Source: Infirmifilum lucidum
GTDB lineage: Archaea; Thermoproteota; Thermoprotei; Thermofilales; Thermofilaceae
NCBI RefSeq assembly: GCF_014876775.1
Contig: NZ_CP062310.1
Coordinates: forward strand, 1,527,699 to 1,591,698
DNA: 64,000 nucleotides
Direction: 5' to 3'
Of the stretch, positions 1-64,000 are shown piece by piece. Below the pieces are notes generated by a model. The model was given only the letters and a program-made list of their open reading frames with translations, did not search any database and had not been told where the DNA came from. The position numbers and the translations under genes were made by a program. How positions within the stretch are numbered: the first letter of the stretch is position 1; the number at the start of each line of letters is the position of its first letter.

Positions 1-66
1 GGTTGTATTTTAACCTATTGCCGTGGAGCAAAGCTTCAAATACCGCTCACGCCATAATCAACCACG

Positions 67-522
67 ATGCAGGGAGAGGGGCAGCCGAGGCCCCGGCTCA
101 GCAGGGGCAGGAAGAGCTGGAAGCGTGTCCTCAAGAAGGACGGCGGCGAGTACGTACTGGAGAAGTACGTCTTCGACCACTACAAGAGGGTGTGGAGGCT
201 CGTCGGCACGGTGAGGGGCGAGGACGCGATACTAAACGAGATCAGGTGCCCCAGGTGCGGCGCCCTGCCCACCACGTACAGCCTCGGCGGCGGAAGAGCG
301 ATAATCCTCAAACACTTCGACAAGGGGGAGAAGCACTCGTGGGAGGTCAACTACGGCCCCGACCCCGTCTGGCTCGAGTTCGTCCGCTACAAGCTCGGGG
401 CACACAGGCTAGACGGCGAGGCGAAGGCCGCGCTCGCCGCAGCCCTCGAGAAGGCCGGCCACCAAGGCGCGGCCGCGCTCGTGAAGGGCGCCGAGAAAGT
501 CACCGTGAAGCTGATCCCCTGA
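67..522 (+). CDS. Hypothetical protein with one CxxC motif
   Basis: A 151-residue protein not recognised as a known family. It is basic at the N-terminus, carries a single CPRCG knuckle near residue 60 and ends in an alanine/lysine-rich helical stretch. One CxxC could bind zinc only as a dimer or with other ligands, so no function is assigned. It starts at an ATG, has no clear Shine-Dalgarno, and is followed at once by a T-rich stretch (about 528-536) that may end transcription. No operon partner is visible, and the next gene on this strand is more than 6 kb away. It could be a single-gene remnant, but codon use looks normal. Confidence 0.55.
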   Translation: MQGEGQPRPRLSRGRKSWKRVLKKDGGEYVLEKYVFDHYKRVWRLVGTVRGEDAILNEIRCPRCGALPTTYSLGGGRAIILKHFDKGEKHSWEVNYGPDPVWLEFVRYKLGAHRLDGEAKAALAAALEKAGHQGAAALVKGAEKVTVKLIP

Positions 523-885
523 AAAACCTCTTTTTCCCCTGTATTTTGTTCACGTTTACGAAATATTCCGAGAGGAGAAAACGTAAACGTTTACAAAATG
601 CTCACCCCGCACCAGGGTCGGGGCACCGCCATGCGCTTACATAAACGTTATCCTAATTACCCTGCCACGCGGCTATGCTTACATACCGCACAAGAACAAG
701 CTCGGGAAGGCCGCGTCATCACCGTGAGAGTCCCCCAGGAGCTACAGGGGGCCTCCGAGGGACGAAAGGGCGGATCTGGAGCCGTCGAGGAAGGATCCGT
801 ACATATTCACGTATAGGGCGGGCCCCCTGACACTAGACTCGGCGGTGGAGAGAACGGGTTCAATGTATGGGGGTTAAAAGTTGAA
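523..885. promoter_or_regulatory. Intergenic region with AAACGTTT palindrome
   Basis: About 360 bases without a convincing gene. A perfect 12-bp palindrome, GTAAACGTTTAC, lies at 583-594. Related half sites lie at 551-559 (CACGTTTAC) and 641-649 (ATAAACGTT), and the words at 631-643 and 674-686 resemble each other (CTTACATA). This could be an operator cluster, but no promoter or gene depends on it clearly. Short open stretches between 670 and 876 run in two frames broken by stops and may be remains of a lost gene. Confidence 0.3.
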
Positions 886-1456
886 CTAGGGCGGCCCTGC
901 CGGCCCCTTCTCCTCGCACTTCCTCTTCCTCGCGAGGCCCACCATGATGGAGGCGTAGAGGTGGAGCTTCCAGGCCTCGTAGTACTGCCCGTACTCCTCT
1001 ACGGCTTTTCCCGCCAGGTTCCTCAGCTCGTACGCCCCGTCGAGTGTTAGCTCGTCCTTCTCCAGGAGCGCCTCCAGCCTCTCGACCTCCTCCCCCGTGA
1101 AGGGGTTCGCCACGGCCAGCTCCACCACCCTGCGGGCCCCCCTTGACTAGATCCCCGGCCTTCTCGTCCAGCACCCCCTCCGACACCAAGTACTCGACGA
1201 AGGACTCCCGGTAGCCGGAGAAAGCCCTCCCAAGCCTAACTACCCTGCCCTCGACGCCCCCTATCCTCTGGCCAAGCCCCGCCTCCACCTCATTCATCCT
1301 CTGGTTCAGCCCCGCCTACAGAGAGCCCACCCTCTTCTCGAGGGCTCCCACCCTCATCTCCAGCCTCGCAAGCCTCCTCCCCAGCCAGTAGGCGAACCCG
1401 GCCAGCGACCCAGCGACAGAGGCCGTGGAGCTGAGCAGCAAGAGCACGGGCTCCAT
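886..1456 (-). pseudogene. Broken membrane/coiled-coil protein gene
   Basis: Read on the minus strand from the ATG at 1456, this encodes a short hydrophobic N-terminal segment followed by a heptad-like coiled coil (LARLEMRVGALEKRVGSL). An in-frame TAG at 1318-1316 interrupts it. The frame then continues (NQRMNEVEAGLG) until a frameshift near 1130-1150. The remaining alpha-helical C-terminus is read in another frame down to 886. Two lesions in one gene argue for decay rather than recoding. The layout, membrane anchor plus coiled coil plus helical tail, is seen in poorly characterised crenarchaeal proteins. I cannot name the function. Confidence 0.6.
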
Positions 1457-1553
1457 CACTCCTCTATCCCGCACAGGCTTATAAATCAGCTTTCACCCCC
1501 CACGTTCCACTAGCCCGCTCCCCCGCCCCCGAACGCCATGGACATGCCCCGCA

Positions 1554-2327
1554 CTAGCGGAGCAGCCTCTCGACCCACTTCCTGACCCTGTACTCGCTGC
1601 CCTCCCTCTTGACGATCCCGTTCTCTTCGAAGGCCTGGAGGATTTGGGGAGGGAGCTCGTGTAGCCTTCTGGCGGCGTGCCTGTAGCCGGGGTCGAGGGT
1701 GAGGGGCAGTATCGGGAGCTCCACGTGGCCCCTCGTGTACTCGTGGACGTAGTAGGCCCTGTTCGCGCCTATGAGGGGGGCCAGCGCGTAGAGCGCGGAG
1801 CCCTCGGGCTTGAAGCCCCCCGTCAGGTTCAGGTACACCAGCAACCCCCTCTTCCTGGCCTCCTCCGCCAGCCCGGCCGCCTCGTCCAGCAGGTTGTACA
1901 GGCCCTCGTCGAAGTCGAGGCCCAGCTGGGGAACCCTGCGGATCTCGGCCTCCACGCCGCTGTCCCTCAGGTACTTCGCTATCACCGACGCGCAGAAGAA
2001 CGCGACCCCAGAGTCCGTCGAGAGGAGCGCGGCCCCGGCTACGCTGCCCTCCTCCAGGTACGGCCTCATGGCGTTGAGTTCCGCGCTGGCCCTGTAGGGG
2101 TCAGACGCGAGGATCTGCAGCGCCGCCTCGAACTCCTCGGTGCCCTCCGAGGCCCTGCCCCCGGCCTCCGCGTCCTCCAGGGAGCGCACGGGCGCGCGGG
2201 CCCACTTGGCGAACTTCTCCAGGATCCTGTCGGGCACCAGGCCCCTGCCCATGCTCTCGGCGTTCCTCACGAGGCTCGTGCCCACCGTCACTATGTGGTA
2301 CGCCCGCCTCCCCACGCGAACCACCAC
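1554..2327 (-). CDS. crn1: CARF protein, APE2256/Crn1-type (likely ring nuclease)
   Basis: A 257-residue CARF protein. The N-terminal motif TVGTSL and the motif NLTGGFKPE near residues 167-175 are hallmarks of the APE2256 family, to which the Sulfolobus ring nucleases Sso2081 and Sso1393 belong. Ser18 and Lys173 sit where those enzymes carry their functional Ser and Lys (Ser11 and Lys168 in Sso2081). The likely role is therefore cleavage of the cyclic tetra-adenylate made by Cas10, switching off the type III response. The C-terminus looks like a small winged-helix domain, so a regulatory role is an alternative. It starts at a GTG 12 nt after csx1, in the same operon. The link to cA4 is inferred from the family. 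Confidence 0.75.
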   Translation of the reverse strand: MVVRVGRRAYHIVTVGTSLVRNAESMGRGLVPDRILEKFAKWARAPVRSLEDAEAGGRASEGTEEFEAALQILASDPYRASAELNAMRPYLEEGSVAGAALLSTDSGVAFFCASVIAKYLRDSGVEAEIRRVPQLGLDFDEGLYNLLDEAAGLAEEARKRGLLVYLNLTGGFKPEGSALYALAPLIGANRAYYVHEYTRGHVELPILPLTLDPGYRHAARRLHELPPQILQAFEENGIVKREGSEYRVRKWVERLLR

Positions 2328-2339
2328 GGCGAGGCCCCC

Positions 2340-3683
2340 TTAATGCCTTTCGCCGCACTTGAAGCACGCGCAGGACATGTCTATCCCTAGGGCCTCCATG
2401 GTCTTGCACAGCGCCTCGCCGGGCCTGTACTTCACGTAGGCGCCGTCGCGGTCTCTCCCGAGCACGACCAACTCCTTGAGGAGGCCAGCGTGGGCGACGA
2501 AGTTCCTCTCGAGCTCCCCGCCCCTCTCCCAGGGCCTCTCGGGCTCCACGCCCATGAGCTCGTAGAGGGGCTTCTCCTCCCCGGGGGCGAGCCTCTCGGA
2601 CAGCCTGTAGAGGTTGTTCAACTCGTTCTCCACTATCCTCCTAGGGGCGTCGCCCAGCGCCCCGTAGATCCCGGGGGCCCACTCCATCATGTCTTCCAGC
2701 CTGTTGCTCCCCACGCGCCTGCACGCCCAGTCCGCCAGCACCCACGCCATGACCCTGGCCGTAGACGCCCTCTCGTCGCCGCCCTCAAGCACGTTGCCGG
2801 CGACCCTCCTGCCAGCCACGAAGTCCCCGTACGCGTCCACCTCCTCCCTCCCACACTCGCAGAGGTAGTAGAGGGCGAGCGGCGCGTTGAGCACTAGCGC
2901 CCTGTACAAGCTCCTCAAAGTAGAGCCCCCTATCCTGCTCTCCTCCACGAAGCTCAAGTCCAGCTTCGACCTGTCCCCGTTCACCTTGTACGTCTCGACG
3001 ACCTCGAACTCGCCCACGTCGCTTTTAACCGGAACAGCGTTGTAGACCCTCACCTTGGCCTTAAACAGGGGGGCCAGCAGCCTGAGGGCCTCGAAGACCA
3101 GCGGGACTACGAAGTTCAGCCCGTGCGTCACGTCCAGCACCACCTCCACCCCCTCCCCGCCCCCGCGCTCCCTCAGTACCCTGTAGAGCTCGCCCAGCAG
3201 GATCGCCAGGTAGACGTCCCTGTTAGACACGCGGTAAGCGTAGCCGTACCAGTTATCCGCTCTGGCGGGCAACACGACGACCCTCAGCGCCGCCCCGCCC
3301 AGGCCGCCGAGGGCCTCGCGCAGGAAGAACTCGTAGTACTCCTCGACGCCCCCGACCCAGTCCCGGTAGCCCCCGATGTTGCGGGGCGACACCTCGACCC
3401 TCACCCTCCTCTCGCCGCGCCCGGCCCCGCCGGTTGCACCCTCCTCTAACCTGGCCTCCACGTGGCCGAGGCACTCGCGGCCCACGAGCCCCTCAAGGTG
3501 CCGCGGCAGGGCGTGCCCGACCTCCCTCACCGACCTCAGCACGGACTCCAGCGCCACAACGACGTACGCCGACGCCCCCTTGAAGCACCCGAGCGAGAGG
3601 AAGCCCCTGAAGCTCTTCTCCCCGAACCTGTAGGTGGCCTCCCTGTAGCCCAGGACATCCCCGAGAGTGGCTACGACTATCAT
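2340..3683 (-). CDS. csx1: Csx1 CARF-HEPN ribonuclease
   Basis: About 447 residues. The N-terminal half is a CARF domain with the Csx1 signature DVTHGLNF near residue 185, which binds cyclic oligoadenylate. The C-terminal half is a HEPN domain with the catalytic RNFVAH (R-N-x3-H) at about residues 393-398. The protein ends in a Cys-rich tail, CACFKCGERH, that could bind metal. Csx1 degrades RNA non-specifically when the type III complex signals infection. The ATG at 3683 is preferred over the upstream TTG/GTG because a TATA box (about 3700-3711) places the transcript start there, giving a leaderless mRNA. It heads a minus-strand operon with the crn1-like gene and diverges from the leader of array 1. 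Confidence 0.9.
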   Translation of the reverse strand: MIVVATLGDVLGYREATYRFGEKSFRGFLSLGCFKGASAYVVVALESVLRSVREVGHALPRHLEGLVGRECLGHVEARLEEGATGGAGRGERRVRVEVSPRNIGGYRDWVGGVEEYYEFFLREALGGLGGAALRVVVLPARADNWYGYAYRVSNRDVYLAILLGELYRVLRERGGGEGVEVVLDVTHGLNFVVPLVFEALRLLAPLFKAKVRVYNAVPVKSDVGEFEVVETYKVNGDRSKLDLSFVEESRIGGSTLRSLYRALVLNAPLALYYLCECGREEVDAYGDFVAGRRVAGNVLEGGDERASTARVMAWVLADWACRRVGSNRLEDMMEWAPGIYGALGDAPRRIVENELNNLYRLSERLAPGEEKPLYELMGVEPERPWERGGELERNFVAHAGLLKELVVLGRDRDGAYVKYRPGEALCKTMEALGIDMSCACFKCGERH

Positions 3684-3760
3684 CACCAAGAAGCCTGCGG
3701 CAAGAGTATAAATCCTTTACCGGCGCGGGGAAAAACGCTAAAAGGCCCCCCGAAAGGCCT

Positions 3761-4003
3761 AAACACTATTTTCCACAGTGAAAAACCTACCGGCATTTAT
3801 ACTTTTCCCCGGGAAGCTTCCCCGAGAACACTCAGACACCACTTTATAAATCAATTTTCATTAAAGTTGTGAACACTTAAAATAGAGGGAGGGTTTGGTT
3901 TCACAACCACAGGAAGAAATTTGCTTATCAAGCCGCGTGCACAGAGGAAGAGAGCAGAGGCCACAAGAGAACCTTTAAATAACCCCACACCCACTACTCA
4001 ACA
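3761..4003 (+). promoter_or_regulatory. CRISPR leader 1
   Basis: This 243-nt leader aligns without net gaps to 21663-21905, the leader of array 2. The last 150 nt or so are almost identical and the first 90 more diverged. It carries the conserved block GTTGTGAACACTTAAAATAG and a TATA box, TTTAAATAA, at 3974-3982. That spacing puts the transcription start at about 4004, the first base of the first repeat. The leader drives pre-crRNA synthesis and should be where Cas1-Cas2 insert new spacers, so the newest spacers are next to it. Confidence 0.9.
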
Positions 4004-6983
4004 GAAGAAGTCAAGAGACAATAGAAAGTGTAGAAATCGCAAGTGTTCTTTTATACTATCTGTTTTTGAAGAAGTCAAGAGACAATAGAAAGGTACTTGG
4101 AGCAGGCGATTATGCGGGCCTCCTCTGTGTGGGAAGAAGTCAAGAGACAATAGAAAGTTTCGGCCATCCCTACACCTCACCTCTTTTTTCTTTTTCAAGA
4201 AGAAGTCAAGAGACAATAGAAAGTGGATAATCGCGGCAAGGTAGCGTCTCTCGTTGTCTGTTAGGGAAGAAGTCAAGAGACAATAGAAAGCGTCCACACC
4301 GCGGCAGTCGTGTTCAAGCGCCACGCCGGAAGAAGTCAAGAGACAATAGAAAGCTGGGGGCTCCACCAGCACGTAGGCAGTGTCAGGGGCATGAAGAAGT
4401 CAAGAGACAATAGAAAGAGAACTTACGGAGAAGGAGAGGGAAGACTTACGAGAGTTCTTGAAGAAGTCAAGAGACAATAGAAAGTATTTAAGCCTTTTCC
4501 GGGCCTGCGGAGCCTTTATAAGAAGAAGTCAAGAGACAATAGAAAGGCATGTCCAGCGGCCGGACGGGGGCCACTACCACGACATACGAAGAAGTCAAGA
4601 GACAATAGAAAGTCTGGCCCCCTATGTTGAACACTGCCAGCGTGACCCTCTTAGGAAGAAGTCAAGAGACAATAGAAAGAAGGACGTGATAGACAGGCTC
4701 AACATCGTGAGGGTGACGGAAGAAGTCAAGAGACAATAGAAAGTGGTGGGGAAAAGCGGCCAAAGTATTCAAAACGACAAGGGATTTGAAGAAGTCAAGA
4801 GACAATAGAAAGATTTTTTGCCCCACCAATTATATTATATCCCTCACTGCCTAGAAGAAGTCAAGAGACAATAGAAAGCGGATGGCCTCGGCCTCCTCCC
4901 TGCGGTACGTCGCGAGAAGAAGTCAAGAGACAATAGAAAGTCTTCCACCTTGCCGCGTTTAATATCGTACCCAATGCTGAAGAAGTCAAGAGACAATAGA
5001 AAGGTACACCACGCCGGCAAGAGTGAAGGCGAGGGCCAGTGCCAGAAGAAGTCAAGAGACAATAGAAAGTTGCAGGGTCACAGACGTACAGCGCTGCACT
5101 GCCGCTGAAGAAGTCAAGAGACAATAGAAAGTTTCCCTCTCGAGTGAGGAGTATGGAGACGTGCTTTTTGCGAAGAAGTCAAGAGACAATAGAAAGCCTC
5201 CAATAATACTTCTAAGAACGCCGACATCGTTACTTTCACCGAAGAAGTCAAGAGACAATAGAAAGGGTTGAGCCGGGCACTCTGAACACCAAAACCACGA
5301 GGATATGAAGAAGTCAAGAGACAATAGAAAGCGTATCTCCACTGGCAGCAGTGAGAGCAGCAGAACCAAGGAAGAAGTCAAGAGACAATAGAAAGGGGGG
5401 CGGCGCTGATGGCCTCGCACCTGACCTGGGCCTCCCGGGAAGAAGTCAAGAGACAATAGAAAGTTGAGCATAGATATTGCGTTGAGCGTGCTTGCAGAGA
5501 GGGAAGAAGTCAAGAGACAATAGAAAGATCGAGTCAAAGACCGGCCTGTAGCCGCCGTACACCGCGAAGAAGTCAAGAGACAATAGAAAGTTTTTCCCAG
5601 CGAATTCGCACGAAAGGCATATTTTTCTTTGAGAAGAAGTCAAGAGACAATAGAAAGCTCCAGGAGCCTGCTCATCCCCGCAGTCCTGTTGTTCAGAAGA
5701 AGTCAAGAGACAATAGAAAGTTCAATGCTGAAGCTCTTGAGCAGCTCTGGCTTCTCAAGAAGAAGAAGTCAAGAGACAATAGAAAGAGAGAGGAACAGTA
5801 GCATGATAAACGCGGCTATAAAGGAGTTGGAAGAAGTCAAGAGACAATAGAAAGATGGAGGAGGAGGCTAGGGGTGTGTTCTACGATACTCTTGAAGAAG
5901 TCAAGAGACAATAGAAAGTTTTCCGAGCCCTCTCCCCGTGGACTTTTCCAAAAATGATCGAAGAAGTCAAGAGACAATAGAAAGCTAGTCGAGGCCGGGG
6001 AGGAGCTAGGGGACAACGTGAAAAGAAGAAGTCAAGAGACAATAGAAAGGCGTACCTCGCGCTACTCAGGCCAGTACTCGGCTTCCTCGAAGAAGTCAAG
6101 AGACAATAGAAAGAGGTGGCTCGCCCACTTACTGGTCACCAAGATCATCTACGAGGAAGAAGTCAAGAGACAATAGAAAGCTTCTTTTTGACGTCGACGT
6201 AGACGCGGCGGTCCCCTGTGAAGAAGTCAAGAGACAATAGAAAGATGCAAGGTCACCTCTCCTCCACGAGGAGAGGAGAACAAGAAGAAGTCAAGAGACA
6301 ATAGAAAGACGGCGAACAGCGTGTCGCCCAGGAAGACGTAGTTGCCCAGGGGAAGAAGTCAAGAGACAATAGAAAGACTATGCTGAGACAGAAGAAGAAG
6401 CACTAGAACTCATAGAAGAAGTCAAGAGACAATAGAAAGTTTTCGAATAAACGGGGAGGGCCCTCAAGAGAGGAAATCGAGGAAGAAGTCAAGAGACAAT
6501 AGAAAGTTCTTTCTCTTTCTTTTATCCCCGTGATTTTCCCCCCTCTTTCTTGAAGAAGTCAAGAGACAATAGAAAGGGAAATGGACAACGGTTCAAGTCA
6601 CCCCTGACTACACGCGAAGAAGTCAAGAGACAATAGAAAGTGTTGGGGTGTCACTAACGATAACTGCTCTATACGCCATACTTGCTGAAGAAGTCAAGAG
6701 ACAATAGAAAGAGAAGAGCTTGAAAAGATGTTTCCGGAGACAGAGGGATTTGGAAGAAGTCAAGAGACAATAGAAAGGTTTGGGCTTCGCCTTCCACGCG
6801 TGTTCCCTAATTTTCAATGAAGAAGTCAAGAGACAATAGAAAGTATATTTAAAAGCGACCTCGTGCACCATCATTGGCTGTCGAAGAAGTCAAGAGACAA
6901 TAGAAAGTTTGAGAAGCAGAAGGGGGCAACGGGTCGAGTACAGCCTTTCCTCTACTGCGAGTGAGTCAAGGGATAATAGAAAG
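4004..6983 (+). CRISPR. CRISPR array 1, 46 repeats
   Basis: I count 45 near-perfect 25-nt repeats, beginning GAAGAAGTCAAG and ending AATAGAAAG, plus a degenerate last repeat at 6959-6983 (5 mismatches). There are 45 spacers, mostly 37-45 nt; the last is 51 nt. The ATAGAAAG end is the expected 8-nt crRNA 5' handle left by Cas6. The leader at 3761-4003 and the decayed repeat at the far end fix the orientation as plus. Open frames that read through the array are repeat artefacts and not genes. The spacers at 5332-5370 and 6245-6283 resemble spacers in array 2. Confidence 0.98.
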
Positions 6984-7129
6984 ACGGCGAGGAGCCGCTG
7001 CGACGAGTTCGCGGAGGGTGGCGTGGAGCCGGGCGGGGGAGGCGGCGTGATTTTTTTGTTATCAGCGGGCCCCGGAGCCTTATTCCATAATGAAAAAGCA
7101 TAAATATTAGCATTAATAATGTTTGTACA
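6984..7129 (+). promoter_or_regulatory. Promoter of the type III operon
   Basis: The gap between array 1 and the type III operon holds a TATA box (ATAAATATTA, about 7100-7109) roughly 25-30 nt before the ATG at 7130, predicting a leaderless transcript. Upstream is GC-rich sequence with no repeat or gene. Because the operon has its own promoter it need not depend on read-through from the array. Confidence 0.6.
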
Positions 7130-7477
7130 ATGACGGGGCCCGAGGATCTTCTGAATAGGGCTGTCCAAGCCGCTTCTCAGGCTTCTAGGGAGCGCGTCGA
7201 GAAGAGCCAGGTCGAGGGGCTTCTCAGCTTCCTGAACGAGAGGAACGACGTCAACGAGCTCCTCTTCTACATAATGAGGCAGTCTGCGAGGGGCTCGATT
7301 GGGAGGAACACCGCGAGGCTGCTCGTCGAGCACATACGCGGCATTAAGGGCGATGTGGAGAGCGTGAGGAGGTACCTCGGCTACTTCAAGTGGGCCTACG
7401 AGGTTGTCGAGAAGAACAGGATAACGTCTCCCCTGGATAACTTCAACAAGCTCGTGGACGCTTTCCTCAAGAGGTAG
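7130..7477 (+). CDS. Csm2-like small subunit (Cas11) of type III complex
   Basis: A 115-residue all-alpha protein at the head of the type III operon. The segment SQVEGLLSFLNERND and the closing RRYLGYFKWAYEVVEK match the general pattern of Csm2, the small subunit that lines the belly of the type III effector along the target RNA. Length (about 115-140) and gene position agree. Sequence similarity of small subunits is weak, so the call rests on helix content, the YxxYFKWAY-like end and context. The start is a leaderless ATG. The next gene begins directly after the stop codon, so the two are transcribed together. Confidence 0.65.
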   Translation: MTGPEDLLNRAVQAASQASRERVEKSQVEGLLSFLNERNDVNELLFYIMRQSARGSIGRNTARLLVEHIRGIKGDVESVRRYLGYFKWAYEVVEKNRITSPLDNFNKLVDAFLKR

Positions 7478-8275
7478 GTGTCCCGCTTGCCCAAGCCGGA
7501 CATATTCGACCTCGACAGGGTCACCACGGTGATAAAGGTCGAGGGAACCCTGGTCAACGAGACGCCGCTGCGCGTGGGCTCCCGCGAGGAGTTCGCGCCG
7601 GGCTCTCCGGTGGACAACCCGATCATACGCCGGGCCGACGGCACGGTGTACATACCCGGCTCGAGCCTCAAGGGGGTCTTCAGGAGCTTCGTGGAGGCCT
7701 ACAGCCAGTCGGCCTGGAGCAGCGGCGTCCACGTCTGCTACCCCGGAGTCCACAAGTGGGTCAGGGAGAAGGCCCCGAAGGGCAGGGAGGCGGAGGGCTG
7801 CGACACGGTGTACTGCAGGGAAGACGGGGTCGTGGAGTCGGTGTGCGTACCCTGCTACATATTCGGCTGGCTCGACACGGCGGCGAGGCTCTACGTGCTG
7901 GACGCCCCCGCCGAGGGCAGTCCCGCGGTCGGCACGAGAACCATGGTCTCGATAAACAGGTACTTCGGCGGGCAGCAGCCCGGCCAGCTCTACACGCTCG
8001 ACTTCGTCGAGCCGGGGGCCAGGTTCAAGTTCAGGGCCTTCGTCTACAACCTGAACTTCGTGGAGGGCGAGGCCAACGACGTGAAGGCGAAGGCGTGCCA
8101 GGCCCTCAAGGCCCTCTTCCAGGCCCTCTCCAGGGACGGCCTCTTCATCGGGGCCCGCAAGAGCATAGGCCTGGGGCTCGTGCGGCTCGTCGACGCGAGG
8201 TTCGACGTCTACAAGATCCAGGGCGGCTCGCTCGTGCTGTCGGCGAGCAGGGGGCTTAGGGAGGTGGTGGGCTGA
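7478..8275 (+). CDS. Cas7-like RAMP, Csm3 type with catalytic Asp
   Basis: A 265-residue RAMP. It begins with the ferredoxin-like strand TLVNETPLRVGS, then VDNPIIRRADGTVYIPGSSL followed by KGVFR, the classic Csm3 layout. Asp46 aligns with the Csm3 aspartate that cuts target RNA every six nucleotides. A CxxC (CVPCYIFG) and the late glycine-rich GARKSIGLGLVRL complete the fold. It should be the backbone subunit that binds the crRNA guide and slices RNA. The start is GTG, immediately behind the csm2-like stop; a TTG at 7487 is possible. Its stop overlaps the next ATG by one base. Confidence 0.85.
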   Translation: MSRLPKPDIFDLDRVTTVIKVEGTLVNETPLRVGSREEFAPGSPVDNPIIRRADGTVYIPGSSLKGVFRSFVEAYSQSAWSSGVHVCYPGVHKWVREKAPKGREAEGCDTVYCREDGVVESVCVPCYIFGWLDTAARLYVLDAPAEGSPAVGTRTMVSINRYFGGQQPGQLYTLDFVEPGARFKFRAFVYNLNFVEGEANDVKAKACQALKALFQALSRDGLFIGARKSIGLGLVRLVDARFDVYKIQGGSLVLSASRGLREVVG

Positions 8276-9141
8276 TGCAGTACATCTTCCTGAGGAAGGA
8301 CGTCGTGAAGAGGAGGGTCACCGTATCGGCGACGCTCGTCGCGGAGAGCCCCCTCAGGGTCGGCAGCGGCCAGGGCGAGACCGACCCAGCCTCCCCCGCC
8401 AAGCTCCAGTTGCTCAAGCTCAACGGCGTCCCGGTGATACCGGGTAGCTCATGGAAGGGGTTGTTCAGGTCGACGGGGGAGAGGGTCGCCAGGGGCAGGG
8501 GCCTGAGGGTCTGCAGCGGGCTCTCGAAGGAAAACTGCGTGAGGGAGGGTATCAAGGACGAGCTCCAGGAGTACTTGAAGGAGGGCGAGTTCTGGGAGGC
8601 GCTGGCGCTTGCGTGGGACAAGCTGTGCCTCAACTGCAAGCTCTTCGGGACGATGAGCGTGAGATCCCAGCTCACCTTCAAGGACTCCGTGCTCAAGGGC
8701 GCGAGGACAGGTGTGAGGACTATAGTCGCCATTAGCAGGACTGAGGGTGCTGTCGCGAGGGGCGCCCTGGCGACAGTCGAGTACGTCGAGCCCGGAGCCG
8801 AGATACCCCTCGAGGTGCTCGGGACGAATCTGCCGAACTACGCCCTGGGCTACCTGGTGCTCATACTGAGGGAGCTTCACACGGGCGGGACGCAGGTTGG
8901 CGGGTTCAAGAGCAGGGGGTTTGGCTTCGTAAGGGTAAAGGACATCGAGATGAGAGTGGAGGGCGGCGTCAGGGAGGAGGGCGGGCGCATCGTTCTCGAG
9001 AAGGTAGACGAGGATCCGGCGGACAGGGAGGTGTACGTGGAGAAGGCCCTGTTCTCGAGGCTGGACGCCGAGAAGTTCTTCAAGTACGCGGAGCCCCTCG
9101 TGGAGGTGTTCGAGCATGCAGAGATCAAGTATCCACAGTAG
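8275..9141 (+). CDS. Cas7-like RAMP lacking the catalytic Asp
   Basis: A 288-residue RAMP similar to its upstream neighbour: ESPLRVGSG at the N-terminus, VIPGSSWKGLFRS, a CLNCKLFG knuckle, GVRTIVAISR, and the glycine-rich GGFKSRGFGFVRV near residue 205. At the position equivalent to Asp46 of the first Cas7 it has Ala42 (SPAKLQLLK), so it probably holds the guide or target without cutting at its site. It overlaps the previous stop by one base and the next gene by 26 bases. Several Cas7 paralogues in one operon are typical of type III-D-like systems. Confidence 0.8.
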   Translation: MQYIFLRKDVVKRRVTVSATLVAESPLRVGSGQGETDPASPAKLQLLKLNGVPVIPGSSWKGLFRSTGERVARGRGLRVCSGLSKENCVREGIKDELQEYLKEGEFWEALALAWDKLCLNCKLFGTMSVRSQLTFKDSVLKGARTGVRTIVAISRTEGAVARGALATVEYVEPGAEIPLEVLGTNLPNYALGYLVLILRELHTGGTQVGGFKSRGFGFVRVKDIEMRVEGGVREEGGRIVLEKVDEDPADREVYVEKALFSRLDAEKFFKYAEPLVEVFEHAEIKYPQ

Positions 9142-9943
9142 GGCCTACGAGCCGGGGCTGATCCACGGCGTCCTGGAGACGAGGATAGAAGTCCTGTCCG
9201 ACTACCTGCACGTGGGCATGGGGAAGGCCTTCGAGCGCCCGAAGAAGGCCATCGACGAGGCCACGTTCCGCAGAGTCTACAGGGACTGGCTCGCGGGTCG
9301 CCCCGTGAACTGGGACGAGTACTTCGAGCCGCACAGGACGCACTTTTTCGCGCGGGTAGGCGGCAGGGTCGCTATCCCGGGCTCTACGGTGAAGGGAGCC
9401 GTGAGGGCCAGGCTCGAGCTACTCCTACCGGAAGCTCGCTACGCCGTCTCCCAGCGGTCTGACAGCTACTCCCCGAAGTACGTCGAGATATTCAAGCCGA
9501 GGCCGAGGCCCCAGCCGAGCTACAAGCCGCCGCACGTCGACGTCGACCCTGTCTCCGACCTGCTCGGGTGCGCCGGCCTGGCGAGTAGGGTCGTGTTCGG
9601 AGACCACTACCTCCGCGGCGAGGGAAAGCTGGAGACAGTGCCCGTCGGCGGCGAGTGGTTCGAGGTGGCTAAGAGGGGCGACGTATTCGAGGGCCGCGTC
9701 GTGCTACGGGGGGTCGAGGGCTACGAGCTCGGTATGCTGCTCTACGGGATGGGCGCCAGGCTCGTGGACGGCAGGCTGAGCTTCAAGACTATGCTGCTCG
9801 GGAGGCTCAAGTTCCAGGACAGGAGGTTCGGGCGAGTGAGGTTCGACGCCAAGCCGGGCGCCGGGGTGGGCGTGAGCCTCGAGGACGCGTTGCGCTCGTT
9901 CCTCGCGCGCTTCAAGCCAAGTGACGTAGACGAGGAGTGGTGA
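9116..9943 (+). CDS. Csm5-like RAMP subunit
   Basis: A 275-residue RAMP. After an N-terminal strand (VLETRIEVLSDYLHVGMGKA) comes AIPGSTVKGAVRARLELLL near residue 85, the helix found in Csm5/Cas7 proteins, then DLLGCAGLASRVVFGD. The longer insertion between the first strand and IPGS, and the fairly weak C-terminal glycine loop (KPGAGVGVS), favour Csm5, which caps the 3' end of the crRNA. It starts inside the previous gene and is separated by only 3 bases from the small ORF that follows, so translation is probably coupled. Confidence 0.65.
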   Translation: MQRSSIHSRAYEPGLIHGVLETRIEVLSDYLHVGMGKAFERPKKAIDEATFRRVYRDWLAGRPVNWDEYFEPHRTHFFARVGGRVAIPGSTVKGAVRARLELLLPEARYAVSQRSDSYSPKYVEIFKPRPRPQPSYKPPHVDVDPVSDLLGCAGLASRVVFGDHYLRGEGKLETVPVGGEWFEVAKRGDVFEGRVVLRGVEGYELGMLLYGMGARLVDGRLSFKTMLLGRLKFQDRRFGRVRFDAKPGAGVGVSLEDALRSFLARFKPSDVDEEW

Positions 9944-9946
9944 CCT

Positions 9947-10084
9947 ATGAACAAGAGGTACAAGGTATGCCGCGACTTGAGCCTCCGGGAGGAGTGCAGG
10001 GAGCCCCTCTTCGAGGTCGAGCTGGACGGCAGGGGCGGTAGCCTTGAGGACAAGAGGATCGACTACAGGGTGATGGGCCCATGA
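9947..10084 (+). CDS. 45-residue protein inside type III operon, unknown
   Basis: A small ORF too short for most gene callers. It starts with ATG 3 bases after the csm5-like stop and its TGA overlaps the ATG of cas10 in an ATGA junction. This tight packing between two cas genes is the main support that it is real. The product is charged, with two cysteines (Cys8, Cys17) and a central ELDGRGGSLEDKR stretch. It has no motif I recognise. It may be a small accessory subunit of the complex or only a translational coupler for cas10. Confidence 0.6.
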   Translation: MNKRYKVCRDLSLREECREPLFEVELDGRGGSLEDKRIDYRVMGP

Positions 10085-12621
10085 GTCGCGGGATAGTGAG
10101 GGGCATATACCTGCCCACCAGGAGGGAAGTCGTGTTCGTCAACGAGGCTGGGAACGTGGAGGCCGTGGAGGCCTTCGTGAAGCTCGTCGCAGGCCTGCTG
10201 AAGATGCTCGACTTGGTTAAGAAAGACTTTGGGCTGGGGGACGAGGAGGCTCTCTCGCTCCTCGCCGACGTCCTGAGCCTACTCTACAGGGCCCCGCTGT
10301 TGCTCCCGCCAGTGCCCTACCAGCCGAAGGAAGCCGGCAAAACGGGCTACGTGTTCAACAACTTCGACTACTTCGTGGTCTACGCCGTTGCCCGCCACCT
10401 CGTGAAGGGATGCCTTGACGTCGGGGAGGCGTGCCGGGCGGGCTTTGTCTTCGACGTCCTCAGAGTCCTGGACGGCGAGGTGGGGGGCAAGGAGCTCTCG
10501 CACGCCCTGGAGCTCTCCCGCAATATTCTCAACTTCCTGAGGAGCGCGGAGAACTACGAGAAGGTCGTGAAGCTCTACGAGGCGTTACTCTTCACTCCCG
10601 CGGACACGAGGCCCGGCTACAACTACACCTCGCTGGCCTCACACCTGACGCTGACGTCCCTAGTCCTGGCGCTCAAGAACCTGCACTCAAAAGACCTCCC
10701 GCTCATGCGCCTAGTGGCCCTCTTCCACGACATAGGGAAGCTCACGAACCCCGTCGACCACGTGAACGAGGGCGCCAGGATTGTAGACAGGATCATGGAC
10801 GAGATCATGAAGGATAAGACCGGGGCCGCCCTGGGGGCCGAGAGCTGGGTGGTAGAAGCCCTGTTACAGCTCCGAAAGCAAGTGTACGAGCACCACCGTT
10901 ACGAGAGCCTGATACACGAGGCCGACGTGATAGCCTCCGCGAGCGACAGGATGAGGAAGGCTGTCAGCGAGCTCCTCGAGGAGACTGACACCGGCAGGAA
11001 GGTCAAGGAGTGCTACGAGCTCCCCGGGAGAAGAGGCTTCGAGTGCTTCATGGAGAGGCTCAGCGAAGACGAGTACAAGGCGCTGTCCTCCTGGCTCTAC
11101 GAGCGCCTCCTGGCAGGCGCCAAGGACACCCATGAGCCCGTGAGCGTGCACGCCTACGTCTACTACGTGGACTTCCCGGGCATCCAGAGCTTCATAAGGA
11201 ACTTCCCGAAGCTGAGGGACATGTCCGCGGCTAGCTTCCTCGTGGACTTCTCGGTGTCCACGCTCCCGTTCATTCTGATAGACCAGATGCTCTGCAGGAA
11301 GAGCGGGGCCAGGCTGCCAGTGGAGGCGTTGCTGGCCGGCTACGGGGGCCACGCGTTCATAGTCGCACCAAGCCTGCTGGGTCCCGAGGACGTCAAGAGG
11401 GAGGTCGGGTGCATCTCGGGCCTCGAGGTCAGGCTCGACGTGTCGCACGCCCCCTTCCTCGTCCAGACCGGGGACGGCTTCGTGATCCCGCGCTACAAGC
11501 ACGTCTGGGAGCGGATCTCCAGAGACCGCCTCAAGCGCTACTACGTGGAGGAGTTCGAGGAGCGCGTGTACTCCTACGGGAAGCACAGGCCCTGCGACAG
11601 GTGCGGCAGGAGGCCAGCCCTCCCCGACCCCACCGAGGAGGGCGAGTACCTCTGCGAGCTGTGCGGGAGGGTGCACGAGGTGTCCAAGGTCAGGGGCCTG
11701 GTGGCCAGAGCCATGCAGGGGTACTTCGTGGGGGGCCAGGCCGTGGACGTCCTCGAGGGGATGAGCCTGGACGACTTCCTCAAGAGGGCGATGCAGTACA
11801 TTGCCGGCATGGACGGCGAAGAGGAGGAGAAGAAGTACCTCGCAGTCTTCACGTTTGACGGGAACAACGCAGGGGCGATCTTCGGATCCTCGCTAACGTT
11901 CTCGGAGTACCTCGACAAGAGCTACCTGGCGGACTACGCGGTCAAGAAGGCTTACCGCGGGGCACTGGAGTCCCTGCTGAAGCAGAACCCCAGGTACGTC
12001 AGGTACGTGAAGTCCGTGCTGGCGGGGACGGTGTACTTGGGCGGCGACGAGGGCCTGCTCCTCCTCCCCTCCGCGGCAGCTATCGACTTCGCCGCGGAGT
12101 TCCTGTCGGGAGCCAGCAGGACGTGCGGCTTCACTTACAAGTCCGGGATGGTCGTCGTTGACCCGACGCACCCCGTGCAGTTCGCCGTCGAGGCGGCGCG
12201 CGTGCTGGAGGAGAAGGCGAAGGCGGGCGGCAACACCGTGGGAGTCGTAGTCTCGAGCAACCTCGTCGACGCGAGATCCCTGGAGAGCCTCCTGGGCGAG
12301 CTCGCCGGCTACATACGCGTGAAGAACTCCCTCGACAGCCACGTCGACTTCGTGCGGAAGGCTGTGGGCGAGGGGGACGCGGCCTCGAGGATGCTGAGGG
12401 CGCTCGAGAAGGCCCTGAGGCTCGAGCCCAGAGACCAGCTCGAGTTCGTGCTCTACCTGATGAGGGAGTACGCGAACTCCCAGGACGAGCGGGTCAAGGA
12501 TCTGCTGCACCGAATAGTGAGCGAGGCCACCCCGGTCGGGGAGAGGGGGGAGCGCGTGATCCCCGTGTACGACTACTACTTCATGCTCAAGACCTACAGG
12601 GTGGGTGGTAGGATTGGTTAG
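10081..12621 (+). CDS. cas10: Cas10, HD-nuclease and cOA-synthase subunit
   Basis: The 846-residue large subunit of the type III complex. The HD nuclease domain has FHDIGKL at about residues 215-221 with a further His near 188. It is followed by a first Palm domain and a zinc knuckle with C505xxC508 and C525xxC528. The second Palm domain has FDGNNAGAIFGS and the cyclase motif YLGGDEGLLLL at residues 652-662. The motif is GGDE rather than the common GGDD; the acidic pair is kept, so synthesis of cyclic oligoadenylate is still likely. Target RNA binding should trigger DNA cutting and signal production, and csx1 and crn1 upstream fit as receiver and off switch. It overlaps the 45-residue ORF by ATGA and the next RAMP gene by 17 bases. 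Confidence 0.95.
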   Translation: MSRGIVRGIYLPTRREVVFVNEAGNVEAVEAFVKLVAGLLKMLDLVKKDFGLGDEEALSLLADVLSLLYRAPLLLPPVPYQPKEAGKTGYVFNNFDYFVVYAVARHLVKGCLDVGEACRAGFVFDVLRVLDGEVGGKELSHALELSRNILNFLRSAENYEKVVKLYEALLFTPADTRPGYNYTSLASHLTLTSLVLALKNLHSKDLPLMRLVALFHDIGKLTNPVDHVNEGARIVDRIMDEIMKDKTGAALGAESWVVEALLQLRKQVYEHHRYESLIHEADVIASASDRMRKAVSELLEETDTGRKVKECYELPGRRGFECFMERLSEDEYKALSSWLYERLLAGAKDTHEPVSVHAYVYYVDFPGIQSFIRNFPKLRDMSAASFLVDFSVSTLPFILIDQMLCRKSGARLPVEALLAGYGGHAFIVAPSLLGPEDVKREVGCISGLEVRLDVSHAPFLVQTGDGFVIPRYKHVWERISRDRLKRYYVEEFEERVYSYGKHRPCDRCGRRPALPDPTEEGEYLCELCGRVHEVSKVRGLVARAMQGYFVGGQAVDVLEGMSLDDFLKRAMQYIAGMDGEEEEKKYLAVFTFDGNNAGAIFGSSLTFSEYLDKSYLADYAVKKAYRGALESLLKQNPRYVRYVKSVLAGTVYLGGDEGLLLLPSAAAIDFAAEFLSGASRTCGFTYKSGMVVVDPTHPVQFAVEAARVLEEKAKAGGNTVGVVVSSNLVDARSLESLLGELAGYIRVKNSLDSHVDFVRKAVGEGDAASRMLRALEKALRLEPRDQLEFVLYLMREYANSQDERVKDLLHRIVSEATPVGERGERVIPVYDYYFMLKTYRVGGRIG

Positions 12622-13225
12622 GATCGAGGTGGAGCTCAAGCCGCTGTCGTCGCTCACGGTCGGCGGCTCGTCGCCGAGCTCGTCGGCCGACATCCCGTTC
12701 AACAGGCTACTCGTGCCCCCGTCCACGATCAAGGGCTCGATGAGGACTGCAGTGACGGCGCTCCTGCCGGATTGCTACACGGCGTGCGGGGAAGTCGAGC
12801 CGAGACTCATAAGGCTGAGGCACGGGAAGATGGGAGGCCCCTGCGACGTCTGCAAACTCTTCGGCTATCCCGACAGCCCGGGCCGCGTCTACGTCACTGT
12901 CGAGTCGCAGCCAGGGGAGTTCCACCTGCTGTCTAGGGTCTCGATAGACGACGAGAGGTGGGTGGCGGAGGAGAAGAAGCTCTTCTCCCAGCAGGTCATC
13001 AAGCCGGGGGAGACTATAGTGGTGTCAGTGGCCATGGACACGCGGGGCCTCGGGCAGGATGAGGAGGAGAGGCTCGTCAGGCTACTCCTCTACTCGCTCC
13101 ACGCCCTCAGGCTGTGGCGCCTGGGGAGGGGCGCCATGGTGGATCTGAGGGTCAGGAGCCACGACCTGCCCGAGGACAAGTACGGGGATCTACTCGAGCC
13201 GCTCAAGAGGTGGTTGTGGGAATGA
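12605..13225 (+). CDS. Cas7-like RAMP with candidate catalytic Asp
   Basis: A compact 206-residue RAMP. It begins VELKPLSSLTVGG, then SADIPFNRLLVPPSTIKGSM, a CDVCKLFG knuckle, RVSIDDER and a short C-terminus without a long glycine loop. Asp29 in ADIPFNRL occupies the place of the Csm3 slicing residue, so this is the second subunit in the operon likely to cut RNA. The start is GTG at 12605, or TTG at 12614. Both lie inside the end of cas10, which implies coupled translation. The TGA at the end overlaps the next ATG. Confidence 0.75.
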   Translation: MVGLVRIEVELKPLSSLTVGGSSPSSSADIPFNRLLVPPSTIKGSMRTAVTALLPDCYTACGEVEPRLIRLRHGKMGGPCDVCKLFGYPDSPGRVYVTVESQPGEFHLLSRVSIDDERWVAEEKKLFSQQVIKPGETIVVSVAMDTRGLGQDEEERLVRLLLYSLHALRLWRLGRGAMVDLRVRSHDLPEDKYGDLLEPLKRWLWE

Positions 13226-14214
13226 GGCTGGTGGTCTTCTCCGGGGGGTGGCTGAACTACTCGTCGAGGAGGGTCATGAACTACTACCTCGTCGACAGGG
13301 ACTTCATCCCGGCGACGACTCTGCGCGGCGCGATCTTGGCGGAGATGTACTCGCAGAAGGGCTCCGTGGACGAGGACTTCTACACTAGCCCGGCTTTCCC
13401 AGTGCTCGAAGTCGGGGCGGAGCCTGGGAGGGGCGGGGCCTCCAGGAGGCTCGCGCCCACAGCCCCGCCCCACGCCCTCGTCATGCTGAAGGGCAGGAAG
13501 GGCAGGGAGGCCTACGAGCTCGAGGGGTGCATCGGGGACGCTTCCTCGTATGGGCCGCTCCTCGAGGCCCTAAAGGCCGTGCACGAGAAGCTTAAGGAAA
13601 AGCTCGAGTCGGAGCCGAAGCCGGCGCTGGGCGGGCTCGTCGCCCCCCTCGGGAAGAGCGAGGATCTCGCGAGCTACGCCCGCGTGTCCCCGGAGGCCAC
13701 GGTGGAGATGCACGTGGCGATATCCAAGAGGACGGGGTCGTCGATGAAGGGCATGCTCTACGCCTACGAGTACAAGAGGGCGCCCAAGTACTGGGCCCTC
13801 GTCGCCGAGACCGAGGCCGCCGACTACCTGAAGCCTGGAGTGGCCCTCAGGGTCGGGAGGGGGAGGAGCAGGGCGCCTGGAGCCCTCAGGGTCGAGAAGG
13901 TGGTGGGCGTCAAGGCCGAGGAGCTCGCGGGCCCGGGCGTCGGCTACTGCATCACGCCGTGCGTCCCGAGGCTTTTCGGCCGCGAGGTGTTCCAGGCTGG
14001 GGGCGCGCTGGGGTACTACGACATATACAACGCGTGGTTCACCGTGGACGGCGGCAGCGGGTTCAAGCCGGCGTTCCGCGTCCTCGCGGAGGGCGCGCTC
14101 GTGGAGGTCAGGGAGAGGGCTAGCGTGGACTTGAGGCCCGCGGGCCTCAACCTGATCCTGTCAATCGGAGACCTGTACGGGCTTCTGGGCGAGGTGGCGA
14201 GGCATGTGGGTTAG
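13222..14214 (+). CDS. csx10: Csx10/Csm4-like Cas5 subunit
   Basis: A 330-residue RAMP of the Cas5 group. It opens with MRLVVFSGGWLNY, has FIPATTLRGAILAEMY at about residues 30-45 and carries the strongly basic glycine loop RVGRGRSRAPGALRVEKV near residue 215, characteristic of Csx10. It should bind the crRNA 5' handle next to Cas10. The ATG at 13222 is chosen over an upstream in-frame ATG because it forms an ATGA overlap with the previous stop and the added residues would be a shadow of the other frame. Csx10 rather than Csm4 suggests subtype III-D, but no csx19 is visible. Confidence 0.7.
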   Translation: MRLVVFSGGWLNYSSRRVMNYYLVDRDFIPATTLRGAILAEMYSQKGSVDEDFYTSPAFPVLEVGAEPGRGGASRRLAPTAPPHALVMLKGRKGREAYELEGCIGDASSYGPLLEALKAVHEKLKEKLESEPKPALGGLVAPLGKSEDLASYARVSPEATVEMHVAISKRTGSSMKGMLYAYEYKRAPKYWALVAETEAADYLKPGVALRVGRGRSRAPGALRVEKVVGVKAEELAGPGVGYCITPCVPRLFGREVFQAGGALGYYDIYNAWFTVDGGSGFKPAFRVLAEGALVEVRERASVDLRPAGLNLILSIGDLYGLLGEVARHVG

Positions 14215-15046
14215 GCTGTACAAGTTCACGTTCAGGGCAGAGCCGCTCAGGGTCGGCGCCGGCGTGGACGGCAGCAGGCTGCTACAGCTGGCCTACAGCT
14301 ACGGGGACGGGAAACCCACGCCCGTCGTCCCGTTCTCGACGTGGAAGGGCGTCTTCAGGAGGGTCTCGGAGTGGGTCATGTACTCGGACGCTAGCCTGGG
14401 GAGGGTTCTGGAGGAGCACGGGTGCAACCACGACCTCAGGAAGTGCGGGCTCGACGGGGAGCCCTGCACGGACAAGCTCCGGGATCTCTACAGGAAGTAC
14501 AGCGAGTGCGTCGACGCCTGGAGCAGGGGCGGGCGCGAGGAGGATGCCTGCCTGGAGGTCGAGCCAGAGGTGCTCCACAACGTGAACATCGCCTCGAAGG
14601 TGGACGAGCGGGACTTCTGCCTGACGGCGCGCGGCGTCGAGTCGGCCCTCCAGTGCCCCGTGTGCAGGCTGTACGGGAGCCCCTACTTCGCCTCGGCAGT
14701 CACGTTCAGCGACTCCCTTCTGCGAGGGCTGCTCAGGGCGGTGACGCACGTGGCGATAGACAGGAAGACCAGGATCCAGCGCGAGGACATGCTCTACATT
14801 GAGGAGCTCGCCGAGCCCGAGGAGCCCCGCGAAGTACAGGTCTACGCCGTGCTACGGGAAGCCTTCCCGGATCCCAAGCCCCTCGAGGTGTGGACGCAGA
14901 CGCTGAGAGTCCTCGCCGAGGTCGGCGTCTTCGTGGGCGGCGGCAAGTCGAGGGGCCACGGCTACGTCCAGCTAGACCCCGAGAAGAGCCTCGAGGCCAG
15001 GCTGAGGCCCGGGGAGGGGCCGGCCTGGAGGAAGCTCTCCCTGTAG
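14204..15046 (+). CDS. Cas7-like RAMP, last gene of type III operon
   Basis: A 280-residue RAMP with AEPLRVGAG near the N-terminus, VVPFSTWKGVFRRVSEW at about residues 44-60, a long Cys-rich insertion (residues 75-120), CPVCRLYGSPYFASAVTFSD, HVAIDRKTR and the glycine loop FVGGGKSRGHGYVQL near residue 245. The slicing Asp of Csm3 is not present (SRLLQLAYSYGDG at that place). It most resembles the second RAMP of the operon, so the two may form a separate backbone segment. It overlaps csx10 by 11 bases. The operon ends here, and no strong terminator is visible. Confidence 0.75.
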   Translation: MWVRLYKFTFRAEPLRVGAGVDGSRLLQLAYSYGDGKPTPVVPFSTWKGVFRRVSEWVMYSDASLGRVLEEHGCNHDLRKCGLDGEPCTDKLRDLYRKYSECVDAWSRGGREEDACLEVEPEVLHNVNIASKVDERDFCLTARGVESALQCPVCRLYGSPYFASAVTFSDSLLRGLLRAVTHVAIDRKTRIQREDMLYIEELAEPEEPREVQVYAVLREAFPDPKPLEVWTQTLRVLAEVGVFVGGGKSRGHGYVQLDPEKSLEARLRPGEGPAWRKLSL

Positions 15047-15087
15047 CCAAAAATTTCTCTCTCCCGTTACAAACCAGGGAGGCTTTC

Positions 15088-15176
15088 CTTTCCATCGTCT
15101 CTTGACTTCTGGCGCAGTGCGGGGTCTGACAGCGGTCTAGACGATGCTGGGCTTTCTATTATCGTTCACAACGACA
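15088..15176 (-). CRISPR. Mini-CRISPR relic: two degenerate repeats and one spacer
   Basis: On the minus strand, 15112-15088 matches the array repeat at 21 of 25 positions, keeping GAAGTCAAGAGAC and ending GGAAAG. The position 15176-15152 keeps only the repeat's 3' end, ATAATAGAAAG, with the handle ATAGAAAG intact. The 39 nt between them (15151-15113) have normal spacer length. A TATA box lies 12-25 nt upstream (see 15183-15195). It sits in the convergent gap between the type III operon and cas6, opposite in strand to both full arrays. It may be a dead array, or it may make a crRNA-like RNA that guides a Cas complex, as described for CreR-type RNAs. The latter is inference. Confidence 0.7.
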
Positions 15177-15182
15177 GTAAAA

Positions 15183-15195
15183 CTTAATTTATAAG
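15183..15195 (-). promoter_or_regulatory. TATA box of the mini-CRISPR
   Basis: Minus-strand CTTATAAATTAAG is a strong archaeal TATA element. With the usual 25-26 nt spacing, transcription would begin near 15165. That is inside the first degenerate repeat, just before the 11-12 nt that are conserved. The next gene on that strand ends much further upstream, so no other target for this promoter is seen. Confidence 0.55.
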
Positions 15196-15269
15196 GCAGG
15201 CTGTTCCCAGGGAAGCCTCCCGGGGGAAAGGATAAGTACCCCGGATCCCCCCACTCTAGAGAATAAAGT

Positions 15270-16085
15270 TTAGGCCTGGCCCTCCAGCCAGCGCACTCTT
15301 ACCCTGCCGAAGCCGAGGGCCCTCGACTGCCCCACCCCCGTGGTCTCCGCGAGGCTGAGGGCCGCGGCTATGAGCGGGGCGTCTCTGGAGCCGTGTATCG
15401 CGTAGACCGCCGTGCCCACGAAGGCCGGAACCACCCTGCCCTCGCCTATGTCGACTAGCACGGGCCTGTAGCGGGGCGCCCCCACGGCCTCCACGGTCTT
15501 CGCGACCGTGTCGCTGGCGGCTCTCGTGTCGACCCCGGTGATCCTCGAGTATGTCCTGAGGGCGCTCAGCACCACCCTGGCGGGGGACGGGTAGAGGACG
15601 TCTCTGCCGTAGAACATGAGGATCGCTGGGGACAGGAACTCGACCTCCGCGGCGACCCCCTCTCTGGGCACCTCCCGGGGCCGGGGCGGCTCGGACTGCC
15701 TCACGGACACGTCGACTACCCGGAACTCCCCGCTGGGCAGCGAGACCGACATGTCCCTGGCTATCGAGAAGATGTAGTCGGAGGCGAGTTTCTCCGAGTA
15801 GAAGTGCGCCGTGACCGTGAGAGGAGTCCCAGCCCTCACCTCGTACACCCTGGGCGCCCCCCGCCTGGACAGGAGGCCCGTGAGCAGGTAGCCGCCGGCC
15901 CCGTCGACGGCGAGGGGCTCCACGGAGAACTCCTTCTCGGCCTTCTTCGGGAAGTCGACCCCGCTCCTGTGGAGGAACTCGTAGACGACCTTGAGGGAGA
16001 AGCTCCCGCTCCACGTCACTATTGGCGTGTCCTGCATGGCCACGAGCCTCACGGAGACGCTGTAGAGCCTCGGCCTCCCCGCCAT
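15270..16085 (-). CDS. cas6: Cas6 crRNA-processing endoribonuclease
   Basis: A 271-residue RAMP. The C-terminal glycine-rich loop GVGQSRALGFGRVRV is the Cas6 hallmark, and the two-domain layout and length fit crenarchaeal Cas6. It cuts pre-crRNA within each repeat, leaving the 8-nt 5' handle (ATAGAAAG here), and is the only Cas6 in the island. It therefore probably serves both arrays and both effector types. A candidate general-acid His is present near residue 35 (FLHRSG) but is not proven. The ATG at 16085 is preferred over a TTG at 16094 because the TATA box (CTATAAAT on plus, 16113-16120) predicts a leaderless start there. Confidence 0.85.
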   Translation of the reverse strand: MAGRPRLYSVSVRLVAMQDTPIVTWSGSFSLKVVYEFLHRSGVDFPKKAEKEFSVEPLAVDGAGGYLLTGLLSRRGAPRVYEVRAGTPLTVTAHFYSEKLASDYIFSIARDMSVSLPSGEFRVVDVSVRQSEPPRPREVPREGVAAEVEFLSPAILMFYGRDVLYPSPARVVLSALRTYSRITGVDTRAASDTVAKTVEAVGAPRYRPVLVDIGEGRVVPAFVGTAVYAIHGSRDAPLIAAALSLAETTGVGQSRALGFGRVRVRWLEGQA

Positions 16086-16253
16086 CCAGACCAATACACC
16101 TTGCGCGCCCGCCTATAAATCGCTTAGCCCGCAACCGGGGCTGAAAAACTTGCACGATATCCCCTGGCCCCGGAGTAAGGAGTACAGGAGGTTGCGGGGC
16201 ACTGTTGCAAATTCACTTTCACCGTTTTCTTCGACAGGGTTAATAGTTCAATC

Positions 16254-16271
16254 CCTGAAACCGGTTTCAGG
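16254..16271 (+). promoter_or_regulatory. Perfect 18-bp palindrome before nurA-like gene
   Basis: CCTGAAACCGGTTTCAGG is its own reverse complement. It lies just after a weak TATA-like TTAATAG (about 16240) and directly before the ribosome binding site AGGAGGTG (16270-16277), so it overlaps the expected transcription start. Its core, TGAAA-N4-TTTCA, recurs at the csa1 promoter (21555-21570). It is likely an operator for a homodimeric regulator. The downstream gene itself encodes an N-terminal helix-turn-helix, and Csa3 is another candidate. Confidence 0.6.
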
Positions 16272-16285
16272 AGGTGAAAACTACC

Positions 16286-17632
16286 GTGCCCGCGGCCCCA
16301 GTAGCGTACGCCTTCAGGCTAGAGGCGGCGTTCAAGGCCTGCCTCGAGGCTTCCGTCGACAAGGGCTATTTCACGCCCTCAGAGCTGGCGGCCAGGATGG
16401 GAGTCAGCGAGAGGATGGCTCGCTACTACCTGATAGATCTCATATCCCTGGGAGCCGTCGAGTACGCTGGCGGCGGGAGGTACAGGATAGCGGAGAACGC
16501 CTCTAAGGCCCTCCTGAGGGCGGAGGTCTTCGGCTCGGAGTTCCTGCTCGAGGAGGCCGTGGCCGAGGCCCTCGCAGGGAGCCCGGAGGCTGCCGAGGCC
16601 ATGCTGGAGAGGGTTTACAGGCTCAGGAAGAGGATCGAGGCCCTCGGGGACAGAGGGACCCTGCGGAGGGCCCTGGAGGGGCTCGCAGGCGTTGTGCTCG
16701 AGAGCGAGAAGGCGATCTACTCTGCGAGGGACGTCGAGCCTCTAAGACCCCTGCACATCGCCGGCGCGTCATACGAGTCCCTGCTACGCAGCTACGTGGT
16801 GGCCGGCGGGGTCGTCTTGGCGGCTGCCTACCTGGGCTCCTGCGTCGCCTCGCTGAAGCTCGACGAGGAGGGGCAAGTCGAGAGCGTGAGGTACGTCAGG
16901 AGGCCGGATCTGAAGAGCTTCAGGGGCTCCCAGCCCTTCGACGAGGGGGTGCTCGAGCTCGCGCTCGAGAGGCCCGAGCTTCTGGCCGCCGGGAGGAAGC
17001 TCGCGGCCAGGTTCATAGTCTCGAGGATGACGTTCGAGGCCCTGGCAGACGTCGTCAGGTCGGACGGCGTGGAGCTCGCGCTCGTTGGAGGCAGCCTCCT
17101 GCCGCACGGCTTCCTGGTCTGGGCCAGCAGGGAGCTCCAAACGCTTAGGGAAAGCATGGAGAACTCTTTCCTGGAACTGCTAGAGGCGGCGGAGGCGAGG
17201 GGCGTCACGCTCGTCGGCGTTGTCCCCGCGAGCAGGGACAGCAGGTTTTTCGCGGCGGTGAGCGAGAGGCTCGGCGCCGGGCTATCGGGGGTCAGCGACC
17301 TGGCCTTCCTCAGCTACGTGCTCGACCCCTGGGAGTACACAGCCCCCATGAGAGTCGAGAAAGAGAGGGGTAGAGAAGTTAGAAACTGGTACGAGTTCTA
17401 CTGGAAGGTCGGGAGCAGGCTCCTCAAGATAGAGTACGTGACGTGGGGAGACCCCCTCCTCGTACAGGAGAACATAGTCCGGGCGCTGAAGGGCAACTTC
17501 TACGCCAGCGGCGAGCCCGTCGGCGTGAGGGAGGCCAGGGCCGAGGCGTCGAAGCTCGTGAGGCTCCTAGAGGCGATGTTCAGGGGGGCCCTGGAGGTGG
17601 TGATCCGTGGAGAAGGTCGGGGTAGTCATTAG
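16286..17632 (+). CDS. NurA-like protein with N-terminal HTH, catalytic Asp lost
   Basis: A 448-residue protein encoded directly upstream of a HerA ATPase gene. Residues 25-65 form a winged-helix-like segment (FTPSELAARMGVSERMARYY). The rest follows the NurA 5'-3' nuclease layout, but the two DGS motifs that carry metal-binding Asp are replaced: IAGASYESLL near residue 160 and LVGGSLLPHG near 268. It is thus probably NurA-derived but inactive or altered. The GTG at 16286 is chosen because the Shine-Dalgarno AGGAGGTG sits 8 nt before it; a GTG at 16274 lies inside that site. The last 26 bases overlap herA. Location between cas6 and the adaptation operon suggests a role in CRISPR DNA processing. 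Confidence 0.55.
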   Translation: MPAAPVAYAFRLEAAFKACLEASVDKGYFTPSELAARMGVSERMARYYLIDLISLGAVEYAGGGRYRIAENASKALLRAEVFGSEFLLEEAVAEALAGSPEAAEAMLERVYRLRKRIEALGDRGTLRRALEGLAGVVLESEKAIYSARDVEPLRPLHIAGASYESLLRSYVVAGGVVLAAAYLGSCVASLKLDEEGQVESVRYVRRPDLKSFRGSQPFDEGVLELALERPELLAAGRKLAARFIVSRMTFEALADVVRSDGVELALVGGSLLPHGFLVWASRELQTLRESMENSFLELLEAAEARGVTLVGVVPASRDSRFFAAVSERLGAGLSGVSDLAFLSYVLDPWEYTAPMRVEKERGREVRNWYEFYWKVGSRLLKIEYVTWGDPLLVQENIVRALKGNFYASGEPVGVREARAEASKLVRLLEAMFRGALEVVIRGEGRGSH

Positions 17633-18965
17633 CAGGACGCCCCCGACAGAGCTGGCCTTCGAGTTCGAAGTACTGGAGCCCGGGGCCATCGCCACGGGGG
17701 ACTTCGTCGAAGTCCCCGTAGAACGCGGGGCGCTGCTGGCCAGAGTCGCGGGGATGCAGGCGGTGAACGCCGCGTTCAGCGAACTGGGGGTCGTGACAGA
17801 GGCGAGCGAGTACGGCCTCAGGCTACCCAGCGCCGCCCTGCTCTCCTCCGAAGTGCACGTGGCAAGGGCGAGGGCCCTCGAGGTCATAACGGAAGACGGG
17901 GAGCTGGCACCGCCCCTGCACCCCCCGAGCCCCGGCACGCCGGTCTACAAGGCCTCAAGAGAGTCTATAAGCAGGCTCCTGGGCTTCAGGGAGGGGGGCG
18001 TCTGGCTGGGCGAGGTCTGGCACTCCGGCGTGGACGCCCTCCTGGATCCCGAGAGCCTCGTGTGCCACCACGTCGCAGTCGTCGGGGCGACAGGGTCGGG
18101 CAAGTCCCACACGCTCGGCGTCCTGTCTGAAGAACTGCTAGAGCACGGATACCCGGTCGTGGTGGTCGATGTCCACGGGGAGTACGGCTTCCTCGCGGAG
18201 GAGGGCTACAGGGCGAGAGCCCTGAAGCTCACGGGAGTATCTCTCAAGCCCGGCTTGCTGAGCCCGGACGCCGTGGCCGAGGCTACCGAGATGACTGAGG
18301 TTCAGCGGGATCTGCTACACCTCGCCTACGACGGGCTTGAAGGAGTAGAGCTCGGGGACGTTATCGAGAGCGTCGAGAGAGTGGCCCGGGAGTACGGCTT
18401 CCGCAGGGAGACGGTGGTGGGAGTCATAAGGAGGCTCAAGACGCTCAAGTCCATGGGCGTCTTCGCGGGCAGCGAGGGCGGTGTACCGCCAGAGGAGCTC
18501 GTGGAGGAGGGTAGCGCCACGGTACTCGAGGTAGGGCTGGGCCTTCCGGAGAGGGCGGTGAACGCCCTCGTGGGTACCGTAGTGTGGCTCCTCTTCGAGG
18601 CGAGGAGAAGCGGCGCCGTGCCTGGATTTGCCCTCGTAGTGGACGAGGCGCAGAGGTTCCTGCCGCAGGAGGAGGACACCTTCTCGAGGAGGGCTCTTAG
18701 AGTCTTGGCAAGGGAGGGCAGGAAGTTCAGAACCGGGATCATGGTGGCGAGCCAGCGCGTCGTGGGCCTGGACAAGGACGTCCTGAGCCAGAGCGGGACG
18801 AAGGTCGTCCTTAGGATGGACAGCGTCACGGACTTGTCGATGCTCAAGCTCCTCCTCGGCCAGAGCGCCAGGCTCGTCCCCCACCTCCCCCGGGGGGTAG
18901 CGATCGTCGCCGGAGTCACGGTGAGGTACCCGGTGATGGTCAAGGTGAGGGGCAGGAAGTCCTAG
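17607..18965 (+). CDS. herA: HerA-like hexameric DNA translocase ATPase
   Basis: A 452-residue ATPase. An N-terminal HAS-barrel region (residues 1-100) leads to the RecA-like core with Walker A GATGSGKSHT near residue 160 and DVHGEYGFL, the HerA signature after it. Walker B is FALVVDEAQRFLP near residue 345, and an Arg-rich segment REGRKFRTGIMVASQR follows. HerA moves on double-stranded DNA and works with NurA, whose relative is encoded just upstream in the same operon with a 26-base overlap. The start is GTG at 17607. The stop overlaps the converging cas4 stop by 4 bases. This may be a CRISPR-linked copy separate from the recombination-repair HerA, but the window cannot show whether another exists. 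Confidence 0.88.
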   Translation: MEKVGVVISRTPPTELAFEFEVLEPGAIATGDFVEVPVERGALLARVAGMQAVNAAFSELGVVTEASEYGLRLPSAALLSSEVHVARARALEVITEDGELAPPLHPPSPGTPVYKASRESISRLLGFREGGVWLGEVWHSGVDALLDPESLVCHHVAVVGATGSGKSHTLGVLSEELLEHGYPVVVVDVHGEYGFLAEEGYRARALKLTGVSLKPGLLSPDAVAEATEMTEVQRDLLHLAYDGLEGVELGDVIESVERVAREYGFRRETVVGVIRRLKTLKSMGVFAGSEGGVPPEELVEEGSATVLEVGLGLPERAVNALVGTVVWLLFEARRSGAVPGFALVVDEAQRFLPQEEDTFSRRALRVLAREGRKFRTGIMVASQRVVGLDKDVLSQSGTKVVLRMDSVTDLSMLKLLLGQSARLVPHLPRGVAIVAGVTVRYPVMVKVRGRKS

Positions 18966-19552
18966 GGCATCAGCTGCCTGCACAAGCGCCTGTAGTAGCA
19001 GTAGCCGCACTTCCAGCTCTGGACGCGCGGGGGTGGCTCCGGGGACGCCAGGCTCCGCCTCATGCTGCTCGCGAGGGACACGACATAGCTCCTGAGCGCC
19101 GGAGTCACCCTGACCTCGACGCGCCCCTCCGAGCCGAGGACTATAACTGCGTCGGCCGTCGCCTTGAGCGTCTCCTCCGCTAGCAGCGCGTAGGCCACGG
19201 CCTGCACCAGCACGTGCCTCGCCCTCCCGAAGAGGGATCTCCTCGTAACCCTAGTTAGCGCCTTCGCCTCAACCACCCTCACTAGCCCCCCTCTCTTCAG
19301 TACTGCATCCGCGAAGCCGTGGAGGCCTAGCGCCCTGCTCTTCACGTAGACGCTCCTGTACGCCTCCCAGCCGTCCGGAACCTCGAAGTCCGGAGCACCC
19401 AGCTCCGATGCTACGAGCATGGACGGCGTGGCGTACTCCCCGCCCACCCTGAACTGGAAGTACGCGTACCTGGGGCAGTAGGCGTACTCCTTGAGCAGCA
19501 CGACGGGCAGCAAGTCAAGCTCCTCCAGGCTATACAACGACACGGGCCACAC
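18962..19552 (-). CDS. cas4: Cas4 exonuclease
   Basis: A 196-residue RecB-type nuclease with an iron-sulphur cluster. The first Cys lies in EYAYCPR near residue 26, and the last three are in KCGYCYYRRLC at the C-terminus. The PD-(D/E)xK core is GFADAVL followed by VRVVEAKAL near residues 80-97. Cas4 trims and selects PAM-bearing prespacers before integration. It is the last gene of the minus-strand csa1-cas1-cas2-cas4 operon and overlaps cas2 by 23 bases. Confidence 0.92.
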   Translation of the reverse strand: MWPVSLYSLEELDLLPVVLLKEYAYCPRYAYFQFRVGGEYATPSMLVASELGAPDFEVPDGWEAYRSVYVKSRALGLHGFADAVLKRGGLVRVVEAKALTRVTRRSLFGRARHVLVQAVAYALLAEETLKATADAVIVLGSEGRVEVRVTPALRSYVVSLASSMRRSLASPEPPPRVQSWKCGYCYYRRLCRQLMP

Positions 19553-19811
19553 CCGCGAGCGGGGCCATGGGCCTCCCCGCGACTAGCGCCCGCTCAAAGC
19601 TCTCGTCGGGGACGACGAAGATTATAACGCTGTCGCCCTCGCCCCTCACGTAGCGCTGGATGAACCTGTACACGTCCTTCGCGTGCCCGTAGCCGCCCCT
19701 CCCCACGAAGGCGCTGCGCTGAACTCTCGTCAGGCCGAGCCCCAGGAGGCGGGACGCGAGCCTCTGCCTGTCGCCGTTGTCGCTTATGTCGTAGACAACT
19801 ACGAGCCTCAT
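19530..19811 (-). CDS. cas2: Cas2 integration-complex subunit
   Basis: A 93-residue ferredoxin-like protein with the usual opening MRLVVVYDISD, where Asp8 is the conserved metal-binding residue, and RVQRSAFVG at about residues 28-36. It forms the dimer that bridges two Cas1 dimers during spacer capture. It overlaps cas1 by one base and cas4 by 23 bases, so the adaptation proteins are translated together. Confidence 0.95.
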   Translation of the reverse strand: MRLVVVYDISDNGDRQRLASRLLGLGLTRVQRSAFVGRGGYGHAKDVYRFIQRYVRGEGDSVIIFVVPDESFERALVAGRPMAPLAGVARVVV

Positions 19812-20773
19812 CAGAACCTCGCCCTGAAGCCGACGTACTCCTGGAGCTCGCCCCTGAGGTACCTGGCGAGCTCCGAGGCCTTCCTCACAATGACGTCGTC
19901 GACTGTGGCCTTGCCGTTGAGGTACGGCACCTCCTTCTCCAGGGCCCTCATGACTACCTGCGCGACCCTCCTCCTGGACTCCCTATCCATCACCCCGTTC
20001 GAGACGGAGACGTCGGGCCTAGCGAACACGAGGGCCTTGTCCACCACAGGCCTGAACTGCTCTATGAAGTCGTAAACGAGCGTCCTTTGGCCGCTCTTCA
20101 TCGAGTGCATGAAGCCAGCGTAGGGGTCGAGCCCCACTAGCAGCAGCGCCCTCTCGCACCTCGCGTAGAGCACCCCGTAGCCGTAGTTCAACGCCATGTT
20201 GAACGGATCCAGGCCCTGGGGGTCTCTCCCCGTGAAGCCGTAGCCGCTGTCCTCGAGGAGCTTCGCTACAGCCCCCCAGTAGATCCTGGCCGCGTGGGCT
20301 TCGAGCTCCCTCAGCTCCAGCGGGTCAGGCCTGGCGCGCCTTATGTCGTCCGCTACCCTCTCCACGTTCTCTGCCTCCAACGCGTAGTAGTCGTCGCGCC
20401 TGGATCTGGCCGCGTACCTCAGCACGCTCGCCTGGTTCCTGACTTTCGCCTCCAGGATGCTCTTGGCAGCCCTGAGCCCCCTGCCGTCGAGTATAGCCTG
20501 GTACTGCGCGACCCTGGTAGCAGCGGTCTTGTTGATTATAGGCGGGTAGACCCTGGCCACAGGCATCCCGTGGGGGCCGAGGACGGTCAAGTCGATGCCC
20601 CTAGCAGCGAGCGCCTGCAGAGCTGCAGTAGTAATGCTAGCGGCCCTAGTCGCGACGACTACGGAGTCGTAGGTCGCGGAGCCCAGCTCCACTACGTCCC
20701 CGTCATGCGTCCTCAGCACGACCCTGCCCTTCTCGACCTTTATCCTGCAAGGCTTAGACACGAAGAGCAGCAT
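19811..20773 (-). CDS. cas1: Cas1 integrase
   Basis: A 320-residue integrase that inserts spacers at the leader end of the arrays. The catalytic residues are visible: Glu in LEAHAARIYWGAV, His in FMHSMKSGQR, and Asp and Glu in LVYDFIEQFRP. The N-terminal beta domain begins MLLFVSKPCRIKVEKGRV. The ATG at 20773 is preferred over an upstream in-frame start whose extra residues lie in csa1 coding sequence and look non-native. The gene overlaps the end of csa1 by 20 bases. Confidence 0.95.
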   Translation of the reverse strand: MLLFVSKPCRIKVEKGRVVLRTHDGDVVELGSATYDSVVVATRAASITTAALQALAARGIDLTVLGPHGMPVARVYPPIINKTAATRVAQYQAILDGRGLRAAKSILEAKVRNQASVLRYAARSRRDDYYALEAENVERVADDIRRARPDPLELRELEAHAARIYWGAVAKLLEDSGYGFTGRDPQGLDPFNMALNYGYGVLYARCERALLLVGLDPYAGFMHSMKSGQRTLVYDFIEQFRPVVDKALVFARPDVSVSNGVMDRESRRRVAQVVMRALEKEVPYLNGKATVDDVIVRKASELARYLRGELQEYVGFRARF

Positions 20774-21554
20774 GGCACACCCCCCTCCAGGGGCACCAAT
20801 CGGGACAGGACTCGGCCACGCCAGGATCCTCCCCCGACTCAACTATCCTGGCCACGGCGTCCCTGGCCTCCAGGAACCGCGACCTGACCCGGTCGTCCAG
20901 GATCACCGCGCGCCACAGGAGCCTGCCGCCCGCGTACTGCACGACGACCCCGTAGTTGACCGGGTTGTTCGACGCCGCCTCCACCGCCATCGCGTAGGCG
21001 GCGACAGCGAGCTCCTTCCTTTCGAGGCCGTTGCCGTAGACGAAGTCCACCGGAACCCCCGCGACGAGCAGGTCAGGCCTGACGACGTCCGAGAGGCCCA
21101 CGGGGCCGCCCGGCACCTCCGGCTCGACTGCCACGGGCAGCCTGGCCCCGCCCACGCCCCACGCCATGGCTAGGGCCGAGCTCGCGTCGAAGACCCTCGA
21201 GGCGGCACTCCTCAGCTCCCGGGGAGCCCCCCGCAGGAGCCTGGCCTTCGCCCCCGCGAGCCTCTCCAGGCTCGGGCCAGCCCTGAGGACGACCCTGAAG
21301 GGCTCCAGGAAGGCCTCGTGGAAGACCCTCCCGGCGAGTAGCACGCCGTCACTCGCGGGCTTCAAGCCTCTCACCCTCCTCAGGTAGACGTCGCGCTTCG
21401 ACGGGCAGGGGGACGAGACTTCGCTTACTGTGGGCATGAAGCCACGCCTGGGGCCGACGAGCTCGAGCCTCCACCCCCTGAGCTCGACTACTAGATCCCC
21501 GGCTACAACGCCTCTAACTCTCTCTAGCACAGGTGCTGGAAACATATTACTCAT
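20754..21554 (-). CDS. csa1: Csa1, Cas4-family adaptation protein
   Basis: A 266-residue Cas4 relative. A single Cys lies in SPCPSKRDVYLRR near residue 50 and three more in CPDWCPWRGVCH at the C-terminus, matching a four-Cys iron-sulphur cluster. RPDLLVAGVPVDFV marks the nuclease core around residue 165. In type I-A systems Csa1 acts with Cas1, Cas2 and Cas4 in spacer acquisition. It is the first gene of the adaptation operon. A TATA box at about 21580-21588 predicts a leaderless start at the ATG, with a palindromic site at 21555-21570 between them. It diverges from the leader of array 2. Confidence 0.88.
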   Translation of the reverse strand: MSNMFPAPVLERVRGVVAGDLVVELRGWRLELVGPRRGFMPTVSEVSSPCPSKRDVYLRRVRGLKPASDGVLLAGRVFHEAFLEPFRVVLRAGPSLERLAGAKARLLRGAPRELRSAASRVFDASSALAMAWGVGGARLPVAVEPEVPGGPVGLSDVVRPDLLVAGVPVDFVYGNGLERKELAVAAYAMAVEAASNNPVNYGVVVQYAGGRLLWRAVILDDRVRSRFLEARDAVARIVESGEDPGVAESCPDWCPWRGVCHAALRV

Positions 21555-21570
21555 TTGAAATCTATTTCAA
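21555..21570 (-). promoter_or_regulatory. Palindromic operator before csa1
   Basis: TTGAAATCTATTTCAA has perfect 7-bp arms around a 2-nt centre and ends one base before the csa1 start codon. It lies between the TATA box (21580-21588) and the start, so a protein bound here would block transcription initiation. The core TGAAA-N4-TTTCA matches the palindrome ahead of the nurA-like gene at 16254-16271. Csa3, encoded at 29263, is a candidate ligand by context only. Confidence 0.6.
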
Positions 21571-21662
21571 GAAATACAAATAAATATTTCTCCAAGGAAG
21601 AACCCAGGGGACAAAGAGCAATATTTCAGAGAGGAATTTATGAAACCCCACCGAGAATTGAT

Positions 21663-21905
21663 AAACACTATTTTCCACAGTGAAAATCCTCCGACTATTT
21701 ATCCCTTTCTCTGGGAGTGTTCCCGTGGAACAATCCAGTGCTACTTTATAAATCAATTTTCATTAAAGTTGTGAACACTTAAAATAGAGGGAGGGTTTGG
21801 TTTCACAACCACAGGAAGAAATTTGCTTATCAAGCCGTGTGCACAGAGGAAGAGAGTAGAGACCACAAGAGAACCTTTAAATAACCCCACACCCACTACT
21901 CAACA
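21663..21905 (+). promoter_or_regulatory. CRISPR leader 2
   Basis: It aligns end to end with leader 1 (3761-4003) at a constant offset of 17902, with few differences in the repeat-proximal 150 nt. The TATA box TTTAAATAA at 21876-21884 again places the transcript start at the first base of the first repeat. The identical leader and repeat imply that one Cas1-Cas2 set feeds both arrays. Confidence 0.9.
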
Positions 21906-24900
21906 GAAGAAGTCAAGAGACAATAGAAAGTAATTCGTAGCCGCGAATTATTAAATAACATCCACGAGAAAGGAAGAAGTCAAGAGACAATAGAAAGAGT
22001 GACGGTCACTGTAATAACGCGTCCGTCCACACTGATCCCACGAAGAAGTCAAGAGACAATAGAAAGCCTTCTCACTTTGTTGAGATCAACGAGTATGCGT
22101 TCAAAATTATGAAGAAGTCAAGAGACAATAGAAAGAAAGCGGGGCTCGGGGGGAGGGACTACGCCCTCCCTGTGAGCGAAGAAGTCAAGAGACAATAGAA
22201 AGTCCTCTAATTTCTCCGCGTCCACCATCGCGCGCTCGAAGAAGAAGTCAAGAGACAATAGAAAGTCTATGACGCGTGGCAGCACTGTCCTATACGGTAT
22301 CTCCAGTGGAAGAAGTCAAGAGACAATAGAAAGTAAAACCTGTAGAGTTTCCAATGTAGCCCGAAGAGGGCCCCGAGAAGAAGTCAAGAGACAATAGAAA
22401 GCAGTATTCGTAGGTAGCAGTGGTGTTTCCCCGTGTTTCCCCGGAAGAAGTCAAGAGACAATAGAAAGTTGCTCTACTATTACCTCACCTCCATCGACGC
22501 CAGAGAGGGAGAAGAAGTCAAGAGACAATAGAAAGAGTTGGCAGCAATGAAAGTAGCAGAACTAAGAAGTCCCTGTCGTTCTCGGGAAGAAGTCAAGAGA
22601 CAATAGAAAGTAACATGAAGGCAAGGATGACAGTATTTCGGAGTGACGTTTATGAAGAAGTCAAGAGACAATAGAAAGGCCGAAGACTTCCGTCACCCAC
22701 GTGTAGCGGTTGCGCCTGGAAGAAGTCAAGAGACAATAGAAAGCCCAGGTAGTACTCAATGATCGCCTTGTTAAACTCATCTGCCCACTTTATCGAAGAA
22801 GTCAAGAGACAATAGAAAGGATGAGCTTGTCACGCCAGTAAGGCATCACGTCTAAGCTCTTTGAAGAAGTCAAGAGACAATAGAAAGACAAAATGACTGT
22901 AACTACTCCCCTTTTCATCATGGTGGAAGAAGTCAAGAGACAATAGAAAGTGCTTTTCCTTTCCGTAGCTCCAGGGCTACTTCCTCAAGAAGAAGTCAAG
23001 AGACAATAGAAAGTTATCTGTGACGTTATGTACCGGTGTCCCCGTAACCCGTGAAGAAGTCAAGAGACAATAGAAAGTCCCATGTCCTGAAGGTAAAGAA
23101 CAGGCCGATCCCATACCTGGAAGAAGTCAAGAGACAATAGAAAGCTGGAGCTCTCCCAGCGCCCCTTCGACTACATCGAGGCCATAGAAAGAAGAAGTCA
23201 AGAGACAATAGAAAGCCTAAAGGACAGCGAAGTCCTGCACCGGGGGCATTTAAGAAGAAGTCAAGAGACAATAGAAAGCAAGAGTAGTTCAAGGTCTTCC
23301 TTGGAGATTATCCCCCGAAGAAGTCAAGAGACAATAGAAAGAGGATGTGGCGAGGCGCCTGGCCTCGATACTAGAAGAGCTGAAGAAGTCAAGAGACAAT
23401 AGAAAGAATAATCGCTTTATTGAAGCTGTCTGCCCACTTGATCAGAAGAAGTCAAGAGACAATAGAAAGTGCCCTCAACTCCTCCGGCCGTATCTCCTCC
23501 ACTCTATACCGAAGAAGTCAAGAGACAATAGAAAGATGTTTTCAAGGTCTCATGGACAAGCGGGGGTACGGGGTATTCGAAGAAGTCAAGAGACAATAGA
23601 AAGGAGGCCAACCTTACGCCACGTCTTATCGCCAATGACAAGGTAGAAGAAGTCAAGAGACAATAGAAAGGCCGAGGTTAGAAAGATGCTTGAGAGAGCA
23701 TTTCTGGAGGGAAGAAGTCAAGAGACAATAGAAAGTGTAATATCCCCAGACCAAATGATGGCGATAATTACAGATGGTGAAGAAGTCAAGAGACAATAGA
23801 AAGTTGCACCTTGGACACCTCGTGTCTTTCTTCCTCCCAGTATGAAGAAGTCAAGAGACAATAGAAAGGTACACTCCCCGTACACCACTCTGTACACTTC
23901 CCTGTACACTTGAAGAAGTCAAGAGACAATAGAAAGCATTCCCCACTCTCCGCAACGCCTCAAAGACCTCACTACCGAAGAAGTCAAGAGACAATAGAAA
24001 GCGCGAGTGCTCGCTCCCATGCGCCAGAGTCGATTGCTTCTAGAAGAAGTCAAGAGACAATAGAAAGTGGGTTCTCGCGCTCGCGGTAGCGGCCCCCCTG
24101 GCGGTCTCCCGAAGAAGTCAAGAGACAATAGAAAGATCTTCTCTGCATTGTACATCGCCCGCTCGAAGAGGGAAGAAGTCAAGAGACAATAGAAAGGAGA
24201 GGTACGGGTTTAGGATAAAGAAGTTCTTCGTAGAGAAGAAGTCAAGAGACAATAGAAAGCATAGCTCCCTTGATTATCCTGACGTCTTGTAAGAAAACCT
24301 GGAAGAAGTCAAGAGACAATAGAAAGTGACAAGACAGACGCCCGCTTGATCCTAGATTTAAGCACGAAGAAGAAGTCAAGAGACAATAGAAAGATTGAGG
24401 GAGTGCGTAACACTATTATCCAGGTAGTTAACGCGAAGAAGTCAAGAGACAATAGAAAGTGTGGGAGAAACTGAGAGGCCTCGCAGAATGGATGTTCTCG
24501 AAGAAGTCAAGAGACAATAGAAAGTAAGCCACTGGTAGAGTCGGTTAAAGAAAATGTAGCTGGCCGAAGAAGTCAAGAGACAATAGAAAGCAGAAATTGG
24601 TCTCAGCTAGTAAAGCTGTATAGGTAGAGAAGAAGTCAAGAGACAATAGAAAGAGGGAAGCCGTGAAAACGCTCGGGCCGTGCTGGAACTTTATGAAGAA
24701 GTCAAGAGACAATAGAAAGTTTTACCCGGGGCGTTTTGAAAACAGGGCTAGGGCCCACGTATTTTGAAGAAGTCAAGAGACAATAGAAAGTGTAAGCGAA
24801 GGGCAGAGCCAGCCGGGGTGCTCGTAGTATGAAGAAGTCAAGAGACAATAGAAAGCTAGTCACCTTGCGAGATGGTTACACTAGCCCGAATGCTGAAGAA

Positions 24901-27900
24901 GTCAAGAGACAATAGAAAGGTTCTGTCATTTTGCTTTCACCAACATAATAATATCCCTGAAGAAGTCAAGAGACAATAGAAAGAAGTACACCTCTGTACT
25001 GTCAACCCCCCTCTTTACCCTGAAGAAGTCAAGAGACAATAGAAAGGAGTGGGTGAAGACGAGTGATCGCCGTACCTCCAGTGGCTTGAAGAAGAAGAAG
25101 TCAAGAGACAATAGAAAGCTCTATGCCGACGGAGTAAGTCCACGCAGCCCTCTGTAGAAGAAGTCAAGAGACAATAGAAAGTCGTGTCAAATGATTTTGT
25201 ATATGTTTACATGCGTTGAGGATGAAGAAGTCAAGAGACAATAGAAAGTTGGATGTCAACAGCATGTATCCATACGTGATGGCGAATTAGAAGAAGTCAA
25301 GAGACAATAGAAAGTGCGGTGCGTACGACGTCCCAGGCCTCCTCCGGGTGATAGAGAAGAAGTCAAGAGACAATAGAAAGGTTGCTCCCCCACCTCTATG
25401 GTTATAGCCTTCTTCCCCTTCTGAAGAAGTCAAGAGACAATAGAAAGCGAGAGTTACTACAGGCGGAGGTTCGGCGTCTCTGGCAAAGAAGTCAAGAGAC
25501 AATAGAAAGCTGCTGCCAGGAGGTCTATGGTGGAGAGGAGGTCTTGGAGGAGGAAGAAGTCAAGAGACAATAGAAAGGACGCGCTTGACCAGCTCTACGG
25601 CGGCTTTGGCTCGAGGAAGAAGTCAAGAGACAATAGAAAGCTATACCCCAAACCCTGCTCCCTGAGTATGTCCAAGATTTCGAAGAAGTCAAGAGACAAT
25701 AGAAAGGTTGTTGACAAGACGTGGTACTGCAGAGTTCTCTGGGAACCAGAAGAAGTCAAGAGACAATAGAAAGTACTGCACGGGCCTAGACGACGCTACC
25801 CTCGGGCCCGAAGAAGTCAAGAGACAATAGAAAGATAGTTATTTTATAGGAGCAGGGGGGGCCGCTGGGAATGAATTAAGAAGAAGTCAAGAGACAATAG
25901 AAAGGACATCAATAACCACAAAGCGGTTCAGCAACGGTTCTGGGAGTGGAAGAAGTCAAGAGACAATAGAAAGTGTAACATTCCCCGCTTTCCCGAGAGC
26001 GGCCTTGACGGCAGAAGAAGTCAAGAGACAATAGAAAGTTTCCCCGGGAAAGAGAGGGAAAAAGAAAAAGAAAAAAAAAAGAAGAAGTCAAGAGACAATA
26101 GAAAGCCTCCCCCGGCTCCACAGACACTCTGGAGAACGCGGCGAGGGAAGAAGTCAAGAGACAATAGAAAGGCGGGCGGCATAGAGATCCCGTACAGCCC
26201 GACGCCACGCGTGGGAAGAAGTCAAGAGACAATAGAAAGGCCTCCGCGAGGGCCCCGAGACTGTCACGGGGGGCAGGTATGAAGAAGTCAAGAGACAATA
26301 GAAAGCCTGGGCCATCTCCGGCCTCACCACTGTTATTATATCCCTCGAAGAAGTCAAGAGACAATAGAAAGTCCTCGTGGAGGAGAGGTAAACAACTGCT
26401 GACAGAGAGCGGAAGAAGTCAAGAGACAATAGAAAGTGGGAACAGTCCGTCGTCGCTGGCGAAGACGAAAGCCGTGAAGAAGTCAAGAGACAATAGAAAG
26501 TCCAGGTACGCGGCCAGTTCGTTGATTATTTCGATGATGTTGAAGAAGTCAAGAGACAATAGAAAGTGGCTAGCCTCGCCGCCGAGCCGCTACCACCGGA
26601 TCCTTACTGAAGAAGTCAAGAGACAATAGAAAGTAACAAAGTTCCTATAGAATCCATCGGTATCTCCTCTGCTAGAAGAAGTCGAGAGACAATAGAAAGA
26701 TCACCGACAACAACCACAAATCCACATAAAAAACTGAAGAAGTCGAGAGACAATAGAAAGGCCTGTGTACCCGGCCTGATAAACACTTCCCCGAATAACC
26801 TGAAGAAGTCAAGAGACAATAGAAAGTTCGAATTCATCTTGGTTGAAATCGAAAGTGAATTTTGAAGAAGTCAAGAGACAATAGAAAGGAGTGGCAGTGA
26901 CATTATTAAGTCGACCAAATCAGAGGAAGAAGTCAAGAGACAATAGAAAGGCCCACGTGCGCCTAAAACATTTAAATAACTCTTTTTGAAGAAGTCAAGA
27001 GACAATAGAAAGCACGAGTCCCGGGACTTTCCCTGCCTCCTTTAATTTAATGAACTCCGAAGAAGTCAAGAGACAATAGAAAGCGTGATACTGATTGTCT
27101 GAATTACTTGCTGTGCTACGGCAGAAGAAGTCAAGAGACAATAGAAAGGCTTCAGAGGCCGGGCCTCCCCTCCCTCGAGGCCCTCAGCAGGAAGAAGTCA
27201 AGAGACAATAGAAAGTTTCGCAATGAAAGGCGATATGGCCCAATAACTGGCCCGCCAGAAGAAGTCAAGAGACAATAGAAAGCATGTTGGGATCGTAGTG
27301 TACGTCGAAGGCTGCCAGGGGAAGAAGTCAAGAGACAATAGAAAGCCGGCTCTGGGGCAAACAACTGTTTTAATAACTTTAAAAAGAAGAAGTCAAGAGA
27401 CAATAGAAAGACTCCACGACAGCCGACCTACGCCTCCTACGGCGCCGCGGCGAAGAAGTCAAGAGACAATAGAAAGGAAAGAAGGCGTGCATGTACACTG
27501 CCTCTGTCTTCCCGGAAGAAGTCAAGAGACAATAGAAAGTACCAATTTTTGTGGTCTCGACGGCCTCTTCAAGGAGGAAGAAGAAGTCAAGAGACAATAG
27601 AAAGTTCCTCGGAGAAGGACAAGACAGTGTCTGGGACACGAGGAAGAAGTCAAGAGACAATAGAAAGTCTTATAATTAACGATGAAAAAGCGCAGTTGTT
27701 CCTTTTGAAGAAGTCAAGAGACAATAGAAAGTGCAAAAATTTTCCCGCGGCTATCAATTAACATTCTCGCGAGAAGAAGTCAAGAGACAATAGAAAGGGA
27801 AGGCCTATGTCGAGCTAGTCTTCCAGCGCCCGGACGGAAGAAGTCAAGAGACAATAGAAAGCCATGCTGCAGGCCACCGGCATGCACCCCGCGCTGGTTC

Positions 27901-29134
27901 GAAGAAGTCAAGAGACAATAGAAAGTTACCCCCGTAAGCCACGAGGACGTACGTCCCGTTCGGCACGGAAGAAGTCAAGAGACAATAGAAAGCATGGAGA
28001 CTGCTCACCTCCTCTCCTCGTGGAGGAGAGAACAAGAAGAAGTCAAGAGACAATAGAAAGTCGAGAGCAGGGCCATGGCCGCGCCCGCCGCAGCGGCTGA
28101 CGAAGAAGTCAAGAGACAATAGAAAGGACAAGCCAGCGAATCAATGTCTCATTGATGCGCTCTGGAACCTTGGGAAGAAGTCAAGAGACAATAGAAAGCC
28201 TGGAACGCCTTCCCGGCCTGCGCCAAGGAGACAAGCGGAAGAAGTCAAGAGACAATAGAAAGGGGTGTGTCGGCCTCGGCCAGGGTCACCTGGGAGACGT
28301 TGAGGGAAGAAGTCAAGAGACAATAGAAAGATAGACTCCGGCTTGCCCGCCGCGAACTATACACTCGACGGAAGAAGTCAAGAGACAATAGAAAGTTTCC
28401 CATAATTTATGATGGTTTTTTCTCTGTTTCATGCTAGAGAGAAGAAGTCAAGAGACAATAGAAAGCCCAGGAGTAAGGTGGTCTTGGTTCCCACTTTCGT
28501 CTGAGAAGGAAGAAGTCAAGAGACAATAGAAAGGCAGGCCTCGTACTGCGCCGCTGGAACACCTGGGAGAAGAAGAAGTCAAGAGACAATAGAAAGGGTG
28601 TATTCGTAAATGATTCGTGGCTTGCATTAGACATTTTGGAAGAAGTCAAGAGACAATAGAAAGTTCGAACCTCCACACCCCGTGGAGACGGTCGTAGACG
28701 TACCGAAGAAGTCAAGAGACAATAGAAAGACGCCAGCTCGGTCGCCGGCGCCGGCTTCAGTTCAGTGAGAAGAAGTCAAGAGACAATAGAAAGTGTTAAA
28801 GTATACATTCACATCATCAACTGCATTCTTGAGAAGAAGTCAAGAGACAATAGAAAGGTTGACGTAATAAACGCCCTGAACTGTCACCACCTTAAGAAAA
28901 TGAAGAAGTCAAGAAGACAATAGAAAGGAGCACGTTGAGCGCATGAAAAGACTCGGGGAGATGCCGCTGAAGAAGTCAAGAGACAATAGAAAGCCATGAG
29001 GGCGCGGAGAGGCGTTACGCGTACTAAGACGCCGGAGACAATTGTGAAGAAGTCAAGAGACAATAGAAAGAGGAGGAGTTGTTTGGGCAATATCTCCTTT
29101 GGGCCATTGGAAGAAGTCAAGAGATGATAGAAAT
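21906..29134 (+). CRISPR. CRISPR array 2, 110 repeats
   Basis: I count 110 repeats of the same 25-nt unit as array 1 and 109 spacers averaging about 41 nt. Sequence variants include a first-base change at 25485, an A-to-G change shared by the neighbouring repeats at 26675 and 26736, a one-base insertion at 28902-28927 and a degenerate final repeat at 29110-29134. The variants lie far from the leader, as expected for old repeats. Several spacers encode homologous peptides or share hairpins with others (see findings). Apparent ORFs across the array are periodic artefacts. Confidence 0.98.
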
Positions 29135-29262
29135 AGGCAATCCGGGGGCAAAGTAAAATAAAATAAATAGGATGGGAGGCTGTTTCTTGCCGTCCTGGCC
29201 TGTGTGGCCGGCGGTGGATAGGTATTTTTGCCTTCTCGCCGTTGTCTTCGGGGGTGGTGGGC

Positions 29263-29886
29263 TTGGGCAGGCTGTTCGTGATAACGCTCGGCTTCGACGA
29301 GAAGTTCGCGGTGCGCGCGCTGATGAGGCGTGGCGTGGGGTGGGATGACGGCGTGGTCGTGTTCGTGCCCCGGGAGGAGGTGAGGGACGAGAGGGCTGAG
29401 AGGGCCCTGGACGCCCTGAGGAAGATCGTGGAGGGCCTCGTGGGGGGCGGGCTGCGGGAGGTCGAGCTGGAGGTCGGGGATCTCGTCAGCGCTGTCTCCG
29501 CTGTCCGCTCCACTGTTCTCTCGTACGGCGCCTCGGAGGTCTACGGGAGCCTCGGAGGGGGGATGAGGGCCCTCGTCGTGGAAGTCCTGCTTGGGCTGCT
29601 GATGCTCGAGGGCGTCAGGGTCTACGTGGACATCGACCTGGAGAGCGGGAGGGGCTACGTGAGCGTGCCCCTCCACGTCTTCAAGGCCCCGAGGAGGGAG
29701 AGGTGGGCCTCAATCCTGAGGCTCCTGGAGGCCGGGGAGGGCGTGCGGGGCGTGGCGGCTAAGACGGGCCTCTCCCCGGCCACTGTGAGCCGGGAGGTCA
29801 GGGAGATGAGGGCTTTCGGCCTGGTGGACGACGAGCTGAGGGTCACGGAGGCCGGGCTCCTCTACTTGCGCGTGCACTCCTCCTGA
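29263..29886 (+). CDS. csa3: Csa3 CARF-HTH transcription regulator
   Basis: About 207 residues. The N-terminal CARF domain begins LFVITLGFDEKFAVRAL and carries VYGSLGGGMRAL near residue 100, the ligand loop typical of Csa3. The C-terminal winged helix contains GVAAKTGLSPATVSREVREM. Csa3 proteins regulate adaptation genes and CRISPR transcription in Sulfolobales and can sense cyclic oligoadenylate. It stands alone between array 2 and the type I-A operon. The start is uncertain: TTG at 29263 follows a G-rich Shine-Dalgarno, and GTG at 29257 or TTG at 29242 are also in frame. The Sulfolobus-like N-terminus favours the shorter form. Confidence 0.87.
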   Translation: MGRLFVITLGFDEKFAVRALMRRGVGWDDGVVVFVPREEVRDERAERALDALRKIVEGLVGGGLREVELEVGDLVSAVSAVRSTVLSYGASEVYGSLGGGMRALVVEVLLGLLMLEGVRVYVDIDLESGRGYVSVPLHVFKAPRRERWASILRLLEAGEGVRGVAAKTGLSPATVSREVREMRAFGLVDDELRVTEAGLLYLRVHSS

Positions 29887-29907
29887 GCCGCAGCCCCCTC
29901 GACCCCT

Positions 29908-29938
29908 TGAAACAGCCTCTCTTTCTGTTTCATTTTTT
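29908..29938 (+). terminator. Hairpin with T-run after csa3
   Basis: TGAAACAG (29908-29915) pairs with CTGTTTCA (29925-29932) across a 9-nt loop and is followed by six T. This fits a terminator for csa3. The arms also resemble the TGAAA/TTTCA operators elsewhere in the island but with wider spacing, so a regulatory role for the type I-A promoter cannot be excluded. Confidence 0.5.
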
Positions 29939-30021
29939 AAAAACAATTATACTATTGTTGCACTGTGTTTAGACTCTCAACGAAACAAAAGTTTTTTATA
30001 GGGGCTTTGGATATTATAATT

Positions 30022-30396
30022 ATGGTGGCAAAAACCATGGGCACGGAGGTAAGTGGGTTGGAGGAGTTCGAGAGCATAGTCAGGGTGCTGCGGTTCTTCG
30101 CCGCTACGCGCAACTACAGCTTCCTGGACAGGATTGGAAACGCCCTCAACCCGGAGACTGTGGAGGTCGCGCTCCGAGATGCTCTGAGGACTTTCTCCTC
30201 GATCTACGACGCGTCGCCGGCCGACGAGAAGGGCCTCAAGTACTACGAGTACGAGGAGGGGAGGAGGATTCGCCTGCCCGCGAAGCCTAGCGAGGGCGAG
30301 GTCGCGGCCTTCCTCAGGGCGGTCTGGCAGGACGTCGGGGTGGCCAGGCGCGTGGCGATAATGGCCATGAGCGTCCCCGCTAGGGAGGAGAGGTGA
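30022..30396 (+). CDS. csa5: Csa5, small subunit of type I-A Cascade
   Basis: A 124-residue mostly helical protein beginning MVAKTMGTEVSGLEEFESIV, with FFAATRNYSFLDRIGNAL near residue 30. Length, composition and position before cas7 match Csa5, the small subunit that stabilises the R-loop in type I-A complexes. The ATG at 30022 is chosen over a more distal start because a TATA box (TTTTTTATA, about 29992-30000) predicts the transcript start at 30022-30025. Its stop overlaps the cas7 start in a TGATG junction. Confidence 0.8.
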   Translation: MVAKTMGTEVSGLEEFESIVRVLRFFAATRNYSFLDRIGNALNPETVEVALRDALRTFSSIYDASPADEKGLKYYEYEEGRRIRLPAKPSEGEVAAFLRAVWQDVGVARRVAIMAMSVPAREER

Positions 30397-31394
30397 TGGG
30401 CGTGGTCACGTTCCTGAGCGTGGGCGTCAGGTTCGAGGCGAACGTCGAAGCCCTCAACATGGTCGAGGTCAGCGGGAACTACGCCAGGCACAGGAGGGTT
30501 CCCTACGTGATCACCGAGGGGGGCAGGCTGAAGGTCGTCTACGTCCCAGCGGTGAGCGGCGAGAGCATCGCGCACGGGTACCAAGTGGCCCTCGCGGAGG
30601 AGGCCAAGGCGCTCGGCCTGCCGGTCTGCTCCTACTGCTCTATCGGCGAGTTCCTCAAGTCCATGGACGAGGAGCACGCTGCCGAGAAGTTCGACGGGAA
30701 GGTTCCCAAGCTGAGCGGCAGGAGTAAGAAGGAGGAGCTGGTTAGCGTCGTGGGGGAGATAGAGTCGGGCATCGTCAGGAAGTGCGTGGTCGAGGACGTC
30801 GGGGGCTTCCTCTACGCCGGGAACCCGCCGGTGAAGAGGACTTCGCGCTTCATGGTCAGCTACGCCCTGCCCATAAAGTCCGTGGCCACCTACGCCACGC
30901 TCGAGCCCCAGCTACACGCGCGCCACGCGAGGACGGCGGGCGAGAGGAGGGAGGGGGCCGCCGAGCAGATGATCTATTACGTCGAGACGGGCACCGCGGT
31001 CTACGGCTTCACGTTCAACCTGGACTTCGCCGGGGTAGGCGTGAGCAGCTACAGCGGGCGCGCCCTCGTCGACGACGTCAAGAAGAGGCGGCTCGCCGCG
31101 GCCAGGGCACTCTACAGGGTGCTCTCCTCGCAAGGCTTCGGGGCCAAGCTCTCGCGGTTCCTGCCGGGCGGCGGCGCCGTCGCCATGGTCGCGACCCTGA
31201 CGGAGAGGCCCTTCACTGTGACCTCGCCTATATACGACGGCTTCGCGGAGTCGACGAGGGAGAGGCTCGAGAGGGTCAAGGCGACTTTCGGCGAGAAGGG
31301 CTACTACTTCGAGATGGGCAAGGACGGCCTCAAGACCCCCGAGGACGTCCTCTCGGCCGTCATCGAGACGCTGAAGAAAGAGGGTACGATATAG
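30396..31394 (+). CDS. cas7: Cas7 (Csa2) backbone of type I-A Cascade
   Basis: A 332-residue Cas7 of the Csa2/DevR family. It begins MGVVTFLSVGVRFEANVEAL, has the SGNYARHRRVPYV and VPAVSGESIAHGYQ segments typical of the family, and the loop GNPPVKRTSRFMVSYALPI near residue 148. It forms the helical filament on the crRNA spacer. The start is ATG at 30396, overlapping the csa5 TGA by one base and preceded by GGAGAGG. A GTG one codon earlier is possible. Confidence 0.92.
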   Translation: MGVVTFLSVGVRFEANVEALNMVEVSGNYARHRRVPYVITEGGRLKVVYVPAVSGESIAHGYQVALAEEAKALGLPVCSYCSIGEFLKSMDEEHAAEKFDGKVPKLSGRSKKEELVSVVGEIESGIVRKCVVEDVGGFLYAGNPPVKRTSRFMVSYALPIKSVATYATLEPQLHARHARTAGERREGAAEQMIYYVETGTAVYGFTFNLDFAGVGVSSYSGRALVDDVKKRRLAAARALYRVLSSQGFGAKLSRFLPGGGAVAMVATLTERPFTVTSPIYDGFAESTRERLERVKATFGEKGYYFEMGKDGLKTPEDVLSAVIETLKKEGTI

Positions 31395-31404
31395 GGGGTT
31401 TAAA

Positions 31405-32142
31405 TTGGCCGGCTCTCTTTCTCTACGCTACGTCCTAGCCGAGGTGAGGCCGCACGGGGTAGTGTCCCTCAGAGTCCAGCCCCAGAGCAAGGCCAGGGCC
31501 AGCCTGAGGTACCCCTCCCTCACCTCGCTCTTGGGGGCCATCTCCTACCCGCTCGCCCGCGAGGACGGCAGAGAGGTTGTCGCCGCTGACGGCTCCGTCG
31601 AGCCCAGGAGCGCGGAGTTCAGGCGCCTCTTCGAGCACATTGCCGCGGAGGTCGTGGGCGAGGGCTACACTTACGGCTCGCTCTACAAGATCAACGAGTA
31701 CTACAGGGGCAAGGCGCTGCAGGCCGTGAGCGCTCTCTCGAACACCTTCCTCTACGGCGAGCAGGACTACAGGATCCGGATCCTCTACGTCCTCGCCGGC
31801 GGCGTGGGCGAGGGGGAGGCGAGGCTTGTCGAGAGAGCGGCCTGGGGCATCTCGAGGCTGGGCTCCCGCGAGTCCGTGGTCAGCGTCGAAGGCGTCTCGT
31901 CCGGCACGGGCAGGGTGTACGAGTCGGACTCTGTAGAGACTACTTTCTCCTTCGAGGTGAGGGACGGCATGGCCATCAAGGGCTCCTACGAGCTCATAGC
32001 GTCCCCCGACTGGCGCTCCGGGCCTCTCAGCGACATTAGCCGGGCGGCTAGGAAGAGGGTCGCGTACCCAAGGGGGAGAGTGAGGGTCGAGGGCAAGGGC
32101 CTGAGGGTGTTCGAGTTCGAGGAGGGGGTGGCGATCCTGTGA
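31405..32142 (+). CDS. cas5: Cas5a, crRNA handle-binding subunit
   Basis: A 245-residue RAMP of type I-A Cas5. It opens LRYVLAEVRPHGVVSLRVQP, then ASLRYPSLTSLLGAISYPL, where the hydrophobic helix after YPS is the Cas5 hallmark, and ends GRVRVEGKGLRVFEFEEG. It binds the crRNA 5' handle. It starts at TTG 31405 after a G-rich Shine-Dalgarno (GGGGGT), 10 bases after cas7. Its stop overlaps the GTG start of cas8a2. Confidence 0.85.
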   Translation: MAGSLSLRYVLAEVRPHGVVSLRVQPQSKARASLRYPSLTSLLGAISYPLAREDGREVVAADGSVEPRSAEFRRLFEHIAAEVVGEGYTYGSLYKINEYYRGKALQAVSALSNTFLYGEQDYRIRILYVLAGGVGEGEARLVERAAWGISRLGSRESVVSVEGVSSGTGRVYESDSVETTFSFEVRDGMAIKGSYELIASPDWRSGPLSDISRAARKRVAYPRGRVRVEGKGLRVFEFEEGVAIL

Positions 32143-33362
32143 CTGTCTCCCTGACTACCGGTCTGTTCTCCGAGCTGGTCTCGCAGGGCCTGGCGTACCT
32201 CTACGTCTACAGCCTCTACGGCGTCCCCCTGGACGACCCCAGCGTGGATCAGCGGGTGGCCGACATCTTCGAGTACGTGGTAAAAGAGCTTGAAAGGGAT
32301 AAGGAGTACCTGGCGAGTAGCGAGGTGGCCGGGCACTTCAAGTCGCACTACTTCGCGGGCGACAGGGGAGTCCTCCTGCGCTGGTACGGCGGCGGGGAGC
32401 AGCCTGCCCAGCACACCGAGCTCATGCTCTACGTGATGAAGGGGACTGCCGGGTTGCTTAGGCAGGGCCAGGTCTCCTTCGCGAAGAGCATGCAGGCCGT
32501 CAGCGGGCTGAGCTACGGCGTACCCTTCAAGGGCCTCATGGCAATTCCTCCGGCGATCATCAAGCAACCGGAGTTTTACGAGAAGCAGACGCTGTTCCTC
32601 AAGCCGACGAGCGGCCCCGACGCCGACATAGAGGTCGACCCCGTCTGGTTCGCCGTGCTGGCGCTGGGCTTCATGCTCGGCTTCGGCGGCTACTACGACG
32701 GCGCCTACCACGTGTTCACGAAGCCCGGCCTGCCCCCGACGCTCGAGGGAGTTTCCGCGGTGCCCCTGGACAAGCTTAAGGACATAGTCGACAGCTTAAG
32801 TACTCTCACGGCCGCCAGCAGGAGGGAGAGGCCTACGACCGTGTCGGAGGAGATATTCGCGCTCCAGCTGTCGATTGCCGTGGCCAAGTCCGAGCGCGCG
32901 CTGCCGCGCGAGGTCTTCCCGTTCTGCCTCTACGAGATCGAGTACATAGCGAACACCTACACTCTGACTAGGAGCGTCTTCGTGAACATCGAGCCCCTGG
33001 TAACCTACTTCGAGAAGTACTACGAGGTTCTGAGGAAGGAGGTTACCGGGCTGAGCAAGGAGGAGGCCCTCAAGCCCCTCAAGGCTGTCGTGGGTCTCGC
33101 GGCGCGGGAGCTGTCGGAGCGCTTCAAGCAGAGGGCTTCGAGGGAGGCGGGCGAGCCGCTGGCCTACCTATTCGTAAAGGACTTCTACAGGGCGGTGATG
33201 TCCGGTAACGCCAGGCTCCTGGAGGAGTCGCTCCTCAGGTTCCTGAGGGAGCTCGACGTCGCCCTGCACGCCAGGGAAGTGCCGAGGGAGTATAGAGACG
33301 ATTTGCAGAGGTTCAGGGGAGAGCGCAACGTCAAGGCTATGGTGGAGGCCGTGCTCAGATAG
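32139..33362 (+). CDS. cas8a2: Cas8a2-type large subunit of type I-A Cascade
   Basis: A 407-residue protein in the large-subunit position of the operon. It has no short diagnostic motif, but the mixture of a long N-terminal alpha/beta part, LSYGVPFKGLMAIPPAIIKQ near residue 130 and a helical C-terminus fits Cas8a2/Csa4 or the related Csx9 family. It should recognise the PAM and recruit Cas3. The start is GTG 32139, overlapping the cas5 TGA. The stop overlaps a degenerate CRISPR-repeat-like sequence at 33359-33383. Confidence 0.7.
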   Translation: MTVSLTTGLFSELVSQGLAYLYVYSLYGVPLDDPSVDQRVADIFEYVVKELERDKEYLASSEVAGHFKSHYFAGDRGVLLRWYGGGEQPAQHTELMLYVMKGTAGLLRQGQVSFAKSMQAVSGLSYGVPFKGLMAIPPAIIKQPEFYEKQTLFLKPTSGPDADIEVDPVWFAVLALGFMLGFGGYYDGAYHVFTKPGLPPTLEGVSAVPLDKLKDIVDSLSTLTAASRRERPTTVSEEIFALQLSIAVAKSERALPREVFPFCLYEIEYIANTYTLTRSVFVNIEPLVTYFEKYYEVLRKEVTGLSKEEALKPLKAVVGLAARELSERFKQRASREAGEPLAYLFVKDFYRAVMSGNARLLEESLLRFLRELDVALHAREVPREYRDDLQRFRGERNVKAMVEAVLR

Positions 33363-33383
33363 AAGCCAAGAGGCGGTAGAAAG
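33359..33383 (+). repeat. Degenerate CRISPR-repeat-like sequence upstream of cas3'
   Basis: This stretch matches the array repeat at 19 of 25 positions and keeps the 3' handle GTAGAAAG. It overlaps the cas8a2 stop and ends 23 bases before cas3'. No partner repeat lies at spacer distance downstream. The next similar words are at 33526 (17/25) and, further on, within cas3'. It is probably a relic or a repeat-derived regulatory site. Confidence 0.5.
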
Positions 33384-33406
33384 AGAGACGATGGAGGGGT
33401 GGTGGA

Positions 33407-35113
33407 ATGGCGCCCGGGAACTTCCTGCTCGAGTCCTACAGGCTCGTCGAGAGGGCTGCCAGGCGGGAGGGCGACGCGAGGAGGCCGCTGCTCGAGCGCT
33501 TCTTCGAGGAGGCGGCCCGGCGCCTAGAGGAGTCGGGAGACGGTAGGAAGAGGGAGGGTAGGGCCTTCCTCGCTGTGGTCAACGCGCCCACGGGCTACGG
33601 GAAGACTAGCCTGAGCCTGGCCTCTGCGGCCGCGTCGGCCCTGGACGCAAGCCTCTTCCCCAAGGTGATACACGTGCTGCCGCTCAGGTCCATAGTGGAG
33701 GACGTGGCCGGGAGGGCTGGGGCCCTGCTCGGGCCGCACGCTGTCGGCGTGAAGATGATGGGGGTCAGCGTGGAAGTCTTCCACACCTACCCCCTGAACG
33801 TCACGACAGTCGACACCTTCACTTTCGACCTCCTGAAGCTGAATACGAAGAAGCTCAGGAGGATCAGGGCGGGGGAGGAGTTCGGCTACGACTTCCTGAC
33901 GCAGGCCAGTATCCTGAACTCCCTGGTCGTGCTCGACGAGGCGCACTACGCGCTGGAGGAGGAGTACATGAGGGACGTGTTCTACCTCGTTCTCGATTTC
34001 CTCCTAAGCGTGAAGGTTCCCGTCGTCGTCATGACCGCTACCCTGTCGAGGGGCTACGAGGAGCTGTTGAGAGCCCTCGCCGAGTCCAGGGGCGTCGACT
34101 ACTTCAGGCTCGAGCCCGATGCCAGCGACCCCTACGTGGTGGAGCAGGCCCGCAAGGACGTAAGGGTGGAGTTTATGAGCGAGGAGGAGGCGCTGGGTGC
34201 GGCCAGGAGTCAAGAGATAGTGGAGAGGGGGAGGGTGCTGGTCGTGGCCAACAACCCCTACAGGGCCACCTGCATCTTCGAGAGGCTCAGCAGGAGGGGC
34301 TTGAAAGCGCTACTCCTCCACGGCAAGATGACCCCGTCGCACAAGAAGAGGGTTCTCGGCCTAGTTGAGGAGATGGAGAGGCGCGGGGAGAGCTTCGTGC
34401 TCGTCGCCACGCAGGTCGTGGAGGCTGGCGTGGACGTGAGCTTCGACACCCTGGTTACGGATCCGGCGCCGGCGTACAGCCTCATCCAGAGGGCGGGGAG
34501 GGTTGCGAGGAGGCCGGCGGAGAGGAGCGGCAGGATCATAGTCGTCGAGGACGGCCCGGCAGAGCCCTACGACAGAGTGAAGGTCTTGAGAACCCTCGAG
34601 TGGCTCGAGGAGAATCGCGACGTTTTCAACCCGCGAGTTCCGGGCACGTACTCTGACTTGCTGGCCCGAGTCCACGGGAGCAGGTCAACCGAGGTTCTTC
34701 CGGGCAGCTCGAGGCTCAGCGGGGTCAAGCTCGAGCTCTTCGACCCCCTGAGCAGGAGCTTCGACGTCTTCGAGGAAGTAGTCGAGATTGTCAAGAGGGA
34801 GCCTTTCCTAAGAGAGTTCAACCTACCCGTAGAGGTGGGCGGGGAGACCGTCCTCCTCACCCCCCGCGAGGCCTACGACCTCTACGAGCGGGGGCTCCTC
34901 CGAGTAGGCGGTGACGGGCTCGAAGGGGAGGAGCCGGGGGACGGTAGAAAGGAAGGGATAGACTTCTACGAGCTGGCCAAGCAGGTGGCGCTCGGCAAGG
35001 ATGTTAGACTGGAGTTCGCCGGCTCCTACGACCCCGTTAGGGGGCTGGCAGAGTGCCGGGCGATAGATGACGAGAAGGGGTCAAGAGACAACAGAAAGGG
35101 AAGGGGGAGTTAG
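33407..35113 (+). CDS. cas3': Cas3' helicase of type I-A
   Basis: A 568-residue superfamily 2 helicase. Motif I is NAPTGYGKTSLS near residue 58, motif II VLDEAHYAL near 180, motif III MTATL near 207, and motif VI ends LIQRAGRVARRP near 365. The HD nuclease is encoded separately by the next gene, as usual for type I-A. It unwinds DNA after Cascade binding. The ATG at 33407 follows GGAGGGG. Oddly, the C-terminal tail EKGSRDNRKGRGS is encoded by a CRISPR-repeat-like stretch (35074-35098, 22/25 match), which adds a basic end not expected for the family. Confidence 0.92.
   Translation: MAPGNFLLESYRLVERAARREGDARRPLLERFFEEAARRLEESGDGRKREGRAFLAVVNAPTGYGKTSLSLASAAASALDASLFPKVIHVLPLRSIVEDVAGRAGALLGPHAVGVKMMGVSVEVFHTYPLNVTTVDTFTFDLLKLNTKKLRRIRAGEEFGYDFLTQASILNSLVVLDEAHYALEEEYMRDVFYLVLDFLLSVKVPVVVMTATLSRGYEELLRALAESRGVDYFRLEPDASDPYVVEQARKDVRVEFMSEEEALGAARSQEIVERGRVLVVANNPYRATCIFERLSRRGLKALLLHGKMTPSHKKRVLGLVEEMERRGESFVLVATQVVEAGVDVSFDTLVTDPAPAYSLIQRAGRVARRPAERSGRIIVVEDGPAEPYDRVKVLRTLEWLEENRDVFNPRVPGTYSDLLARVHGSRSTEVLPGSSRLSGVKLELFDPLSRSFDVFEEVVEIVKREPFLREFNLPVEVGGETVLLTPREAYDLYERGLLRVGGDGLEGEEPGDGRKEGIDFYELAKQVALGKDVRLEFAGSYDPVRGLAECRAIDDEKGSRDNRKGRGS
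35074..35098 (+). repeat. CRISPR-repeat-like sequence inside 3' end of cas3'
   Basis: It matches the array repeat at 22 of 25 positions, with changes only at repeat positions 5, 6 and 19, all transitions. It lies in the same orientation as both arrays and is translated as part of the Cas3' C-terminus. Such a match is far beyond chance. It marks a repeat insertion, or recombination between an array and the operon. Confidence 0.85.
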
Positions 35114-35116
35114 CGG

Positions 35117-35836
35117 GTGAGGGGGGCGGGCGTGGAGTGCGCGGCATACTTCAAGGACGGCCAGCCGGTTCAGTCGATGAGGGAGCACGTGCTCGGGGGG
35201 CTCGGCTACATCGAGAGGAACTACCTCTCGCGCAACTACGGCGCGTACCTCTCGCGGCTAGCCAGGGCGGCGGGGCTCGGGGCCGACGAGGCGCTCGCCC
35301 GGAGGGCCCTCGTGGCGTCTTACGTGCTCCACGACGCCGGCAAGCTGCTGGAGTACTTCCAGAGGAGGCGCAAGGACTTCAGGGGGCACGAGTTTTTCTC
35401 GGCCGCTATCGTCGTGCGCTGCTGCGGGCTGGAGGGCCTGGAGCGCGCCGCGGCTATTGCCGTGCTGCTACACCACCACACAATGCAGCGCGACGTCGGC
35501 TACCGCGGGAGCAATATCAGGATGAGGGAGGAGTGCGCGGCGGAGCTGGAGCGGATCCTCGAGGAGCACGCCGGCATCCGGGCCGTGCTGCCGCGGGAGC
35601 TGAGCGTGCAGGAGGTCAAAAGGGTGAGTGAGGACTTGCTCAGTATCAAGTACGATGACTGGCCCCTGGTGAGGGTCGTCTACGCCATCCTGGAGCCCCT
35701 CACTCTCGCCGACCACTACGCGGCTAGGCTTAGGGGCGGTGAGGGGACTCTTCTGGGCGGCGAGGCCGAGAGGGTCGAGCGCGCCATCGCGTCGTTGCGG
35801 CTGAGCTTCTCCGCGACCGGGCTATCGCGGCCCTGA
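35117..35836 (+). CDS. cas3'': Cas3'' HD nuclease
   Basis: A 239-residue HD-superfamily nuclease. MREHVLGGLGYIERNY supplies the first His, YVLHDAGKLLEYF near residue 72 the HD pair, GHEFFSA near 91 and AVLLHHHTM near 117 the remaining metal ligands. It degrades the displaced DNA strand together with Cas3'. It starts with GTG 35117, 3 bases after the cas3' stop, and is the last gene of the type I-A operon. Confidence 0.92.
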   Translation: MRGAGVECAAYFKDGQPVQSMREHVLGGLGYIERNYLSRNYGAYLSRLARAAGLGADEALARRALVASYVLHDAGKLLEYFQRRRKDFRGHEFFSAAIVVRCCGLEGLERAAAIAVLLHHHTMQRDVGYRGSNIRMREECAAELERILEEHAGIRAVLPRELSVQEVKRVSEDLLSIKYDDWPLVRVVYAILEPLTLADHYAARLRGGEGTLLGGEAERVERAIASLRLSFSATGLSRP

Positions 35837-36220
35837 CCGGGTACGGCTGGCCGAGGGCGGGGGGCTGGGCCAGTCCTGCCCAAAGCGAGGGAGAACTGGG
35901 AGTCGGAGTGCGGAAAGGCGTGAGAGAGGGCGTCGTGGAGGGGGCCGCCGGGAGGGCTCGGAGGGGCAGGCGGCTGGTTTTTGTCCCAGTATTGTCCCAA
36001 ACGATCTCTGAAAATAAAGTAACGACGTGTTTTATTTTCATTTGTCCCAACCTATTTCAACGCATTTATGTAAAGTAAACCAGGACAGTTTGTGGAGGGC
36101 CGGGGGGCTTGGGCGGGCTGGCAGCTGCTGGCCACGGCCTGAAAGCTCTCCTGTGCTGGCCCATGCCGCGCTCGTGGCTGTGGTAGTCACTTTTTTTATC
36201 GTGGTTTTCCTCCTTGTCTT
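35837..36220 (+). promoter_or_regulatory. Intergenic region with TTGTCCCA triplet and inverted repeat
   Basis: The gap after cas3'' holds three copies of TTGTCCCA at 35981-35988, 35992-35999 and 36042-36049. The last two flank a 10-bp inverted repeat, TGAAAATAAA (36009-36018) and TTTATTTTCA (36031-36040). The arrangement looks like an operator or structured terminator. A TATA-like TTTTTTATC near 36190-36199 probably serves the gene at 36224. No ORF in the region looks real. Confidence 0.5.
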
Positions 36221-36223
36221 GTG

Positions 36224-37027
36224 ATGATGGCGAGGGGCCACGTCGGGCTGGCTCTTGCGCTGTACTCCCTTTTCCTGGCCCTCTACCCCGGCAGGCTCTC
36301 CGACATGTACGTCTTCATCTTAATGATGGTGTACGTCGGCTTTGCCACGCTGCCGGACATCGACATAAGGCTGCTGGTAAAGCACAGGGGGGTCACGCAC
36401 AGCCTGGTCGGCGCCGTGCTCTCGGGGCTCTTCGGCTTGGCGATAACGTACCCGGCTTACCCGAACCGCCTGGACTACGCGCTGGTCAGCTTCGCCGGGG
36501 GCTTCGCGGCGACGCTCACGCACATGCTCGGCGACGTGTTCACCTACAGCAAGTTCAAGCCGCTCTACCCGCTCTCCCACAAGGAGGTCGCCCTCGGGCT
36601 GTTCGCGTCATCCGACCCGAGGGTGAACAACATCCTCGCGAGGGCCGGGCTCTCGGCGTTCACTGTAGCGTTCATGCACAAGGCAATGGTCGACACCGGG
36701 GTGTACGAGAACATACCTCTAGGCGCAGCGTTGCTGTGGGCAGTAACGCTGGGTGCTGTAGGCGCAGTACTCTCCGGTCAGTCCCCCAGGGCTGTGTCCA
36801 GCAGGCTCTTGAAGGCAGTGGAGCTTGCGCCCAACCCCCCGACTGCCAGGCGCGCCCGGTCAGCAGACGACTACTTCAAGAGAGTGGACGACTACTACAG
36901 GAGCATTGAGAGGTCGTTGAACAACTACTATAGGAGTGTCGAGAGGTCGTTGAGCGATTACTATAGGAGCTTCGAGAGCTCGTTTAGCGGCTCTACAGGG
37001 GGCAGGAAGAGGAGGAAGAGAAAATAG
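36224..37027 (+). CDS. Membrane metal-dependent hydrolase-like protein (DUF457/YdjM)
   Basis: About 267 residues with several hydrophobic segments. ARGHVGLALALYS at the N-terminus, DIDIRLLVKHRGVTHS near residue 50 and THMLGDVFTYSKFKPLYPLS near 105 match the DUF457/YdjM family, putative membrane-bound metal hydrolases with conserved His and Asp. The C-terminus is unusual: three imperfect 11-residue repeats of the form RSxERSLxxYY (about residues 220-252), then a very basic tail (GGRKRRKRK). The start may be GTG 36221 or ATG 36224/36227; the TATA spacing favours 36224. No operon partner is evident. Confidence 0.7.
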   Translation: MMARGHVGLALALYSLFLALYPGRLSDMYVFILMMVYVGFATLPDIDIRLLVKHRGVTHSLVGAVLSGLFGLAITYPAYPNRLDYALVSFAGGFAATLTHMLGDVFTYSKFKPLYPLSHKEVALGLFASSDPRVNNILARAGLSAFTVAFMHKAMVDTGVYENIPLGAALLWAVTLGAVGAVLSGQSPRAVSSRLLKAVELAPNPPTARRARSADDYFKRVDDYYRSIERSLNNYYRSVERSLSDYYRSFESSFSGSTGGRKRRKRK

Positions 37028-37487
37028 GAGTATTTTCCCGTTTTCTTTTTCCTCAGCTTTCCGATAAGTATACAGGTGTTCTAGGGTGTGCTGGGCTTTA
37101 GCCTAGAACTTTTACGAGCAATCCTGCGGTTGTAGGGGCCCGTCGCCGTGGAGCGCGGGGGCTCAGGTGGGCCATTCCAGACGGGGGTGTTGCCGGGATC
37201 CTGGGGGCTGGCGCTAGCGAGTAACGGGCAGCAAGGCATATTTACCCGTTTTTAAAATGGAAACATAGTGGAGGCTTGCTTGTCCAGAATCTCTAACTGG
37301 ATGAGTGCTGGAGCGATGAATGATTTAAAGCTATTAATTTTACAAACAATTACTCAAATACGTGTTCTCTTGTAAAAAGTAAAATGGCCATTGCAAACTA
37401 GCTTTAAAATGGAATTAAAAACTAGGATTTTATGATCAAAATGCAAAACTCTTATCAGCGAGGGCCTCTGCTAGAGCCACGATAAGC
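37028..37487. other. Intergenic, no gene seen
   Basis: A T-rich stretch at 37033-37050 probably ends transcription of the upstream gene. The left half is GC-rich and the right half (37250-37440) AT-rich. I see no coding region, tRNA or clear repeat. The AT-rich part may hold the promoter of the small ORF at 37488. Confidence 0.4.
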
Positions 37488-37628
37488 ATGAAGGCGTTGG
37501 TGAGAGTACTACTGGAGCAGCTGAAGAGCCCCGCCATACTAGTCCCGCTCGTGCTACTAGTGCTCTCCGCGGCCACGGGCCTCGCAGACCCCAAGAACGA
37601 CCCGTTTCCCACTCCCAACCAGGGGTAA
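37488..37628 (+). CDS. 46-residue single-span membrane or secreted peptide
   Basis: A short ORF with a basic start (MKALVRVLLEQLK), one strongly hydrophobic stretch (AILVPLVLLVLSAAT) and a short polar Asp/Pro-rich end (DPKNDPFPTPNQG). It resembles a signal peptide or membrane-anchored peptide. It ends 42 bases before the winged-helix regulator. The TATA element of that gene lies just behind the stop, so the two are probably transcribed separately. Function unknown. Confidence 0.4.
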   Translation: MKALVRVLLEQLKSPAILVPLVLLVLSAATGLADPKNDPFPTPNQG

Positions 37629-37670
37629 GGCTTAAATTATCGTTTTCTTTTTTTGTCTTCGGATTCGGTT

Positions 37671-38663
37671 ATGGGCTTTAGGGTTGACGTTGAGAGACTA
37701 CTTTACGCCCTTCCATACTCCAGGACTCTGCGCGAGCTCGCGAGAAACTCGAAGGTATCGCACACGGCGGCTAGGCGCATTGTAAGAGAGCTGTCCACAG
37801 AAGGCGCGTTCAGGTTCGTTCCGGACGACTCCTTCTACGGCTTGACTAGGCTCGTGGCGTTCGTGGACAGGGTGCCAAGGAGGCTCCCCTTCACCACCAC
37901 GGGCGTGAGGTCGCTAGTGTCTCAGGAAGGCATGCACACGCTGGTGATGGCATACCTGCCCGAGGCGCTGGCGGGCAAGTACGTCGAGAGCCTCTCGGAG
38001 GAGGCCGGCGTGCTGGAGTGGTTTGTCACGAGGGACTACGTGGCGTGGCTGCCGAGGCCCGAGTTGAGGGGTGTGTCGCCCGGGGAGTTTGACGGCCTCG
38101 TTGACAGGGCCCCGGAGTACATACCGCCGAGGACGAACCTCAGGCCTCTCGCTGTCCCGGATCAGATAGACCTTGTGCTGCTGTGGGGCAAGCTGCTGAT
38201 GGGGCCTTTCGCGAGGCCGACGGAGATATACAGCAGGGCTTCCCGGGAGGAGGGGCTACCCGCGGTGTCCAAGCAGGTGCTGAGCTACCACTACAGGGCC
38301 CACGTGCAGCCCGGCTGGAGGTACAGCACGTACTTCAAGTACATCAGTAGCGAGGAGCTGCCGTTCGTGGCGTACTACGTGAGGGGCAGGGAGGCCGAGA
38401 GGGTTGCCAGGGCGCTGGCGCTGCTACCGAACCTCGGGATGTCCCTGATAGGGGACGGGAGGGCGCTGTACATGGGGCAGTTGCAGTGCAGGTACCATAC
38501 GCTGTTTGCGGAGATACCGCAGTCGTACGGCGTGGAGGCTACGCTGATGTTCATGAAGCTAGATCTTCGCCTCGACGTGCCCAGGCTATGGCGCCTGCTC
38601 GACGCCGAGCATAGGAAGTGGCGCTGGGTCGAGGAGAAGGTCGAGGTCAGGGCCAGGCACTAA
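37671..38663 (+). CDS. Winged-helix transcription regulator, Lrp-like architecture
   Basis: About 330 residues. The N-terminus is an HTH (LYALPYSRTLRELARNSKVS, then HTAARRIVREL). The rest is a large alpha/beta region without a recognised catalytic motif, and a second HTH-like segment may lie near residue 185 (FARPTEIYSRASREEGLP). The pattern is that of crenarchaeal regulators with a sensor domain of unknown ligand. The ATG at 37671 is preferred because the TATA element (TTAAATTAT, 37632-37640) predicts a start near 37661. It appears monocistronic, and its target is unknown. Confidence 0.55.
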   Translation: MGFRVDVERLLYALPYSRTLRELARNSKVSHTAARRIVRELSTEGAFRFVPDDSFYGLTRLVAFVDRVPRRLPFTTTGVRSLVSQEGMHTLVMAYLPEALAGKYVESLSEEAGVLEWFVTRDYVAWLPRPELRGVSPGEFDGLVDRAPEYIPPRTNLRPLAVPDQIDLVLLWGKLLMGPFARPTEIYSRASREEGLPAVSKQVLSYHYRAHVQPGWRYSTYFKYISSEELPFVAYYVRGREAERVARALALLPNLGMSLIGDGRALYMGQLQCRYHTLFAEIPQSYGVEATLMFMKLDLRLDVPRLWRLLDAEHRKWRWVEEKVEVRARH

Positions 38664-39033
38664 AACACCAATATATTATTTTATTTCTTAGGTTATTTTT
38701 GCTACTCCCTGGCTCGGCCTGGCGCTCTCCTCGGGCTCTCTTGGGCCCTGGCGGCCTGGGCTCCGTCTTCCCGGGGGTCTTGGAGCGAAGGCACCCGTAG
38801 GCGCCACCTGGCTTATCGCCGTGCGGCTCAGCCCCTCGAGGCCACTACCTATGCTCCTCGGGCGGGTTGGAGAAGTCGAGGCCGGTGTCGCTGAGCGCTA
38901 CTCTAGCCATGAAGGCGTAGGGAGAGAAGCTTTGCTCGGCCCTGGTGCTGGGTGTGGGGTGCCTGCTGTCTGCCGCTCTTCTCCCAGCGCGCTACGCTTA
39001 TCAGCCCCGCTCTCCAGTTCTAGCCGGGTTCGT
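38664..39033. other. Intergenic, no gene seen
   Basis: The frame of the acylphosphatase gene stays open backwards to 38821, but the extension looks like non-coding sequence with no family match. A TATA-like GCTTATCAG lies near 38997-39005, suitable for a start at 39034. No RNA gene or repeat was recognised. Confidence 0.4.
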
Positions 39034-39327
39034 ATGGGCTCGGGCGGGCAGGGGAACGTGAGAGCCCACGTCTACGTCTCGGGCTTCGTGCAGGGCGTGG
39101 GCTTCCGCTACTCGATGCTGAGGGTGGCGAGGGCCGCGGGCGTGAGGGGCTGGGTCAGGAACCTCAGGGACGGGAGGGTTGAGGCAGTGCTGGAGGGCCC
39201 CGAGGACGCCGTCATGAGGGTCATCGAGTGGGCCCGCAGGGGCCCTCCGGGGGCCTGGGTTGAGAGAGTCGAGGTCGTCTGGGAGCCCTACAGGGGCGAG
39301 TTCGAGGGCTTCGAGGTAGTGTACTAG
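39034..39327 (+). CDS. acyP: Acylphosphatase
   Basis: A 97-residue enzyme that hydrolyses carboxyl-phosphate bonds of acylphosphates in the cytoplasm. The signature [16 protein letters not shown] contains the catalytic Arg, and [16 protein letters not shown] contains the catalytic Asn. Size and fold are those of the standard family. The start at ATG 39034 leaves seven residues before the first strand (VRAHVYVSG). It is a single gene converging on the SPFH gene. Confidence 0.93.
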
Positions 39328-39381
39328 CGACAGTACTACTGGGTAGTATTTTCCAGCTTTTCTCGCGTCTGTGTAGCCGTG

Positions 39382-40380
39382 CTAGGGCTTCTTCTGCCCG
39401 GGCTGTACTATTATGGGCGTGGCCTGTGCTCCGGGTACTGTCACTATCACGGTCGCCCCCGCTCTCGCGACCTCCTGTAGGCCCAGCATGTAGAGGTATA
39501 TCCTCGCGAGTTCCGTGTCGTTGTACTGCGAGACTACGTAGTGGAGCGCCGCGCGGGTGGCGTTGGCCTTGAGGAGGAGGCTCTTGGCCTCGGCCTGCGC
39601 TACCGTGAGCGTGGCGTTGGCCTGGGCCTCGGCCTCCAGGACTCTCTTCGTGTAGTTCGCTCTGGCGAGCTCCTCTATCCTCTGCCTCTCGTACATCGCC
39701 CTTATCGCCTGCTGCTGGGCTGCTATTTTCTGGTTTATCGCGGAGGCTATCTCGGGCGGGAGGATGAAGTTCAGGATGTTCACCTCCAGGACCTTCACGC
39801 GCCCCGCGAGCTTGCCCTCCCTGCTCACTGCCTCCAGGTAGGCTGTCTGTATCCTCCTGGATATAACGTCCCGGTTCGTTATGAGCTCGTCCAGGCTGAC
39901 CTTAGATATCTCGTCCCTGATTATCTGCCTCATGAGGGGCACCATGAGCCTGTCGTCGTAGTCGACGTTGGGGAAGTCGCGTACGAGCTGGTCGAACGTC
40001 GAGGGCTCCACCTGGTACCTCACGACGACCTCGACTGTGACGCTAACGCCGTCGCGCGTCAGCACTGTCGGCGGGACGTGCACCCACTGCTTGACGGCGG
40101 CCTCAGCCTGCGCGAACTCTATGGTCTCGACTGCCGTCGAGTCCTTGACGACGTACGCCCAGGGGGCCTTCAGGAAGACTGCGGGGCCCAGGATGGGCCT
40201 GGAGACCGTGCCGAAGAGCGGGTCGACGACTACAGCCACCTCGCTGACGCCGAGCGTCACGGTCGAGGCCGCGAGCACCAGCACTGCCACGCCCGTAGCG
40301 AGTAGGGCCGCTACGAGTAGCGCCAAAGGAGGCACGCGGGGCTTGCTACGTGCCTTAACCTTAATCCACTCCTCCCCCAT
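39382..40380 (-). CDS. SPFH/band-7 (prohibitin-like) membrane protein
   Basis: A 332-residue protein with one N-terminal membrane segment (PPLALLVAALLATGVAVLVL, residues 17-36) followed by an SPFH domain: VTLGVSEVAVVVDPLFGTV, PPTVLTRDGVSVTVEVVVRY and DELITNRDVISRRIQ. A long coiled coil rich in Ala/Glu comes next (INQKIAAQQQAIRAMYERQR to LTVAQAEAKSLLL). Such proteins form large ring or scaffold assemblies on the membrane and often regulate proteases. No NfeD partner gene is adjacent. The start is ATG. Confidence 0.85.
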   Translation of the reverse strand: MGEEWIKVKARSKPRVPPLALLVAALLATGVAVLVLAASTVTLGVSEVAVVVDPLFGTVSRPILGPAVFLKAPWAYVVKDSTAVETIEFAQAEAAVKQWVHVPPTVLTRDGVSVTVEVVVRYQVEPSTFDQLVRDFPNVDYDDRLMVPLMRQIIRDEISKVSLDELITNRDVISRRIQTAYLEAVSREGKLAGRVKVLEVNILNFILPPEIASAINQKIAAQQQAIRAMYERQRIEELARANYTKRVLEAEAQANATLTVAQAEAKSLLLKANATRAALHYVVSQYNDTELARIYLYMLGLQEVARAGATVIVTVPGAQATPIIVQPGQKKP

Positions 40381-41165
40381 CCCCGCACCCGCGTTAAGAG
40401 TGCTGTCTGCGCGCCTATATTTCTGTAGCGCCTGGCAGCGAGCCTCCGCGCCGCTACCCAGGTGGAGGCTCGGCTACACCAAAGTACTGAAGAGAGCGGT
40501 CTCCTCGTGTCGGCAGAGATTAATAGACCCCTATCCGCCTTCGCGGCGATTCCCGGCCCGATGAGGAAGTTGTAGGTCGGCAGTGCGCATGCGACGCTCT
40601 GAGGGTCTTGTACGTTAAGTAGCTCCTGTTCTTGAGAATGATTGACGCGTCTGCGATGTATTTTCGCCATAGGCGCTAGGCAGGTGCTCTGCCTACTAAC
40701 CTTTTGCGGAGAGTTCCCGGCGAGCCCCGCGCCGTTTTTGCGCACACGTGGCGTACCCGGGTCATGGCGTCGTGGAGAATAGGAGCCGCCGTTATGAGGA
40801 GGTCGGTCTCGAAGGCGGTTCTAGAGCTGCCCGGGGTACGGGGGAGTCGCACGCCTGTGGCGCTCAGCGGGAGCCGGACAGGAACCCACTCGGGGTGGTA
40901 GCGCTCGGGGCTTTCGGGCCCATGCCCGGTTCCTTCAAGAGGTTTTTGAGGCCTACACGTGCGGTCACGAAGGCTTTAAGGCCTCGCGGGATCTGGAGGA
41001 GAGCTACTCTGCTCTGGTGCAGTGCGTAGCTGGAGCAGTTTGAGCGGACTTTAGCCTGTAAATCTGGGCTTTGGTTCAAGCCTCACGGGCCTCGGGCAGT
41101 CGCTCGGCGGGCTTTACTAGAGTGATAGGTAAGGTTAAAATACACTGTTTTACATTCTATTCAAC
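40381..41165. other. Intergenic region of 785 bases, no gene confirmed
   Basis: Several overlapping short open frames exist but none resembles a family or shows consistent coding character. GC content is high. At 41130-41142 a TATA-like GGTTAAAATACAC fits the promoter of the antitoxin gene at 41166. A short self-complementary stretch (GGCTT/AAGCC, about 41068-41083) is too small to name. A decayed insertion element is possible but not shown. Confidence 0.35.
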
Positions 41166-41411
41166 GTGGGCAGGAGGAGCTACGTAAAGCTATCCTCAAA
41201 GGGGCAGATAGTCATCCCCGCGGAGATTAGGAGGGAGCTCGGCTTGACGGCCGGCGATAGGATTATCGTGGAGAGGGTGGGAGACGCGATACTCCTGCGG
41301 CCCGTCGTCAGGCTCTCGAAGCTGATGGGGGTCGACAGAATAGAGGGGGCGTCCGAGGAAGTCGAGAGGATGCGGGCGGAGTGGGACAGGGAGTTTGAGG
41401 GGCGCGCATGA
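41166..41411 (+). CDS. vapB: AbrB-type antitoxin (VapB)
   Basis: An 81-residue swapped-hairpin DNA-binding protein. YVKLSSKGQIVIPAEIRREL is the SpoVT/AbrB signature, followed by GLTAGDRIIVERVGDAILL. The C-terminal half (VDRIEGASEEVERMRAEW) should wrap around the toxin. The start is GTG 41166, about 30 nt after a TATA box. Its stop overlaps the PIN toxin ATG (ATGA), the usual arrangement of a toxin-antitoxin pair. Confidence 0.85.
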   Translation: MGRRSYVKLSSKGQIVIPAEIRRELGLTAGDRIIVERVGDAILLRPVVRLSKLMGVDRIEGASEEVERMRAEWDREFEGRA

Positions 41412-41797
41412 AGTACCTCTTCGACACAAAGGCTCTCGTAGCTTTCTTCAACGGGGAGGAGGGGTGTGAGCGCGTCAGGGAGTTGCTGAGGGACGTGGAG
41501 GGCGGCGCCGCGGAGGGCTATGTGAGCGCAGTCACCCTGACGGAGCTGTACTACCTCTACGCGAGGAGGGCCGGGGCTGGCGTCGCCAGGAGGAGAGTAG
41601 AGCAAGTCCTCCTCTCGGACTTGAAGGTCATCCCGGTGGACGAGCACGTCGCCCTGAAAGCTGGGGAGTTCAAGTCCAGGTCTGTTCCGATCGCAGACGC
41701 CTTAATAGCGGCAAGCGCCTCTATCGTGGGTGCTAGGGTCGTGACGGACGACGAGCACTTCGAGAAGCTAGGCGTCGAGGTGGAGAAATTTAGGTAA
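41408..41797 (+). CDS. vapC: PIN-domain ribonuclease toxin (VapC)
   Basis: A 129-residue PIN nuclease. Acidic metal ligands are visible: Asp6 in LFDTKAL, Glu in TLTELYYLY, Asp in IADALIAASA and Asp-Asp in VTDDEHFEKLG. The second residue after Asp6 is Lys where Ser is usual (DTKAL instead of DTSAL), which may not harm activity. It cuts RNA when released from VapB. It is co-translated with vapB. Confidence 0.85.
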   Translation: MKYLFDTKALVAFFNGEEGCERVRELLRDVEGGAAEGYVSAVTLTELYYLYARRAGAGVARRRVEQVLLSDLKVIPVDEHVALKAGEFKSRSVPIADALIAASASIVGARVVTDDEHFEKLGVEVEKFR

Positions 41798-42103
41798 GGA
41801 GGCGAGAAGTTAGGCCTCTCCGGCCAGCCTCTATTCTTGCACGGAGGCCAGCCGATCCTCCAGCATGCTAGCGCGGGAGACCGGGTGGGGGAAGGAAGAC
41901 CCAGAGAACTGTGGCGCCGCGCGCCCTAACTCTAACCTACCCGCCCTCCGACTGCCGTTTCAGCCGCGTTCGCTGAAGCAGGGTCTTTGGGCCAAGTATC
42001 CTGGTGGCTTCAGCTGCGCGTCCAAGCCGGGCCCGGCAGCGCTGGGGTTCTAGAGCCACAACTCTACCGGTAAGAGGCGCCCTAAAGGGCGTTGCGGTTC
42101 CCA
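41798..42103. other. Intergenic with hairpin resembling an IS end
   Basis: No gene. Near 42069-42086 the sequence GGCGCCCTAAAGGGCG forms a 6-bp stem. On the minus strand it reads GCCCTTTAGGGCG, a word common at the ends of archaeal IS200/IS605 elements. Without an adjacent tnpA or tnpB this is weak evidence for a relic. Confidence 0.25.
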
Positions 42104-43153
42104 CTACAGGAAGTACGATGCGTAGATGTTCTTCGGCCTCGCCGGCGTTGCCACGATCTTCACAGTTCTCCCCACGCCCTCTCTTAGCGCCAGCTCGTAC
42201 ACGAGCTTGTAGGCCACGAGGTCTTCCATCGCGAAGCCCACAGAGTCGAATAGCGTGACCTCCGACTGGCTTGTCCTGCCGGGCTTCAGCCCCAGGACTA
42301 TCTCGCCGAGGTGCGCGTAGACTTTCTCCCTCGGCACTTGCTGGGCCTCGCCCTCGCGGAGCGCCTGGTCTGGGAAGTCTACTACGAGCTTAGCCCTCTC
42401 CACGAGGGCTTTCTCGAGCTCCACCTTGCCCGGGGAGTCGGAGCCGACAGCGTTCATGTGCGCCCCGTCCCGCACCCACGAGTTGTACACTACGGGAGGC
42501 GTCCCCGCGGGCTTGCAGGTCAGCGTCGTGAGGACGTCCGCCCTAGAAGCCACGACCTCCGGACCCGCCGGGGAGACGTCGAAGCTTATCCTAGACGCGG
42601 TGGAGGCGAAGTCCCTTAGGGCCTCGCTGTCCACGTCGTAGGCGTAGACTGCGGAGGGCTTCACGACCAGGGAGAGGGCGTGGAGGTGGGGGAGAGACTG
42701 GGCGCCTGTCCCTATGACGCCTAGGGCCTCGCTGTCCCTCCTCGCGAGGTACTTCGTCGCGAGGGCCGTCGCCGCGGCGGTGCGGAGGGCCGTGAGTATA
42801 GTCGACTCTGCGAGCATTAGCGGTAGCCCCGTCTCGCCGTCTACGAGGACGCCCAGGGCCATTATGGTCGACAGCCCGTACTCCCGCGGGTTGAGCGGGT
42901 GTGTGTTGACGACCTTCACCGCGAAGAACCTGGAGTCTGCGGCGGGCATGGACTCGACGGAGCCCTTCTCGAAGTAGAACTCGTGCCTCGCGGGAACCCT
43001 TATCTCGCCCCTAGCGAACAGCGCGAACCCCTCTTCAAGCCTGTGCATCATGAGCCTCAGGAACTCCTCGAGGCCCACGCGCTTGACCAGGCCGGCGACG
43101 TCTACCTCGTCTAGCAGGAGCGTCTCGACGCGCGGCCTGTCCCCAGAGGCCAA
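42104..43153 (-). CDS. Ornithine cyclodeaminase / alanine dehydrogenase family
   Basis: About 349 residues of the OCD/mu-crystallin family. ARHEFYFEKGSVESMPAADS and FFAVKVVNTHPLNP near residues 60-90 hold the substrate-binding Arg and Lys. LGVIGTGAQSLPHLHAL near 150 is the Rossmann NAD(P) motif, followed by YAYDVDSEAL. The reaction may be ornithine cyclisation to proline, or reductive amination of pyruvate as in archaeal AlaDH; sequence alone does not separate them. The TTG at 43153 gives the normal length; a longer frame to 43249 adds residues not seen in the family. It stands alone. Confidence 0.8.
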   Translation of the reverse strand: MASGDRPRVETLLLDEVDVAGLVKRVGLEEFLRLMMHRLEEGFALFARGEIRVPARHEFYFEKGSVESMPAADSRFFAVKVVNTHPLNPREYGLSTIMALGVLVDGETGLPLMLAESTILTALRTAAATALATKYLARRDSEALGVIGTGAQSLPHLHALSLVVKPSAVYAYDVDSEALRDFASTASRISFDVSPAGPEVVASRADVLTTLTCKPAGTPPVVYNSWVRDGAHMNAVGSDSPGKVELEKALVERAKLVVDFPDQALREGEAQQVPREKVYAHLGEIVLGLKPGRTSQSEVTLFDSVGFAMEDLVAYKLVYELALREGVGRTVKIVATPARPKNIYASYFL

Positions 43154-43271
43154 GCCCCAGCACCCACCGCATTCGAGCAGTAGGCATCTTAAGCTTACTG
43201 GAGCTGGAAGTGAAAAGTTTACAGCTGAAGGCCTGTGGGCTGTGTACATTTACCATATTTATAAGCCTAGG

Positions 43272-43717
43272 ATGACTGTATGGCCCGTGGGGGAGTCTGA
43301 GAGGCGAGTCGACAGGCTCGACATCTTGGTTGGGTACATGGGCGGGGAGCGGAGGGACGTCCTCGAGAAGAAAGTTCTCGAAGCCTTCAGAGGGGCCCTC
43401 GAGGAGAAGGGGGTCGAGCCAAGTAGAGTGGAGAGGCTGAGGCTGAGGGACGAGGACGGTAGCCTAACGGGCGTCAGGGGCAGGGTTATCGACGTTGGCG
43501 TCCTTTCCGAGGGCGAGGAGGTATACGTTGTTAAGGCCAAGCCCTGGGCCGACGTAGAGCACGTGGAGTCGTTGCGCGTCGAGGCAGAGGCTGTCGGCAG
43601 GGCTCTGGGCAAGCGCGTGGCGGGGGTCTTCCTCGTGGCTGTCACGTGGACAGGGAGGCCTACGAGAGGGCTAGGGAGCTCGGAGTCGAGGTCGTCTGCG
43701 GCCACGTGGTAGAGTAG
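43272..43717 (+). pseudogene. Frameshifted PD-(D/E)XK nuclease-like gene
   Basis: A small protein of the crenarchaeal coiled-coil/nuclease-like group: LEKKVLEAFRGALEEKGVEP, then RVIDVGVLSEGEEVYVVKAK near residue 80, resembling the D-x(n)-E-x-K core but with Lys in place of Glu (VVKAK). After VAGVFLVAVT the frame is lost by one base near 43645. The expected ending (VDREAYERARELGVEVVCGH) is found in another frame to a stop at 43715-43717. It starts at ATG 43272 behind a TATA element at 43257-43263. The frameshift and the altered core suggest decay. Confidence 0.6.
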
Positions 43718-43988
43718 CTGCCCCCGTCTCCAGGGTAGACCCCCGTGCTATTGTATATATAATTACGATTTAATTGTGCAGTTTCTCTGGACTTCCTCTA
43801 TTCCCAGAACTCTCGAGGTACTGACCCGCTCACAGCTGTCCTAGAGTGCCGCGGAGCCCGTTGTAACTGTTACTCTTCCCGCGCGTGGCAGGATCCCTGT
43901 AGCCTGTGAATAACGGTGTTATTACTAAATAAACCATTATTATAATTGAAGCAACCCTTGTTATTTTTGATAAGCATAATGTTATTGT
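43718..43988. other. Intergenic AT-rich stretch, no gene seen
   Basis: This stretch separates the frameshifted nuclease-like gene and the converging unknown gene. It is AT-rich towards 43900-43990. No RNA gene or repeat was recognised. Confidence 0.4.
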
Positions 43989-44639
43989 CTAAGATAACGT
44001 GGTTGTACTATGCTCCCGCGAGGCCTCCGCCGCCTGCCACCAACCCGCGCCCCCTTCCTCCACGCAGAAGACGTATGACCCTCTTACATCGAGCTTTAGC
44101 CCGCTCCCCTTAATCCTCTCGTTAACCTCCTCTACCGCCTTGTTCACGTCCTCAGCTCTCCTCAACCGCCTGCCGAACACCCTCGCTAGTGACGGGGCTT
44201 TTGTCCAGTCAGTCCTGGTCTTCCCGTTTAGCTTTCTGCAGTCCTCCCTCACGAGGTTGTAGACAGTGACGTCATATTGCTGGGTGCGCGTAGAGGGCGA
44301 GATAATGCTGGTGAGTTGCCGGGTCGCAACTGTGGCTATCCGCTTGAGCAGGAGGCCTTTCAGGTCTATCCGCTGGCGTATCATAAGAGGCCCGAAGAGT
44401 GGCCGCTCGGTTTCCTCGCCCTTTATAGTCTCCTCTGCCCTATATAGGGCATCGTAGATTGTATCTAGCTCTGGGACTACGATCGGGACAAGCAAGGCTT
44501 CTTTAAGTGTAATGCGGGGCTGTTTGCTCGACACGACGACGTATACTAGCTTATACTCCTTGGACTTCTCGCCCATTTTGACAACGTCCTCGAGGTCAGC
44601 TCTCGCTCTTCCAAGCTGTGTGGGGTCTCCTGTAACCAT
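43989..44639 (-). CDS. Hypothetical protein, unknown function
   Basis: A 216-residue soluble protein that I do not recognise. It has an alpha/beta N-terminal half (YKLVYVVVSSKQPRITLKEA) and a helical C-terminal half (RRAEDVNKAVEEVNERIKGS), ending in a Trp/Glu-rich tail. No metal-binding or nucleotide-binding motif is evident. It follows the archaeal ATPase gene by 25 bases on the same strand, so the two may form an operon, and its function may be linked to that ATPase. Confidence 0.5.
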   Translation of the reverse strand: MVTGDPTQLGRARADLEDVVKMGEKSKEYKLVYVVVSSKQPRITLKEALLVPIVVPELDTIYDALYRAEETIKGEETERPLFGPLMIRQRIDLKGLLLKRIATVATRQLTSIISPSTRTQQYDVTVYNLVREDCRKLNGKTRTDWTKAPSLARVFGRRLRRAEDVNKAVEEVNERIKGSGLKLDVRGSYVFCVEEGGAGWWQAAEASREHSTTTLS

Positions 44640-44664
44640 AGGCCCGGCTTCTAAGGTTGGGGGC

Positions 44665-45939
44665 CTAGAGGTTGCCTGCTCTCAGGGCTTTCTCGCTCGC
44701 CCTCCTCGAGGCCTCGACTAGGTCTTCGGGCCCGTACGCCTCGTCGAGCCACGCCGCCTCCGGCCTCTCGGTTAGGCTGACGGCCCCGAACTTCGGCACG
44801 CCTAGCTTCCTGGCCAGCTCTGCGCCCCTCCTCGCCTCGGCCTCCGTCACTGCTCCGACTTTCACTTCGTAGGCTATGGCTGGCGCCCCGGAAGCGTCGA
44901 GGAGGACTACGTCCAGGTCTCCCTCCGGGGTCACGGTGTACGCCTGCCTGAGCCCCTTGTACTCGGCTAGTACCTCGCCTACCGCGAACTGCGCCTCCAA
45001 CGCGAACCTGGCCTTCAGGTCTTCTGGCCGTGGCTGTAGCCCGGCGGAGAGGTACTTCTCGTCCGCGTAGAGTAGGAGCGAGACAGCGGGGCTTGCGAGC
45101 CTGTAGTAGCTCTTCGCGCCCCGCGTCCTCCAGAGCCTGATTCCCTCGACGAGCCCCATGCCCTCAAGGACTCCCAGCAGGCCTGTGACAGTGCTAGGCG
45201 CGGGGCTCGAAACTAGGCCCGCGCTGTAGAGTCTCTGCGATACGGCGCTGAGCCTCCACTCGCCGGACGCTAGCGCTCTGAGCGTGGCCTCGTAGGCCCT
45301 AGTGAGGCTCCTCTCCTCCTCCATGAACACCTCGCCTACGAGCCCCCCGGCGGCCATCGAGAGGGGCTCGGCCTTGAGGGCCAGGTCTTCCCAGGGCTTC
45401 CTCGAGAAGTCCAAGTGCGGGATGAGCCACGGATCCCTGGCGACGACGGCCCACAGGACAGCGTCGCGCGGGCCCATGTGCCTCGAGAGCGAGGCTACAG
45501 TGTCGGACATGCTGGCCACTCTGACGGGGAGGGGCGCGAGGAGGCCCAGGAGGGGGCTCCGGGAGTCGAACACCTTTCTCGAGACCCCGAGGCTCGAGCC
45601 GCAGAGCACGAGCCTGCCTTTGGCCTCCTGGTAGGCGACTGCCACTAGATCCCAGTACTTCTCCGGGAGCCTCTGGAACTCGTCCAGCACGGCTAGAGCC
45701 TCCTCGCCTCTCACCCTTGCGGTGACGGCCTTCAGGCAGTCTGCTAGAGGTAGAGTGTCCACGCCCCCGCTACTCTCAACTATGCACTCACCTCCCCTCG
45801 TCACAGTAACGTACATGTCCCAGTCGAGGCACCTCCTCAATAGCCACGTCTTCCCGGTCTTGCGCCTGCCGTATACCAGTAGCCAGCCCTCGGTCGCTCT
45901 AAGCCAGCTACACTCCCTCCGGGCAATTTCTATCACCAT
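44665..45939 (-). CDS. Archaeal ATPase with DUF234-like nuclease fold
   Basis: A 424-residue protein of the archaeal ATPase group. Walker A is VYGRRKTGKTWLLRR near residue 25, and Walker B-like ALAVLDEFQRLPEKYWD lies near 90. A winged-helix region comes around residues 235-290 (YSAGLVSSPAPSTVTGLLGV). A C-terminal PD-(D/E)xK-like fold has DLDVVLLD and IAYEVKVG. These genes are numerous in hyperthermophiles and their role is unclear; mobile-element or defence links are suspected. The ATG at 45939 is chosen over a more distal frame start because a TATA element (about 45962-45972) fits it and a palindrome overlaps it. Confidence 0.75.
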   Translation of the reverse strand: MVIEIARRECSWLRATEGWLLVYGRRKTGKTWLLRRCLDWDMYVTVTRGGECIVESSGGVDTLPLADCLKAVTARVRGEEALAVLDEFQRLPEKYWDLVAVAYQEAKGRLVLCGSSLGVSRKVFDSRSPLLGLLAPLPVRVASMSDTVASLSRHMGPRDAVLWAVVARDPWLIPHLDFSRKPWEDLALKAEPLSMAAGGLVGEVFMEEERSLTRAYEATLRALASGEWRLSAVSQRLYSAGLVSSPAPSTVTGLLGVLEGMGLVEGIRLWRTRGAKSYYRLASPAVSLLLYADEKYLSAGLQPRPEDLKARFALEAQFAVGEVLAEYKGLRQAYTVTPEGDLDVVLLDASGAPAIAYEVKVGAVTEAEARRGAELARKLGVPKFGAVSLTERPEAAWLDEAYGPEDLVEASRRASEKALRAGNL

Positions 45940-45946
45940 GGTGATA
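45931..45946 (-). promoter_or_regulatory. Palindrome over the start codon of the ATPase gene
   Basis: TATCACCATGGTGATA is a perfect 16-bp palindrome centred on the start codon. It is followed upstream by GTGATATCAC, a second 10-bp palindrome that overlaps it (45940-45949), and by ATGATAT at 45955-45961. The cluster sits between the TATA box and the start, as expected for an autoregulatory operator. Confidence 0.5.
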
Positions 45947-46023
45947 TCACTGTAATGATATTGCAGATATAATAAATCTTTTTCCAGCACGGCTACTGCA
46001 ACCCGGCTAGCCTGTTTACAACT

Positions 46024-46054
46024 GAAAGCCTCGCCCTTCAGGGCGGGGAGGACG
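46024..46054 (+). mobile_element. IS200/IS605-like end hairpin (relic)
   Basis: GCCTCGCCCTTCAGGGCGG followed by GGAGGACGTCAG is typical of the right end of archaeal IS200/IS605 elements, where it also forms the 3' end of the TnpB-associated RNA. In this orientation tnpB would lie at lower coordinates on the plus strand, but that space holds the ATPase gene. The element is therefore a remnant. It abuts the shortened gene at 46055. Confidence 0.45.
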
Positions 46055-46381
46055 TCAGTCTCGCGCAAGCCCGAAGGGTGTGGGTCTCGATAGGCCGTAG
46101 CGGGGGGAGATCACTATGTCCGTGAGCACTTCCCTGGACTCGACGTCCCCCGCTACCACTTTAACAAAGGCCCTCCTCGTGTAGTACCACGCCCTGAGCG
46201 GTCCTCCAGCAGTCTCCAGCGTCACCTCGAACGACCCTTCGGGGGGCCAGAGGCCCAGCTCTTTGGCGACGTCGATTGGGATCAGGAGTTGCGGGAAGGG
46301 GGCCTCATAACCGCTGTTCAGGAGGGCCACGAGCTCCACTTCCCTCTCTGTCCTCACTCTTATCCTCAGCCTTACCGGCAT
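46055..46381 (-). pseudogene. Retropepsin-like protein gene truncated at its 3' end
   Basis: The 108-residue product contains VELVALLNSGYEAPFPQLLI and PIDVAKELGLWPPEG, resembling crenarchaeal proteins with an aspartic-protease-like fold, though the usual D-S/T-G is N-S-G here. Relatives as I recall them continue after the DIVISPRY region, whereas here the last 15 or so residues are of different character and run into the IS-end hairpin at 46024-46054. A truncation by insertion is inferred. It may still be translated. A 48-residue overlapping frame at 46305-46451 exists but is doubtful. Confidence 0.45.
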
Positions 46382-46736
46382 CTCCAGCTACCCTTATCCT
46401 GCCCACTTTGACGGGCAGCTTGAACCTTATCCTCCCGACGAAGACCCTCACGTGGAGAAAAAGCCTGGAGTGGCTTAAAAAGGTTATCGGAGAGCCCCCG
46501 AGACCCCCCCTCCACCTCTATCTCCTCAATTCTCCTAATAAATGTGGGGACAGTGAACGCCACGACAGATGCGGGGAAGAAGGTGTAAGGGCATAAGTCC
46601 AAAATCCGTTATTGCAGGCCCTCTGCGGCAGCACTTCTAGCCAGGTTGAACGGGTCAAGAGAAGCAACTTCACCTTTAGTAATAAAAAATCTTAAAGAGC
46701 AATTTTTATATAGGCGTTTTTTCTAAAATATGTATT
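46382..46736 (+). promoter_or_regulatory. Intergenic with promoter of the peptide transporter operon
   Basis: TTTTTATATA at 46703-46712 is a strong TATA box about 25-30 nt before the ATG at 46737, predicting a leaderless mRNA. GC content drops sharply from about 46650 onward and stays lower through the operon. Short open frames on the minus strand around 46380-46600 are not convincing genes. Confidence 0.6.
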
Positions 46737-48665
46737 ATGGGCGAGAAAAAGCCCGAAGAAAAGCCCAGAGCGAGGCCTAAAGCTCTATATATCGCTGCCG
46801 CTATTATCGTGGTAATCGTTTTAGCCGCTCTAGCTTATATCCTAACGCTTCCTAAAGCCCCTCAAGTTGCATGGCAATTACCTCTCCCCCCTGATGCCAG
46901 GAGAGGGGACGTGTTGGTTATAGAGAATCACCACGGCACGCACGCAGATCCCCAGAACTTCAACCGTCTGGTTCCTGGCAGACCTGGATGGGGTGCTACT
47001 GGTTATAGCCAGGTTTGCGCAGGCGCCCTCTGGTATATAAACACTACGAATTCAGAACTTATTAGCTGGTTGGCTGCAGGTCCTCCGGAATACTCTCCAG
47101 ACTATAGGGAGGTGACTATCTACCTGAGGAAAGGTATTACCTGGAGTGACGGAGTCCCATTCACTGCTGATGATGTAGTGTTCCACATAAACTTGATCAG
47201 GAATACACAAGGTCTTTTCGGTAATGCCATCTTCAAGAAGTGGGTTGCTGATGTTTCGAAGGTTGACGACTATACCGTCAAAGTCAAGCTCACTGAGCCT
47301 AACCCAAGGTTCCACCTATTCTTGACGGTGGTAATCTACGGATCTCCTTATAATGGTATAGTACCGAAACACATATGGGAGAAGGAAGACCCCCTCAAGT
47401 TCAAGTTTTACCCGCCAGTCTGCCTAGGACCGTATGTACTGAAACAAGTGGATCCGGGGGGTAACTGGTTCCTATGGGAGAGGAATGAGAACTGGTGGGG
47501 TACGAGGCTTTATGGCATGAAACCGGCTCCCAAGTACGTGCTATTCATACACCACGGGCCTGAAGATAAGAAGGCTTTAGCTATGTCGAGACACGAACTC
47601 GATGCTATAAGAACCTTCCTGCCGGAAAACTTCCAGGTAGTGTGGCAGAACAACAAGTATATAGGTGGATGGAGGAAGGAGCCGCCCTTTGCCTGGCTCT
47701 TCGACGCTTGTGTTAAAGGCATAGCCTTTAATCTCCAGAGGTATCCCTACAACATAACTGAGGTCAGACTTGCTTTAAGGCATGTAATAAACTTCAAGGC
47801 TATATATGAGGCCTTCGAGGGACCTGACGGATCTCTGCCTTCAGTGGCAGCTCTACCTGTTGTACCAACCCCCCTGGCTGTCAAACTATATTACGAACCA
47901 CTTGAAAGTGAGCTAGTTAAACTGGGTTATGATCCAAGTATAAAGTGGTGGAAATATGACCCTGAGAAGGCTGCCCGGCTTCTTGAAAGTGTAGGATTTA
48001 AGAAGGGGCCTGACGGTAAATGGCGCCTACCCAACGGCGAGAAATGGGTTATAAACATAATAGCCCCGAGTGGCTTTGAAATGGAGAGCCAGAGGATAGC
48101 CTTCTTAGTTGCCGACCAGTGGAAAGCTTTTGACATAGAAGTTAACGTTAACCCAGTTGAAACTGGAGTATTCTCGCCTTCATGGAGCAGAGGCACATTC
48201 GACGTGGGAGCATTCTGGCCCGGCTGCTCACTCCTGGCAGACTTAACGCCCCATATACAATGGTGGCACAGCAAGTACTTTGACCCCTCTGCACCAAGCA
48301 TTGGGTGGGCTGGCTACTCCTTCCCAAAGAGAGATTTATTGAACAGCATAATAGACGAGATGGAGCGAACGCCTTCAGGAGACCCCAAGATCTACGAGCT
48401 GGGCCGAGAAGCTCTATTGATATGGGCTGAGCAGGCGCCATGGATAGGTTTCTTCCCAACACCGTTCTATACTTTAAACGACAATTACGTGTGGACAAAC
48501 TGGCCTCACTACCCCGATAACTACTACATGGATCCAGTCTACTGGTGGGCTCAAATGCAGTTTATAATACTCCAGCTTAAACCAACAGGCAACGTTGAGA
48601 GGCTAGATAAGACTATGCCGGGAAAGCCTCCTGTGCTACCCATTGAGATTCCCAAAAAGCCCTAA
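46737..48665 (+). CDS. Peptide-type ABC transporter substrate-binding protein
   Basis: A 642-residue family 5 solute-binding protein (DppA/OppA type). A basic N-terminus is followed by one membrane segment (LYIAAAIIVVIVLAALAYIL, residues 18-37) that anchors it outside the membrane; no lipobox Cys is present. The mature part has YSPDYREVTIYLRKGITWSD and GVPFTADDVVFHINL, the family signature, and many Trp/Tyr residues typical of these proteins. The ligand could be oligopeptides or oligosaccharides. It is the first gene of a five-gene operon. Codon use is less GC-rich than the CRISPR region, possibly reflecting horizontal transfer. Confidence 0.92.
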   Translation: MGEKKPEEKPRARPKALYIAAAIIVVIVLAALAYILTLPKAPQVAWQLPLPPDARRGDVLVIENHHGTHADPQNFNRLVPGRPGWGATGYSQVCAGALWYINTTNSELISWLAAGPPEYSPDYREVTIYLRKGITWSDGVPFTADDVVFHINLIRNTQGLFGNAIFKKWVADVSKVDDYTVKVKLTEPNPRFHLFLTVVIYGSPYNGIVPKHIWEKEDPLKFKFYPPVCLGPYVLKQVDPGGNWFLWERNENWWGTRLYGMKPAPKYVLFIHHGPEDKKALAMSRHELDAIRTFLPENFQVVWQNNKYIGGWRKEPPFAWLFDACVKGIAFNLQRYPYNITEVRLALRHVINFKAIYEAFEGPDGSLPSVAALPVVPTPLAVKLYYEPLESELVKLGYDPSIKWWKYDPEKAARLLESVGFKKGPDGKWRLPNGEKWVINIIAPSGFEMESQRIAFLVADQWKAFDIEVNVNPVETGVFSPSWSRGTFDVGAFWPGCSLLADLTPHIQWWHSKYFDPSAPSIGWAGYSFPKRDLLNSIIDEMERTPSGDPKIYELGREALLIWAEQAPWIGFFPTPFYTLNDNYVWTNWPHYPDNYYMDPVYWWAQMQFIILQLKPTGNVERLDKTMPGKPPVLPIEIPKKP

Positions 48666-48713
48666 ATAACTTAGGCAAAAATGAGGTTCTTTTTTCTTTG
48701 TTGGTAGGTGTTG

Positions 48714-49724
48714 ATGTCTGGAGAGGGTCTCCTAAGATTTGCCTTAATAAGGGTAGTGTACTTCTTTGCAACTATATTTACGGCATTTAGCCTAACTTAC
48801 CTACTCCTTAGGCTTATGCCTGTTAATGCCGTGGAGAACGTAATTACCCAAATCACTGCCCAAGGTATGATCTACGATCCTGAGGCTTTAAATATCCTAA
48901 GGAGACAACTCTACGAAATCTTCGGGCTTGTAGGATCTCCCTGGGAGCAATACCTCAGGTATCTTAGGGGCGTCTTCACACTCGATTTTGGCCCCTCAAT
49001 ACTAGCCTTCCCGACTCCAGCCAAGAGTCTCGTGGTCAGGTATCTTCCGTGGACTATTGGACTGCTCTTCTTCACGACTATTATCTCATGGGTCATTGGA
49101 AACTTACTGGGCATGTTGTCAGCGCTTAAGGAGGAGTCCATACTCTCAAAGATCCTCCAGGGAGTAGCTGTAACTCTCTACCCCATACCCTATTATGTAA
49201 TGGCTCTAGTCCTCATATTTTTACTAGCCTATTTAATCCCTATTTTCCCGCTTAGTGGGTCTTCTATTTACATGGAGAGGCTGGATCTAGGCACAGTGCT
49301 CAGTATTCTCCGTGCAGCGACACTCCCTGCTCTCTCAATAGTGATAGTAAGTGCATTAGGCTGGTGGTTTCTCAGCTCTAGGACTCTAACTCTGAGAGTT
49401 AAAGCAGAGGATTATGTAGAGCAAGCTTACCTGAGAGGTCTTCCCGAGGGACTAATCGTGAAGAAGTATATTATGAGGAATATATTACTCCCACAAGTGA
49501 CTGCTCTGGGATTAGCCTTAGGTACTATCTTCAGCGGAGCCGTAATAACAGAGGCCATTTTCGCTTACCCGGGTCTTGGCCTCCTTCTTTTTAGAGCAAT
49601 AAGTACAGGCGATTACTCTACGGCTCTGAGTATCGTAAGTCTCTCTATATATGGGGTTGCTCTCGGAACTCTTATCCTCGACCTTATCTATCCTCTCATA
49701 GACCCTAGAGTAGGACACAGGTGA
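48714..49724 (+). CDS. ABC transporter permease, DppB type
   Basis: A 336-residue inner-membrane permease with about six membrane spans. The N-terminal helix (FALIRVVYFFATIFTAFSLT), the DFGPSI motif after the first loop, and the C-terminal ITEAIFAYPGLGLLLFRAI and DLIYPLIDPRV are characteristic of DppB/OppB. It forms the channel with the next gene's product. The ATG at 48714 has GGTAGGTG just upstream; GTG 48708 and TTG 48711 are weaker options. Confidence 0.93.
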   Translation: MSGEGLLRFALIRVVYFFATIFTAFSLTYLLLRLMPVNAVENVITQITAQGMIYDPEALNILRRQLYEIFGLVGSPWEQYLRYLRGVFTLDFGPSILAFPTPAKSLVVRYLPWTIGLLFFTTIISWVIGNLLGMLSALKEESILSKILQGVAVTLYPIPYYVMALVLIFLLAYLIPIFPLSGSSIYMERLDLGTVLSILRAATLPALSIVIVSALGWWFLSSRTLTLRVKAEDYVEQAYLRGLPEGLIVKKYIMRNILLPQVTALGLALGTIFSGAVITEAIFAYPGLGLLLFRAISTGDYSTALSIVSLSIYGVALGTLILDLIYPLIDPRVGHR

Positions 49725-49728
49725 GAAC

Positions 49729-50637
49729 ATGAGAAAGCAGCCTCTCTTGACAAGAATAGGTGAACTTTTTAAGCCCCTTGTAAGATATACTCTTCTTCTT
49801 TATAAATTCAACCTTAAATTCAGGGTAGGTCTATTAACTCTGACGGCGCTCATACTCTTTGGCGCGATCTCCGTTGCGACACCGCCGCATCACTGGAAAT
49901 GGTTTGTGCTTCCTAAGGATCAACCCCCCTCTCTTTCAAGTATAGACGTTATCATGGGTACTACGACCAATGGGAGGAGCGTCTTCTGGGCCTCAACAAA
50001 TGCTGTACTCAATTCTCTAGTCATAGCTATTCTCACTGCCTTGATAGCATCTCATGTGGGACTCTTCATAGGGCTTGTTGCGGGGTACCGGGGAGGTCTT
50101 ATTGATAGGACTCTAATGTTCATAACGGATTCTTTTGTGGTTATACCCCAGCTACCGTTGCTCATACTACTAGCAATGCTCCTTAGGGATATTCTCACAA
50201 TACCCTTCATGGCTCTCCTTATATCAGTGAGTTCATGGCCTTGGCCGGCTAGGCAGGTGAGAGCCATGGTAATTAGCTTGAGGGAGAGAGAGTTTGTGTC
50301 TACAGCTATTCTCACGGGGATACCAGAATGGCAGGTTATCTTGAAAGAAATAATGCCGCACCTGCTGGGATGGCATTTAATTAATGCCACTAATACGGTA
50401 CTCTATGCAATAGGTGCTGAAGTAGGTCTTTCAGTTTTAGGCCTCTCAATACTGTCTATAGATACTCTAGGGACAATGATATACTGGTCTATGATAGGCT
50501 ACCCATCGCTCTTTAGGGGAGTTTGGTGGTGGCCTCTTCCACCTATAATTCTCACAATAGTTGTCTTTGTAAGCCTATATCTTGTCTCAACAGCAATAGC
50601 TGAGAGTATAGAATCTAAGCGGGGGGTGATCTCTTAA
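49729..50637 (+). CDS. ABC transporter permease, DppC type
   Basis: A 302-residue permease, partner of the upstream DppB-like protein. It has an N-terminal membrane helix, then a cluster of spans with GLVAGYRGGLIDRTLM and TDSFVVIPQLPLLILLAM, the typical DppC signature. The coupling loop that docks to the ATPases follows (TAILTGIPEWQVILKEIMPH). It starts 4 bases after the previous stop and abuts the next ATG directly. Confidence 0.93.
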   Translation: MRKQPLLTRIGELFKPLVRYTLLLYKFNLKFRVGLLTLTALILFGAISVATPPHHWKWFVLPKDQPPSLSSIDVIMGTTTNGRSVFWASTNAVLNSLVIAILTALIASHVGLFIGLVAGYRGGLIDRTLMFITDSFVVIPQLPLLILLAMLLRDILTIPFMALLISVSSWPWPARQVRAMVISLREREFVSTAILTGIPEWQVILKEIMPHLLGWHLINATNTVLYAIGAEVGLSVLGLSILSIDTLGTMIYWSMIGYPSLFRGVWWWPLPPIILTIVVFVSLYLVSTAIAESIESKRGVIS

Positions 50638-51642
50638 ATGGCTGGTGGAGAATGGATTATGCGTCTCGAAGGGATTAGGGGCGGCTACTTGACGGGCTCT
50701 TTTTGGGAAGACTTTCTTGAGACCGTGAGCGGAGTTAACCTAGATATCTTCGAGAATGAGATTCTGGGGATTGCAGGGGAATCCGGGTGTGGAAAAACAA
50801 CACTGCTCAGGATCATGTACGGCCACGTGGTAAAGCCGTTAGTGTTGAGGTCTGGTAGGGTTCTCTTGAGGGGAGAGAATGGAGTCTACGACTTGGCCTC
50901 GGTAGACTTGGAGGAGAGAAGGAAGCTCTGGTGGAGAGTGGTGGGCTATATACCCCAGAATTCCATGAACATGCTTAATCCTGTAGAAAGAGTAAGGGAT
51001 CACTTCCTGGAGATCTTGAAGCACCATGCAGGCATGGGAGAGAGGGAAGCTACCTCTGTTGCCACTAGATATGTTGAAGAGGTGGGGCTCTCGCGGGATG
51101 TGTTGAATGCATACCCTCACCAGCTTAGCGGAGGTATGAGGCAGAGGGTTGTTATAGCTCTCTCCCTCATGCTTAAGCCAAAGCTTGTATTAGCCGATGA
51201 GCCTACAACAGGGCTTGATGTTGTAGTTCAAAGGGGGGTTCTCCAGACGCTTACCGAGAAGGTGAGGAGTTACGGTAGCAGCCTAGTAATTGTGAGCCAT
51301 GATATTGGGATGCACACTATGGTAACTGACAGAATAGCTATCATGTATGCAGGTAAGGTCGTTGAGGTAGGTAAGACAGTAGAAGTTATTAGAGAACCCC
51401 TCCACCCCTACACTAGAGCGCTCATCGAATCGCTCCCAAAGATAGGGGACAAGAGGCTCAGGAAGGGTCTCCCGGGCATGCCGCCAGATTTTAAAAATCC
51501 TCCTAGTGGGTGTAGGTTCCACCCGAGGTGCCCTCTAGCAATGGATATATGTAAAGATAAAGAGCCACCGCTGGTTTCTCTTGGAAGTGGAAGGCTCGTA
51601 GCCTGTTGGCTCTATGGAGAAGGGGGTGTTGGAGTTGGCTGA
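50638..51642 (+). CDS. ABC transporter ATPase, DppD type
   Basis: A 334-residue ATPase. Walker A GESGCGKTTLL near residue 45, Q-loop VGYIPQNSMNMLNP, signature LSGGMRQRVVIAL near 165, Walker B LVLADEPTTGLD, and the switch His in IVSHDIGMH. The C-terminal oligopeptide-transporter extension (GCRFHPRCPLAMDICKDKEP) holds the Cys residues that can bind an iron-sulphur cluster in this subfamily. It powers import together with the following ATPase. Confidence 0.94.
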   Translation: MAGGEWIMRLEGIRGGYLTGSFWEDFLETVSGVNLDIFENEILGIAGESGCGKTTLLRIMYGHVVKPLVLRSGRVLLRGENGVYDLASVDLEERRKLWWRVVGYIPQNSMNMLNPVERVRDHFLEILKHHAGMGEREATSVATRYVEEVGLSRDVLNAYPHQLSGGMRQRVVIALSLMLKPKLVLADEPTTGLDVVVQRGVLQTLTEKVRSYGSSLVIVSHDIGMHTMVTDRIAIMYAGKVVEVGKTVEVIREPLHPYTRALIESLPKIGDKRLRKGLPGMPPDFKNPPSGCRFHPRCPLAMDICKDKEPPLVSLGSGRLVACWLYGEGGVGVG

Positions 51643-52603
51643 GCTTCTCAGGCTTGAAAACGTGGAAAAGACGTTCAAGTATGGAATAGTCTTTGGCTTC
51701 AAGTTCAAAGCCCTCGACAGGGTAAGCCTTCAACTCGGCCAGAAGCCTACAATCTACGCGCTGGCTGGAGAGAGTGGCTCAGGTAAAACTACGTTGGCTA
51801 GAGTTATCCTCAGAATGTTAAAGCCTGATTCAGGAAGAGTTCTCTACAAAGGGAGAGAAGTGTACAGCCTTAGGGGCAATGAGCTTAAATGGTTTAGGTC
51901 GGAGGTCCAGGCAGTATTTCAGAACCCATACGCATCATTCAATCCTCTCAGGAGAGTCTACTCCTACCTCCTCGATACAGCCATGCAACTAGGCGGAGTT
52001 AGAGATGAGAGGGAAGCTGAGGAACTCATAGAGAAGACTCTGCTCTCGGTCGGGCTTAATCCAGAGGATGTGAAAGGTAAGTATCCTTCTCAGTTCTCTG
52101 GTGGCCAGCTACAGAGAGTTGCTATAGCTAGAACCCTCATATCCAGGCCTAAGCTCATAGTAGCCGATGAACCTGTATCAATGTTAGATGCTTCTCTGAG
52201 AGCTAGCATCCTCGAGATATTCAAGAGGCTTAAGGAGAATATGGGGATCTCCTTCCTCTACATAACCCACGACCTATCTACAGCCTACTATATAAGCGAT
52301 GAGATAACCATAATGCTTAGAGGCTGGATTATTGAGAAGGGTCCTGTAGAGAAGGTTCTAGGCGAGCCCCTCCACCCCTACACGACTGCCCTCCTAGAGT
52401 CACTCGCAGAGCCAGATCTAGAGAAGAGGGCTAAGTGGCTCAACAGAGTAGAACTAGGAGGTATTGAGGAGAAAGAGTTCGTGGCCGGCGGGTGCAGGTA
52501 TAGGCACAGGTGCCCTCTGGCATTCGAGAAGTGCTCCCAGGAGCCTCCTATGGTTTTCGTTAAAGATAGAGGTGTGTATGTTAAGTGTTGGCTCTACGCG
52601 TAG
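51614..52603 (+). CDS. ABC transporter ATPase, DppF type
   Basis: A 329-residue ATPase paired with DppD. Walker A GESGSGKTTLARV near residue 52, Q-loop VQAVFQNPYASFNPLR, signature FSGGQLQRVAIAR near 158, Walker B LIVADEPVSMLD, switch His in YITHDLST, and the C-terminal GCRYRHRCPLAFEKCSQEPP. The ATG at 51614 lies inside dppD; a GTG at 51626 or TTG at 51635 would reduce the overlap, so the first residues are uncertain. It is the last gene of the operon. Confidence 0.94.
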   Translation: MEKGVLELAELLRLENVEKTFKYGIVFGFKFKALDRVSLQLGQKPTIYALAGESGSGKTTLARVILRMLKPDSGRVLYKGREVYSLRGNELKWFRSEVQAVFQNPYASFNPLRRVYSYLLDTAMQLGGVRDEREAEELIEKTLLSVGLNPEDVKGKYPSQFSGGQLQRVAIARTLISRPKLIVADEPVSMLDASLRASILEIFKRLKENMGISFLYITHDLSTAYYISDEITIMLRGWIIEKGPVEKVLGEPLHPYTTALLESLAEPDLEKRAKWLNRVELGGIEEKEFVAGGCRYRHRCPLAFEKCSQEPPMVFVKDRGVYVKCWLYA

Positions 52604-52616
52604 CGACAAGGTCACT

Positions 52617-53096
52617 CTACGGCGGCTGGTCTATACTGGGTGCGTCTGTGCCCACAGTGTTCACTCCCTTGTCGGCTAGTAGCCTGGACGCGCCCCTCCC
52701 CGAGCCCTGGGTGGTCGAACCAGTCTGGCTTCCCGGCCTTGGAGTCGTAGCCCGTCAGGAAGAGCACGACCTATCCTGGGCCCAGCTCGTCCAGAACTCC
52801 GGCAAGCCTCTCCTCGAGGACTCCGACTCCTATTTCGGCCCTCTGCGGCAGATCCTGCACGTCCACCACGACCCACGTCCCCGTGAACCTCTCGAGCGGC
52901 ACGGCGTCGATTGTCTCGGCGTTCTCCACGAAGTGGGCTGGCGAGTCGACGTGAGTCGAGGTGTGCTCCATGAGCTGTAGGAGGTTAGGGTAGTAGCCGT
53001 TCCCGCGTGTAGTGATCCACGTGTAGACGATAGGGGTGGGTATCCCGGGAAGACGGGAGTCCCCGTTCTGATCTCCATCGTGGGGTCTACAATCTT
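52617..53096 (-). pseudogene. Decayed cyclase-family (kynurenine formamidase-like) gene
   Basis: Pieces of one metal-dependent cyclase/formamidase appear in different frames. MEIRTGTPVFPGYPP begins at 53078. After a frameshift near 53040 comes LMEHTSTHVDSPAHFVENAE, carrying the family HxxxHxDxPxH motif. An in-frame TAG at 52773-52771 interrupts LGPG/VVLFLTGYDSKAGKPDW. After a further shift near 52690, LLADKGVNTVGTDAPSIDQP ends at a stop at 52617. At least three lesions mark it as dead. Such enzymes hydrolyse cyclic amides or N-formyl kynurenine. Confidence 0.8.
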
Positions 53097-53223
53097 CCTG
53101 GGCGTAATGTAGTAAGCTCTTCGGGTATTATAAGCTTGCGGAGGCTTGAACTGGGATGTTGAGGTGAAGTGGGCTGTCCTGTAGTCAGGCTTATAAGCTG
53201 AGCGGTGGCTGTTAATCGTAGTG

Positions 53224-53814
53224 ATGCTGAGTAGAGAGGCCCTGAAGGCGGAGATCCTCAGGCTACTCTAGGAGGACAGGGAGTTCCGGTACGCCGTAGC
53301 CGGCTTGGTAGGAGTGAAGGAGATTCTCGATAGGCTCGAGGAAAACACGCAGGTGACCAAGGCCCTCCAGGAGCAAGTGGCCGAGCACTCGAGGGTGATA
53401 GCCGAGCACACCAGAGCCATACGGGATCTTTACAGGCTAGTCTCCGCGCTGGGCGCTAGGTGGGGTTTGCTCAGCGAGGAGGCTTTCCGGCTGGCGATGG
53501 CTGACCTCCTGCAAGGCTTCGGCGGGAGAGTCGAGGAGTGGGTCTCATACAACGAGGAGGGCCTCGTCTACGGGCAACCCTCCCCCGTCGAGGTAGACCT
53601 CGTAGTCAGGGACGGGGAGCACATACTCGTAGAAGTGAAGTCTAGTGTCTCGCGGGGCGACGTGTACGAGTTCTGGCGCGTCGCCCAGTTCTACGAGAGG
53701 AAGACTGGCATAAAGCCCAGGCTTGTCATAGTCTCACCCTCTGTCGACAGCAGGGCCCAGCAAGCCGCCGAGAGGCTGGGAATCAAGGTGCTGTCTGGGG
53801 CGGAGGGCGTGTAG
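53224..53814 (+). pseudogene. PD-(D/E)XK nuclease-like coiled-coil gene with in-frame TAG
   Basis: Reading from ATG 53224, the first 15 codons (MLSREALKAEILRLL) are followed by TAG (53269-53271) and then EDREFRYAVAGLVGVKEILD in the same frame. The rest is intact: a coiled coil (TQVTKALQEQVAEHSRVI) and a nuclease-like core, VEVDLVVRDGEHILVEVKSS, ending at 53814. This is the DUF3782-like family common in crenarchaea. The TAG probably replaces a Glu or Gln codon. A shorter product could start at about 53305. A TATA box GCTTATAAG lies at about 53189-53197. Nonsense mutation is the simplest reading. Confidence 0.6.
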
Positions 53815-54038
53815 TCTCTCCTTCCTAGCTCTCGGACTAAGCCCAGCTATGTGTGTAGCGAAGTGCCGTTCCTGTTTCCAGTTCCTGGGGGCGTGCCTCT
53901 ACCTCAGCAAACAGCTTATGCTTCATCCCTGTACGGTCAGGGGCCGTAGGTTCATCACTGTATATCTAGCGGTAGGAGGGCTCTTATTTCTTTACCGGAG
54001 GAGAAAAGCTAAATCCCTCCAATACTCTCTAATTCCTG
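53815..54038. other. Intergenic, no gene seen
   Basis: A short region without a convincing ORF, between the nuclease-like gene and the possible C/D RNA at 54039. No repeat or promoter is clear. Confidence 0.35.
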
Positions 54039-54090
54039 GCGATGAGGCCTGGGGACCTCACTGAGGAGTGATGAGGCCGATTTGTGCCGA
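54039..54090 (+). ncRNA. Possible C/D box guide RNA
   Basis: The order GCGATGA (54039-54045, C-like), CTGA (54061-54064, D'), GTGATGA (54068-54074, C', perfect) and CCGA (54087-54090, D-like) with guide lengths of 15 and 12 nt matches the layout of an archaeal C/D box sRNA that directs 2'-O-methylation. The C and D boxes each deviate by one base, so the call is tentative. It lies beside the 3' end of the HAD gene. Confidence 0.3.
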
Positions 54091-54094
54091 TATG

Positions 54095-54613
54095 CTAGGG
54101 GACTAGCTCGTAGGAGTCCCCGCGGTGCAGGAAGAGCCTCGCGCCGGGGTGCAGCCTCCTCGCGGCCTCGAGCACGCCTGGCTCGTCGTCGTGGACTTCG
54201 GCGACATCGGGTATCCTCGCGAGCACGCTTGCCTTGAACTCGACGTCCCTCCTCCTGTCGCCCCTCGGCCTCATGCTCAGTATGACCTTCTCGACTGGGA
54301 CGCCGAAGCCCGAGAGCTCCCGTAGGGTCACCCTGTAGAGCCTGTACGGCCTGCCGGTCAGCACGAGCACGACGCCCCTCCCCAACCTGTCAAGCAGTAG
54401 CCTGATCCCGACCTCGCGCGGCCTGTCTAGCGCGAGGAGCTCCTCCGACAGGAACAACTCCCAGAACCTCTGCCTGGCCCAGGGCTCGAGCTCGTCCGGG
54501 GAGGACGCGCCCCTAGCCCCGACTCTCTCGAGGGCCTCCCGTAGGCGCTCGCTCGCGTCCACTAGGACGCCGTCCACGTCGAAGACATACACCCTGCCCG
54601 GCGGGAGCAACAT
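54095..54613 (-). CDS. HAD-superfamily phosphatase
   Basis: A 172-residue HAD hydrolase. Motif I is YVFDVDGVLVDASER with nucleophile Asp12 and general acid Asp14. Motif II is VLVLTGRPYRLYR, with a Lys probably in VEKVILSMRP or the following KASVLARI. Motif III is VAEVHDDEPGVLEAA. A small helical cap follows motif I. The substrate is unknown and small phosphate esters are usual. The start is ATG 54613 behind a TATA element shared in opposite direction with the gene at 54666. Confidence 0.85.
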   Translation of the reverse strand: MLLPPGRVYVFDVDGVLVDASERLREALERVGARGASSPDELEPWARQRFWELFLSEELLALDRPREVGIRLLLDRLGRGVVLVLTGRPYRLYRVTLRELSGFGVPVEKVILSMRPRGDRRRDVEFKASVLARIPDVAEVHDDEPGVLEAARRLHPGARLFLHRGDSYELVP

Positions 54614-54665
54614 ACAGTACCAGACCCTCCACCAGGTATTTAATCTGGCGTGGAGTAGGTATCAC

Positions 54666-55199
54666 GTGGCGGGGAGGCTAATAGCGGCAAACGTGGCCCT
54701 CCTTACCCTGTTGTTTGTGATCCTCTCCTTCATCCACGACATCTACTACCCAGAGGCCCCCCGCGGCGCAAGCACCGCAAGCCATGGTGCTACGCCCATC
54801 AACGGGAGCCTCGAGATTGAGGACGTGGAGTACGCGCTCCTCCAGGTCAACGACACGTACCAGGCGCACTTCCTGCTACAGGACTGCTCGGCTGAACGGG
54901 CAGTCGTCAACTTTACAGCAGTGCACGTCTTGACGGGGGAGGAGTACGCCGCCGCGTACGTCGTCAGGGGGAACGCCTGGAGCACCCCCGTATTCAGGGC
55001 CGGCAGGAGCGGCGTCTACAGGCTTCAGGCTAGAGTCGCGCTCGAGGGGGTCTCGGGCGGCCCCTGCGACGTCACGGTCAGGCACCTCACTAACCAGTCT
55101 CGTAGGGAGGCGTACCTCGGGAGCTACGTGCAGCTAGCCTTACTGATCGCCTCTACCATACTCGTGGTGGACTCCTATGCCCTACTCAGGCGCAAGTAG
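54666..55199 (+). CDS. Membrane-anchored extracytoplasmic protein of ABC operon
   Basis: A 177-residue protein with an N-terminal membrane helix (ANVALLTLLFVILSFIHDIY), an outside domain of about 110 residues with several NxT/S sequons (NGS, NDT, NFT), two Cys (possible disulphide), and a C-terminal helix (LALLIASTILVVDSYALL). I do not recognise its family. It overlaps the next gene and shares an operon with a permease and an ATPase, so it is likely an accessory subunit of that transporter. The start is GTG 54666. Confidence 0.6.
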   Translation: MAGRLIAANVALLTLLFVILSFIHDIYYPEAPRGASTASHGATPINGSLEIEDVEYALLQVNDTYQAHFLLQDCSAERAVVNFTAVHVLTGEEYAAAYVVRGNAWSTPVFRAGRSGVYRLQARVALEGVSGGPCDVTVRHLTNQSRREAYLGSYVQLALLIASTILVVDSYALLRRK

Positions 55200-55917
55200 G
55201 AAGCTAGAGCTCCTGAAGTGGTACCTCAACTACCTCTACGCCTGGTCCACGCTCTTCGCGATGTTCGCGGTCTACGTGCACCTGTACAACAGGTTTAAAA
55301 CGGACGTGGGCTACTCGGGCTGTGTCTGGTGCATACTGCTCGAAGCGTCTACGAGCCCGGCAGAGTACTTCCTCTTCATAATACACGTCATACTCTTAAC
55401 TGCCGTCTACTTCGGCTACGACGCGGAAGAGGGTTTCGAGTACGTGAGGTACCTGGCGGGCACCGGGAGGGCTGCGGCTCTCGCCCTGAAACTAGCCCTG
55501 GTAGGCTTCGCGTGCTCTACACCGCTCATAGCGGCTAAGGTCTTCATGGGCATAGTATGGGAGCCCTACGCGGCAACGATCCCGGTAGAGATGCTGGAGC
55601 AAGTCGCGGGCCTGGCTTTAAAGCTGTTCTTCTTCTCGGTGTACATATCCTCCTTCGCCGCACTAGTGGCGCAAGTTTTGAGGAAGACGTCCTACACTAT
55701 CTGGGCCCTCTCGACGTACTTCTACGTCTTCGAGACTATAAACCCCTACCAGCCGTGGTCCCCCCTAAACGCACCCTACATGTACTACGTCGTTGTGTTG
55801 CCACAGTCCTCTATAGCCGAAGTAATACAGCAATTCTTCCCGAACGTCCTCGTCTTCATGCTCGCCCTCGCCGCGCTCTACGTCGTGTACTCGAGGGGTG
55901 AGGTGAAGTGGAGGTAG
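55177..55917 (+). CDS. ABC-2 type permease-like membrane protein
   Basis: A 246-residue protein with about six predicted membrane spans (for example STLFAMFAVYVHLY, FLFIIHVILLTAVYFGY, ALALKLALVGFACSTPLIAA, VLVFMLALAALYVVY). There is no clear motif, but size, topology and position directly before an ABC ATPase gene indicate the membrane half of an ABC-2 export-type transporter. The first residues overlap the previous gene by 23 bases, and its stop overlaps the ATPase start by 10. Confidence 0.65.
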   Translation: MPYSGASRKLELLKWYLNYLYAWSTLFAMFAVYVHLYNRFKTDVGYSGCVWCILLEASTSPAEYFLFIIHVILLTAVYFGYDAEEGFEYVRYLAGTGRAAALALKLALVGFACSTPLIAAKVFMGIVWEPYAATIPVEMLEQVAGLALKLFFFSVYISSFAALVAQVLRKTSYTIWALSTYFYVFETINPYQPWSPLNAPYMYYVVVLPQSSIAEVIQQFFPNVLVFMLALAALYVVYSRGEVKWR

Positions 55918-56546
55918 TCGTGGCCGAGCACCTCTGGAAGAGGTTTGGGCCGACAGTGGCGCTCAGAGACGTCTCGCTGAGAGTCGAGGAGGGGGTCTAC
56001 TTGCTCCTGGGCCCGAACGGATCCGGGAAGTCCACAATGCTTAAACTCGTAGTCGGCTTCTTGAAGCCCACGCGTGGACGCATAACAGTCCTCGGGTACA
56101 CCCCGTGGCGCGACTACACGAGGCTGGGGGAGAGGGTCGCGTACGCCTTCGAGGGGATGCCGCTCCCCTGGTGGATGACGGGGAGGGAGTTCGTCGAGGG
56201 CTACTGCAGGCTGAGGGGCTGCGACGACGAGATGCTGGCGCAGGCATGCGGGAGGCTCGGAGTGCTGGACTACTGGGATAGGCCGATCTTCGGCTACTCC
56301 AGCGGGATGAAGAAGAAACTCCTACTCCTCATGGCGCTCGCCGCAAGAGCAGACCTATACGTCCTGGACGAGCCCTTCACGCTCCTCGACAGGAAGTCTC
56401 TGGAGGAGACATGCAGCCTCATAGCACAGCTCCCGGGCAAGGCCACATTAATCGCGACCCACATCATACCCGACCCCGTGAAGGAAACGAAGCCCTCCGT
56501 GATCGAGTTCTACGAGGGGACAATCACTAACGTCAGGAGGGAGTAG
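55908..56546 (+). CDS. ABC transporter ATPase
   Basis: A 212-residue ATPase. Walker A LLGPNGSGKSTMLK near residue 33, a short Q-loop region (VAYAFEGMPLPWWM) lacking the usual Gln, signature FGYSSGMKKKLLLLMALA near 126, Walker B LYVLDEPFTLLD and switch His in LIATHIIP. The signature GYSSGMKKK is typical of ABC-2 exporters. It pairs with the membrane protein encoded just upstream. The start is GTG 55908. The substrate is unknown. Confidence 0.88.
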   Translation: MEVVVAEHLWKRFGPTVALRDVSLRVEEGVYLLLGPNGSGKSTMLKLVVGFLKPTRGRITVLGYTPWRDYTRLGERVAYAFEGMPLPWWMTGREFVEGYCRLRGCDDEMLAQACGRLGVLDYWDRPIFGYSSGMKKKLLLLMALAARADLYVLDEPFTLLDRKSLEETCSLIAQLPGKATLIATHIIPDPVKETKPSVIEFYEGTITNVRRE

Positions 56547-56614
56547 CCCTACTAAGGTGCGACTCTATTGGAGGAAAAATAAATAAGATGTTAGTACAAT
56601 AGCATGTGACGGGA

Positions 56615-57058
56615 GTGCCGGGGCAGAGGCTCGTGATCTCAGTACTCGCGCTACTAATGTTCTCGGCCGCGGCCTTCGCAACGACGTGCAGTAGGGGCGT
56701 TGAAACATGGTCTGCCATACTCTCAGCACACGCATCAATAACTGGTAGCAGCCCCTACTCTGCGACAGGCTACGCTGCGGGCGTCGCCCGTGGAACTGAT
56801 CTTGGGTGTATACTATGTCCTCTGCTTCGCGCTAATTTTGCAATAATTACTTTGGGATCTGAGTTTGAAAGACCTCGGGATTCGTGGGGTCTTTTGTGTC
56901 CAGGGCACCAAGCGCGGTGGAGCTCTACAGGGGCTATTGGTAGCTGGGTCTATGCTTACACTTACACTCCTTGTGGCAATAAGGGGGTAGAAGTCACGGC
57001 ATTCCTCTCGGGGTATTGTGCCACGTCGGTGGGCGTTGAGCAGTGTACTGGAGGCTAA
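56615..57058 (+). CDS. Secreted Cys-rich protein, copy 1
   Basis: A 147-residue protein with a signal peptide (LVISVLALLMFSAAAFA) and a mature part with CSRGVETW, GYAAGVARGTDLGCILCP, a central CPG and an ending GYCATSVGVEQCTGG. Paired Cys residues suggest disulphides outside the cell. The family is not known to me. The GTG at 56615 is chosen over 56606 because it aligns with the ATG of its duplicate at 58681. The gene ends inside the start of the membrane-protein gene at 57043. It is part of a tandem duplication. Confidence 0.6.
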   Translation: MPGQRLVISVLALLMFSAAAFATTCSRGVETWSAILSAHASITGSSPYSATGYAAGVARGTDLGCILCPLLRANFAIITLGSEFERPRDSWGLLCPGHQARWSSTGAIGSWVYAYTYTPCGNKGVEVTAFLSGYCATSVGVEQCTGG

Positions 57059-58470
57059 CTCTACTCGCTCTTTTTCTCCTCTTTCTCCTCGCCTACAGCA
57101 GTGCTGTAGCGGTTCCGAGCGGCAGCTACATGGTGTACAGGATCGACGCTCAAGAGAGTGGGTCTGGAGTACCACCTTTCGTGGGCGAAGAGGCCGTAGC
57201 TATAATCTCCAGGAACAACCCCAGAATCAAGTTGCTAGTACAACTAAGCAACTTCACTGATGGGTCGCACGAACAAGTCTGCTACATTGGGGCGGGGGGC
57301 GGCGAGATTAGAATTCATGTCCTGAGCGCTAACTCTAGCTTCTATACTGTGCAGTACGCGTTTATACTCTACAATGCTACACTCGCGTGTAAGCACGAAG
57401 CTCAAAGTCTAGGCCTCTTCAGGGGGGTTGAGTGGGTACATGAAGGCAACTACCTGGTAGCACAGCCTAGAGCTTTGAATATCACGAGGTTACGCTACGT
57501 GTCTGCGCGGGACAACGGCGTCTACGATGAGGGCGGGAACCTGCTGGGGGAGTGGCTCTTCTGGCTACCAGAGGCAACGCTAAAGCAAGGCTACACCTTA
57601 GTCCTCGCGCACTTACACCCAGCTAAGATCTCTCCGGAGTTGAGCCTAGAGGGCTGTGGAGTGGCTGTCCTGCTGGGGGTGAACTTCTCCAAGGCAGTGA
57701 AAGGCCCCGGATACAGGGTTGGCAATGTAGTCATCCCGCCCACGAGCCTAGTCCAGGGCAGCACGGTGCGGTACGGCTTGCTCTACTCGCACGTAAAGTG
57801 CGAGGACAGGGCCTCAAGGGACTACGTTCTCTCACTCTACAGGACATACGTCTCTCCACCTCCAGAGCTCAAGGAACACGTCGCGGATAACAGTATCTGG
57901 ACAATCAACACGGCTATGACGTCTTTTAACGTGAGCGGCGCCGAGCGGAAGCCATGGAGGCTAGTGCCTAGTGAAACCACTACGAATGTCTCGGGGGTTA
58001 GGTGCGTAATTACAACCAAGGGGGCTGATGTAGAGCTCTCCGGGAGGCTATTCCTGGTGCCTCCTCTCCTCTACTCCTATGAGGCGCTCTGGGACAGGAG
58101 TACCGGCGTACTGGTCGAGCTGTCCCAAGAACTCACTGAATTCCTGTTTAGTAGCGAGACCCCGGCAGTACTCTCGGAGTACCTCGGCTTTGAAGGAAAA
58201 GACGCCATCTACACTCTACTCTGCTTAAACTGCTACCTCTCCGTCAGGCTCGTAGATACAAATGTCTTGAAGCCTCCGAGCTACCTGGGCTCTCCAGGGA
58301 GGCCTGACACGCGCGTGGAGACGGCCTTCACGGCACTCATACTAGTAGGTGTCTTAGCCTGTGCCACGGGTGCTATGGGGTACGCTAGGAGTATCCTGAA
58401 ACAAGTGAGGACTAGGCATTGGATCAGCGTAGCTAGAGCACGAGAGAGAGTTGCAGGAGCAGAGAACTAG
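57043..58470 (+). CDS. Secreted/membrane-anchored protein, copy 1
   Basis: A 475-residue protein with a signal peptide (LLALFLLFLLAYSSAVA), a large outside part with many NxS/T sites (NFT, NSS, NAT, NIT, NFS, NVS), and one C-terminal membrane span (AFTALILVGVLACATGAMGY) before a basic tail. Its family is unknown. It overlaps the Cys-rich gene by 16 bases, so the two products are likely made together and may interact at the cell surface. The stretch around residues 160-190 (LRYVSARDNGVYDEGGNLLG) is nearly identical to copy 2. The start is GTG. Confidence 0.65.
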   Translation: MYWRLTLLALFLLFLLAYSSAVAVPSGSYMVYRIDAQESGSGVPPFVGEEAVAIISRNNPRIKLLVQLSNFTDGSHEQVCYIGAGGGEIRIHVLSANSSFYTVQYAFILYNATLACKHEAQSLGLFRGVEWVHEGNYLVAQPRALNITRLRYVSARDNGVYDEGGNLLGEWLFWLPEATLKQGYTLVLAHLHPAKISPELSLEGCGVAVLLGVNFSKAVKGPGYRVGNVVIPPTSLVQGSTVRYGLLYSHVKCEDRASRDYVLSLYRTYVSPPPELKEHVADNSIWTINTAMTSFNVSGAERKPWRLVPSETTTNVSGVRCVITTKGADVELSGRLFLVPPLLYSYEALWDRSTGVLVELSQELTEFLFSSETPAVLSEYLGFEGKDAIYTLLCLNCYLSVRLVDTNVLKPPSYLGSPGRPDTRVETAFTALILVGVLACATGAMGYARSILKQVRTRHWISVARARERVAGAEN

Positions 58471-58508
58471 TCCTCACCTAACCTCTAGGAGAGTACGGGC
58501 TTCTAGCC

Positions 58509-58610
58509 CTAGGCTCCTGCTTGCTTGAATGCAAGCTCGTCTACGCGTCTCAGCTTAAACCCGAAGGCTCTAGCGAGAGGCTCCGCCGTAACCTGCACGA
58601 CTGGGTAGGG
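58509..58610 (-). pseudogene. 3' fragment of metG carried by the tandem duplication
   Basis: On the minus strand this encodes YPVVQVTAEPLARAFGFKLR followed by RVDELAF, which matches the C-terminal end of MetG encoded at 60513 (YPVMPATAESLARAFGFQLR, RVDRLAF). No other part of metG is present. It lies exactly downstream of copy 1, as metG lies downstream of copy 2. The duplicated unit therefore included the last 100 or so bases of metG. Confidence 0.85.
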
Positions 58611-58680
58611 GCCCCCAGCAGCCAGCTCTCCAAAAGAAAAGAATAAGTAAGTTTTCGATGTACAGTAATATAAATGGGGG

Positions 58681-59122
58681 ATGCCGAAACAGAAGCTTGT
58701 GTTTTTGTCGTTCATGCTGCTGTCGCTCTCGGCTGTAGCTTTTGCGACAACATGCAATAGGAGCTCTTCGACGTGGGCTTCCTCGGTCTCGGCGCTCGCA
58801 ACAATAACTGGTAGCGACCCTTACTCCTCGACAGGCTACGCTGCGGGCATTGCCCGTGGAACTGATATTGGGTGTTTTATATGCCCTTCGAAGTTGGCAT
58901 ACATTAGGTTCATGAGCGAAGTCGACGTTCCATGGGAACATTGGGGGTAGTATGTGCCCATATTTGAGGGGGTCTTGGAGTTACTCTCCGGGAACCGCAG
59001 GCAGCTGGGTTGAGGCATACAGTTACACTGTGTGTAGCGATAATGGCGTAAAAGTAATAGCTTTCCTCTCGGGGTATTGTGCCACGTCAGTGGGCGTGTC
59101 TGGGCAATGCGCCGGAGGCTAG
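58681..59122 (+). pseudogene. Secreted Cys-rich protein, copy 2, frameshifted
   Basis: It starts at ATG 58681 with a signal peptide (LVFLSFMLLSLSAVAFA) and continues CNRSSSTW and GYAAGIARGTDIGCFICP like copy 1. After DVPWEHWG a run of five G (about 58944-58948) shifts the frame. The expected continuation (SMCPYLRGSWSYSPG to SGYCATSVGVSGQCAGG) is intact in another frame to the stop at 59120-59122. Removing one G restores the full protein. It could be a recent mutation, a sequencing error or a programmed slip. Confidence 0.75.
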
Positions 59123-60516
59123 CCCTGCTTACTCTCTTACTCCTCTGCGCTCTCGTCTACGAGAGCGTTACAGCAATACCGAGCGGTAGCTACATGGTGT
59201 ACAGGATTGAGCCGCGAGAAAGAATACAGAGAACAATGCGGCCACTGCACGAGGACGCTATGGCCATAATCTCTGAGCAGAACCCGAAGATCAAGTTTCT
59301 ACTATTCCTGCATAACTTCACCAGCAGGAGGTCTACGCTGGTCTGCTACATTGGAGTGGGGGGCGGCGAGATTAGGGTTGCTGTTCTGGGCGCTAACTCC
59401 AGCTTCTACACTGTGCGGTACACGCTTGCGCTCTATAACGCTACACTTGCGTGCATGCACATAGCCCAAAACCTGAGCCTCTTCAGGGAAGTCGAGTGGG
59501 CACGTAAGGGCAGGTACCTGGTGACACGGCTGGACGTCTTCAACGTTACTAGGCTTCATTACGTGTCTGCGCGGGACAACGGCGTCTACGATGAGGGCGG
59601 GAACCTGCTGGGGGAGTGGCTCTTCTGGCTACCAGAGGCAACGCTAAAGCAAGGCTACACCCTAGTCCTCGCGCACTTACACCCAGCTGAGGCTACCCTG
59701 CCGTCAGGCGCAGAGGGTGATGGGGTTGCTGTCCTGCTGGGGGTGAACTTCTCCAAGGCAGTGAAAGGCCCCGGATACAGGGTTGGCAATGTAGTCATCC
59801 CGCCCACGAGCCTAGTCCAGGGCAGCACGGTGCAGAGTGAGGCGTTCCTGATACACTACAAGTGTAAAGACTCGTTTTCCAGGGACTCCCTTCTCGCGCT
59901 GCTCTTCAAATACTTCTACTCTTCTGCTCCTCCAGAGTTCAAGTTGTACGTTGTCGGCAACGATATCTGGGTCAATCACACGGCTATGACTTCCTTCAAC
60001 AGGAGCGGCACTGAGCGGAAGCCATGGAGACTGGTACCGTACGAGTATGTTGTCATCAACTCCTCGGAGCTGGGGTGCATGCGCATAGACAGAGACGCGG
60101 TCGTAGAGCTCTCCGGGAAGATGTTCCTAGTGAGCCTCTTCTACTACAGGGCGCTCTGGGACAGGAGTACCGGCGTACTGGTCGAGCTGTCCCAAGAACC
60201 CAGCGAAAACCCGTTTAGTAGCGAGACCCCGGCAGTACTCTCGGAGTACCTCGGCTCCGAGCGTGGAGATTCCTTGTACGCTGTGCAGAGCATAGACTAC
60301 TACTTCTCTCTCAGGCTGGTGGACACGAATGTTATAAAGCCACCAAGTCACCTGGGCTCTCCAGGGAGGCCTGACACGCGCGCGGAGAGCGTGCTTGTAG
60401 CCGCCGTTGTTGCAGGGGTGCTCCTGTACGCTACGGGAATCGTCGGCCGCGCTGTGGGGAGTGTCCTGAAGAAACCAAGTGGCAGTAAAAAGGAGAGTGC
60501 GCGCGCAAGGGGCTAA
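59107..60516 (+). CDS. Secreted/membrane-anchored protein, copy 2
   Basis: About 469 residues, a paralogue of the protein at 57043 along its whole length. It has a signal peptide (LALLTLLLLCALVYESVTA), glycosylation sequons throughout and a C-terminal membrane span (VLVAAVVAGVLLYATGIVG). Blocks at about residues 155-185 and 210-245 are almost identical in DNA to copy 1 while the flanks differ, which suggests recent gene conversion. The ATG at 59107 overlaps the end of the Cys-rich gene like the GTG in copy 1. Its stop overlaps the converging metG stop by 4 bases. Confidence 0.65.
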   Translation: MRRRLALLTLLLLCALVYESVTAIPSGSYMVYRIEPRERIQRTMRPLHEDAMAIISEQNPKIKFLLFLHNFTSRRSTLVCYIGVGGGEIRVAVLGANSSFYTVRYTLALYNATLACMHIAQNLSLFREVEWARKGRYLVTRLDVFNVTRLHYVSARDNGVYDEGGNLLGEWLFWLPEATLKQGYTLVLAHLHPAEATLPSGAEGDGVAVLLGVNFSKAVKGPGYRVGNVVIPPTSLVQGSTVQSEAFLIHYKCKDSFSRDSLLALLFKYFYSSAPPEFKLYVVGNDIWVNHTAMTSFNRSGTERKPWRLVPYEYVVINSSELGCMRIDRDAVVELSGKMFLVSLFYYRALWDRSTGVLVELSQEPSENPFSSETPAVLSEYLGSERGDSLYAVQSIDYYFSLRLVDTNVIKPPSHLGSPGRPDTRAESVLVAAVVAGVLLYATGIVGRAVGSVLKKPSGSKKESARARG

Positions 60517-62021
60517 GCCTTGCCGACCTTCTCGAAGAGTATGGGTGCTTCACTCACGCTGTAGGCTTCCACCTGCCCGAACGCTAGCCGGTCCACGCGC
60601 CTCAGCTGGAACCCGAAGGCTCTGGCGAGGGACTCCGCCGTGGCCGGCATGACTGGGTAGAGGAGGTTTGTCGCTATCCTGAGTGCCTCCAGGACGTTGT
60701 AGAGCGGCTCGCGGGGGTCTTCGAGGGACCACGGCTGGGTCTTGTTCATGTACCCGTTCGCCTCCCTGAGCAGGTCGAGTACTGTTGAGAGAGCCTCCGA
60801 GACCCTAACTTCCTGCATGAGCCTCCCAACTTTCTCGACCGTAGAGTTTGACAGCTGCTCGAGGCCGGGGTCGGGGCCCGCCCTCTCCACTCTACCTCCT
60901 AGCTTGCGCATTGCGAGCACCCCCGCCCTGCGGACGAGGTTGCCGTACGTGTCTGCTAGCTCGCTGTTGTAGATGTTGTCGAGGAGGCTCTGGTCGAACT
61001 CGACGTCCTTATCGAGGTTCAAGAGCCTCATCAAGAGGTACCTCACGGCGTCCGGGGACTTGTACCTCTCGACTAAGTCGTCTATGAGGACGACGTTGCC
61101 CACGCTCTTACCCATCTTCAGCCCCCTGTTTACGATGTAGGCGTGGACGATGAGCCTCTTCGGGGGGCTCAGGCCCAGCATCCTCAGGACGGAGAACCAT
61201 ATGGCGCTGTGGAACCAGAGGATGTCTTTCCCGATAATGTGGTGCGCCTCAGCCCAGTACTTCTCGAAGCTGTTGTTGTCCCTCATGAAGCCCACCCCGG
61301 TGAGGTAGTTCAGGAGCGCGTCGATCCACACGTACGCCACGTAGTCCCTGTCGAACGGTAGCTCCACGCCCCAGTAGACCCTGCTCTTCGGCCTAGCCAC
61401 GGACAAGTCCCTCAACCCCTCTTTCTTTATCCTGCTGAGGATCTCCCTGGCGTATCCCTCAGGGAAGACTATGCCGCCTTCCTCGATCAGCCTGGTGACC
61501 TCTTCCTGCAAGGCCGAGAGCTTGAGGAAGTACGTCTCCTCCTCCACTAGCTCCAGGGGCTTGTTGTGTATCGGGCAGAGCTTCTGCCCGCCCTGCTCGA
61601 CGTATTCGCCCTCGCTGTAGAACTTCTCGCAGCTGACGCAGTACCACCCGCTGTACTTGCCCTTGTATATATAGCCCCTACTGTAGAGCTCCTCGAAGAC
61701 CTTCTTGACCAGCTCCTCGTGGTCGGGATCCGTAGTCCTTATGAACCTGCTGTAGTTTATCTCGAGCAGGCTCCAGTACTTCTTGAACACGGGCACCATG
61801 CTGTCGACGAACTCCTTGGGCGTCTTACCAGCCTTCTCGGCAGTCCTCTGGAGCTTCAAGCCGTGCTCGTCTGTACCCGTCAGGAAGAACACGTCGTGCC
61901 CGTTGAGCCTGTACCACCTGGCCAGCACGTCAGCCAGCACCGTAGTGTAGGCGTGGCCGATGTGGGGTATGTCGTTTGGGTAGTATATCGGCGTCGTCAC
62001 GTAAAACGCTTTCCCGGGCAC
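60513..62021 (-). CDS. metG: Methionyl-tRNA synthetase
   Basis: A 502-residue class I aminoacyl-tRNA synthetase that charges tRNA-Met. The HIGH motif is PHIGHAYTT near residue 19, and the KMSKS loop reads KMGKS in GLKMGKSVGNVV near 305. A zinc knuckle has CVSCEKFY and CPIH near residues 127-148. The C-terminal anticodon-binding domain ends the protein; there is no fused dimerisation domain. The start is GTG 62021, with a TATA element at about 62050-62058 on the minus strand. A fragment of its 3' end is duplicated at 58509-58610. Confidence 0.95.
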   Translation of the reverse strand: MPGKAFYVTTPIYYPNDIPHIGHAYTTVLADVLARWYRLNGHDVFFLTGTDEHGLKLQRTAEKAGKTPKEFVDSMVPVFKKYWSLLEINYSRFIRTTDPDHEELVKKVFEELYSRGYIYKGKYSGWYCVSCEKFYSEGEYVEQGGQKLCPIHNKPLELVEEETYFLKLSALQEEVTRLIEEGGIVFPEGYAREILSRIKKEGLRDLSVARPKSRVYWGVELPFDRDYVAYVWIDALLNYLTGVGFMRDNNSFEKYWAEAHHIIGKDILWFHSAIWFSVLRMLGLSPPKRLIVHAYIVNRGLKMGKSVGNVVLIDDLVERYKSPDAVRYLLMRLLNLDKDVEFDQSLLDNIYNSELADTYGNLVRRAGVLAMRKLGGRVERAGPDPGLEQLSNSTVEKVGRLMQEVRVSEALSTVLDLLREANGYMNKTQPWSLEDPREPLYNVLEALRIATNLLYPVMPATAESLARAFGFQLRRVDRLAFGQVEAYSVSEAPILFEKVGKA

Positions 62022-62093
62022 TAGACCACCTAGGCCTTAAGGTGGCACAGGTAATAAAAATACTGTGCCGGAATAATCCAGAGTAATTTGCGG

Positions 62094-63356
62094 CTACTTG
62101 GCCGTGGGGTCTACGACCCTGCCGATGAAGAGTATGAGCCCTGTCTCCCTGTCCCTGATGAGGAAGAGGAAGGGGTGGTCCGCCACGAACGTCTTCTCGG
62201 GGACTACTGCCGTGAGAGTCACGACTACGGCTGTAGCCCCGGCGGCCTCTGTCCCCTCCTCGTCGACCTTCACGTAGGCCTGGTGGACGACCAGCGAGAC
62301 GTAGAGGTCGCGCCTCCCGTCTATGCCCGAGAGGTCGGCGTCGGGGGTGAAGACTTTTCTGAGGTCTAGGCCCTGCAGGTGCTCGTTCAGGAAGTACTTC
62401 TCCTCTAGCTCGAAGCGCGGGATGCAGATCCTGTCCAGCTCCTCGGGCTTCAGCGCGGCTATGTAGCCCTTGAGCTTCTCCAGGCTCAGACCCGCCTCGA
62501 GGCCTCTAAGGCTACCCTTGGGCAGCACGATCACCATGCTTATCCCACTCCCAGAGTAGGGAAGCTCTAGAACCTTGGCCTCGCCGAGGTCGGCGTACAT
62601 GAACTTCTTGCCGGAGGGCTCCATGCACATCATGGGAACCCTGACAGTCCTCCCCTCGGAGACCACAAAGTCGGACTCAAAAGTCATCCTCTTGTCGAAA
62701 GCGTAGAGCCACGAGCCCTTGAAGTACACAGCATTCGTGACCACGAGCCTGGTGAGGGGGTCTATGGAGCCTCTCGGCATGAGGTTCTTGATCTTCCCGC
62801 GGGTCTGCTCCTCTATGAACCTGTTTATCGTGAGCCTAGAGCCCTCGGGGTCGCCTACGAAGTCGAGGTTCGAGGCTCTAGCCCCATAATACTCGGCGAC
62901 AGCACTGCTGTACTCCGGCAGTAACTCGAAGCCCCTCTGAACCCATATGGCGTTCCCGACGGCCAGCTCTACTCCTCCGATACTGTTCAGGTAGTTGTAT
63001 ACGCGCGCGTAGTTAGGCCTGAGCGCCCCGATGCTCGGGTAGCCGAGAGCGCTCCTGAACTCCTCGGCTGTAGCGCCCCGCGCCCCCTCGTACACGATCG
63101 CCAGAGCAGAGTACACGCTGAATGGCGAGGCGAAGACGTTCCCGTCCCCGCTGCCGGCCAGCTGCTTGTACAGCTTCAGCGCCAGGAGGTTGTTCGACTT
63201 TACGACCTCCTCTACCCCGCTCGCGGTGTAGTTTATCTCGTTGGCCAAAGGCGGTCTACTGGGACTATACGGGTAGAGGTATAAAGACGCTACGGCCACT
63301 ATTGCTGCAATAAGAACTGCCCCAGCGACGGCTAGGGCAATACTCTCCAACTTCAT
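62094..63356 (-). CDS. Membrane-anchored serpin
   Basis: A 420-residue serine protease inhibitor. An N-terminal membrane segment (LAVAGAVLIAAIVAVASLYL, residues 8-27) anchors it outside the cell. The serpin core follows: NVFASPFSVYSALAIVYEGA, TRLVVTNAVYFKGSWLYAFD and the hinge VDEEGTEAAGATAVVVTLTA, then FVADHPFLFLIRD. The hinge has the small residues needed for inhibitory loop insertion, so it should be active. The reactive-centre bond is probably within TLTAVVPEK. Target proteases are unknown. It stands 72 bases from metG. Confidence 0.93.
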   Translation of the reverse strand: MKLESIALAVAGAVLIAAIVAVASLYLYPYSPSRPPLANEINYTASGVEEVVKSNNLLALKLYKQLAGSGDGNVFASPFSVYSALAIVYEGARGATAEEFRSALGYPSIGALRPNYARVYNYLNSIGGVELAVGNAIWVQRGFELLPEYSSAVAEYYGARASNLDFVGDPEGSRLTINRFIEEQTRGKIKNLMPRGSIDPLTRLVVTNAVYFKGSWLYAFDKRMTFESDFVVSEGRTVRVPMMCMEPSGKKFMYADLGEAKVLELPYSGSGISMVIVLPKGSLRGLEAGLSLEKLKGYIAALKPEELDRICIPRFELEEKYFLNEHLQGLDLRKVFTPDADLSGIDGRRDLYVSLVVHQAYVKVDEEGTEAAGATAVVVTLTAVVPEKTFVADHPFLFLIRDRETGLILFIGRVVDPTAK

Positions 63357-63420
63357 GCCGGTCGTCTACTCAAGCCTGTACTGGAAGAAATACCCGACGC
63401 AGCGTGGATACGTACCAGCG

Positions 63421-64000
63421 CTACTTCTTCATGAAGCCGAGAACCAGGTACTTCTGGACGTAGCCAGTGAAGAGGAGCATTGGAAGCGAGGATATAATCC
63501 CGGCTGCGGCCATCTCGCCCCACTTAACCCCCCACTCCGATATGTAGCTGGCGATGACCAGCGGCACTGTGTAGTTCTTCAAGCTCTGTAGCAGGATTAC
63601 AGCGTAGAGGAACTCGTTCCAGGTCATCAGCAGGCAGAAGATAGCGGTTGCCACCAGTCCCGGGGCAACTATTGGGAGCATGACCCTAACTAGTATAGTT
63701 AGAGGCCCGGCACCGTCGACGAGCGCCGCCTCCTCCACTTCCTTCGGGACAGCTCTGAAGAAGCCTATGAGAGTCCATAGCGCGAAGGGGAGCGTGTATA
63801 TCTGGTAGGCCATGGCTACAGCGTTCAGGTTGTCCAGGAGCTTCATGGACGCGAACATCACGTAGATGGGAAGTATCAGGACTATAGGGGGTATTGTCCT
63901 GGCGAATAGCGTCCACGCCAGGAAGCCACGCCTAAAATACTCGTTTAGAGCCAGGCGTGAAATGGCGTAAGATGCTGGAACCGCGAGTGCGAGGGAAATC
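63421..64000 (-). CDS. MalG-type sugar ABC transporter permease (5' end outside window)
   Basis: The C-terminal 190 or so residues of a permease. The frame stays open through the window edge (SLALAVPASYAISRLALNEY at the start), so the gene begins beyond 64000. The coupling motif EEAALVDGAGPLTILVRVML near the middle is the EAA loop of MalG-like permeases, and several membrane spans surround it (LVATAIFCLLMTWNEFLYAV, IISSLPMLLFTGYVQ). It probably belongs to a carbohydrate importer whose other genes lie past the window. Confidence 0.9.
   Translation of the reverse strand, partial: ISLALAVPASYAISRLALNEYFRRGFLAWTLFARTIPPIVLILPIYVMFASMKLLDNLNAVAMAYQIYTLPFALWTLIGFFRAVPKEVEEAALVDGAGPLTILVRVMLPIVAPGLVATAIFCLLMTWNEFLYAVILLQSLKNYTVPLVIASYISEWGVKWGEMAAAGIISSLPMLLFTGYVQKYLVLGFMKK

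What the first reader, a model, noticed from the sequence alone, without database searches (positions are those of the whole stretch)
25249..25289. Spacer encoding motif A of a protein-primed family B DNA polymerase
Read in plus orientation the spacer translates as LDVNSMYPYVMAN. DxxSxYP is motif A of family B polymerases, and DVNS(L/M)YP is typical of protein-primed polymerases such as phi29, also known in ampullavirus-type archaeal viruses. The host has therefore probably met a virus or plasmid with such a polymerase.
Basis: partly seen in the sequence, partly recalled or inferred. Interest (0 to 1): 0.55.

Follow-up and report, generated by a model that had tools for sequence, protein, structure and literature searches.

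The report
Archaeal CRISPR memory of polymerase virus
An archaeon stores in its CRISPR array a fragment that spells the active-site motif of a virus-type DNA polymerase, and at least one other stored fragment matches a second gene of the same little-known virus-like group, so its ancestors have probably met a virus that is not in the collections searched.

Summary
Bases 25249-25289 are spacer 51 of 109 in a CRISPR array (21906-29134) and read LDVNSMYPYVMAN. The motif is not chance: a profile built without the spacer scores it 30.8 bits, the next of 153 spacers 5.5, and 0 of 1,086,233 shuffles reach it. DVNSMYPYVM occurs in 13 viral contigs, in frame in all 13; 12 of 13 are confirmed relatives of protein-primed polymerases. 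No DNA protospacer was found; the best DNA match is 33 of 41. Four metagenome-bin contigs (L100, L102, L118, L119) carry related DNA_pol_B_2 polymerases, three with motif LDVNSxYPYVM. A second spacer of the same array (22820-22862) matches, in frame, a long coiled-coil protein that three of these contigs also encode (score 63; 9,180 shuffles, maximum 47). A third (24002-24042) probably matches a third shared gene. The cas genes are type I-A and III-D. Most likely the spacer is immune memory of an unsequenced, perhaps chaacvirus-like archaeal virus. Spacers against such polymerases are known from Odinarchaeum, so this is a new case of a known kind.

The parts
25249..25289 (+). [quoted passage not shown] the crRNA has the sense of the polymerase mRNA
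22820..22862 (-). Spacer A2_14: minus-strand reading KSLDVMPYWRDKLI, matches the long coiled-coil protein of the same contigs (L100 RALDVMPFWREKLI, L118 RALDIMPYWREKLK)
24002..24042 (-). Spacer A2_32 (probable): minus-strand reading EAIDSGAWERALA, matches a 144-164 aa protein shared by L102 and L100
   Evidence: score 44, 0 of 9,180 shuffles reach it in the profile search; homology of the two proteins; only 44 without the profile, equal to a spurious hit
28199..28237 (+). Spacer A2_96 (weak candidate only): WNAFPACAKETS resembles a downstream polymerase stretch
   Evidence: 0.15 expected by chance; not significant
21906..29134 (+). CRISPR array A2: 110 repeats GAAGAAGTCAAGAGACAATAGAAAG, 109 spacers; last repeat degenerate, leader side at the low end (inferred)
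4004..6907 (+). CRISPR array A1: 45 identical repeats, 44 spacers
29242..35836 (+). Type I-A interference genes: Csa3, Cas11a, Cas7a, Cas5a, Cas8a, Cas3 helicase, Cas3 HD
   Evidence: PADLOC models; Pfam
18962..21554 (-). Adaptation genes: Cas4, Cas1, Cas4a/Csa1
7130..15046 (+). Type III-D effector genes: Csm2, Csm3-like, Cas10, Cas5 III-D
15270..16094 (-). Cas6 (crRNA processing)

Best explanation
The spacer is immune memory. The I-A/III-D CRISPR system of this archaeon took up a 41-bp piece of the polB gene of a small DNA virus that replicates by protein priming, right at the catalytic motif A. The virus belongs to the same loose group as contigs L100, L102 and L118: a DNA_pol_B_2 polymerase, a long coiled-coil protein and, in two of them, a 144-164 aa protein. 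Spacer A2_14, and probably A2_32, were taken from other genes of the same or a related virus. Shown: the spacer, its in-frame match to such polymerases, a second spacer in frame with a linked gene, and the cas genes. Inferred: that the source is a virus rather than a plasmid, that it is one virus, and that the spacers still protect. Because A2_51 has the sense of the mRNA while A2_14 and A2_32 are antisense, A2_51 should act only on DNA (type I-A), whereas the other two could also serve the RNA-targeting type III-D complex (established knowledge of the types, recalled).
For: Peptide match and chance controls. PF03175 over the cut-off in L100, L102, L118 and L119. Motif A reads LDVNSMYPYVM in L118 and L119 and LDVNSEYPYVM in L100. 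A2_14 scores 63 against L100 in frame; reversed spacers 40 at most, 4,590 and 9,180 shuffles 47 at most; in 859 kb of 86 other contigs, fetched by the same kind of peptide pattern, A2_14 reaches only 36 and no spacer but A2_51 exceeds 52. The long protein is rare: 3 of 398 phylum genomes, and in 2 of those 3 the contig also carries the polymerase. Profile search: A2_51, A2_14 and A2_32 exceed all 9,180 shuffles (maximum 42).
Against: No nucleotide protospacer: best 33 of 41 for A2_51, 28 of 42 for A2_14. No PAM could be read. No PF03175 gene over the cut-off in any of the 81 genomes of the class, and 159 spacers of 2 congeners hold no such match. The family contigs come from metagenome bins of other lineages, one of them labelled bacterial (L119), so their hosts are unproven. 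A2_32 rests on the profile score alone. L102 has a variant motif A (LDVHGMYAW).
Confidence: 0.87

Rival explanations
1. The target polymerase sits in a non-viral element (linear plasmid or casposon-like transposon), not a virus.
For: DNA_pol_B_2 genes are found in several genomes of the phylum (28 of 398 over the cut-off); that casposons and plasmids carry such polymerases is recalled, and a casposon paper appeared in a search listing only.
Against: A2_14 matches a long protein with weak similarity to phage tape-measure proteins that is linked to the polymerase on three contigs; the polymerases of the large archaeal cluster read YDINSAYP, not LDVNSxYPYVM.
Confidence: 0.1
2. The two or three spacers come from different elements: one from a polymerase virus, the others from viruses that share only the long protein.
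For: Relatives of the long protein without a polymerase occur in the class (L157, L158, L159).
Against: In those relatives the stretch matched by A2_14 is not conserved and A2_14 is not among the best hits; only the L100/L118 type carries LD(V/I)MP(F/Y)WREKL.
Confidence: 0.25
3. The target is a phi29-like bacterial phage or a larger polymerase that is not protein-primed.
For: The best DNA match is L007, 33 of 41, whose host is unknown but which looks bacterial to me; FDVNSMYP also occurs in 811-885 aa polymerases.
Against: No other spacer matches those contigs above background; the larger polymerases continue NLFVQ or similar, not YVM.
Confidence: 0.05
4. Chance: an unrelated spacer that happens to translate as motif A.
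For: The motif was spotted after the fact among 153 spacers and six frames.
Against: 0 of 1,086,233 shuffles; the independent second spacer.
Confidence: 0.02

Closest known systems
Odinarchaeum yellowstonii spacers against the protein-primed polymerase of Muninn virus (PMC9246712; parts 1 and 2 of 4 read)
   Same: [quoted passage not shown] three spacers match a viral protein-primed polymerase gene
   Different: There the spacers match DNA exactly and the virus has a His1-like capsid protein; here only protein-level matches and a different set of linked genes
Chaacviridae of methane-oxidising ANME-1 archaea (PMC9894754; 12 passages read)
   Same: Hydrothermal archaeal viruses of 10-11 kb with a protein-primed polymerase and an uncharacterised protein encoded upstream of the capsid gene; L102 (11.5 kb) has the small shared protein directly before a 383-aa ORF
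   Different: No chaacvirus sequence was available; no terminal repeats found on the contigs; the 383-aa ORF matches nothing
Archaeal virus LCBv1, OM716002 (Yellowstone)
   Same: Best-scoring named relative of the L118 and L100 polymerases among the rows seen, 31-33% identity
   Different: Motif A reads YDFNSLYPSVMKN; 6 kb; no match to any spacer
Methanosarcina spherical virus
   Same: Polymerase 26-33% identical to L118 and L100
   Different: Methanogen virus, distant; its other genes were not compared

Membership tests
CRISPR spacer of a I-A/III-D locus | Unique stretch between regular repeats beside cas genes | tested here: met
CRISPR spacer with a known target | Matching DNA protospacer with PAM in a mobile element | tested here: not met
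   no DNA protospacer in phages, plasmids, class genomes or the IMG/VR pattern scans; protein-level match only
Protein-primed family B polymerase (PF03175) as the target gene | Motif A DxxSxYP in the spacer | tested here: met
Protein-primed family B polymerase (PF03175) as the target gene | The geothermal genes compared with the spacer score over the Pfam cut-off | tested here: met
   L100, L102, L118, L119: 4 of 4
Protein-primed family B polymerase (PF03175) as the target gene | Terminal protein priming of a linear genome | not testable with these tools
   biochemical; no complete target genome
Chaacviridae (for the L100/L102/L118 group) | Genome of 10-11 kb with a protein-primed polymerase | tested here: inconclusive
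   contigs of 8.7, 11.5 and 7.9 kb, completeness unknown
Chaacviridae (for the L100/L102/L118 group) | Inverted terminal repeats | tested here: inconclusive
   longest terminal inverted match 9 bases, but the contigs may be incomplete
Chaacviridae (for the L100/L102/L118 group) | Double jelly-roll capsid protein | not tested
   no sequence match for the L102 383-aa ORF; no structure was predicted
Ampullaviridae | Similarity to bottle-shaped virus proteins | not tested
   no ampullavirus among the tblastn rows seen (7 of 7; 30 of 107); no direct comparison made

The most novel reading that the evidence does not exclude
An undescribed family of small protein-primed archaeal viruses, marked by the polymerase, the long coiled-coil protein and the 144-164 aa protein, infects the lineage of this archaeon, where none of the 81 held class genomes shows such a polymerase; the array records it at three or more genes.
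Probability: 0.5. Interest if true: 0.6.

Novelty: new member of a known kind. Interest (0 to 1): 0.45.

Why it matters
It ties an archaeal host lineage, from spacers alone, to a virus type not seen in the genomes of its class, and gives three gene signatures with which to look for the virus in hot-spring and vent metagenomes. It also shows that protein-level matching of a whole array can find the target family where DNA matching fails.

Tried and rejected
DNA-level search of the whole A2 array in phages (none) and plasmids (three matches of 30-35 nt at E 0.6, taken as chance), and of array A1 in phages (8 records, E 0.9, taken as chance). The spacer alone against phages gave 41 partial matches, none covering 80%; two of the records listed by name (Pseudomonas phage Psa21 and Bifidobacterium phage BadAztec1) have them under a DNA polymerase, not significant. 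DNA matching of all 153 spacers to fetched contigs: only A2_51 clearly beats reversed controls. PF03175 in the class: two weak hits are cellular-type polymerases with DFSSMYPSIM or DFTSMYPSIM. Viral-contig searches with the L100 polymerase, the L100 long protein and the LCBv1 polymerase found nothing; alignment A1 found 13 relatives, 12 of them contigs already known. The second-half pattern YPYVMAN gave four contigs, one of them L007; the other three were used only as control sequence. The L100 polymerase in the class of G349 gave 2 of 256, one weak, and the long protein 1 of 256. Spacers of two congeners: 159 recovered from the stretches fetched, no match; G032 lists 65 reverse repeats and only 14 lay in the stretch that I took, so part of its spacers were not seen. 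A2_96 and A1_39 were considered and not counted. Identity of the window organism: no call names it; a Thermofilum-like archaeon is my guess from recalled features.

Full report
Observation. The stretch 25249-25289 is a 41-nt spacer between perfect repeats and reads LDVNSMYPYVMAN in plus frame 1. It is number 51 of 109 in array A2; a second array, A1, has 44 spacers. The genome is a single contig of 1.63 Mb. The flanking genes match type I-A (Cas11a, Cas7a, Cas5a, Cas8a, Cas3 in two parts, Csa3), adaptation (Cas1, two Cas4), Cas6, and type III-D (Csm2, Csm3-like, Cas10, Cas5) models.

Chance. A motif-A profile built from 16 distinct sites in genomes found by Pfam PF03175, not by the spacer, scores this spacer 30.8 bits; the next of 153 spacers has 5.5, and 0 of 1,086,233 shuffled spacers reach it (maximum 23.4). 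A scan of 2.9 million viral contigs for all codings of DVNSMYPYVM found 13; in 13 of 13 it lies in frame in an open frame of 249-629 codons, and 12 of 13 were recovered as relatives of protein-primed polymerases by tblastn (the thirteenth, L008, has only a short frame, 249 codons, near its contig end). The best DNA identity is 33 of 41 (L007), then 32 (L005), so none is the source. A scan for L/F-DVNSMYP gave 56 contigs; many are larger polymerases, 811-885 codons where complete, that continue differently, and two hits, L025 and L032, lie in short frames. So the core alone is not specific to protein-primed enzymes.

Relatives from hot places. The pattern LDVNSxYPYVM in 84,980 species genomes gave three loci: L118 (titled Archaeoglobales MAG, Guaymas), L119 (Bipolaricaulota MAG) and L120 (Bacilli MAG). 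A phylum search with PF03175 (28 of 398 over the cut-off) gave L071, on contig L100 of G349, with LDVNSEYPYVM, and L102 of G285 with a variant motif. The polymerases of L119 and L100 are 42% and 36% identical to that of L118, and all four (with L102) are over the PF03175 cut-off. L100, L102 and L118 also share a long coiled-coil protein (E 3e-82). It is weakly like phage tape-measure proteins, an effect that coiled coils can produce by composition. L100 and L102 share a 144-164 aa protein (E 2e-21). The long protein was found in 3 of 398 phylum genomes; two of the three are G285 and G349, on the contig with the polymerase.

A second spacer. All 153 spacers were translated in six frames and compared with eight polymerase contigs, L034, L100-L103, L118, L119 and L121. 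A2_51 scored 64 and A2_14 63: KSLDVMPYWRDKLI against RALDVMPFWREKLI, in frame in the long protein of L100. Next best 44; reversed-spacer control 40. In 4,590 shuffles against three contigs and 9,180 against the ORFs of four, the maximum was 47. In 86 other contigs (859 kb, against 32 kb for the four family contigs) A2_14 reached only 36, and no spacer but A2_51 exceeded 52. Since L118 and L119 were chosen through A2_51, and L100 and L102 through a Pfam search for its gene, A2_14 is independent support. With family profiles, A2_51 (58.7), A2_14 (53.7) and A2_32 (44.0, the 144-164 aa protein) exceed all 9,180 shuffles (maximum 42.0); the fourth spacer, at 36, is within chance. Without profiles A2_32 scores 44, the same as A1_39, which lies on the opposite strand of L100 and is rejected. 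The 144-164 aa protein was also added to the profile set after A2_32 had been seen to touch it, so A2_32 is called probable, not proven.

Mechanism. The crRNA of A2_51 has the sense of the polymerase mRNA and so should pair only with DNA, which fits type I-A. A2_14 and A2_32 are antisense and could in principle also guide the type III-D complex. The degenerate last repeat and the position of cas1 put the leader at the low end (inference). The PAM cannot be read without a real protospacer.

What does not fit or is missing. No DNA protospacer in anything searched. No such polymerase over the cut-off in the 81 genomes of the class. No match in 159 spacers of two congeners. The hosts of the family contigs are only bin labels, one of them bacterial. 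Relatives of the long protein without a polymerase exist in the class (L157-L159), so A2_14 could stem from another virus.

Known ground. Spacers against a protein-primed viral polymerase, from a I-A/III-D archaeon, are described for Odinarchaeum (PMC9246712, parts 1 and 2 of 4 read). Chaacviruses (PMC9894754, passages read) share size, polymerase and a small protein before the capsid gene, but no sequence of theirs could be compared. Four paper searches joined Thermofilum or Thermoproteales with protein-primed, CRISPR or virus polymerase terms; the listings show no title on such a virus of this lineage (listings only; the papers were not read, and the lineage itself is my guess). The verdict is therefore a new case of a known kind, with a possibly undescribed virus family behind it.

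Noticed in passing
35073-35098 and 15088-15113: Single repeat-like sequences outside the arrays: one (+) inside the end of the Cas3 helicase gene, one (-) just after the last type III-D gene. They might be array remnants or guide-like regulators of cas genes.
   Followed up: no
26039-26080: Spacer A2_63 is mostly a run of A and G, a low-complexity stretch unusual for a spacer.
   Followed up: no
L157, L158, L159: Contigs in bins of the same class encode relatives of the long coiled-coil protein; L157 appears also to carry ParB-like and Cas4-like genes (by eye). None showed the polymerase.
   Followed up: partly
L102:9720-10868 (-) and 10901-11332 (-): A 383-aa ORF directly after the shared small protein matches no family or structure by sequence; its place recalls the capsid gene of chaacviruses.
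   Followed up: partly
1557-2327 (-): A CARF-domain (Csm6/CARF7-like) protein near the type III-D genes suggests cyclic-oligonucleotide signalling.
   Followed up: no

Follow-up and report, generated by a model that had tools for sequence, protein, structure and literature searches.

CRISPR repeat-like words at protein insertions in the cas3' helicase gene of Infirmifilum lucidum

Two roles are known for ectopic CRISPR repeats, that of non-coding regulators and that of viral decoys. The CRISPR repeat-like elements of Shmakov et al. 2023 are reportedly intergenic regulatory RNAs of CRISPR-Cas loci that act by means of a guide. Repeats of another kind, the Rickettsia palindromic elements, are small and palindromic and occur in frame within many genes, mostly at tolerant surface sites. 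In CreTA/CreA, decayed local repeats stand outside the array in a type I cas locus and are probably array-derived; CreA is non-coding, and a spacer-like guide separates or follows its repeats (PMC8501985, PMC9458426). Solitary repeat units, or Racrs, are lone CRISPR repeats outside arrays which lie in mobile elements, often just past a promoter, and are transcribed as small RNAs (PMC10651486, PMC8616872).

Here we analyse five words that resemble the array repeat of the genome under study (G000, 1,625,846 bases) and lie in or directly before cas3', a gene of its type I-A cas operon. They resemble CreA in being decayed local repeats that lie in a type I cas locus, outside the array from which they probably stem, but they are single, mostly protein-coding and irregularly spaced, with no spacer-like unit. 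Like Racrs they are lone repeats outside arrays, whereas their site is a chromosomal cas gene rather than a mobile element. With the CRISPR repeat-like elements they have in common that they appear to be repeat relics near cas genes, and they differ in that four of the five are found in an open reading frame. The likeness to the Rickettsia palindromic elements is that the words are also in-frame insertions relative to orthologues, three of the four falling in low-confidence segments of the modelled protein; the Rickettsia elements, however, are spread over many genes, whereas the present element is confined to cas3' and does not recur in many unrelated genes. The words show significant similarity to the genome's own repeat outside its arrays, and are in that sense ectopic (degenerate) repeats, while their lineage-specific insertion, biased decay and the A of the own repeat at position 20 mark them as repeat-derived. 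A search of the open-access literature, which was not exhaustive, found no in-frame protein-coding repeat relics in a cas gene.

The repeat, the cas locus and five repeat-like words

The window, by which we mean the whole 64,000-nt stretch of DNA analysed, contains two CRISPR arrays built on one repeat, GAAGAAGTCAAGAGACAATAGAAAG, present as 150 exact copies and three copies with one change. The cas operon runs csa3, csa5, cas7, cas5, cas8a2/csx9, cas3' and cas3''; it is chromosomal, not viral, proviral or plasmid-borne, and its gene order is common to G000 and to the relative G001. The features are listed by window position.

4004..6907, plus strand: CRISPR array 1, with a repeat identical to that of array 2
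15270..16094, minus strand: cas6, processing endonuclease (TIGR01877, 8.2e-12, under the curated cut-off)
21906..29070, plus strand: CRISPR array 2, from which the repeat copies in cas3' presumably came
33359..33383, plus strand: word 1, 19/25, in the gap between cas8a2 (csx9) and cas3', inside 36 nt missing in G001
33407..35113, plus strand: cas3' helicase gene, 568 aa, host of four words (TIGR01587, 6.7e-69)
33526..33550, plus strand: word 2, 17/25, encoding most of the 8-aa insert ESGDGRKR (33530-33553)
34203..34227, plus strand: word 3, 18/25, spanning the 5-aa insert IVERG (34217-34231), between the two helicase domains
34927..34951, plus strand: word 4, 17/25, overlapping the 7-aa insert DGRKEGI (34940-34960)
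35074..35098, plus strand: word 5, 22/25, encoding the core of the 16-aa C-terminal extension IDDEKGSRDNRKGRGS (35063-35110)

An ungapped scan of the 1,755-nt region, with a threshold of at least 17/25, returned exactly the five words that the sequence-only reading had reported, at the same positions, with the same scores and on the array strand; no word of at least 17/25 was found on the minus strand of the region. The assignment of the word at 35074 to the Cas3' C-terminal tail was also correct. Two further inserted residues (GG) are encoded at 34907-34912, shortly before DGRKEGI. The coding words are read solely in the two frames in which the repeat has no stop codon (KKSRDNRK or RSQETIE). 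Spacings between the words are 167, 677, 724 and 147 nt, compared with array units of approximately 62-76 nt, and none of the cas3' words has a second unit of at least 17/25 or an array-spaced, spacer-like neighbour beside it. The word at 34203 is the least certain of the five, with a 5-aa insert and four of seven changes from AT to GC.

Decayed terminal repeats were also seen beyond the last units of array 1 (6959, plus strand, 20/25) and array 2 (29110, plus strand, 22/25). Near the end of array 2 (~28902-28927), one unit carries a one-base insertion, GAAGAAGTCAAGAAGACAATAGAAAG.

Chance tests, relatives and decay

Dinucleotide shuffles of the region held a mean of 0.02 words of at least 17/25; none of 2,000 reached five and none contained even a 19/25 word. 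Codon-order shuffles averaged 0.008 words and never reached the four found in the coding sequence. The observed count thus lay far above those of the shuffled sequences. Synonymous shuffles, in which the inserted peptides are kept, averaged 0.86 words, with at least four in 0.05%. Across all 1,625,846 bases with the arrays excluded, 65 words reached 17/25, where permuted repeats gave 34 on average, and six reached at least 20/25, where they gave 0.05. No 1,755-nt segment elsewhere in the genome contained more than three words of at least 17/25, and the rest of the cas operon yielded a single word of 16/25. The five words are as a group non-random, though those of 17-18/25 are individually unremarkable; the suggestion that these weaker words might be chance is contradicted for the group by the shuffles and the genome scan. 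On a composition-aware ‘relic’ score all five rank in the genome's top 11, a score that was tuned after the A-to-G bias had been seen and is partly circular.

Among 81 genomes of the class, the only close Cas3' is that of G001 (66% identical), whose arrays carry mostly GCAGAAGTCAAGAGACAATTGAAAG, nearly the repeat of G000. When the two proteins are aligned, G000 has four insertions of 5 aa or more, each overlapping one coding word, and none of this size without a repeat-like word; the coincidence of all random words with insertions has P about 4e-5, an approximate value which assumes independence. The gap before cas3' is longer in G000 (44 nt) than in G001 (8 nt), and the remaining word (33359) lies within the excess. 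G001 has no repeat-like words in its cas operon outside arrays, cas3' included. Compared with G001, no repeat-like insertions were found in csa3, cas7, cas5, cas8a2 or cas3'' (csa5 was left out), and the operon outside Cas3' shows few insertions of any kind. In a 15-member family alignment the ESGDGRKR insert and the tail have practically no counterpart outside G000, and most members lack the insert near 34203. Past repeat insertion, as had been proposed from the sequence, is strongly supported in that each word sits where G001 lacks sequence and the family alignment shows the ESGDGRKR insert, the 34203 insert and the tail to be gains of the G000 lineage. A relative with the same tail and a different repeat had been named as counter-evidence; comparison of the C-termini gave the reverse, with G001 having nearly the same repeat and lacking the tail. 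The inserts measure 24, 15, 27 and 48 nt in the gene and 36 nt in the intergenic gap, none of them 25 nt. Because the sole exactly comparable relative is only 66% identical, the alignment resolves neither the ends of the insertions nor target duplications.

The mismatches between words and repeat are strongly biased. Across the five words, 26 of 32 (81%) are A>G or T>C, compared with 103 of 408 (25%) in 52 background words scoring 17-18 and about 39% AT-to-GC transitions in random sequence of matching composition, so the A-to-G bias seen in the first reading stands. Every G of the repeat but the first is retained in nearly all five words, and positions 1-2 are mostly lost. Position 20 is A in four of the five, as in the G000 repeat, and T in the repeats of G001 and of G006, a genome of the same genus. 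Such a mismatch pattern is to be expected of repeats that ameliorate in a GC-rich gene. The words are arranged in a star around the array repeat, which we infer to be their source, and distances from it of three to eight changes suggest that they differ in age. Only the words at 33526 and 34927 are closer to each other (21/25 alike, with six A>G changes in common) than either is to the repeat, and it is plausible from this likeness that one is a copy of the other, made by secondary copying within the gene. An older array with the five-word consensus AGGAGTCAAGAGACGGTAGAAAG was considered as a source and rejected, as no relative's arrays carry such a repeat.

In an AlphaFold2 model of Cas3' (pTM 0.81), four segments fall below pLDDT 50, and three of them, residues 46-50, 507-514 and 554-568, correspond to inserts 1 and 3 and the tail. 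Insert 2, at the 34203 word, lies between the helicase domains in a modelled helix. Low-confidence loops or the tail thus hold three of the four inserts, a prediction of disorder, and the inserts appear to have been tolerated rather than selected. A local fashion in protein linkers was also considered as their origin, and is contradicted by proteome counts of GDGRK, DGRK and DNRK; GDGRK is not a common local linker, because the predicted ORFs, approximately 490,000 aa in all, contain it three times, two of them in Cas3'.

Other lone repeats in the genome

Beside cas6, a unit at 15088-15220 (minus strand) includes a TATA box, CTTATAAATT, the sequences AATAGAAAG and GTTGTGAAC and, after 39 nt, a repeat-like word, CCAGAAGTCAAGAGACGATGGAAAG (21/25). 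Over 78 nt its upstream part matches the array leaders with 72% identity (E 1e-4). The unit is a candidate for a leader-driven single-unit remnant or a CreA-like RNA gene by cas6, and no seed-matching target for it was found within the window.

A lone repeat of 24/25 at genome position 1367924 (minus strand) lies 160 kb from the arrays and ~96 nt upstream of a 320-aa zinc-ribbon-like gene, hence repeats do end up outside arrays. Another, of 22/25, at genome position 1519266 (minus strand) is 6 nt past the stop of a 257-aa coiled-coil-like gene on the same strand. In the window, a 19/25 word at 60468-60492 (plus strand) encodes KKPSGSKKE, the basic C-terminal tail of a membrane-type protein. 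The tandem paralogue of this protein, 2 kb upstream (56594-60663), also has a basic tail, of other sequence. A word at genome position 634451 (19/25, coding, at a C-terminus) was rejected as a further insertion, as orthologues align to the end; because it is no insertion, a single 19/25 match alone proves nothing.

Origin of the words and its consequences

We consider it likely that copies of the genome's own repeat were inserted at least four, and probably five, times into cas3' and the gap before it after the split from G001, and that the five words are their relics. Sequence comparison thus indicates that CRISPR repeats probably entered an immune gene and in part became protein-coding. The opposite direction of change, in which G001 lost stretches that the ancestral Cas3' had for reasons unrelated to repeats, seems very improbable: gain and loss are symmetric between two close sequences, but insert 1, the 34203 insert and the tail are missing from nearly all of 13 more distant family members, and loss leaves the likeness to the repeat unexplained. 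Chance or convergence, by which purine-rich sequence and Glu/Gly/Arg/Lys loops of cas3' mimic the repeat and the tail alone, or nothing, is repeat-derived, could draw on a region that is 57% purine (G 37%, A 20%), on three words with scores of only 17-18, which occur some 55 times genome-wide, and on the words that persist in peptide-keeping synonymous shuffles. It is already contradicted for the words as a group, by shuffles that keep composition or codons and by a coincidence with all insertions of at least 5 aa, and the AT>GC excess persists against composition-matched random matches; we regard it as improbable.

The words might instead be RNA signals at which Cas6, or a complex containing it, binds or cuts the cas3' mRNA in a negative feedback on the helicase-nuclease, the copies being selected. 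Such a signal would agree with words that cluster in one gene, all on the sense strand, in an operon otherwise without them, and with a slightly better kept 8-nt handle side (32/40 positions, against 61/85 for the remainder); ectopic repeats have been exapted in other systems (PMC9458426, PMC8730458). G001, however, has nearly the same repeat and no such words, positions 1-2 of the repeat are mostly lost, the mutation spectrum resembles base-composition drift, and relics of several ages suit decay as well as selection. We think it unlikely that the words are such signals, and equally so that repeats were repeatedly recruited as Cas6-recognition sites through which Cas6 meters the helicase mRNA, with the peptides as a by-product; Cas6 cleavage of the cas3' mRNA, raised in the sequence-only reading, is possible but unsupported.

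If the words are relics of inserted repeats, the insertions that survived would be those that kept the frame, fell in a stop-free frame of the repeat and landed in loops or at the C-terminus, and later drift by A>G and T>C would have moved them towards the GC-rich composition of the gene. No process by which CRISPR repeats would be inserted into genes is known to us. A candidate route is misdirected Cas1-Cas2-Cas4 integration of repeat-containing DNA fragments, and another would be break repair using array DNA. The first of these, stray integration, is compatible with the excess of 36 and 48 nt but not with the shorter inserts. Self-targeting spacers were rejected as a cause, with 0 of 150 spacers matching cas3' and best matches of 16-17 nt elsewhere; because none targets cas3', break repair after self-targeting is unsupported by the present spacers. 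The only notable self-match belongs to a spacer at window position 27149, which matches the own chromosome at genome position 1515114 over 22 of 23 nt.

Five insertions in one 1.75-kb locus are hard to explain by random insertion, and the clustering in cas3' poses the question of whether this gene is a hotspot by its location or whether repeat sites in its mRNA are useful. If repeat insertion is the right explanation, a process such as off-target adaptation or break repair with array DNA would be able to write repeats into genes, and CRISPR repeats would move within their own genome more than has been assumed.
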